From positions 1 to 29,041 of the IMG/VR virus record IMGVR_UViG_3300027917_000141: a stretch of DNA of 29,041 nucleotides; one strand, written 5' to 3'. The position numbers and the translations under genes were made by a program. The notes under the pieces are model-generated. The model had not been told where the DNA came from. It ran no database searches and worked only from the letters and a program-made list of their open reading frames with translations. Of the stretch, positions 1-29,041 are shown piece by piece (positions within the stretch are counted from its first letter, which is position 1; the number at the start of each line of letters is the position of its first letter). Origin of the DNA: a virus.

Positions 1-228
1 TTAATCAAGGAACTAGACAAACTAATCGATGAAGATGACCTAAGTTCCTTTGGAACATTCCGTCATGTGATATCACACATGGCAACCATAGATGGTTATA
101 ATAGTAGCAAACTTAGGAAATTCTTCGATAACTTTAACATTATAGATCCAGAGGAGATTGAGGCGTTGGAGAAAATGTTCCATGATATAAAAAGAAGCAG
201 AGTAATAAACTCGAATAAAAAGGAGTAG
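1..228 (+). CDS. C-terminal part of an unknown protein (75 residues visible)
   Basis: The first frame is open from the window edge to a TAG at 226-228, giving 75 residues of a protein whose start lies outside. The visible part is charged and probably helical, with motifs such as HMATIDGYNSSKLRKFF and a basic end. I do not recognise the family. It is followed after two bases by the HNH gene on the same strand, and the AAGGAG that serves that gene lies over its stop, so the two are probably cotranscribed. The reading frame, codon use and tight junction support a real gene; the function is unknown. Confidence 0.6.
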   Translation, partial: LIKELDKLIDEDDLSSFGTFRHVISHMATIDGYNSSKLRKFFDNFNIIDPEEIEALEKMFHDIKRSRVINSNKKE

Positions 229-230
229 TT

Positions 231-1073
231 ATGTGTATTCTTTGTAGGAGATGTAATGAGTGGAAAGAGTTTGACCATTATAAAAGCGAAAAGAGTTATA
301 TATGTACTGAGTGCAGAAAGAAAAAGCAGAGCGAATATCATAAAGGGTGGAGGGAAGAGAATAAAGATAAAATCAAGGAATATAGCAGAAAATATTATGA
401 GAATAACAGAGAAGAGGTGCTAAAGAAAAATCGCCAATACCAGGAAGCCCACACTGAGAAATATAGGGAATATAGTAAAAAATATCGAGAGAACAGTCCA
501 GAAAAAATAAAACAGATAAACAAAGAGAGATATAAAAACATGACTGCCGAGCAGCGTGCACAAGCCAACGAAAGTTGTAAAAAATATTACCAAGCAAACC
601 GTGAAGAAATTCTAGAAAAACGCAAATATATGGAATCTGCTAAAAGGGCAAGCAAAAACTGGCAGAATGATCATTACTATAACGATGAGATTTTCAGGAT
701 AGCACACAACATCAGAACTTGTTTAACACACGCTTATAGGAACTATGAGATAGGTAAATGTCCAAAATACAATGAGAAATATGGTCTAGATTACGAAGCA
801 ATATTTGAACATATGGGAGAAATTCCCGATGGTTATCATTATGGCTACCCGCTGAACAGTTTATCTGTTTCAATCGACCATATTGTACCATTAAGAGATT
901 TTGATTTGACAAAGCCTGATGAGTTGGCGATGGCGGTTGCGCCACTTAATCACAGGTGGTTGAAAAGAATAGATAATTACAACCGCCAATGGGATGATGG
1001 ATATGATGTAGAGAGACACAGGGAAGAGTTATATAAAAGAACAGGAGGAACTAATGACAACACTAAGGATTGA
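231..1073 (+). CDS. HNH endonuclease with N-terminal zinc finger
   Basis: The product has 280 residues. The N-terminus holds Cys pairs at about 5/8 and 25/28, typical of a small zinc ribbon. Residues 35-135 are a very charged Lys/Glu/Tyr-rich linker with loosely repeated segments (KIKEYSRKYYENN, KYREYSKKYRENS, YYQANREEILEK), a layout known from phage HNH proteins. The C-terminal core shows the HNH signature: IDHIVPL with D216 and H217, then N240-H241 and N249 in APLNHRWLKRIDNYN. Such enzymes nick or cut DNA and occur as homing or packaging-linked nucleases. The ATG follows AAGGAG at good spacing. The gene overlaps the next one by 20 bases. Whether it is a homing enzyme or a phage housekeeping nuclease cannot be decided from sequence. 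Confidence 0.85.
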   Translation: MCILCRRCNEWKEFDHYKSEKSYICTECRKKKQSEYHKGWREENKDKIKEYSRKYYENNREEVLKKNRQYQEAHTEKYREYSKKYRENSPEKIKQINKERYKNMTAEQRAQANESCKKYYQANREEILEKRKYMESAKRASKNWQNDHYYNDEIFRIAHNIRTCLTHAYRNYEIGKCPKYNEKYGLDYEAIFEHMGEIPDGYHYGYPLNSLSVSIDHIVPLRDFDLTKPDELAMAVAPLNHRWLKRIDNYNRQWDDGYDVERHREELYKRTGGTNDNTKD

Positions 1074-1449
1074 TGCAGACCAGTTAATTGAGATCGTGAA
1101 TGCTATTATGGACAGCCGTGAGGGCAGGGTTGTTGGCAGCAACGGTGCCAACGGCACACACAAAAGAGGAGAAGCACGGACAGATACCCAAAAAACTATG
1201 CCATATAATAGCCTTTCAGAGGCTCCAAAACTGGCCAGAAACTGTTTTCTAGATGTAGTTGAGTTTCTGGATGGCCAAGAAGAGTGGAAGGGTAAATTTT
1301 CTGATATTTTGCCCTATACTCAGTTTACTGGTGCCTGTCAGTTAAGTAATAAGATTCGCAGGCTTAGTAACCTATGGTATCTTGCTGGATATGAGGTAGA
1401 GTTTGGGTTAAAATATGGAAGAGATGTAAGATTCCGGAGAGTTAAATGA
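1054..1449 (+). CDS. Hypothetical protein, 131 residues
   Basis: The ATG at 1054 is preceded by a strong AGGAGG five bases upstream that lies inside the end of the HNH gene, so translation is probably coupled. The N-terminal 25 residues look helical (LRIDADQLIEIVNAIM). A Gly/Asn/Thr-rich stretch follows, and then a mixed alpha/beta C-terminal part with many aromatic and basic residues (RRLSNLWYLAGYEVEF). I do not recognise the family. The C-terminal part could be a small nucleic-acid-binding fold, but that is only a guess from its basic and aromatic content. Confidence 0.65.
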   Translation: MTTLRIDADQLIEIVNAIMDSREGRVVGSNGANGTHKRGEARTDTQKTMPYNSLSEAPKLARNCFLDVVEFLDGQEEWKGKFSDILPYTQFTGACQLSNKIRRLSNLWYLAGYEVEFGLKYGRDVRFRRVK

Positions 1450-1577
1450 AAATAATAAACACCAAAAGAATTAAAGCAGCCAAGATGTTAAAAGAAACAT
1501 TAAATGAGATAAACATATTAGTGAAAAGAATTAAAAAGGATATGGGGAGAATGAATGAGAATATTAAATACAAATAG
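1446..1577 (+). CDS. Small basic protein, 43 residues
   Basis: An ATG at 1446 overlaps the TGA of the preceding gene (ATGA), with CGGAGAG just upstream as a ribosome-binding site. The frame runs 43 codons to a TAG at 1575-1577 and overlaps the next gene start at 1555. The product is Lys/Ile-rich and predicted to be one amphipathic helix (RIKAAKMLKETLNEINILVKR). The coupling geometry matches its neighbours, which is the main support. No function is recognised. Confidence 0.5.
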   Translation: MKIINTKRIKAAKMLKETLNEINILVKRIKKDMGRMNENIKYK

Positions 1578-1836
1578 GAGAGAAGAAATTACACCCAAGG
1601 GGCAGCAGCCTCTTGGGGTAGTAAAGGAATTCAAAAAGAGATTAGACGAGTTAATGGAAGAATACGCTGTATTTACATATGAGTTGAAGAGTGACTTGTG
1701 TGATGTACAGATGAAGGGATCAGATGCTCATGCCCCGGTTAAGTTGGATTTGTTTAATCTGCCTGGTAGTTATAAAAAGATTAAAATGTTGGTGGAGAAT
1801 TTTTATAGAAGAGTGTGGTTAGGAGAAAGAAAATGA
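1555..1836 (+). CDS. Hypothetical protein, 93 residues
   Basis: The start at 1555 lies within the preceding small gene and is preceded by GGGGAG. Residues 22-50 form a probable charged helix (VVKEFKKRLDELMEEYAVF). A more hydrophobic second half ends in a basic, aromatic segment (FYRRVWLGERK). The gene overlaps the next start by an ATGA junction. I do not recognise the family; it belongs to a run of small phage genes next to the HNH gene. Confidence 0.6.
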   Translation: MRILNTNRREEITPKGQQPLGVVKEFKKRLDELMEEYAVFTYELKSDLCDVQMKGSDAHAPVKLDLFNLPGSYKKIKMLVENFYRRVWLGERK

Positions 1837-2084
1837 AACATAAAACTTTGAATAGCACAGGTGAGTGGCTAACAAGTGAGGAGAGATGGCCAGGGTTATA
1901 TAAGAAAAGTAAAACTAGCAAATCCGCAGCAATCAGACTTTTTTGTTTAGAATGTTGTGGAGGAAATTGTAATACAGTAACTGAGTGTTCTGCTCCAGAA
2001 TGTCCCCTTTTTAAATTTAGAAAAGGCTCCATAAATGCTGGCAAGAAGGCAGCCCGGAAACGGGCAAGTATATCCCAAAAATAG
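1833..2084 (+). CDS. Small Cys-rich phage protein (putative zinc-binding), 83 residues
   Basis: I place the start at 1833, where ATG overlaps the previous TGA and AGGAG lies seven bases upstream. An in-frame ATG at 1815 would add six residues but has no better site. The core AIRLFCLECCGGNC, then TECSAPECPLFKFR, matches a small protein type common in phages, with a CxxCC-type pair followed by C-x(n)-CPL(Y/W/F)xxR. The six cysteines probably bind one zinc. The C-terminus is very basic (KKAARKRASISQK), fitting contact with nucleic acid. It is the last plus-strand gene before convergent minus-strand transcription. Its role in other phages is not established to my knowledge. Confidence 0.75.
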   Translation: MKHKTLNSTGEWLTSEERWPGLYKKSKTSKSAAIRLFCLECCGGNCNTVTECSAPECPLFKFRKGSINAGKKAARKRASISQK

Positions 2085-2260
2085 CCCACCTAACCTACTG
2101 GAATCACTAGCAAAAAAATAGCCATTTTTGGCGTTTCGGGTGATTGTCCATCTTTTTCCGATCAAAACTGAAAAAACCTCCCATTCTGCGCTTAGGGTTT
2201 TGGGAGGTTCGTTTATGATGTTGGGCAGTTAAGTCGAAAAATATGGTAAACATATTTTCA
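2085..2260. other. Convergent intergenic region
   Basis: This non-coding stretch separates the end of the plus-strand cluster (2084) from the end of the minus-strand cluster (2261). It contains one clear hairpin (2175-2209). I see no open frame with a ribosome-binding site, no tRNA and no convincing promoter. A weak plus-strand stem around GCCATTTTTGGC near 2120-2133 could slow plus-strand transcripts but is not convincing alone. Confidence 0.6.
2171..2209 (-). terminator. Rho-independent terminator ending the minus-strand transcript
   Basis: The arms AACCTCCCA (2175-2183) and TGGGAGGTT (2201-2209) pair over nine bases with a 17-base loop. Read on the minus strand, the stem is followed by six T residues (complement of 2171-2176). 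It sits downstream of the last minus-strand gene. On the plus strand the tail after the stem is only CGTTTATG, so it would be weak in that direction. Confidence 0.75.
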
Positions 2261-2407
2261 TTAACTTTTCTTGTTTTTATTTTTTTTGAACCACTCTATT
2301 TGAGCCTCTCTGGCCAATGCCTGAGCGCGCTTTTTCCAAGGACCACCAAGATGTTTCTTTCCATCCTTGGACAACAGGTGGTAACCATCCTTCCTTTTAA
2401 CAATCAT
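2261..2407 (-). CDS. Small phage protein, 48 residues, DGYH/GGPWKKR type
   Basis: An ATG at 2405-2407 overlaps the TGA of the upstream holin-like gene (ATGA), with AGGAGGGAG a few bases before it. The product is basic and short, with the layout KRKDGYHLLSKDGKKHLGGP, then WKKRAQALAREAQIEWFKK. This resembles a small protein common in phage and prophage genomes, with a 'KKDGYHVVSE.GK.LGGPYKT.EEAEKRLKQVEYFK' pattern, often near tail or lysis genes. The function is unknown. The junction, ribosome-binding site and family-like pattern together make it a real gene. Confidence 0.75.
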   Translation of the reverse strand: MIVKRKDGYHLLSKDGKKHLGGPWKKRAQALAREAQIEWFKKNKNKKS

Positions 2408-2679
2408 GCTTCTCCCTCCTCATTATCTAGTACCCCTTCAGGCTTCGCAGGAGCATCACCACGCTTCTGAATTACATTTGCTGCAAAGTAACTAGCAAAA
2501 ATAATGGACAGCGCAGAGACGAACTCAGAGCCTGTGATGATTACCAGAGGTTTTAGTGCCCCAAAAATCCACGCCGAAACCATAGGCGGCACTGCAGTGA
2601 GCAGCGTTAGTAGTATTAGTGCTGTGAAAACTAAATGGAACTTCCTGCTCTGTAACTTTTCTTTTAACATTTTCAACAA
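2404..2679 (-). CDS. Holin-like small membrane protein, 91 residues
   Basis: Two hydrophobic segments are clear: residues 15-38 (LVFTALILLTLLTAVPPMVS) and about 44-70 (including SALSIIFASYFAANVI). They are flanked by a basic N-terminus (KEKLQSRKFH) and an acidic C-terminal tail (LDNEEGEA). Size, two membrane spans and 'SRKFxxx' before the first span are typical of phage holins, which form the inner-membrane lesion in lysis. No endolysin is visible beside it, so the call rests on topology. I favour a TTG start at 2679, five bases from GGAGG. The in-frame ATG at 2670 lies 14 bases from that site and would remove three residues. The stop overlaps the next gene (ATGA). Confidence 0.6.
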   Translation of the reverse strand: MLKMLKEKLQSRKFHLVFTALILLTLLTAVPPMVSAWIFGALKPLVIITGSEFVSALSIIFASYFAANVIQKRGDAPAKPEGVLDNEEGEA

Positions 2680-2684
2680 GTTAT

Positions 2685-2689
2685 CCTCC
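2685..2689 (-). promoter_or_regulatory. Ribosome-binding site favouring a TTG start
   Basis: GGAGG on the minus strand lies five bases before TTG at 2677-2679 and 14 before the first ATG. The spacing supports the TTG, or the following TTG, as start of the holin-like gene. A weak start codon would lower and delay synthesis, which fits a lysis gene. Confidence 0.55.
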
Positions 2690-2819
2690 GCGTAAGGATT
2701 TTTTTATGTTATATTCATTTTTTACTTGACTTTTGAGATCTCTATATTAAGTTAATAACCAAGAAACACAAAAAAAAAGAAAAGAAGAAAATATTATATA
2801 TATAAGAGAGAGAACATAG

Positions 2820-2844
2820 CCCCCTACAACATAGGGGGTTTTTT
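2820..2844 (+). terminator. Strong rho-independent terminator, plus-strand orientation
   Basis: The arms CCCCCTA (2820-2826) and TAGGGGG (2832-2838) pair perfectly around a five-base loop and are followed by six T residues (2839-2844). The T-run is on the plus strand, while both neighbouring genes are on the minus strand. It may end a short plus-strand RNA from the purine-rich stretch at 2756-2819, or block antisense transcription into the tail genes. A minus-strand reading has no T-run. Confidence 0.75.
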
Positions 2845-2877
2845 AGTTTAAAGGGTATATGTAAACAAATAAAGCCT

Positions 2878-2891
2878 TTCCGCGCGCGGAA
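2878..2891. repeat. 14-base perfect palindrome with CG core
   Basis: TTCCGCGCGCGGAA reads the same on both strands and lies 13 bases past the stop of the 690-residue tail gene in otherwise AT-rich DNA. As RNA it can only form a five-base stem with a four-base loop and has no following U-run. It could help end or protect the tail transcript, or be a protein-binding site. No function is shown by sequence alone. Confidence 0.5.
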
Positions 2892-2904
2892 CTATTTAAC
2901 ATTT

Positions 2905-4977
2905 TTAGACAAATGTAGTAACATATAGATTTCCATCGGCGATATATGCCAGCGTAGTGTTCCATACATCCATACCAGAGTTTGATCTTGATTGAGTCAA
3001 ATCAGCGATATCATATCGTTTAAGTAGAGAGAATGAGGAATCCCAGTCGTTACCTGGGCTATCCTTTTCATATACAAACATTTTCGTTGGTACTGATTCT
3101 CCATCTGGAACCCACTGAACTATAAAATAAGGGAAAGATACTTTAATGCATGTATGTGGGTCTCCTAGCGCCGAGCCATTCATCCAGAATTTTCCTTCAT
3201 ATTTGTATGTATCGGACCCATTAATAAAAACTGCGTCGCCATAATCGTCGTAGAGGCAAGCACCAGCGCCCCACATTCCACCGCGACAGTCAATAGCACA
3301 ATTGGTTCCAAGCCCACGGCTTATATTACCAAACTCAGTATCTACGACCGAGACGGTCGGTTTTGCTAAACTTATCCCACCATCATTTGTGTTTGGATCT
3401 TCGCACCCGAAACCTCCAAGTGCCAAATATCCGTTAGAGTTTGCATCGACGCCGGTACCGAAATGGGCGTAACTATTATTGCTAGGAGAGTTTACATATG
3501 TATTAATTGACCAGGTTCCGCCAGATCGAAGATATACATGTACTCTTCCTATATCAGTAAATGGTGCGGAATCATATTCTTCCTCGCCGACAAATATTCT
3601 ATCTCCATATATGGCAACATTAGGTCCATAAGACGCCGATGGCGAAGCATTAAAGGATTGCTGGAGCGACCACGACCCTCCAGATTTCACATATACTTTT
3701 ATGTTTGGAGTGGCAGTGCATGCACATACAATTGTATCTCCGTCAACATCTATACCAACCGTGCCACTGGACCACAGGCTCTCGAATGTTTCTTCTAAAA
3801 TCCACGGACCATATGCATCGTCAGCACGATAATAAATATTAAGATCATATCCAGAACTAATCGAGCATAAAATTCTATCTTGCACCGCCACAGCGATGGA
3901 GTTGCTGTTCACATGTTCGGTTAGTTCTGTTGGGTCTACAGTAAATTCCCATGAATCATCCATTTGGGTACCACCATCATCTCTGGCAACAATTCTAATT
4001 TCAGACGAATAAAAATATAAATCCGTGTCAATATTGATGTGATATCCACCCGATATGGCATAGCAATCCGAATCATCTCCATCATATGGAGAAACAAAAG
4101 AAGAGCCAGTATATGCTATCACGCCATTTACATAAGCATCTATCGTACTTTGATCTACTCCAACACCATCATCTTTTATATTCACATATACTGCTGTATC
4201 ATATGTAGTGGTGGTCCCATCATCGGGAAACTCATTTTCCAGATATGGAGGAGTGTCGTCAATAATAAAATCCCACTCATTATCCAATAAGTTCTCACAT
4301 GCATCTTCAGCGAGCACACGAACGGTATAATCTCCATCGGGGAGTTCAGTTGCTTTTAAAAGGTTAACACGGTAGCCGTCTGTTATTGATGTTATAGTAC
4401 CACCCCACAATGGCTCATCAATTACACCATCCTCTATTACCCACGCATCATTTACATAAGCATCAATGGTGTCTTGTTGTACGTCACCACTATCTGTTAC
4501 ATCAAAGTTTATTATAACATACCCATCCACTATTTCGTCACGATCTGGACTATTAATTGTTAAACGTGGCGCTATAGTATCACCACAACCCAGCAACCCA
4601 AACATAACAACCCACAGATCTGTTTTAACGGCTAGATAGGTTTTTCTAGTATATCCCACCTTGAACGTGTCTGCTACCTGCCCACTAATTGTAGCATCGT
4701 CATCTTCGCAGCGTACAACAATGGTATTCGTGCTTGATGTGTAATTACATACCGTTACAAATCTACCTATATCAGATGCTGTAATTGGCGGTAATGTAAT
4801 AGTAAAACCGGATCCTGTAGGATCGCATAAAACAAGATCCGAGTATGCAGCATTACATCTGGAAGTTACAGGGCTTGTGGGCACACCAAAATAAAAGGGG
4901 TCAGCCAAATGCAGCCCCCTGTCTATTAAATCCTGAATATTTTGTAGTTCTCTATTTGCTGTGATTACTCGTGCCAT
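2905..4977 (-). CDS. Tail or receptor-binding protein with Ig-like repeats and FG-GAP-like propeller, 690 residues
   Basis: Three regions can be seen. Residues 1-125 form a beta-rich domain homologous to the small gene at 20352-20735 (shared DLVxCDP, SSTNTI, YxAV and W-V). Residues about 137-245 and 246-350 are two Ig-like domains of the same type as in the 1150-residue protein (TIDAYVN, SITDGYRV, WxFxxD). Residues 355-690 carry propeller-like FG-GAP repeats (NVAIYGDRIFVGEEE, GRVHVYLRSGGTW). Such proteins usually sit at the tail tip or fibre and bind the cell surface. The gene is last in the tail cluster, overlaps the preceding gene by 26 bases and is rich in Asp-(Gly/Ala)-Tyr motifs. The receptor-binding role is inference. 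Confidence 0.75.
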   Translation of the reverse strand: MARVITANRELQNIQDLIDRGLHLADPFYFGVPTSPVTSRCNAAYSDLVLCDPTGSGFTITLPPITASDIGRFVTVCNYTSSTNTIVVRCEDDDATISGQVADTFKVGYTRKTYLAVKTDLWVVMFGLLGCGDTIAPRLTINSPDRDEIVDGYVIINFDVTDSGDVQQDTIDAYVNDAWVIEDGVIDEPLWGGTITSITDGYRVNLLKATELPDGDYTVRVLAEDACENLLDNEWDFIIDDTPPYLENEFPDDGTTTTYDTAVYVNIKDDGVGVDQSTIDAYVNGVIAYTGSSFVSPYDGDDSDCYAISGGYHINIDTDLYFYSSEIRIVARDDGGTQMDDSWEFTVDPTELTEHVNSNSIAVAVQDRILCSISSGYDLNIYYRADDAYGPWILEETFESLWSSGTVGIDVDGDTIVCACTATPNIKVYVKSGGSWSLQQSFNASPSASYGPNVAIYGDRIFVGEEEYDSAPFTDIGRVHVYLRSGGTWSINTYVNSPSNNSYAHFGTGVDANSNGYLALGGFGCEDPNTNDGGISLAKPTVSVVDTEFGNISRGLGTNCAIDCRGGMWGAGACLYDDYGDAVFINGSDTYKYEGKFWMNGSALGDPHTCIKVSFPYFIVQWVPDGESVPTKMFVYEKDSPGNDWDSSFSLLKRYDIADLTQSRSNSGMDVWNTTLAYIADGNLYVTTFV

Positions 4978-5179
4978 TGATCATATGCTCATGTAGTTTC
5001 TCTAAAACCTTATCAACCTTACCATCTACTTTATCTATCTTTTCTTCCATACGTTCCATTTGATGTTGCATGTGATTTGTTATATGAACTTCTACTTCTC
5101 TGATATGTTTATATAGTTTCCATGACAAACCAAGAACTGTGGCCATAACAGAAACCAAACCAATAATAGTAATAGTCAT
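4952..5179 (-). CDS. Small membrane-anchored coiled-coil protein, 75 residues
   Basis: The start at 5179 is chosen because ATG overlaps the TAA of the upstream gene (TAATG). A longer frame from 5227 lacks such support. Residues 3-23 are hydrophobic (a single membrane span), and residues 25-66 are a charged heptad-like helix with HMQHQMERMEEKIDKVDGKV and VDKVLEKLHEHM. One N-terminal anchor plus a coiled coil suits a spanin- or haemolysin-XhlA-like lysis accessory, or a membrane-linked tail factor. No lipoprotein signal is present. Its place between two tail genes, not beside the holin-like gene, leaves both options open. Confidence 0.65.
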   Translation of the reverse strand: MTITIIGLVSVMATVLGLSWKLYKHIREVEVHITNHMQHQMERMEEKIDKVDGKVDKVLEKLHEHMINGTSNHSK

Positions 5180-5604
5180 TAACCGCCCCCTCGTGAACCG
5201 GAGGCATCTGGAAAAAATGATCTCCACAGGTTTGCCCCAGACAGTCTTCTACCAAAGTTTGCTTGTTTTTCTTTTATATAAAAATCCAACCCACCAGTGC
5301 CAGAGGTATAAGTGTAGCGCACCCTAATAAACGGTGATTTAATGTTTATGAATTGCAGGGTATCTGTGCTAGCAGCACCGGCAACAGAAATGCCTGAACA
5401 TTGATAACCATCAATATCATTGTGTTGTACAGTTTTCCAATTTGTACGATTCCATGATTCCTGAAGCGTAATAGTACCATACCCATCACCTGTCCAAACA
5501 AACTGAACAGCAACGAAGTTGTACTGAAGCCTATAAGCATTAGAAGTTTGGTTTTGGTTTAATACAAAATATCCGTCTGTACTATCTGCTATTTGTGTTG
5601 CCAT
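5179..5604 (-). CDS. Small beta-rich virion protein, third paralogue, 141 residues
   Basis: The protein shares its layout with the two proteins at 9701-10051 and 10055-10411: an N-terminal DGYFVLNQNQTS segment, a central GTITLQESWNRTNW, and a C-terminal strand pair RVRYTYTSGTGGLDFYI. It also has a 25-residue Gly/Ser/Arg-rich tail not seen in the others. In marine and environmental phages similar sandwich proteins ('GtlklqaSnD...W', 'vvytstsGtGtLnvyi') are annotated as structural or tail-associated. Decoration or fibre assembly is likely but unproven. Its AAGGTG ribosome-binding site precedes ATG at normal spacing, and its stop overlaps the next start. Confidence 0.65.
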   Translation of the reverse strand: MATQIADSTDGYFVLNQNQTSNAYRLQYNFVAVQFVWTGDGYGTITLQESWNRTNWKTVQHNDIDGYQCSGISVAGAASTDTLQFINIKSPFIRVRYTYTSGTGGLDFYIKEKQANFGRRLSGANLWRSFFPDASGSRGGG

Positions 5605-5636
5605 TAATCACCTTTTAGAAAAGGGGCACAGAACCC

Positions 5637-6008
5637 TTATGTGTTAACTGTCCTTTGCACCCTTATTTCTGCCTCAGCGTCTTCTCCGCCCACTATCAAA
5701 TAACTATTCCCTTTAAAGTTTTCCAATGATTTAAGGGTTTTCCACACTCCTATATCTACACATATAACACCATGAGCCCTGGCATCTTTAACATATGAAA
5801 GCAACAAATCAAAAATGTTAATTGAGCCTCCAGGTTTTACCATTACATCTACTAAATCAAAAACTCTAATATCCCAACAGTTATCAAATATTTCATCAGA
5901 AAATGATGATACTATAAGTTCCCACACATCATCTGTAACGGCTATCTCCACATATTCGGACATATTATAATTTACATACGATACAATTAAATCTGATATA
6001 TTAAGCAT
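5637..6008 (-). CDS. Hypothetical protein, 123 residues
   Basis: The ATG at 6008 overlaps the preceding TAA (TAATG), so it is probably translated by coupling. The product is acidic with alternating hydrophobic residues (EYVEIAVTDDVWELIVSSF; SYLIVGGEDAEAEIRV), giving a mostly beta or alpha/beta profile and no membrane span. NISDLIVSYVNYNMS and NIFDLLLSYVKDAR resemble each other, which hints at an internal duplication of about 60 residues. It contains no Asp-Gly-Tyr motif, unlike its neighbours. I do not recognise the family; its location suggests a tail-cluster accessory such as a fibre-assembly factor. Confidence 0.6.
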   Translation of the reverse strand: MLNISDLIVSYVNYNMSEYVEIAVTDDVWELIVSSFSDEIFDNCWDIRVFDLVDVMVKPGGSINIFDLLLSYVKDARAHGVICVDIGVWKTLKSLENFKGNSYLIVGGEDAEAEIRVQRTVNT

Positions 6009-6235
6009 TAGTATCCGTCCCCGTAGGCATCCATTGCATACCCATAAAAAGAATGGATTGGATCACCATTGTCATTTTTAAGCGCATCTGGTAAATCAGC
6101 AACATACCTATAATATCCGTCGTTTATTAAAACCACCTCATCCTCTTCTAATAGGATAGATGAGTACCATTTTCCATCACTTCCTAAAACCGCCTTTTTC
6201 TCATCAATTTTATATGGTAAAAATATATGTTTCAT
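6008..6235 (-). CDS. Hypothetical protein, 75 residues, Tyr/Asp-rich end
   Basis: The start at 6235 follows GAGGATGA, and the stop overlaps the next start (TAATG). The product has a beta-like profile (KAVLGSDGKWYSSILLEEDE) and ends in YAMDAYGDGY, two Asp-x-Tyr motifs side by side. No family is recognised. Its position just after the largest fibre-type gene suggests a fibre accessory or tip protein, but no function can be assigned. Confidence 0.55.
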   Translation of the reverse strand: MKHIFLPYKIDEKKAVLGSDGKWYSSILLEEDEVVLINDGYYRYVADLPDALKNDNGDPIHSFYGYAMDAYGDGY

Positions 6236-6244
6236 TTCATCCTC

Positions 6245-9200
6245 TTATGGTAGATTATATCCATCGTAAAAAGTAACGTCACCAATTATCCCAGAAGAGT
6301 TATTGGCGCCATCAACATCGGCATTTATATCTAACACATCAATTCCAGATGACATAATTCCAGAGTCATCTGTGCCATCGGCAACTCCATTTACATATAG
6401 TGAAGATTGGTTGTTTCTTAAGATGGTTCTGATTTCATGCTCATAACCATCATTAACATCATCGTCACCCGTAATCAGTATTGTGTTTACCCCTCCCTCA
6501 AACACATCGACTTCAGCAAAGTTACCATCTGTGTTTTTCGTAGCTGCCATATCACTTCCAGCGTCTCCATCACTAATGGTAACCATATATCCATCAGCTT
6601 TGTTATATCCATCTGGACTCATAAAATCGTGAACCATAGTTACATAACCATCTGGCAATTTGGAAGATATGTCATATGATAATGTATCGGCAGTTCTTGT
6701 CGTCGTGGAGCCTCTTGAAATAATCGGTGAAGAGGGCAGGCCATTTGTTCTTGCCTCTAGTTGTGGACACCACACATAACAACACAACTCGCTTGCCCCT
6801 TGCCAGTCATCATCGCCATCAGCATTAGCGGCATGTATTTCTATATTTTTACTTTCAGCCGCATTAGAGGTCCATGTAAAATATGCTCTCCACCAATCAT
6901 CACCTTTCTTTTGTATTCCATACCCATCCACGTTAGAGGTGGCACCAACAAAACCAGTGTTCATATTAAAATAGGCTTCTGGTGCATTTGATGTTGCGGC
7001 GAATTTCATTTTTATCCAGTTTTTGGCACTTGCTTTTCCAAATACAGACAAAACATAACGAGTAGCATCTGCTACTGTTGCTTCCAAATATGTATAGTGC
7101 GTAGAGTCATTTGTGTCTGCTGTTAAACTTGTTGCTCTATTTGTAGCGCTTTCGGAATGGTTAATTGTTTGGGCGTAAGGAGCCTCTCCCGCTTGAGCTA
7201 ACGTGATGTTACTTTCTGTCCAATTTCCATCAAGCTCTTCGGCATAAGTAACCAAGTTTTCACACTCTTCCTCTACACAGACTCCATATGAGTCAGTCTC
7301 ATCTCCCTGAAGCGCCCTACACACCCTTATCCATCTTGGACCCACTTCAAAATATTTCGAAGCACCATCCATGGTTTTTTCCAACACAGCATCAGAGGTC
7401 CTTGTTCCAGTATTTGCATATCCGTCAGCAGGACTATATGTAGAATCAGGAGCAGTTCCAATCAACAAAGCAAATCTCTCTTTAGCTATTACAAGAGCCT
7501 CTGCCACGCCATCAGCACCAGCCTGCATCCAACCAGGATGCTTCCATATACGAACTGTGGCTATATATGAGGAGTCTTGAACTGCCCCATCTTGTGATCT
7601 GGCTCCAATTGCAAAATAAGCATCTGGGTTTGTGATGGAGGCAGAGCAACTTGATAAATCTCCAGTTGCTACAGTTGAACCATTTTCTATTTGTGTATAA
7701 CAATTGGTACTAGCCTCATCGCGGTTGACAAACATCATTACATGCCGCCAAGTATAAGGGCCGCTTGATGTTCCTGCGTTTGCGGCCGCAGGACCAGTAT
7801 CTAACTGTAATTTTATACGGCCATCAGGACCATAACACTCTGCCTCCCAACCCTGACCGCTATTGGCATTAGCTCTTCTTCCAAATGGATAGCCATAAGA
7901 TGCTTGCCCTTTTTCTTTTTTATATACAAATTCTATAACAAAATCATCAGTCCCAAGATCGCCGGCAGTATAATCATCAGCAACATATATCCACTTGTTT
8001 GAAGCATCGCCGCCATAAAATCTCACAGATTCGTGGCTATCTAATCCTGGGTAGCCCTGTCCGGTAGTTGGTTTCGTGCCCCCACTACCAAACTCCAAAA
8101 GAGTTAAATTGGGACCATAACTGTCAGTAGGCGTCCAAGTAGGATCCCCAGCATTTACACCATCATAACATATTTCCGGCCACTCGCTGTTACTGTTCAT
8201 GGTTAGTTTTAATGGTAGTTGCGAAATACCACCAACATTAAAAGGAACCCTATAAACTATGTCGCCGTAATCTATAACATCAAAAGTCCATTGTTCAGTA
8301 AAACTGTTTCCACAATAATCATCAGCATATGCATCTACAGTAACAGTTGCAAGTGCATCAAAGTTATCTGTTTTATCTAGACAAATGTGCCAGCCGCCAG
8401 AGATCTCATAAGCATCAGAGTTGCTTCCATCATATGGAGATACAAAAGTATTAACTGCACCCTTAAATGCCCAAACACCATCGACATAAGCATCTATATC
8501 TTCTCGCCCAACACCATAATCATCTACAACATCGAAGTGTATCAAATAACTCTGATGGTTTTCATCCGTGTTCCCACCAGGGTAATATCCATCGAGCCAA
8601 GGCTCGGTGGAATCTATGGACACAGTTTTTCTTTCTCCCATTTGGTTTCCACATGCATCTTGAGCATATGCATCCACATATCCTGAAGAAAAACTATTAT
8701 CATTCTGTAGTATATGTACTCTGTAACCATCTGTTATGGCAGAAATGGCACCAGTGTATGTTCCTTGGAACGATCCCTGATAAACAGCAAGCGTACCGTC
8801 TAGATAAGCATCAATTGTATCTTCCCTAACTGCGTTCTCTGTGTCTGTAACATCAAAATAGAACGATACATTGTCACAATGGACCCCAGAACTTGGATGA
8901 TATCCATCGATTGATGGAGCAGTATAGTCTATATTAAATGTCCACTGATCCCATAAATCATTATCATAACTGTCCATAGCATAAGCATCGACCGTAACCG
9001 GAGAGGAGGCATAGGTACTAATGTTATCTATGACTACAGTATAACCGTCTGCATCGCCAACACTTGTGGCAGTTATAGAACTTGATGCTCCGTCATAAGC
9101 ATCAGCAAAGACACCCTTTCTAACTGCCCAATAACCATCAACATAAGCATCAATGGAATCTTCTTTTACATAGTTGCAGTCATCTAATACATCGAAAGAT

Positions 9201-9697
9201 ATTAAAACATCTGGGCATGAGTAACCAGACGCAGGAGAGGTATCTGCTAAATATGGGGCGGTAGTATCTACTGTAAAACTCCAAGAATCACTAACACTAT
9301 TTCCATAAGCATCGTCTGCAGCAATTTCTACAGTGATCTCGCCAGAGTAAGAAGAGGTTGCGTCTATTGTGATTCTGTAACCATCATACTCACCAACACT
9401 TAGTGGTGCTATAGAACTCCCAGCACCGTCATAACCTGTTTTAAACGACGTGCCGTCATATGCCCAATCACCATCGACATAGGCGTCAATGGTATCTTGA
9501 GCAATAAGACTATCGTCTACAATATCTATTACAATATTAACATCTGGATCTGCACATAGAATTCCATCAGCAGGTTTGTTATAATTAACAAACGGTGCCA
9601 GATATTCTACGTAAGCATCTGCAACAGCCCATTGATTTGGATAAATCCAGACATTATTACCTGGGTTTTTAAGTGTTAGTTTCGCATAAAATGGCAT
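6245..9697 (-). CDS. Giant tail/fibre protein with four Ig-like repeats, LamG-like and carbohydrate-binding-like domains, 1150 residues
   Basis: Residues about 33-475 hold four Ig-like repeats of 105-113 residues, each with (T/S)IDAY(V/L)DG or the variant DIDAYVDG, then a DGYR/DGYT or GGWH strand, a V(D)AYAxD strand and W(T/S)F. Residues about 545-720 look like a concanavalin/LamG-type sandwich (ESVRFYG; VIEFVYKKE; TYIATVRIW-like strands). Residues 785-1000 match a phage carbohydrate-binding-like module (ENLVTYAEELDGNW; AYFNMNTGFVG; GDDWWRAYFTW; PQLEARTNG; TRTADTLS). The end, 1005-1150, looks like a second LamG-type fold (HEIRTILRNNQSSLYVNG). The protein probably binds host surface glycans. 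It has the highest load of Asp-(Gly/Ala/Ser)-Tyr: 13, 12 and 3 by my count. Confidence 0.8.
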   Translation of the reverse strand: MPFYAKLTLKNPGNNVWIYPNQWAVADAYVEYLAPFVNYNKPADGILCADPDVNIVIDIVDDSLIAQDTIDAYVDGDWAYDGTSFKTGYDGAGSSIAPLSVGEYDGYRITIDATSSYSGEITVEIAADDAYGNSVSDSWSFTVDTTAPYLADTSPASGYSCPDVLISFDVLDDCNYVKEDSIDAYVDGYWAVRKGVFADAYDGASSSITATSVGDADGYTVVIDNISTYASSPVTVDAYAMDSYDNDLWDQWTFNIDYTAPSIDGYHPSSGVHCDNVSFYFDVTDTENAVREDTIDAYLDGTLAVYQGSFQGTYTGAISAITDGYRVHILQNDNSFSSGYVDAYAQDACGNQMGERKTVSIDSTEPWLDGYYPGGNTDENHQSYLIHFDVVDDYGVGREDIDAYVDGVWAFKGAVNTFVSPYDGSNSDAYEISGGWHICLDKTDNFDALATVTVDAYADDYCGNSFTEQWTFDVIDYGDIVYRVPFNVGGISQLPLKLTMNSNSEWPEICYDGVNAGDPTWTPTDSYGPNLTLLEFGSGGTKPTTGQGYPGLDSHESVRFYGGDASNKWIYVADDYTAGDLGTDDFVIEFVYKKEKGQASYGYPFGRRANANSGQGWEAECYGPDGRIKLQLDTGPAAANAGTSSGPYTWRHVMMFVNRDEASTNCYTQIENGSTVATGDLSSCSASITNPDAYFAIGARSQDGAVQDSSYIATVRIWKHPGWMQAGADGVAEALVIAKERFALLIGTAPDSTYSPADGYANTGTRTSDAVLEKTMDGASKYFEVGPRWIRVCRALQGDETDSYGVCVEEECENLVTYAEELDGNWTESNITLAQAGEAPYAQTINHSESATNRATSLTADTNDSTHYTYLEATVADATRYVLSVFGKASAKNWIKMKFAATSNAPEAYFNMNTGFVGATSNVDGYGIQKKGDDWWRAYFTWTSNAAESKNIEIHAANADGDDDWQGASELCCYVWCPQLEARTNGLPSSPIISRGSTTTRTADTLSYDISSKLPDGYVTMVHDFMSPDGYNKADGYMVTISDGDAGSDMAATKNTDGNFAEVDVFEGGVNTILITGDDDVNDGYEHEIRTILRNNQSSLYVNGVADGTDDSGIMSSGIDVLDINADVDGANNSSGIIGDVTFYDGYNLP

Positions 9698-9700
9698 ATC

Positions 9701-10051
9701 TTAGACCTTCGTATGAATATAGAAATTAAGACCACCTGTTCCAGATGTTCTTACATATCGAACCCTTAGCCACGGCAATGCCGTGTCAGTATCAAACACA
9801 TGATTTACATCAGCACCAGATGTTACATCGTAGCCATCTTGTAAATCGCCATTAACATCCTCGTAATTTAAGTCTACCCAGTTGGACCTATTACAAGACC
9901 CCTGGATTGAGATTTCGCCGACGGCATCCGTATTATCCACGACCACCTGCACAGCACATCGTGCGTGATGTCCGATGCTAATATCGTCAGATGTTTGAGA
10001 TTCATCTAAGGTCATATAGCCATCAAAAGCTTTTAAAATTCTATTACCCAT
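9701..10051 (-). CDS. Small beta-rich virion protein, second paralogue, 116 residues
   Basis: This protein aligns over its length with its neighbour at 10055-10411 (FDGY, QTSDDISIGH against RTSDDIAIGH, TDAVGE against TDAVGT, NRSNWVD against DRTNWVD, RTSGTGGLNFYI against STSGTGGLTYYV) and more loosely with the 141-residue protein at 5179-5604. A strong GGAGCTAATCA site precedes the ATG. The family is a small sandwich common in environmental phages near tail genes. It may be a fibre subunit, tail decoration or adaptor for the giant protein that follows. The tandem copies arose by local duplication. Confidence 0.7.
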   Translation of the reverse strand: MGNRILKAFDGYMTLDESQTSDDISIGHHARCAVQVVVDNTDAVGEISIQGSCNRSNWVDLNYEDVNGDLQDGYDVTSGADVNHVFDTDTALPWLRVRYVRTSGTGGLNFYIHTKV

Positions 10052-10054
10052 TGA

Positions 10055-10411
10055 TTAGCTCCTTTTACCTTTCCACACGTAATATGTAAGACCGCCCGTA
10101 CCTGATGTGGATGTATAGGCTAGCTTGGCCCATGATGAAATAACCGGCGTAGAGAGCAACAGGTTGCTATCCACACTATCTACATCATAACCATCTGTTA
10201 GGGTTTCTGTATCACCATTAACAGCGAAATACCCATCCACCCAGTTTGTTCTGTCATTAGACATTTGTAACTTCAACGTGCCGACGGCATCTGTAATAGT
10301 CATTACTGCCTGCACCGACAAAACATCTGCATGCCCGATAGCAATATCATCGGATGTTCTATCTGCGTTCATTACAAAATATCCATCAAAATCTTCTTGG
10401 ATTTTACTCAT
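10055..10411 (-). CDS. Small beta-rich virion protein, first paralogue, 118 residues
   Basis: The first of two adjacent copies; see the shared motifs SDDIAIGHADVLSVQAVM, GTLKLQMSNDRTNW and TSGTGGLTYYVW. It lies directly downstream of the three large internal-type proteins and starts the fibre cluster. AGGAGAGG precedes the ATG. The pattern (two SDD/IGH strands, a W after SNDRT, and a C-terminal TSGTGGL hairpin) is that of a small beta-sandwich structural protein. The function is inferred only from location and family resemblance. Confidence 0.7.
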   Translation of the reverse strand: MSKIQEDFDGYFVMNADRTSDDIAIGHADVLSVQAVMTITDAVGTLKLQMSNDRTNWVDGYFAVNGDTETLTDGYDVDSVDSNLLLSTPVISSWAKLAYTSTSGTGGLTYYVWKGKRS

Positions 10412-10421
10412 TTAACCTCTC

Positions 10422-12368
10422 CTATGATAGAGTTTTATTTACCTGTTGCATCGGGGTTTGTACCGGCTTGATGTTCAGTTTTGACTTACTCCCAGATGCC
10501 GCTTTATTATATGATTCCTGTATTTTAAGTGTTAATTTGCTATCTTTTTTACCAAGCAGTTTTTCAAAATACTTCTTGGTTTTATGGTCAAGTTTTTCTT
10601 CACGCAATGCGCGAGCCATCTCATCAAGTATTTGTCTATATAAAGGATATTGTAGAGTTTTTAAGACTATTAAATCCTGCTCCGTAACCTTGTGCGCCAG
10701 CAGCCTTAAAATAGATCGCCCAGGGTTTTGAACAGCATTTAACATTTTACTAAAACTCGTCCTGTTACCAGTGGCCGCTTGTTGCAAAAGCATAAGCCGA
10801 TTTTTCTGCATGAGCGCCAGAGCAGCCGCATCATCCTCTGCAATACCAGCGTTTGTATAACCATTAAATGCTGCCTGTTGGTAGCTATTTAAATCAAACC
10901 TTAAAAGGTCATCTTTTATTTTCGCATAATCACTTGAGTTAACTATTGTAATTGCTGTTCCACCAACCATTTTTTTAAACGCACTAACTTCTTTTGTAAA
11001 ACTAGTTCGTGGTTTACCCAACTCTTGCAACAACAGCTTTGTTCTTGGAAAACTTTTGCCAGCCATATGTTCAACGGCACGTGCCGCCACAGATCGCATG
11101 GCTTTTGAGCCGACTGTCAACCTCATAGCCATTGCGCCAATCGCGGCACCTGACAGGTCGCCAGAATACCCATAACCGGCCACACCACCAAGAATAAACC
11201 TGCTCACTCTTTCTTTTGCAACACTTGTAAAAATACTCTCTGTTGTTTCTTTAACGGCAGCAGCAGTACCCTCAATAGATTCGTTGACTAACTTTAGCTC
11301 TTTTGTAAGATCGTCTACATTTTTCCGTGCTAAATCCACGGTGGCTTTTGCTACCGCCTCGCTTTTTATAGCATCGGTGGACTGCCTAAAAGATGTTGCC
11401 GTTTCCTCGCCAAACGCCGCTTTTGTATATAGATCCGCTGTGGATTTTTGTGAGCTAGCCGTAGCTTCTGCAAGTTTCCCTTCAGCAACCGCCAGGTCAT
11501 CACCCAGTGTACCTTTTTTTGAAATTAAAGCATCTCTACTTTTTTGTAGCTGAACTAGCTTCCTTTCTTCTGTTAAAACTTTAGGACCATATTTAACCAA
11601 CGCCCCCTTTCCTGCCCTAAACACGGCTCCTGCCCCCATTAATAAACCAGCAAAAGCTGTGTTTATTGCAACGGACTCAGCCACAGTGCCAACAGAGAAG
11701 GGTTTATCATGTATTATTACGTCTTCGGCAGCTTGGTGAACTCCCATGGCAGCACCCTCGCTGGCAAGCACAGATGCCACCCTAGCTGCCTTTGCGGCTC
11801 TGCTACCTTCAGCAGCTGCCTTTACCGCCGCCGTTGTTATGTCGGCTCCCCTTTTTGCCAGGCCCCTTGCTATAAACTTCTCGGCAGTTAACGCTGCAGC
11901 TTTTGCACCAGCTTTTCCTGCAAGAGACACAGCACCACCCGGCATAACATAACCACCTACCGTTCCAACCAAAGATGCTGTTGGGTTTGCCACCTCAAGA
12001 CCTTTTCTAACTCTTTTATATGCCTCTTCACCTACAACCTTTTTACCTATATAATCACTCAAACCAGCCGTAGTTGCTGACGAAAAAGCAAGCCCTGCCG
12101 CCGTCCAAGGAGACTCTTTATATTCTTTCTCCATTTTATCAGCAACCAGTTTTTGTCGCCGCTGATCGTCATCGGCGGGTATAACTTCCCCTGTAGCCAA
12201 CAGATCTCTTGCCTCGTCTTCTGGTAAAGAAAGAATCTCACCACTCTCATTGATAACTGGCACAGTACCGTTATCATTGATTACATATCTTACAACATCA
12301 GGGTTGCTTTGTGTTTTTACATCCTCTAGTTGCTCTAGCGAGGAAAGATCTTTTTCAGAATCAGCCAT
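10422..12368 (-). CDS. Ejection/internal virion protein with glycine-zipper segments, 648 residues
   Basis: The N-terminal 75 residues are acidic and include VPVINESGEILSLPEDEARD, a motif seen at the start of large phage internal proteins (a value/nonzero 'GEvxsiPaexA' strand pair). From about residue 85 to 245 the chain is rich in Ala, Gly and hydrophobic residues (SLVGTVGGYVMPGGAVSLAG; AVAINTAFAGLLMGAG-like), fit to insert into or cross a membrane. Long charged helices follow (about 260-370), then a second Gly/Ala segment near 390-415 and a basic end. Such proteins are carried inside the head and ejected to open a DNA path into the cell. No Asp-Gly-Tyr motif is present. Its start overlaps the previous stop (TAATG). 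Confidence 0.65.
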   Translation of the reverse strand: MADSEKDLSSLEQLEDVKTQSNPDVVRYVINDNGTVPVINESGEILSLPEDEARDLLATGEVIPADDDQRRQKLVADKMEKEYKESPWTAAGLAFSSATTAGLSDYIGKKVVGEEAYKRVRKGLEVANPTASLVGTVGGYVMPGGAVSLAGKAGAKAAALTAEKFIARGLAKRGADITTAAVKAAAEGSRAAKAARVASVLASEGAAMGVHQAAEDVIIHDKPFSVGTVAESVAINTAFAGLLMGAGAVFRAGKGALVKYGPKVLTEERKLVQLQKSRDALISKKGTLGDDLAVAEGKLAEATASSQKSTADLYTKAAFGEETATSFRQSTDAIKSEAVAKATVDLARKNVDDLTKELKLVNESIEGTAAAVKETTESIFTSVAKERVSRFILGGVAGYGYSGDLSGAAIGAMAMRLTVGSKAMRSVAARAVEHMAGKSFPRTKLLLQELGKPRTSFTKEVSAFKKMVGGTAITIVNSSDYAKIKDDLLRFDLNSYQQAAFNGYTNAGIAEDDAAALALMQKNRLMLLQQAATGNRTSFSKMLNAVQNPGRSILRLLAHKVTEQDLIVLKTLQYPLYRQILDEMARALREEKLDHKTKKYFEKLLGKKDSKLTLKIQESYNKAASGSKSKLNIKPVQTPMQQVNKTLS

Positions 12369-13918
12369 TATTGTACCTTCAGGGGTTTATATCCCCACAT
12401 TTTAGCGTCTCTATTATATCTTCTAGCTACCCTTGTAGCAAGGTCCCTATACTGCTGCGCAGTGGCGTAGTGTCCTCGTGCGTCATGATATCTGGCTCTT
12501 GCTATAAGGTTCGCACGCGTTCTTTGTGTAAAACCGCGAACTATCTCTCTGGCTCCAGCTTTTGTTCTAAAGGTTGTATCAAATCCTTTTTGCACACGCT
12601 TAAACTCTTCTGGTCGCACAGCCACGCCTGACAGCTCTTTTACTTTCTGAACTATATCCTGAACCTGATTTTGCATCCGCGCTCTTGTTTCGCCGCCACC
12701 AACCCAGGCTTTAAGACCGCCCTGCCACCTACCCTCTTGCTCGAACTGTTTAGAAACATCCATAAACCTCTCATAAACGCTATCTAATTCATATGCCGCC
12801 GCCAACCTTTTACTTTCTTCGGCATTTAGCTTCTCACTGGCTGAGGTTTTTGGAGTGGCAAAACGAACATTCTTGCTGCCACTAACAGTTCCAAGCACCT
12901 CTCTCGTGCCCTCTGTTTTGGTTACAGTTTTCTTTTCTGCTTTTAGTGAAGATATTTTTTCATTTAAAGCAAAAATAGAATCAGCAATCATTTTTCTACT
13001 ATTTAAAAGCTGTGTCTTTTTGGCGACAACAGAAAGATTAACCTGAGACCAACGATATGCTGCTTCTGTCTGATTTTTCTGTGCAACATTTAACATATTC
13101 CAAAGCTGGTTCCTTTCCGCTGCTGTAAGCTCAACTTGTCTTAATTTGTTGGAAAAATTCTGCTGCTGTATTTTTATATCCCTATCTATAGCCCTTTCTA
13201 TTGCTGGGGCCAGAGTTGGTTTTGTTTTGTTATATCCAGCAGCGAAACCATCTATTGCCGAAGCAATTATCATCATTACTTTTGAAAAAGACCCCATTCT
13301 ATTAAACAATCTGTCTGGGTCGATATTTATATCACTCAACTCTTTTTTAGCTGCACGCAGCTCCCTTGAAACATTTTGAAAATCCCTATATATAGAATCG
13401 CCTCGTTCACCCCAACGCTCTGCATATTCTTTAAACATATTTTCCCACGTTTTGGCCGACTCCTCAAGACCTTCATATACAGCATTAACTTTTCCCCTTT
13501 GCAAATCATACTCAGCCTTTTGTTCTTTCCCATACCCTTCCATTCTCGCAACATGCTCTGGGTCTGTTGGTGTTATAACAGTTGAGGTTTGACTTGATTC
13601 AAGTTTTTTGACAACTGGTTTTGACCATGAGGAAGAGACACCTGCAAGCGCAGGACCATCGCTGCGCTGTTGTGGGGAACCGGACTTTGTCCCCTTCCTT
13701 AGAACAGTACCGGTCGTCGCTTTCGATACCGGAGTTCCCTTTAATGACTCTAAATAAGCTTTCTCTTTTTCTAGATTTTTATCAAGCTCAATGTGAACCT
13801 CAAAGTCGTCATTTTTAGCCATTGTTTTTTCAAGAGTGGCGATTTTCTTCTCTTGTCTTTCAATATCGGCGCGCTTCAAGGCTTCGTTTTTGGCAATTTG
13901 TTGTTTTCCAGATGCCAT
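12368..13918 (-). CDS. Internal/ejection-type virion protein, coiled-coil, 516 residues
   Basis: The protein is mostly charged helix. Residues 1-65 form a coiled coil (KRADIERQEKKIATLEKTM). A Ser/Thr/Pro-rich linker spans about 65-120, with long helices over 125-210. A conserved-looking hydrophobic stretch (SFSKVMMIIASAIDGFAAGY) is followed by PAIERAIDRDIKIQQQ, a motif I associate with internal proteins of podovirus-like phages. The C-terminus is Arg-rich (REIVRGFTQRTRANLIARAR). Position between the 1122- and 648-residue proteins fits the ejection-protein block that follows the nozzle gene. Overlapping TAATG junctions at both ends suggest fixed stoichiometry. Confidence 0.65.
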   Translation of the reverse strand: MASGKQQIAKNEALKRADIERQEKKIATLEKTMAKNDDFEVHIELDKNLEKEKAYLESLKGTPVSKATTGTVLRKGTKSGSPQQRSDGPALAGVSSSWSKPVVKKLESSQTSTVITPTDPEHVARMEGYGKEQKAEYDLQRGKVNAVYEGLEESAKTWENMFKEYAERWGERGDSIYRDFQNVSRELRAAKKELSDINIDPDRLFNRMGSFSKVMMIIASAIDGFAAGYNKTKPTLAPAIERAIDRDIKIQQQNFSNKLRQVELTAAERNQLWNMLNVAQKNQTEAAYRWSQVNLSVVAKKTQLLNSRKMIADSIFALNEKISSLKAEKKTVTKTEGTREVLGTVSGSKNVRFATPKTSASEKLNAEESKRLAAAYELDSVYERFMDVSKQFEQEGRWQGGLKAWVGGGETRARMQNQVQDIVQKVKELSGVAVRPEEFKRVQKGFDTTFRTKAGAREIVRGFTQRTRANLIARARYHDARGHYATAQQYRDLATRVARRYNRDAKMWGYKPLKVQ

Positions 13919-16900
13919 TACTCACCTCCCTCAACTTTCTTTAGCCGTTCATGAAGATGAGCCAAAGAAGCCATCACAAGTGGATTAAACTTATCTGGTC
14001 TTGTATCAAGCATTTTCATTCCCGTTACAGGATCATTGGTAACCATATCACTACCAAGATCAGATTTCTCTACATCATCTGCATATACTCCGGTACGTGC
14101 GCCGTTGGCGCCCATCATTGAAGCAAATGGTTCTTTATATTTGAATTTTACGGCTTTCATTTTATCAAGGAAATCAAAAACATCTTCTGCTGTCATATTC
14201 TCTTTTGTTTTCTCATCAGAGAAAAACTTATTAGCGGCTGCCATCGAAGAGTTTTTTGGTGGCCCCCAAAGCGATGTAATCCAAGGCCCTGCAGCCTTTG
14301 GGCTCATATATGTAGTTTTTGTTGGCTGCCCAACACCAAGGCCTTTTAATAAGTTTCCAAGACCTTTACCAGCGGCCGTAAGACCACCAACGCTATTCAA
14401 CAAATTGCTTTTTTCCTGTTCGGCTGCAAAAGCACCAGGTGGCTGCTGGAAACTCATCTGATTCATCCCACTAGGACCGACAGGTCCGCCTTCAGCCAAA
14501 GTCATTTGACCTTCAATTTCTGGCATCTGAGCGCTTGGGTCAACACCAACTTTTGCTGCCATTTCTGGCATCTGTGCCTGTATCATTCCTGGTTTTACAC
14601 CCAACCTTGCGCCAAGTGATGGCATTTGTGGTGCTGGAGGTGGCTCAACCCCAGTAAACATCGGAGTCTTTGAAGCCTCTTGAAGCATGTTATATAATGG
14701 CATGTTTCCTGACATTAAAGCATCTTTACACGCCTCGCCAGAAAAAGTCAACCCACCAAGTTTTCCAAGATTTAACCTCTTCTGCTCTTCAACTAACGCC
14801 AACGGCGACGGTTTTATAGGAGCAATAGGTGCCAGAGGAACTGTGGGAGCCTTAGGCATCGTTTGAATCGCCTGCCCTAAGTTCTGTATATTAGAAACAT
14901 TTTTTAATAACGCTGGCGGGACTGTCATTTGCGTATTAATAGCCTGTCCTAAATTTTGAATATTAGATAAATTTTTTAAATATGCTTCTGGAAGTTGGGC
15001 TGGTACACCTTGATTTATAGCACTGGCTAATCCCAGCACATTACTAGCATTCCATGATGGATTCCATCCTGCTGGACTATATTCTTTGGCTTTACTTAGA
15101 TCAACAATTTGGTCTTTTAGACTATCACCATAATATGGTTTGTTGATTTTGTCTAGAAGGTCTTGATCTAGGTTACCAATCCATTTATTACTTGGGTCAC
15201 CACCAATCCATGTACCACCTTTCCAACCCTTTGCTGTGTCGGGAAGATTAATACCACCACCTTCAGTTCCAGCACCCTGATTTTCAAAATGGCTTCTCCA
15301 TTGGTCTAATATGTTTCTACCATATCCTCGTGCCAGATCCATTGCACCCGATTCCTCAGGCGTTGGGTTGTAAGGCTCAGCGCCATATTTCTTTTGAAAC
15401 CAGTCCCAAGATGGATATGGAGATTCTTCTGGCTGATATAAATAACGAGGGTCTCTCATTTTCCATCTATCTGGGCCAACAATATCTGGACCAAGTAGAT
15501 TTTCTCTATTTGTTCTTAATGCTGGTCCTAGTTTATCAGCATCCCATGTCCCAATGTTTCTTGGATTGGTTAAATCCTCTATTTTCTTAATATCTAGGTT
15601 TCCACTTAAACCAGATAACTGGCTTTTACCAGCAAAATCCCTATCAAACTGCCCAGGTTTCATAGATGGAAGATTAAAAGTATCCAATCCTGCAGATGCT
15701 CCACCACCAAAACCAGAGGTTGGAAGTTTTGGCATTGTTGTAAAATCCAATCCTGCAGATGCTCCACCACCACCGACTCCCATTGGGGGTCTAATACCAC
15801 CAGGTCCATCTAATGTTGGGGCTGCTGTTGGAGAAGAAGAAACTCCCATTGGGGGTCTAATACCACCAGGTCCATCTAATGTTGGTGCTGATGTTGGAGC
15901 AGAAGAAATAGCAGGTTTTTGTAGTTCTGGGTTAGTTCCACCAGGTCCTACTCTTTCTGGTGGCGAACCTCCTGAAGAAACAGCAGGTTTTTGTAATTCT
16001 GGATTAATTCCACCAGGTCCTACTATCTCTGGTGGTGCCCCTCCTGAAGAAACAGCAGGTTTTTGTAGTTCTGGATTAATTCCACCGGGTCCCACTATCT
16101 CTGGTGGTGCCCCTCCTGAAGATCCTAAACCACCTTTTGCAGCGGCTTCTAATTGATTATATAAAGCATAATCACCCCTAGCCAAAGCATCTTTGCATGC
16201 TTGACCAGAATAAATCTGATCCTTGGTTCTTTTATCAGAAAATAAACTCATCAATCCACCAGCCAACCCACCAATACCACTGATGACCCCACCCCAGTCA
16301 ACACCTGGCGCATCAATACCATAAATGGCCCTGATGGCATTATCTATAGCAGTCTGTTCCTGTGCGATTAAAAGTTTATATAATTCTTGTTCAGCGGCTG
16401 ATTGAGCATATTTATCACCAAGACCCATCTGTTTGTATTGCATCGCCAACTGCTCTTTTGCTAATTCAAACTGGCGCCACTGTTCTTCTTGTGCCGATTC
16501 TTGATTAAATCTGGCAAGATCTTGTTGCATCATTTGACCAGCCTGCTGAGCATACTGTTGCATTGCTTCCCGTTGTTCTTGAGATCGCGCAATCGATGTT
16601 TGTGCACCAAGATCAGTCATACCTGTACTAAGTGCTTGTGCTGCGGCGCGCGCACGAGCAGGATCAAAAGCACCAGCAGTTTGAGAAGCCATCATTGCTG
16701 CCATTTTTTCTCTTTCTAGGTCTGCTTGGCGGGCAACAATTGAATCTTCACCTTTAGCCAATACGCCCATTTTGTTAAGCATATCTCTTTCATTCTGGCG
16801 GAGAGTTTTCATCTGCTCACGAACCGCTGGAGTCCATCTTTCTTGATTTTGCATGGTGCGGGCTCTAACCACATCTTCTTCCCACGGGCCACTAATACCT

Positions 16901-17286
16901 TGTCTAATTCTCCAAGCGTCTGGATCAATCTGTTGCTGGTGTAGTTTTAAATAACCAGCAAGTTCCACAGCCTTGGCGGCATCCGCTGGTAACGAAATGT
17001 TACCAAGCATATCGCCTACATGGGCGGCAGCGTATTCTTCGGGAGACTGCCCAGCATATTTACCCCACTTTTTACCTTTTTCTATCCATTCATTATATTT
17101 ACTATCTGAAACCCCCAGGTGTGCAAATGGATTGGTCGCAGCAGGAGTATTGTCTTGCTTTTGCCCGGTTTCTTTAGGGTAGTTCTGTTGTAACCAGGTA
17201 TTTAAATCTCCAGGCGAACCAGCATCCTTCCAAGCCTGTTTTGCTGCCTCATAACTAGGATCTTTGTTTCCATATTGATCAACCAT
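13918..17286 (-). CDS. Large virion protein with tandem Pro/Gly repeats and C-terminal S74-type chaperone-like domain, 1122 residues
   Basis: Residues 130-320 are Gln/Ala-rich helices. Residues 326-349 are a Gly-rich hydrophobic stretch (WGGVISGIGGLAGGLMSLF) ending in SDKRTKDQ. Residues 389-460 are three 24-residue Pro/Gly repeats, and 461-504 two 22-residue repeats. Residues 770-808 hold two NLSNIQNLGQAI-type units. The C-terminal about 100 residues start FFSDEKTKENM (Ser1023) and contain DFLDKMKAVKFKYKEP, TGVYADDVEKSDLG and ASLAHLHERLKKVE. This fits the intramolecular chaperone (peptidase S74) type known from endosialidases and phage tail proteins, which cuts itself off before the Ser. The block position, after the nozzle, suggests an ejection or tail-core role; it might also be a tail tip protein. 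Confidence 0.7.
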   Translation of the reverse strand: MVDQYGNKDPSYEAAKQAWKDAGSPGDLNTWLQQNYPKETGQKQDNTPAATNPFAHLGVSDSKYNEWIEKGKKWGKYAGQSPEEYAAAHVGDMLGNISLPADAAKAVELAGYLKLHQQQIDPDAWRIRQGISGPWEEDVVRARTMQNQERWTPAVREQMKTLRQNERDMLNKMGVLAKGEDSIVARQADLEREKMAAMMASQTAGAFDPARARAAAQALSTGMTDLGAQTSIARSQEQREAMQQYAQQAGQMMQQDLARFNQESAQEEQWRQFELAKEQLAMQYKQMGLGDKYAQSAAEQELYKLLIAQEQTAIDNAIRAIYGIDAPGVDWGGVISGIGGLAGGLMSLFSDKRTKDQIYSGQACKDALARGDYALYNQLEAAAKGGLGSSGGAPPEIVGPGGINPELQKPAVSSGGAPPEIVGPGGINPELQKPAVSSGGSPPERVGPGGTNPELQKPAISSAPTSAPTLDGPGGIRPPMGVSSSPTAAPTLDGPGGIRPPMGVGGGGASAGLDFTTMPKLPTSGFGGGASAGLDTFNLPSMKPGQFDRDFAGKSQLSGLSGNLDIKKIEDLTNPRNIGTWDADKLGPALRTNRENLLGPDIVGPDRWKMRDPRYLYQPEESPYPSWDWFQKKYGAEPYNPTPEESGAMDLARGYGRNILDQWRSHFENQGAGTEGGGINLPDTAKGWKGGTWIGGDPSNKWIGNLDQDLLDKINKPYYGDSLKDQIVDLSKAKEYSPAGWNPSWNASNVLGLASAINQGVPAQLPEAYLKNLSNIQNLGQAINTQMTVPPALLKNVSNIQNLGQAIQTMPKAPTVPLAPIAPIKPSPLALVEEQKRLNLGKLGGLTFSGEACKDALMSGNMPLYNMLQEASKTPMFTGVEPPPAPQMPSLGARLGVKPGMIQAQMPEMAAKVGVDPSAQMPEIEGQMTLAEGGPVGPSGMNQMSFQQPPGAFAAEQEKSNLLNSVGGLTAAGKGLGNLLKGLGVGQPTKTTYMSPKAAGPWITSLWGPPKNSSMAAANKFFSDEKTKENMTAEDVFDFLDKMKAVKFKYKEPFASMMGANGARTGVYADDVEKSDLGSDMVTNDPVTGMKMLDTRPDKFNPLVMASLAHLHERLKKVEGGE
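15775..15906 (-). repeat. Two 66-base in-frame tandem repeats
   Basis: They encode residues 461-504 of the 1122-residue protein: two 22-residue units with TLDGPGGIRPPMGV and a Ser/Thr/Pro/Ala lead. DNA identity is high; the plus-strand text CCCATTGGGGGTCTAATACC recurs exactly 66 bases apart. They directly follow the 72-base repeat block and share the GPGGI core with it, so both sets probably come from one ancestral unit. Confidence 0.85.
15907..16122 (-). repeat. Three 72-base in-frame tandem repeats
   Basis: They encode residues 389-460: three 24-residue units of the form SSGGAPPEIVGPGGINPELQ followed by KPAV. The first two are identical in protein; the third differs at four residues (S, R, T, I), which gives a direction of age. 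The product is a Pro/Gly-rich flexible linker. Such units can change number by slippage, so related phages may have other copy numbers. Confidence 0.9.
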
Positions 17287-17288
17287 TT

Positions 17289-20200
17289 TTACGCTCCGTT
17301 AATTGTTTTCCCGTTTTTTACTCTTACAGACTCATTCTCAACTCCCACCAAGAATGCTATAGAATTTAAATCCCAGCCAGCATCTGCTGTACCATCAATA
17401 CCATATTCTTCCACGGAAATTCTAATAGAAGAACACCTTGGATATCGTGGGAATATTTGTAACACATAGTGCTCTCCATCAAATGAAGAAGAGCCGTTTG
17501 TAAAATATTGTGTATGATCAAAAGCAGTTATAGCATCTGAATCAAACGTCTGGACATCAGAATAATAACCATCATAATCGTAGCCAATTCTGACCCTTAG
17601 TTTATGAGCAGATACCTTTTGTCCGATTAAGAAAATACGATATACTCTCTGGTAGCCGCCAATGTTTGAAAAACTAAACCAACCAGAATCAATTCTAGAA
17701 TATACATTTGTAGAATCATCCGTATATGAATCTGTATCTTCTTTCCATAAATATCCCGAAGAATCCAGCCAGTATGTATTATCTTTGATATATGCCGCAG
17801 ATACACACTCTCTGTTGGTCCAAAGGGACCATTTATTTTTGTCCCAATTATATACCAACCCATAGCCATCGGTATAGAATTTTACAAGATTATTAGGGTT
17901 ATCTTTTCCAGTTCCTTTAACAGTTAATGAATCTGTATAATGTACAACTGGATCACCAACTGATGTTAATTGTAAACTATTATCCAACAACCAAATGGCA
18001 TCTGCCGCTTGGAACATTATGCCGTTAGGAACTTGTACAATAGAATGTTTGTTGGCACAACCAATGTTTGGAGAAACCAAATATGGAGAAGTAAAATTAT
18101 TACCTCTGCCCGTAGAGTCCAACCCCTGACCTTCTGTAGCATATATTCTATCATTTTTAAAGATGATAAGTTTATCTAGCAACGCAGCGAGTGCTATGAT
18201 TTTACCACCAGCAGAATCGCATGTAATTAACAAACTATCAGAATATCCTGGACCAGAAACACTGCTAAACTCTTTCGTATAATAGACTCTAGTTTTACTG
18301 TGTTCTCTATCTACATAAAACAACCTGTTTTGGAACACCGTAGCAATTTCACAGTTATATGGCTGCGCATTAGGTAACACGTTGCCAGTAGTATAGATTG
18401 CCTCATTATAGGAAATCTCATCATCACCTATTGAGTCTGTATATGTAACAGTAGATGCTGTGGTATCGTTATCCACTGTTCCGATACGATAGAATCTAGT
18501 TGTTGGGCCAACTTTAGTTCTATAAACAGCAATCTGTACATTTTCTTTTCTAGTAAATGTTAAAGTTGGGCAAACAATAGTAACTTGTTGATTTGGAGAT
18601 GCTGTTGTAACCTCACCAATTTCTGGAGAAGGATAGCTGCGATGACGCACTCCTCTGGAGTCGGTCCATTCATAAACTAATAAATAGTGATATATGCCCT
18701 CTTCTAAACCAGATCCAGAAGATGCTGTTAAAGAAAAAGGCTCAGGATATTGTAGGAACCCTGCCTCGTGGACACGAGAATCATCTAACTCGTATGGACA
18801 AGCATTTGCTATAAACAAACCATCTGGAAGTTCTACAACATTAGGAAAACCAGTTAAATTAGATTTGATTCTCAGCCGTCTAATCTGATATAAATCTTTA
18901 TTATCCAGGCTATTATCATCATAGATCAGATTATTCATTCCTGTTGTGAACTCATAACCGTCATTAATATCATCAACAAGTTGTAGTTGTGGTAATATAT
19001 TATAAGCATCAGGAGTAGAATCTACTCTTGCTGTGCCAACAAATGATTTTCCTACAACATTTTGATCTTTATCCATCCATAATAACTCATCTTGAGTCCC
19101 GTAAGAATATCCCCAGGATTTAGTAAACACACCATAATAATGATGAGTTGTTAAACCCTCTCTGGCTATTTCTGTAGCAAGTTTTGCTCTTTCAAGAATT
19201 TTATTAGGACCAACTTTAGAACCAGTTCCCAGCGTGTTCGTATATGTAGATTTGTTAATATAGGGAATGTTCGTTGAGTTATCATTCCAGCAAATATACA
19301 GATCAGACTTATAATCTGTTTTAGCCACGCCACCCATGGTTAATACATAACCATCAGCAGAATCATTTGTATCTACTGCAATTGGAGAGCCTTTTTGTGT
19401 TAGGTTGTAATCATAATGGCCACAATATACGTTTGTAGTTCCGCCCTCTTCATATTCTGCCAAGATGCCAAAATAGCCGTCTAGATCGTAGTTTTTCTGT
19501 GGAAAAAGAGAAATAGATCTTAAACTTGTGCCGCTGGCTGTCATCCATACAGTTGCCATATTATCATATGTTGTGGAACCACCAGCAAGGTCCAAGAGTA
19601 CTATGCCATATCCATCATTTCTGGGATATGCTAAAATTGTATATGGATTCCATTCATTCTTCCATGCTACAGTTACATCAAACTGAGGTCCTCTATCTTG
19701 GTGTGTTAAATGAGCATCATAAATGGGTCCAGGACCCTCAATTGCTCCTGTTTCTGGATGTATTGCACCACCATAAAACCAACCATTACTTTTTCCATAA
19801 TAAAAACTAATTCTAATATCACCAATTTGTACGATTTTACAGAAAGCAATGTGTGATAACCCAGTTTCACACTCCACAGAATCAAGCCTAATGCCTGTGA
19901 CTTTATCAAATGTTTCAACATATATGCCATAAGAATCATTGTCTACATCATAAGTTGTATAACTTACAGAAATAACATTAACGGATTCTGCCTGGTCACA
20001 ATAATACCACAAATCTTTTCTTGAGTGGCCAACACCGTAGGCGTCTATATCCAAAAACTTAGCAGAGTTATTATATGTTCTGGAATAAAATGCACCACTT
20101 GCATCTGTTGGGGTTGTGGCTATGCTGTCTCCAACAACAATTGGGTTCCCCTGATATGGAGCGACATGGGTGTCAGTAAAAGTTTCATCTGATATGACTT

Positions 20201-20351
20201 TCTCTGAGCCATATCGTTTTGACATTGCCCCTTCGCGATTATACATAGTATCCATTGACCTAACCACACCAGGATTAAGTTTAGGATCTACATCTGTATT
20301 CATTGCCTGAGAGCCCAACGGAATGGAAATTAGTTGTTTTTGTATAGGCAT
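17289..20351 (-). CDS. Nozzle-like tail protein (T7 gp12 / P22 gp10 type role), 1020 residues
   Basis: This is the largest protein of the tail-hub block and follows the adaptor. The N-terminal 400 residues are beta-rich with propeller-like strands. The middle and C-terminal part has a recognisable tail pattern: QNRLFYVDREHSKTRVYYTK, then DSLLITCDSAGGKIIALAAL and DKLIIFKNDRIYATEGQG, then NKHSIVQVPNGIMFQAADAI and WLLDNSLQLTS. This matches the beta-propeller nozzle protein class of short-tailed phages, which closes the tail and guides DNA out. T7 gp12 has about 790 residues, so this one is long. It carries about ten Asp-(Gly/Ala/Ser)-Tyr motifs, mostly in the N-terminal strands. ATG directly follows the upstream stop. 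Confidence 0.75.
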   Translation of the reverse strand: MPIQKQLISIPLGSQAMNTDVDPKLNPGVVRSMDTMYNREGAMSKRYGSEKVISDETFTDTHVAPYQGNPIVVGDSIATTPTDASGAFYSRTYNNSAKFLDIDAYGVGHSRKDLWYYCDQAESVNVISVSYTTYDVDNDSYGIYVETFDKVTGIRLDSVECETGLSHIAFCKIVQIGDIRISFYYGKSNGWFYGGAIHPETGAIEGPGPIYDAHLTHQDRGPQFDVTVAWKNEWNPYTILAYPRNDGYGIVLLDLAGGSTTYDNMATVWMTASGTSLRSISLFPQKNYDLDGYFGILAEYEEGGTTNVYCGHYDYNLTQKGSPIAVDTNDSADGYVLTMGGVAKTDYKSDLYICWNDNSTNIPYINKSTYTNTLGTGSKVGPNKILERAKLATEIAREGLTTHHYYGVFTKSWGYSYGTQDELLWMDKDQNVVGKSFVGTARVDSTPDAYNILPQLQLVDDINDGYEFTTGMNNLIYDDNSLDNKDLYQIRRLRIKSNLTGFPNVVELPDGLFIANACPYELDDSRVHEAGFLQYPEPFSLTASSGSGLEEGIYHYLLVYEWTDSRGVRHRSYPSPEIGEVTTASPNQQVTIVCPTLTFTRKENVQIAVYRTKVGPTTRFYRIGTVDNDTTASTVTYTDSIGDDEISYNEAIYTTGNVLPNAQPYNCEIATVFQNRLFYVDREHSKTRVYYTKEFSSVSGPGYSDSLLITCDSAGGKIIALAALLDKLIIFKNDRIYATEGQGLDSTGRGNNFTSPYLVSPNIGCANKHSIVQVPNGIMFQAADAIWLLDNSLQLTSVGDPVVHYTDSLTVKGTGKDNPNNLVKFYTDGYGLVYNWDKNKWSLWTNRECVSAAYIKDNTYWLDSSGYLWKEDTDSYTDDSTNVYSRIDSGWFSFSNIGGYQRVYRIFLIGQKVSAHKLRVRIGYDYDGYYSDVQTFDSDAITAFDHTQYFTNGSSSFDGEHYVLQIFPRYPRCSSIRISVEEYGIDGTADAGWDLNSIAFLVGVENESVRVKNGKTINGA

Positions 20352-20735
20352 TTATCGCACCCACTCTGTGGTACTAACTGCAACATAAATTTTAGTACCA
20401 TACGCTGTAGTTATCGTATCACTTGTAGAACCATTAATAGTTTGGTTACCACCTGGCTTGATGGTAATGGTATTGGTCGAAGAGGTAGAGTTTACAACTG
20501 TAATCAACTTACCAACATCCTCTCTGCTGATATCTGGAAGAGCAACCGTAAAGCCTTCTTTTGTAGGATCACAAATAACAAGATCTTCTAGTGCAGCATT
20601 ATATCTTTCTGTCTGTATTTCTGTAGGATTGCCAATATAAAATGGCAGGTTTTCTAGTTTATTGATTTCTCTATCCGTAGCATCCATTATCTTTTGTAAA
20701 GATGGATCGGCGGTGGAAATCCTATTTAACGGCAT
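20352..20735 (-). CDS. Small beta-domain tail protein paralogous to the N-terminus of the 690-residue protein, 127 residues
   Basis: The start at 20735 is chosen because the ATG overlaps the adaptor's TAA (TAATG); a GTG two codons earlier is possible. Residues 30-127 align with residues 28-124 of the 690-residue protein: FYIGNPT against FYFGVPT, YNAALEDLVICDP against CNAAYSDLVLCDP, LITVVNSTSSTNTITI against FVTVCNYTSSTNTIVV, and AVSTTEWV against AVKTDLWV. The N-terminal helix also has the NR/RELQN-like pattern. The domain is a beta-sandwich typical of structural proteins. Its place between adaptor and nozzle suggests it sits at the tail hub, perhaps as the docking site for the fibre. Confidence 0.7.
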   Translation of the reverse strand: MPLNRISTADPSLQKIMDATDREINKLENLPFYIGNPTEIQTERYNAALEDLVICDPTKEGFTVALPDISREDVGKLITVVNSTSSTNTITIKPGGNQTINGSTSDTITTAYGTKIYVAVSTTEWVR

Positions 20736-21403
20736 TACCACCCCCAGCCAGGATATTTTTTACTTGATCTTCTATAATCCACAACAGTTTTTGGTTTTCC
20801 AACATCAAGGGCAACACTCTTGAGAATTCTATTTTCTACTTCTTGTTTTTTAGCCAAAAAATATGATGGGTCTTCTTTATCTAGGCCAAGTAGGTCTGCA
20901 CAAACCTGATAAACAATCCACTCATCCCATCCATTAACTGTGTCAATATTTGTAGAGTCATCCCACTCTTCTGCATATGGAACATATTCTATTCTTACTG
21001 TGCCGCTCCATGATGGTGTTGGATGAAACCATATTTTCCCATATTGGATATGATATCTGGTCCATTCTTTTTGTTGGGCGTAGGTATAGTCGTATCTCTC
21101 ATCCCAATTATATCTTTCAAGTATAGAATAACCATCTGGCATATCATTATCTTGTACTGCTACACCCATACACACCTTAAAATCAGATGGCAAATTATAT
21201 GATCTTGTGCTGGCGGTTACTGTTATATCAGCCTGTTTTACATATCTTTCAGGCTCAGCTTCAACAAGCAAATCCCATAAATGTGTCCAAGCACCATCAA
21301 TTAAATCATCAAGATTGGCATTCGTTGGTCTAACCGTAGATGGACGGTCGGCTTTTAATCTTATTTTAGATCTAATATCAGATCTTGTTACTGTCCGAGC
21401 CAT
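20735..21403 (-). CDS. Tail adaptor protein (T7 gp11-like role), 222 residues
   Basis: The N-terminus MARTVTRSDIRSKIRLKAD with later LDDLIDGAWTHLWDLLVEAE is the helical layout of podovirus adaptor proteins (T7 gp11, P22 gp4 role), which ring the portal and hold the nozzle. The middle carries the typical strands SYNLPSDFKVCMGV, RYNWDERY, IWFHPTPSWSGTVRIEYVPY, and the C-terminal half has a helix DEWIVYQVCADLLGLDKEDP. Length is near the usual about 200 residues. A ribosome-binding GAGGT precedes the ATG. The single DGY at the loop before SILERYNW may be a local insertion compared with the family, which I cannot test here. Confidence 0.75.
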   Translation of the reverse strand: MARTVTRSDIRSKIRLKADRPSTVRPTNANLDDLIDGAWTHLWDLLVEAEPERYVKQADITVTASTRSYNLPSDFKVCMGVAVQDNDMPDGYSILERYNWDERYDYTYAQQKEWTRYHIQYGKIWFHPTPSWSGTVRIEYVPYAEEWDDSTNIDTVNGWDEWIVYQVCADLLGLDKEDPSYFLAKKQEVENRILKSVALDVGKPKTVVDYRRSSKKYPGWGW

Positions 21404-21424
21404 AAATTTACCTCACAGCCAAAA

Positions 21425-21441
21425 GGGAGGCAAAGCCTCCC
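21425..21441 (-). terminator. Hairpin terminator after the 60-residue gene
   Basis: GGGAGGC (21425-21431) pairs with GCCTCCC (21435-21441) around a three-base loop. On the minus strand the stem is followed by TTTTGG, a short U-run. It lies seven bases past the stop at 21448 and before the adaptor gene. It could reduce transcription from head into tail genes. Confidence 0.6.
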
Positions 21442-21447
21442 CTATGG

Positions 21448-21630
21448 TTATTCTTCTTCGTCTTGACACACATAAACGAAATTCTTAAGCGCTTGTCCTA
21501 ATCCCTCTGCATCTTCATCTTTAATACATGCTAGAATTTCTTCTGCCATATCAGTCCACTTGCTACCTTTTCCCTCTTTCTTCATCTTAGTGCCAATTAT
21601 AATGGCTAGACCTTTAGGATCTTTTTTCAT
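21448..21630 (-). CDS. Small acidic C-terminus phage protein, 60 residues
   Basis: The start at 21630 follows AAGGAGG by five bases; that site overlaps the stop of the 145-residue gene. A longer frame to 21783 would run through that gene and lacks a site. The protein begins with a basic helix (MKKDPKGLAIIIGTKMKK) and ends in acidic helices (DMAEEILACIKDEDAEGLGQ). A short protein of this type, basic then acidic, is common between the capsid and tail genes of uncultured phages. Its function is unknown to me. Confidence 0.6.
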   Translation of the reverse strand: MKKDPKGLAIIIGTKMKKEGKGSKWTDMAEEILACIKDEDAEGLGQALKNFVYVCQDEEE

Positions 21631-21640
21631 GTAACCCTCC

Positions 21641-22078
21641 TTAACCCTGTTCACTCGTCTTAAGGAAGAATTGCAGATAAGCAGTCTGATTGATAGGCAG
21701 TTTTTGGGTTCCGCCCTGGAAAAATTGGATCTGCAGATATCCATCTTGATATGCATCTGCCGCACCAACTTCAGAACTTCCACCTAAGAAATCTTGATCT
21801 TTAATTAGAACAACATCATAACCATCGCCATTCTCTGACGCTGTAGTGGTGCCATTAAAACCTACGATATCGAGATAACGATTGGTAAACTCAATACGAT
21901 ATACACCAGTCTTTGCTGCAGCATTTAATTGAGTTACGCCATCAATACCACGAGCCGAATAAGACGAAACCGCCCCACCTACACCAAAGTTAACCTTAGC
22001 AAATACTGCAGTGGTTCCCGGCGCTGTTACATAGAAAAATTGCTTTCTATTTCCAAATTCTACTTTAGTTCCTGACAT
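21641..22078 (-). CDS. Small head or decoration protein candidate, 145 residues
   Basis: Located just after the major capsid gene, with GGAGG before the ATG. The product is beta-rich (KQFFYVTAPGTTAVFAKVNF; YRIEFTNRYLDIVGFNG; LQIQFFQGGTQKLPIN), lacks signal or membrane segments, and has a near neutral, glycine-rich profile. The position after a capsid terminator suggests a decoration or head fibre protein, but no family is recognised. It has DGY twice and DAY once in its C-terminal half; between them lies a stretch that would read smoothly without them. Confidence 0.55.
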   Translation of the reverse strand: MSGTKVEFGNRKQFFYVTAPGTTAVFAKVNFGVGGAVSSYSARGIDGVTQLNAAAKTGVYRIEFTNRYLDIVGFNGTTTASENGDGYDVVLIKDQDFLGGSSEVGAADAYQDGYLQIQFFQGGTQKLPINQTAYLQFFLKTSEQG

Positions 22079-22136
22079 TTTAATACCTCCGAGCCCCTCA
22101 TATTAGAGGATACTATTTAGTTTTTAACTCAAAATT

Positions 22137-22170
22137 AAACCTCTCCCCCATGTTTCAGAGGGAGAGGTTT
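22137..22170 (-). terminator. Rho-independent terminator after the major capsid gene
   Basis: An 11-base perfect stem, AAACCTCTCCC (22137-22147) with GGGAGAGGTTT (22160-22170), and a 12-base loop, begins eight bases after the capsid stop. On the minus strand the stem runs into TTTAATTTTG, a U-rich tail. It should partly stop transcripts after the capsid gene and so raise its share. Confidence 0.75.
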
Positions 22171-22177
22171 CTTAAAC

Positions 22178-23401
22178 TTACAAACTGATGCGTGCGTTTG
22201 CACCCGGATTCCTGCAGCCGAGGTTGGCATAGGAACCAACACGACACTCGAAAGTGTCCTCGTTGTAGACCGCGCGAATCATCAAACCATCTGGCTTAAT
22301 GATATGGACAGGATCAAGCATGCTGCAAAGCACCCAAGTATCCATGGTTAGGAGCCAAACGACAGTACCCTGACAGAAAGTAGAAGGAATGCACTTAATG
22401 GTTCCACGAGGACCGATAATGTCACAACCAGTGAAACCACCAACAGCCTTTCCACCCTCATCACGCTGAACCTTCGAACCAAGTTCGTTGACCAAACGCC
22501 TGTAGGTACCATGACTCATAAGGGCAACATCGGGACGAGCCGCACTCTCGCGAGCGAGACGAGCAGCAGCACCAATGATTGATTCCTCGATTGCACCAGC
22601 ATTACCCGTGTAACGAAGACCAGCCAAACGAGTAGGATCGCTGGAACGATCTACGCCGAAGAAAGAATCTCCACTAGATGGGGCTGTGCTTGGTAGCCAA
22701 GAATCGAGCCCAGAGAGCTTGTTAGTATCGCTTGCACTGTCATAGTCACCTTCAGTGAAGAGGTAGTCACCAGCATATGCATCACATTCCGCTGGAACGG
22801 TAGCATCGAAAGTAACAGTACCAGCATCACGGTCGACGGCTGAAACAGTACTTGAAGAACTTGAGCGAAGAGCAGAGGCTGTGGTATCAGCCGCTACAAC
22901 TTCCTGACCAACATAAAAGTTGACGATATCGTCAGCATCGGTCAGTGTGATGGTTTGGTTACCATTGGATAGTGCCGAAACAACACCAATAGAACCTGCA
23001 CGATCACGGAAAAGGCTGGACTCAAGGTCATTGGAAAGACGGCCAATAGCACCATCTACCTCAGCCTCAAGACCATCAAGGAACGCACCCTTGTCGTTAC
23101 GAGAACGAAGAATAGCGTCATTGGTAATTCTAGCAACAGCGTAGTTCTTCTTGGTATCAATCTGGAACTGCTGGAAAGTGTTGCTAAGAACATTGGTCTG
23201 TGCAGTACTTACAGTAATTGCACGACCTCCACCGTGTTCAACACGAAGTGGGAGTGGGAAAATAACACCAGAAAACTGTTGCTTTTTCACCATCGAAAGA
23301 AATGGACGAGACCACTTATCATAAGCAACCTGCGCCACCTTTTGTCCTGAGTAAAGCTCTTTCAGGACAGCATCTAAACTAGTTGCATCTGCTTTTGCCA
23401 T
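22178..23401 (-). CDS. Major capsid protein (HK97-fold type expected), 407 residues
   Basis: The protein forms the shell around the genome. Its position after the scaffold, length of 407 residues and recognisable segments support this: an N-terminal helix-rich arm, IEESIIGAAARLARESAARP in the backbone helix, DVALMSHGTYRRLVNELGSK, GPRGTIKCIPSTFC, VVWLLTMDTWVLCS and the ending EDTFECRVGSYANLGC. These match environmental phage capsid proteins of the HK97 fold. Base use differs from neighbours: the coding DNA is clearly GC-richer, as expected for a very highly expressed gene. The ATG follows AAGGGGG. A DAY in ECDAYAGDYLF lies in a loop before the AGDYLF strand. A separate terminator follows. Confidence 0.8.
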   Translation of the reverse strand: MAKADATSLDAVLKELYSGQKVAQVAYDKWSRPFLSMVKKQQFSGVIFPLPLRVEHGGGRAITVSTAQTNVLSNTFQQFQIDTKKNYAVARITNDAILRSRNDKGAFLDGLEAEVDGAIGRLSNDLESSLFRDRAGSIGVVSALSNGNQTITLTDADDIVNFYVGQEVVAADTTASALRSSSSSTVSAVDRDAGTVTFDATVPAECDAYAGDYLFTEGDYDSASDTNKLSGLDSWLPSTAPSSGDSFFGVDRSSDPTRLAGLRYTGNAGAIEESIIGAAARLARESAARPDVALMSHGTYRRLVNELGSKVQRDEGGKAVGGFTGCDIIGPRGTIKCIPSTFCQGTVVWLLTMDTWVLCSMLDPVHIIKPDGLMIRAVYNEDTFECRVGSYANLGCRNPGANARISL

Positions 23402-23492
23402 AATATTTTACCCCCTTAGGTAATTTTGTTTTTTTGTTTTAGGTTTTTCAGGAGGTAATTTTCTCATATATACGTTTTTCTTATTTCCTGAA

Positions 23493-24371
23493 TTATTTGT
23501 TGTCTTCCAACGCCTGATATAGTTGCCAGGCTCTTTCACGTCTAGCTTCAGCACTGTCATCTTGTGGTGTTGTCTCTGCCGCAAGATCGTTACTTAAAGT
23601 TACTTGTTGTTTCTTTTCTACAGCCACCTTGGGTTCTTCTTTTGGCAGCCTGGACTTTATCTTATTTATTTGCAGATATTGACCTACTCTATTTCCATAT
23701 TGTTCTTCTAAATCTGCTTCAACATGATCAAGAATCATATCCATTTGTGGTATCTGACCCGTATCATTAAAAATGTGTTGTGCTACCTGTAGCACGTATT
23801 GGTAAGATCCCTCACCCTTTAAAGCCCCGATAAGCTCCCATTTATCTCCTGAGTCTGTAATAACCTTATCGAGCCACTGGAGCTGTTGTACATATTGGCC
23901 TTCCAATTCTTTCTGTTTTTTCTCTTCTTCCAGTTGTTGTATTTTAGTTTCCAGTTCCTCAAGTTTTTTAAATCTTGGATCATCTTGTTTTTCTTCTAGA
24001 GGTTCCGAATCTTTTGACCAAATATCTAAAAGGTCATCTGGTAGAATTCCCAGTTCTTTTAAAGCAGCCGTAGGATCTTTTTTTGCCAGTTCTTTAATAT
24101 TATCCTGCGGATTTTGCTGATGCTCTTTAAGAGCTTTTTTAAGTTGATAAATCTCTCTATCTTTCTGCACCAGTTGAGCATAAAATTGAGATTTGCTATC
24201 TTCTTTAGGCTCTTCTTTTGCTTCCTCCTGGGTTTGTACTTCCTGGTGTTCTGTTTCACTTACTTGAGTCTCTGTTTCTTCTGTTTTGGTTTCTCCTGAC
24301 TCAACTTTCTTAGCATCAATTAATGCCTGGATCTCTGGATCAATTCCAGGTTCTTGCTGTTCTTGTGTCAT
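23493..24371 (-). CDS. Capsid scaffold protein, 292 residues
   Basis: The chain is acidic, Gln/Glu/Lys-rich and almost fully helical, with coiled-coil segments (LVQKDREIYQLKKALKEHQQ; KLEELETKIQQLEEEKKQKE) and low-complexity N- and C-termini. Length, charge, lack of cysteine and the position between portal and major capsid gene fit the assembly scaffold that shapes the empty head and leaves before packaging. A GGAG site precedes the ATG. There is no catalytic protease motif, so a fused prohead protease is not supported. Confidence 0.75.
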   Translation of the reverse strand: MTQEQQEPGIDPEIQALIDAKKVESGETKTEETETQVSETEHQEVQTQEEAKEEPKEDSKSQFYAQLVQKDREIYQLKKALKEHQQNPQDNIKELAKKDPTAALKELGILPDDLLDIWSKDSEPLEEKQDDPRFKKLEELETKIQQLEEEKKQKELEGQYVQQLQWLDKVITDSGDKWELIGALKGEGSYQYVLQVAQHIFNDTGQIPQMDMILDHVEADLEEQYGNRVGQYLQINKIKSRLPKEEPKVAVEKKQQVTLSNDLAAETTPQDDSAEARRERAWQLYQALEDNK

Positions 24372-24387
24372 GGGGTTCTCCTTTTAT

Positions 24388-26205
24388 TTAAACGCCTCCT
24401 TGAGGCAATTTAGGTCCTTCTGGCTGTGGCACTGGTCCACCTGGTGCTATGCCTTCTGGTGCCGCTGGCGGCAGCATTGCCATTTGTGCTTCTTCTATTA
24501 AAGCGTTTGCTTCGTCTAGCCACCTTTCAATTAAATCAGTTTTGCTTGACCCAACACCATCAAGTTTCGCCCTGATCAAATAAGATACTCCAAGTTTTAA
24601 ACCAAGCTCTAAGTTTTGGTATTTACTTGGCTCTATATATGTACCTTTTATTAGCATATGTTCAAATAGTGCTTCTAAGTCATCTATAGATGCATTTGCT
24701 AATCTGTTGTATTTCTCAAGGTCAGGAAAATCTAATAGTGATCTTGCTTCTTCTAAAGATACCATACCTGATTTAACCATCTCCACAATGCGTTCGAGGC
24801 GTCCTGAAGGGGAAGCCGGCAAAGAAGAGGCTCTGGTAACTTGCAATTCATATTGATCTTCTTCCATATCTACTTCTGACCATTTAATTTTACGGAACTT
24901 GTTATTTGACAAATATGTAACTTCTAGTTCTTCGTCGTTAGATGCGGCTTGTTTAATGGCACCCACGATATGTGTGGCAACATCAACAAAGAATTTTTCC
25001 CATGCTCTAGCAATTGGTGCAAAATTCTGCGTTTCAATGTCGTGAAACGTTCTAATAGCAATACCTGAATTTAGACCTGCTGGCTTCTGTGCGGCAGCAG
25101 ACAGCATCGAAACTCTGGCAATTTCGAACGCTTTTCTATAAAGGTTTTCCAGATACTGAATTACTTGTGGACTGATGCCTGGTGGTGTTTCTACTCTAGG
25201 AGGAATCTGCCCTTCCCACTCTATGATTTTAGCGGGAGTGTTATCTCCCAGGAATTCGTCTGGGATATTTGTGCCCTTATGTTTTAGGATATATGGTACT
25301 GCTAACAGGTTCATATTATCTTGAACTTTTTGTACGACCTCATTTATCTCCATTTGAATTGCGGCTAGTTGTTCTCCCAGACCAACCCCATACCAGCCAA
25401 GAATATCGTCAGAAAACCTAATAACAACAAATGGAAGCGCTTCTGTCCATTCCTCGTCCAGCAAAACCTCATCACCAATAAGAATCATATGTCTGCCTGG
25501 CTTATCTTTACATGAGGTTCTCCAAGCCTCGGTTACTTCTATTACATCTTCTCCCAAACCTTTTTCTAGCGCCTCTGATGCTGATGGCGCGGCTTCTATT
25601 TGTTCAGATTTTGTTTTAAACATTTGTTTTAGTTTTGTTCTAGAAACGAAATCGGTTTGAAAGATCTGATCAATCTTGTCGCTGGTAGAAACTGTGCGGC
25701 AATCTACTTTAATTCTTGAAACATGAATCCTTTCTACTTTTACCTTATTTCCATCACAGAATATTTTTAATATTCCTGTACCACAAATGCAAGCATCACG
25801 AAAAGCAAGAATTGCTTTCTGATACACTTCTTCAGCATACACAACACCATCAACAAACTTTTCTAAGTTCTTTGCTTTCTCTTGTGTTTCTTCAAATGCG
25901 CCTGATGTGAGGAATTTGGCTTTCGGTTGGTGGGCTGTAATCTTAGCAACTACAGTATCTATACAAGAACGTAAAACATTATGTGTTAGCCAATTATCAG
26001 AAGCGTTGTTACTTTCTCTAAACTTATCTACAACTTTGGTAAACCACTCACCCGGAGAAAACCCTGCTATATACTTATCTTTGTACAGGGAAATGTATTT
26101 TGTCCAATCATGAACAAGACCAGTTTGGTCAGATTTTATAATACTTACTATCTCTGATACTTCTTTCCCCGCCTCTGCAACTTCCTTGTTTAAATACCAA
26201 ACCAT
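24388..26205 (-). CDS. Portal protein, 605 residues
   Basis: The portal forms the ring through which DNA enters and leaves the head and to which the adaptor binds. The gene follows terminase directly: the ATG comes right after the terminase stop, with GGTGGAG inside that gene's end. Visible features are an alpha/beta N-terminal part with SDNWLTHNVLRSCIDTVVAK, a wing with GWYGVGLGEQLAAIQMEIN, and the stem/crown segment SGIAIRTFHDIETQNFAPIA near residues 378-397, a typical portal motif. The C-terminus is Pro/Gly-rich. The 605 residues fit podovirus-type portals (P22 725, T7 536). Confidence 0.85.
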   Translation of the reverse strand: MVWYLNKEVAEAGKEVSEIVSIIKSDQTGLVHDWTKYISLYKDKYIAGFSPGEWFTKVVDKFRESNNASDNWLTHNVLRSCIDTVVAKITAHQPKAKFLTSGAFEETQEKAKNLEKFVDGVVYAEEVYQKAILAFRDACICGTGILKIFCDGNKVKVERIHVSRIKVDCRTVSTSDKIDQIFQTDFVSRTKLKQMFKTKSEQIEAAPSASEALEKGLGEDVIEVTEAWRTSCKDKPGRHMILIGDEVLLDEEWTEALPFVVIRFSDDILGWYGVGLGEQLAAIQMEINEVVQKVQDNMNLLAVPYILKHKGTNIPDEFLGDNTPAKIIEWEGQIPPRVETPPGISPQVIQYLENLYRKAFEIARVSMLSAAAQKPAGLNSGIAIRTFHDIETQNFAPIARAWEKFFVDVATHIVGAIKQAASNDEELEVTYLSNNKFRKIKWSEVDMEEDQYELQVTRASSLPASPSGRLERIVEMVKSGMVSLEEARSLLDFPDLEKYNRLANASIDDLEALFEHMLIKGTYIEPSKYQNLELGLKLGVSYLIRAKLDGVGSSKTDLIERWLDEANALIEEAQMAMLPPAAPEGIAPGGPVPQPEGPKLPQGGV

Positions 26206-27585
26206 TTAATTTCTCCACCATGGTGTTTTATTTTTCTTCTTTTGTTGTGCCAACTCTTGTTGTAATATCCTTTCCTCTTCCGATAACTTAACTTCTGGTT
26301 TTTCTAAATATTGCCATGCATATCTGTAGGAATACAATAACGCGTCAGTTAAATGGTTATCAAATGCTGGATGTTCTTCCCTTTTTGCACCCTTATATAA
26401 CCAAGGTAATTCAGACAGTTCCTTTATCAGTTCTATATTAGAATATTGACATATTTTAACTTTTCCCTTTAGAAAATCTGCGTTTATGGTCGCGATCCAA
26501 TCTTGTTTCTTGCTTTTCTCGGCTGGAATAACATAACACCTGTGTCTTCTAGATAAGTCTTCTATAACCGTTCTGTTCTGAGAATCTGCTATTACAGTTA
26601 ATGGTTGATATTTGTTTTGGAAAAACTTTATTGTTTTTGCTATGTTATCTGGTAACATTTCAGATTTCTTGAATGATTCTAGAACATATAAGTTTGAGTC
26701 ATGTTTAGCCCAGCCTGAGATTGTAAAAGCACAAGCATCTACCCACCCAATATCGAGACCCAATATAAAAGTCATATTTTGTTTTGGGGCATCCATTATA
26801 AGATTCAATGGAGAGAACTTATAAACCATTAAAGATTCATCTTCTGTCCATAACCCAAGGTATTCTCTTTTATATTCTGCCGTATTCTTATAATCTGGAT
26901 TAATTGCCAACTGCTCCGCTATCTCTGCTTTCCAAGCACCTACTGTATATGGGTTCTCGTCTGGTTTCCAATAATAGTAATCCCAATGTTTTGGAGGATT
27001 TGTGGTGATGTCATAGAACATCCCTGTCATGATTCTAGAGGGCGTGGAAACTAGGAGCAGTTGTCCTCGGGTATCCATTAAACAAGGCCACAGGACCGAT
27101 CCAATTAAATACTGAAGCAAATCTGGATCAAATATGGCAGCCTCATCAATAGCAATTATATCATATGATGTTCCTCGCCACCTATCTGCTATATCTTTTG
27201 TGTTATCTGCACCTGCACACTCAATTAAAGATCCATTGGGAAATACTACAGTTAATGTTGTCTTGTTAAACTCTACATCTATCTTTTCACCATGCTCTTT
27301 CTCCCATTGAGTTATGATTTTTATAAGTTCTTGAAATGCTATTCTTTTTACATTCTTATATGTTAAAGCAAGCCATAAACAGTTGGTATTAGGAGTTTTT
27401 AAGCATGCTGATAGCATTTTAATAGCAACAGTTCTTGATTTACCATTTCTACGTCTGGTAAGTAGTGCTATTCTTCTGGAGGTAGAGTCTGCTACTTTTC
27501 TTTGGCATGGAGCCAAGGAATCTAGTAGCCTGGTAGGTAGGGTTCTTTTGTTAAGTTCGGCGAGTACTAGTTGAACAGGATCCAT
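26206..27585 (-). CDS. terL: Terminase large subunit
   Basis: The packaging motor and nuclease, 459 residues, a normal length. The ATPase half shows Walker A at residues 44-50 (RRRNGKS), an adenine-side SxxP-like N-terminus, Walker B with YDIIAIDEA at 141-149 and the coupling motif LLLVSTPS at 176-183. The nuclease half has the metal aspartates: D278 in ILGLDIGWVD, D334 in VIADSQNR, and D409 and D414 in HPAFDNHLTDALL. All key residues are present. The gene starts at ATG overlapping the TAA of the small gene upstream. No small terminase subunit is recognised next to it. Confidence 0.92.
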   Translation of the reverse strand: MDPVQLVLAELNKRTLPTRLLDSLAPCQRKVADSTSRRIALLTRRRNGKSRTVAIKMLSACLKTPNTNCLWLALTYKNVKRIAFQELIKIITQWEKEHGEKIDVEFNKTTLTVVFPNGSLIECAGADNTKDIADRWRGTSYDIIAIDEAAIFDPDLLQYLIGSVLWPCLMDTRGQLLLVSTPSRIMTGMFYDITTNPPKHWDYYYWKPDENPYTVGAWKAEIAEQLAINPDYKNTAEYKREYLGLWTEDESLMVYKFSPLNLIMDAPKQNMTFILGLDIGWVDACAFTISGWAKHDSNLYVLESFKKSEMLPDNIAKTIKFFQNKYQPLTVIADSQNRTVIEDLSRRHRCYVIPAEKSKKQDWIATINADFLKGKVKICQYSNIELIKELSELPWLYKGAKREEHPAFDNHLTDALLYSYRYAWQYLEKPEVKLSEEERILQQELAQQKKKNKTPWWRN

Positions 27586-27809
27586 TATTTGAGTTCAGCC
27601 AGCGGCTCCTCTCCAAGTCTAACGCCTTTAATCTGACTAAATGGGATTAATTCAAATTGTCCTTTATTTTCCAACACTATGCCTATATTTTTATAAAAGT
27701 GTAGTTTAATTCCTCTGCACGAATCTCTGAAAACAAAACCCGATGCAACCATAGGCTGGTTTGGTAACACAATCTCTATTGGCTTTAAGTTATCAAATTT
27801 ACTTCTCAT
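27585..27809 (-). CDS. Hypothetical protein, 74 residues
   Basis: A strong AAGGAGATATA ribosome-binding site precedes the ATG, and the stop overlaps the terminase start, so translation is coupled to terL. The product is beta-rich with basic and hydrophobic strands (LKPIEIVLPNQPMVASGFVF; YKNIGIVLENKGQF; LIPFSQIKGVRLGEE), like a small SH3-type barrel. It might be a packaging accessory, or occupy the slot of a small terminase subunit, but its size and fold are not those of the known ones. The family is not recognised. Confidence 0.6.
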   Translation of the reverse strand: MRSKFDNLKPIEIVLPNQPMVASGFVFRDSCRGIKLHFYKNIGIVLENKGQFELIPFSQIKGVRLGEEPLAELK

Positions 27810-27818
27810 TATATCTCC

Positions 27819-28214
27819 TTATAACTTTTCTAGATTCCACTTTTCTTTTAAATGATTACAGGCTATGGTCCAGTGTGTCACATATATTGCGCTATCAAAA
27901 TTATCAAACACAACGTCCATCAACTGTTTTCCGAAACCCAACCTTCTATAACTATATTTGACATATACCCAGTGCAATTGTCTTTTTAGTGGTTCAGCAA
28001 CAATATAACCAATAATCATCTCTGGGTCTTCATCCAGACATAGTACAAATATAGAAGATCTTTGAATTAAATCATTTTGTAAAGCACTTATTGCTTTTTC
28101 CATCCACTCTCTTGGCATTGAGAATGTTTGTTTTTCCAGCCAAGAACTACTCCAAGACTTTTTAATAAAAATAAAATCTAGGTCGCTAAACTCTCTTATT
28201 TTAACTTTTAGCAT
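27819..28214 (-). CDS. GNAT-fold acetyltransferase-like protein, 131 residues
   Basis: The order of motifs fits GNAT: an N-terminal KIREFSDLDFIFIKKSW strand and helix, DEDPEMIIGYIVAE as strand four, LHWVYVKYSYRRLGFGKQLM as motif A with the R/Q-x-x-G-x-G/A-like acetyl-CoA loop (RRLGFGKQL), and a final strand near IYVTHWTI. The start N-terminal 'FIFIKKSWSSSW' resembles phage GNAT proteins that lie just before terminase genes. The substrate is unknown; DNA-binding protein or host factor acetylation is possible. Length is a little short of typical GNAT (about 150). Confidence 0.7.
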   Translation of the reverse strand: MLKVKIREFSDLDFIFIKKSWSSSWLEKQTFSMPREWMEKAISALQNDLIQRSSIFVLCLDEDPEMIIGYIVAEPLKRQLHWVYVKYSYRRLGFGKQLMDVVFDNFDSAIYVTHWTIACNHLKEKWNLEKL

Positions 28215-28216
28215 AC

Positions 28217-28480
28217 TTATTCCTCATTATATATTACACCTTTCGGCAGTGGGTATATCCTATTTCTTAACCACTCTGGTGGAACAACCTGTACATTGAA
28301 TACCCAATCTCTTGGATGTTTATCTTGGGGTACAAACACCTGACCCTCGCCATTAAAGAAATTGGTCATAAACTGAGAGAATGTTTCCGTTGGTTCCCCA
28401 TATGCCATATAATATAGATTCAAAACATTCTCAATACCCTCTTTCTGTTCCCAGTTTGCTGCTTTTGCTTCTTCGCTCAT
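28217..28480 (-). CDS. Hypothetical protein, 87 residues
   Basis: The ATG overlaps the TGA of the upstream gene (ATGA). The N-terminus is helical (EAKAANWEQKEGIENVLNLY). The rest has aromatic and Pro-rich turns (DKHPRDWVFNVQVVPPEWLR). No family is recognised. Its ATGA coupling and conserved frame suggest that it is real and part of the early minus-strand set. Confidence 0.6.
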   Translation of the reverse strand: MSEEAKAANWEQKEGIENVLNLYYMAYGEPTETFSQFMTNFFNGEGQVFVPQDKHPRDWVFNVQVVPPEWLRNRIYPLPKGVIYNEE

Positions 28481-28971
28481 TCAAAACTCCTTAAATAATC
28501 AACCGCTTTAATGAAATAGTCTCTATTAAATGTGTTCTCATATGCATTCATAATAGAGAAATATTTCTTTTTATTATCATCATTTAACCTATCTAGTATA
28601 TGACATTTGCAACTAGTCCAAGGAAGCCTACATTCAGCACAGATACAAATGCAATATTTGTCAGGGCTCCCACACTCTTGGCAGATACACTCACATTCCC
28701 ATTTATCACAACTAGGGCATAGGTTATCACATACACAGTGTTCCATTGGTCTTGAGCAACCTTCACACCAAGGAAATCCATCCATCCAATCAAATGGGGA
28801 AATAGCCAGCGGTCGTAATGTCTGATAAATACACTTAATATTTTCTTTAAAATCAGGATCCATTGTTGTGCCGGCGGCACAGTTTCCGCGAATGGCTTCT
28901 TGGATAATATTGGTGAGAGCCAGTTTAAACTTTCCTATCAGTTTATCATCAATTATCCCTTTAATTCTCAT
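28477..28971 (-). CDS. Protein with four tandem Cys-rich modules, probable zinc binding, 164 residues
   Basis: The N-terminal 65 residues are mixed helix and strand. Residues about 69-124 carry four successive modules of the form CxxC-x(4-6)-CxC: CEGCSRPMEHCVC, CPSCDKWECECIC, CQECGSPDKYCIC and CAECRLPWTSCKC. They would supply 16 cysteines, enough for four zinc ions or for intertwined knuckles. The C-terminus is charged helix. Tandem knuckles often bind RNA, DNA or proteins, so it may be a regulator. The modules do not match a zinc-finger family I can name. The start overlaps the preceding gene by 11 bases, so the genes are coupled. Confidence 0.7.
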   Translation of the reverse strand: MRIKGIIDDKLIGKFKLALTNIIQEAIRGNCAAGTTMDPDFKENIKCIYQTLRPLAISPFDWMDGFPWCEGCSRPMEHCVCDNLCPSCDKWECECICQECGSPDKYCICICAECRLPWTSCKCHILDRLNDDNKKKYFSIMNAYENTFNRDYFIKAVDYLRSFE

Positions 28972-29041
28972 TGGCTGCCCGTTTCTCCAATTTTGCTATT
29001 TGTTTTTTTAATCTGCTGACTTTAAATACAACCATCAGCCT
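28961..29041 (-). CDS. Short basic coiled-coil protein, start possibly beyond the window
   Basis: The frame ends at a TAA (28961-28963) and contains an ATG at 29035, which would give 24 residues (MVVFKVSRLKKQIAKLEKR, then AANEN). The frame is still open at the window edge, so the real N-terminus may lie outside. The visible part is a short basic helix with a heptad pattern. It overlaps the start of the next gene by 11 bases, like other coupled genes here. Function unknown. Confidence 0.45.
   Translation of the reverse strand, partial: RLMVVFKVSRLKKQIAKLEKRAANEN

Follow-up and report, generated by a model that had tools for sequence, protein, structure and literature searches.

We found that a 1122-aa protein of an uncultured podovirus-like phage ends in a Peptidase_S74 (intramolecular chaperone autocleavage, ICA) domain and carries the motif that opens this domain twice, once next to the domain and once far upstream. 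As read from the sequences, the C-terminus matches S74, the motif is doubled, the doubling recurs in related phages, and the first copy is conserved beside linkers that have diverged. The explanation we favor, with a probability of about 0.55, is that the first copy was the entry strand of the ancestor and has been retained as an alternative, and that the second copy serves the S74 domain on the first ejection protein. The sequence analyzed, hereafter the window, is a stretch of 29,041 nucleotides (positions 1 to 29,041 of IMG/VR record IMGVR_UViG_3300027917_000141).

The coding sequence occupies 13921..17286 on the minus strand (start 17286, stop 13918-13920, 1122 codons) and has homologues in syntenic phages. 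Directly upstream lies the gene of a 1020-aa protein of tail-tube/stabilization type (17289..20351, minus strand), 31% identical to the syntenic gene of a related locus, L003; its position suggests a tail-tube role, and Pfam and PHROG searches gave no match. Terminase, portal, capsid and adaptor genes lie upstream of this gene, all on the minus strand. On the other side follow genes for proteins of 516 aa (12368..13918, minus strand) and 648 aa (10422..12368, minus strand), by position the second and third ejection proteins, for which Pfam, PHROG and NCBIfam returned no convincing family. A tail-tube gene followed by the 1122-aa gene and two more ejection genes is the order of a gp14/gp7-like first ejection protein, and phages phiGT1 and phiM5 are arranged alike. 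Judged by gene order, a podovirus-like phage here encodes three ejection (internal virion) proteins, of which the 1122-aa protein is the first. T7 gp14 and P22 gp7 are likewise encoded ahead of two further ejection proteins and are helical with a hydrophobic segment, but they measure 181-240 aa, and no S74 domain appears in the portion of the source consulted (PMC8954989). At 1122 aa the window protein falls outside the size of about 180-240 aa given in that portion for such proteins (PMC8954989). Outside S74, PHROG and Pfam gave it no match, known gp14/gp7 families included, so we describe it by position and likeness and do not file it as a member.

Two further features of the window concern its tail and fiber genes. 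The tripeptide DGY is strongly over-represented (27 occurrences versus 2.8 in shuffles), as it is in the nearest relative, L005 (13 versus 1.2), the regions involved being 2908-9700, 17292-21412 and 21644-22102 of the window, with tail/fiber-type ORFs, and 9803-17481 of L005. The excess was not seen in L003, L006, L047 or L081; DGY codons vary, and the DGY sites of the tail-tube protein lie at non-matching positions. Near fiber-type genes, three paralogous small proteins (5179-5604, 9701-10051 and 10055-10411) each have a TSGTGGLxFYI-like motif near the end.

All features of the 1122-aa protein described here lie on the minus strand. A Gln/Ala-rich helical core (residues 177-306, 16369..16758) is common to homologues with or without S74 (our own profile HMM, E 6.5e-22); a structure model predicts helices at 182-322, the core spanning about 177-322. 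Behind it, a Gly-rich hydrophobic segment (residues 331-349, 16240..16296, WGGVISGIGGLAGGLMSLF), delimited by hydrophobicity and conservation, is the most hydrophobic 19-residue stretch of the protein and runs into the first S74-entry motif, FSDKRTKDQI (residues 349-358, 16213..16242), with S350 and, at S+5, K355. The first copy of a second repeated module, SGQACKDALARGDYALYNQLEAAAK (residues 360-386, 16129..16209), is a predicted helical hairpin (361-384 in the model, pLDDT 72-82). There follow a Pro/Gly-rich linker of in-frame tandem repeats (15776..16122), whose DNA arrays are 72 bp x 3.1 and 66 bp x 2.0, and the second copy of the module, SGEACKDALMSGNMPLYNMLQEASK (residues 849-875, 14662..14742). 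The second entry motif, FSDEKTKENM (residues 1022-1031, 14194..14223; S1023, and K1028 at S+5), opens the S74 domain (residues 1023-1121, 13924..14220), assigned by PF13884 and the model, in which it closes with a long helix at 1097-1121. A preliminary description of this DNA had already proposed the second motif, the Gly-rich segment and Pro/Gly repeats added between the copies, all of which these data support.

The same description had called the C-terminus S74-like, and a profile search of the last 100 residues, set beforehand as the test of this claim, bore it out. PF13884 (Peptidase_S74) matched residues 1023-1074 at 24.9 bits, above the curated cut-off of 22 (E 2.6e-5). The catalytic serine with a lysine five residues on is present as S1023/K1028 and again as S350/K355, a spacing also found in endoNF (S911/K916) and MyRF (S587/K592) (PMC8326128). 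The model of residues 1010-1122 aligned with the MyRF ICA domain (7dc3_C; Z 4.0, rmsd 4.8, 91 aligned) and the modeled C-terminus with 3gud_A, titled "novel intramolecular chaperon" (Z 3.0). The ICA fold with its C-terminal helix is therefore recognizable, in a match that is weak on its own and consistent with the profile. A PDB sequence search with the C-terminal domain returned only MyRF (E 0.94). The segment starting at S350 had no Pfam match by itself, to S74 or otherwise; among ten first-copy segments from this and related proteins, just that of L077 gave an S74 match, below threshold (E 0.096).

We then examined the internal repeats. FSD, SGxACKDAL and YNxL each occur twice where the preliminary description had placed them: FSD at 349 and 1022, SGQACKDAL at 360 with YNQL at 376, and SGEACKDAL at 849 with YNML at 865. 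For the SGxACKDAL pair the local score of 82 greatly exceeds chance, the highest among 2000 shuffles being 49. The FSD pair is modest inside the window protein alone (score 32, equaled in 10 of 2000 shuffles) and, on present sequence comparisons, is strong only once relatives are included. Codons agree at two of five identical residues in the FSD pair and at 7 of 15 in the module, a synonymous divergence indicating old copies whose protein sequence has been retained. The repeats are not colinear: SGQACKDAL follows the first FSD motif immediately, and SGEACKDAL stands 174 residues before FSDEKTK. This difference in order led us to reject the duplication of both as one unit. The proposal that a single ancestral unit had been copied finds no support in relatives either: many of them have a doubled SD motif, and the SGxACKDAL module was not found in L005 and L003, the two tested for it. 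The SGxACKDAL pair is a repeat separate from the SD motif pair.

Relatives came mainly from IMG/VR, where a capsid-protein alignment recovered 80 loci, many of them syntenic. A helical-core profile seeded with the window protein and relatives then gave 36 proteins, about 30 of them distinct, from syntenic uncultured phages; relatives are few, some are near-copies, and some homologues end at contig ends. The S74-carrying set comprised 15 proteins, including two, L054 and L078, that fall below the core-profile threshold and occupy the same gene position. Single-sequence IMG/VR scans with the whole protein, the C-terminus or the portal gave no match, a scan with the first-copy segment gave L003, and the tail-tube alignment again gave L003 only. 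Searching cultured phages by tblastn with the whole protein and pieces of it produced nothing useful, and genome scans by capsid alignment and motif pattern yielded no relatives. Another motif-pattern scan returned mostly a different family, whose large members have a single whole S74 domain or two; it serves here as a side comparison. Three of these large phage proteins (L121:1-2259, L123:840-5390 and L126:2700-6914, minus strand) have two whole S74-like domains per chain, and in L123 and L126 neither domain is C-terminal.

The C-terminal part of the homologues varies between nothing, S74 and a short module with consensus SPGEIVIPRS; PF13884 was present in 12 of the 22 scanned. In the S74-less L012, L014, L018, L019, L025, L030, L055 and L071, where the gene follows the tail-tube gene, the C-terminus is the other module, of the form GGxxxGxAPYxGDTxxNDxVPAxLSPGEIVIPRS, and L009, ended by a contig end, has S74 and then the start of an SPGEIVIPRS-type module. 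L071 (6923-9931) also has an insert before the core, with CFIAGTLVTMADGS ... YVVHNGG, that looks Hint/intein-type.

Repetition of the motif proved common among the S74 carriers. At least two SDxxxK motifs (2-5 each) occur in 10 of 15: the window protein, L003, L005, L006, L065, L077, L078, L081, L083 and L084. Upstream of the domain-adjacent copy we counted 16 SDxxxK motifs versus 0.85 expected from shuffles, 13 of them with a hydrophobic residue at +8 (0.13 expected). The 17 homologues without S74 contain one SDxxxK in 7131 residues, and this near absence indicates that the motif goes with S74. The first motif always stands at the end of the helical core, which is the site where S74 starts in single-copy relatives, and mostly behind a Gly/Ala-rich hydrophobic stretch. 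The 659-aa ejection-type protein of L065 (15279-17255) has five SDxxxK motifs, the last of which, SDVRMKRAY, is its very C-terminus. The multi-motif state is dispersed over the capsid tree, with about five changes, at least two of them forced by well-supported branches; several long branches make the number of changes uncertain.

These patterns suggest how the arrangement may have arisen. The S74 domain would trimerize at the C-terminus and help the chain assemble, and its Ser-Lys pair may cut the domain off. The first SD motif would mark the site where S74 joined the helical core in an ancestor. A linker would later have been inserted, or have grown, between the entry strand and the domain body, partly via tandem duplication, and a second entry motif would now adjoin that body. 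In the window protein S1023/K1028, where the motif is complete, would most likely be the working entry strand, with S350/K355 retained as an alternative; in some relatives the domain appears to use the first copy. The assembly role, the choice of docking strand and cleavage are all putative steps of this scheme.

We next compared the first copies with a profile of entry motifs taken from proteins of relatives and cultured phages that have only one, scoring at positions independent of motif finding. All ten first copies matched it (p < 0.05), and the first copy outscored the domain-adjacent copy in seven of nine proteins (Wilcoxon p = 0.08). Position +8 was I or V in 10/10 first copies and 1/9 domain-adjacent copies (p = 1.2e-4, an optimistic value, since L081 and L083 are close kin and all members share ancestry). 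The difference at +8 favors an explanation that we regard as possible, at perhaps one chance in four: S350 would be the true entry and cleavage strand of a split or dual-site S74 domain, the 670-residue linker would loop out, cutting there would shorten the 1122-aa precursor to 349 aa if it occurs at S350, and a cut at S1023 would free the chaperone only.

AlphaFold2 models of L083 and the window protein bear on this choice; each covers a monomer, with quality that ranges from moderate to low (mean pLDDT 65.6 and 50.1), and we read secondary-structure strings from them. In the L083 model the first copy (S225) forms a strand at 230-235 with a short helix behind it. A disordered linker leads from there to the second copy (S318), which falls in a helix at 320-326. 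As no other strand precedes residue 331, the first-copy strand must, in this model, pair with the domain body. Residues 213-427 of the model align with residues 576-697 of the MyRF ICA domain (Z 4.8, 25% identity), placing S225 near the MyRF cleavage serine, 587, given a gap-free alignment of the first stretch. The S74-fold matches are all weak (Z 3.0-4.8), and Foldseek alone found no S74 structure, nor anything significant, for the L083 model. We rejected an alignment-register artifact as the source of the L083 result: in the input alignment the single-copy motifs lay over the second copy, so the register favored that copy and the first-copy strand appeared against the bias. In both L081 and L083, moreover, the helix that normally follows the motif sits at the first copy, and the second copy is without such a helix. 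A split domain would also fit the S74-less homologues of 208 and 259 aa (L047 and L034), which stop behind the Gly-rich segment, and a trimmed length of 349 aa would be nearer to known gp14-like proteins, 181-240 aa (PMC8954989). Against it, the second copy of the window protein is complete (motif, helix and strand) and is modeled as the entry strand, at 1028-1034; a 670-residue loop would be very long, and cleavage is putative in every member. The first copy is disordered in the window model, which is little evidence about S350 because its input alignment favored the second copy. The suggestion in the preliminary description that the first copy is an alternate cleavage site may be right.

The other suggestion made there, that the first copy is dead, is unlikely. 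Residues 326-360 scored 55 against L005 (shuffled maximum 46) and 113 against L003 (shuffled maximum 45), and the core, the Gly-rich segment with the first copy, and the domain are each kept between the window protein and L005 or L003 well above shuffles. The 652-residue linker, which grew through in-frame tandem duplication, has no detectable similarity to either (271 and 90 of 1000 shuffles were as good). This conservation beside divergent linkers, I or V at +8 and the strand in the L083 model all speak against a dead first copy; a start motif repeated alike in related phages suggests that the far-off copy still matters. It might still be a functionless remnant of an older S74 domain, left as S74 modules were swapped or duplicated, and C-terminal modules that differ among relatives, the scattered multi-motif state and the chains with two whole S74 domains (L121, L123 and L126), a possible earlier stage, would fit such a history. 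We think this improbable, at about one chance in six, since a relic should decay like the linker, and the first copy is closer than the second to the canonical motif in seven of nine proteins. That the first motif belongs to the hydrophobic segment of these ejection proteins in general and resembles an S74 entry motif by chance is very improbable and was rejected: in most members the motif does stand behind a hydrophobic Gly/Ala segment, but the count of 16 versus 0.85, the near absence of SDxxxK from S74-less homologues and the match to the single-copy profile all argue against it.

Descriptions of S74 domains mostly concern fibers and spikes, in which a single entry strand is fused to the domain. 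Compared with Peptidase_S74/ICA proteins such as endosialidase F (its C-terminal domain), the GA-1 gp12 neck appendage, the T5 L-shaped fiber and MyRF, the window protein shares the profile match, the S+5 Ser-Lys pair, the long C-terminal helix and the alignment with 7dc3 and 3gud. It differs in being an ejection-type protein whose S74 domain follows a helical core and then a disordered linker, not a beta-helical fiber stalk, and in a doubled entry motif with copies about 670 residues apart. Closer counterparts are S74 proteins at the same position in cultured phages: Sulfitobacter phage phiGT1 gp17, Sinorhizobium phage phiM5 gp27, those of Rhizobium phages, and PAE2 gp13. Like the window protein, these have the Gly-rich segment, SDxRxK and S74, and lie between tail-tube and internal virion protein genes; unlike it, they have a single entry motif joined directly to the domain and are mostly 300-470 aa long. 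For phiM5 gp27, a GenBank note records detection in particles. Database annotation already records an S74 domain on the first internal podovirus protein. Searches of literature mainly outside subscription journals turned up no account of repeated entry motifs for S74, of split S74 or of S74 on ejection proteins.

On the reading we favor, a set of uncultured podovirus-like phages has an S74 domain on the first ejection protein, and the entry motifs there are repeated. Should the far copy be the one in use, S74 could exist as a split domain, and the length of the ejected protein could depend on cleavage: the chaperone would reach back to where the helical core ends and, on folding, could trim a long precursor, linker and chaperone being discarded together. 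Use of the far copy would then supply a definite step of processing for proteins of a class that is still poorly understood as to assembly.
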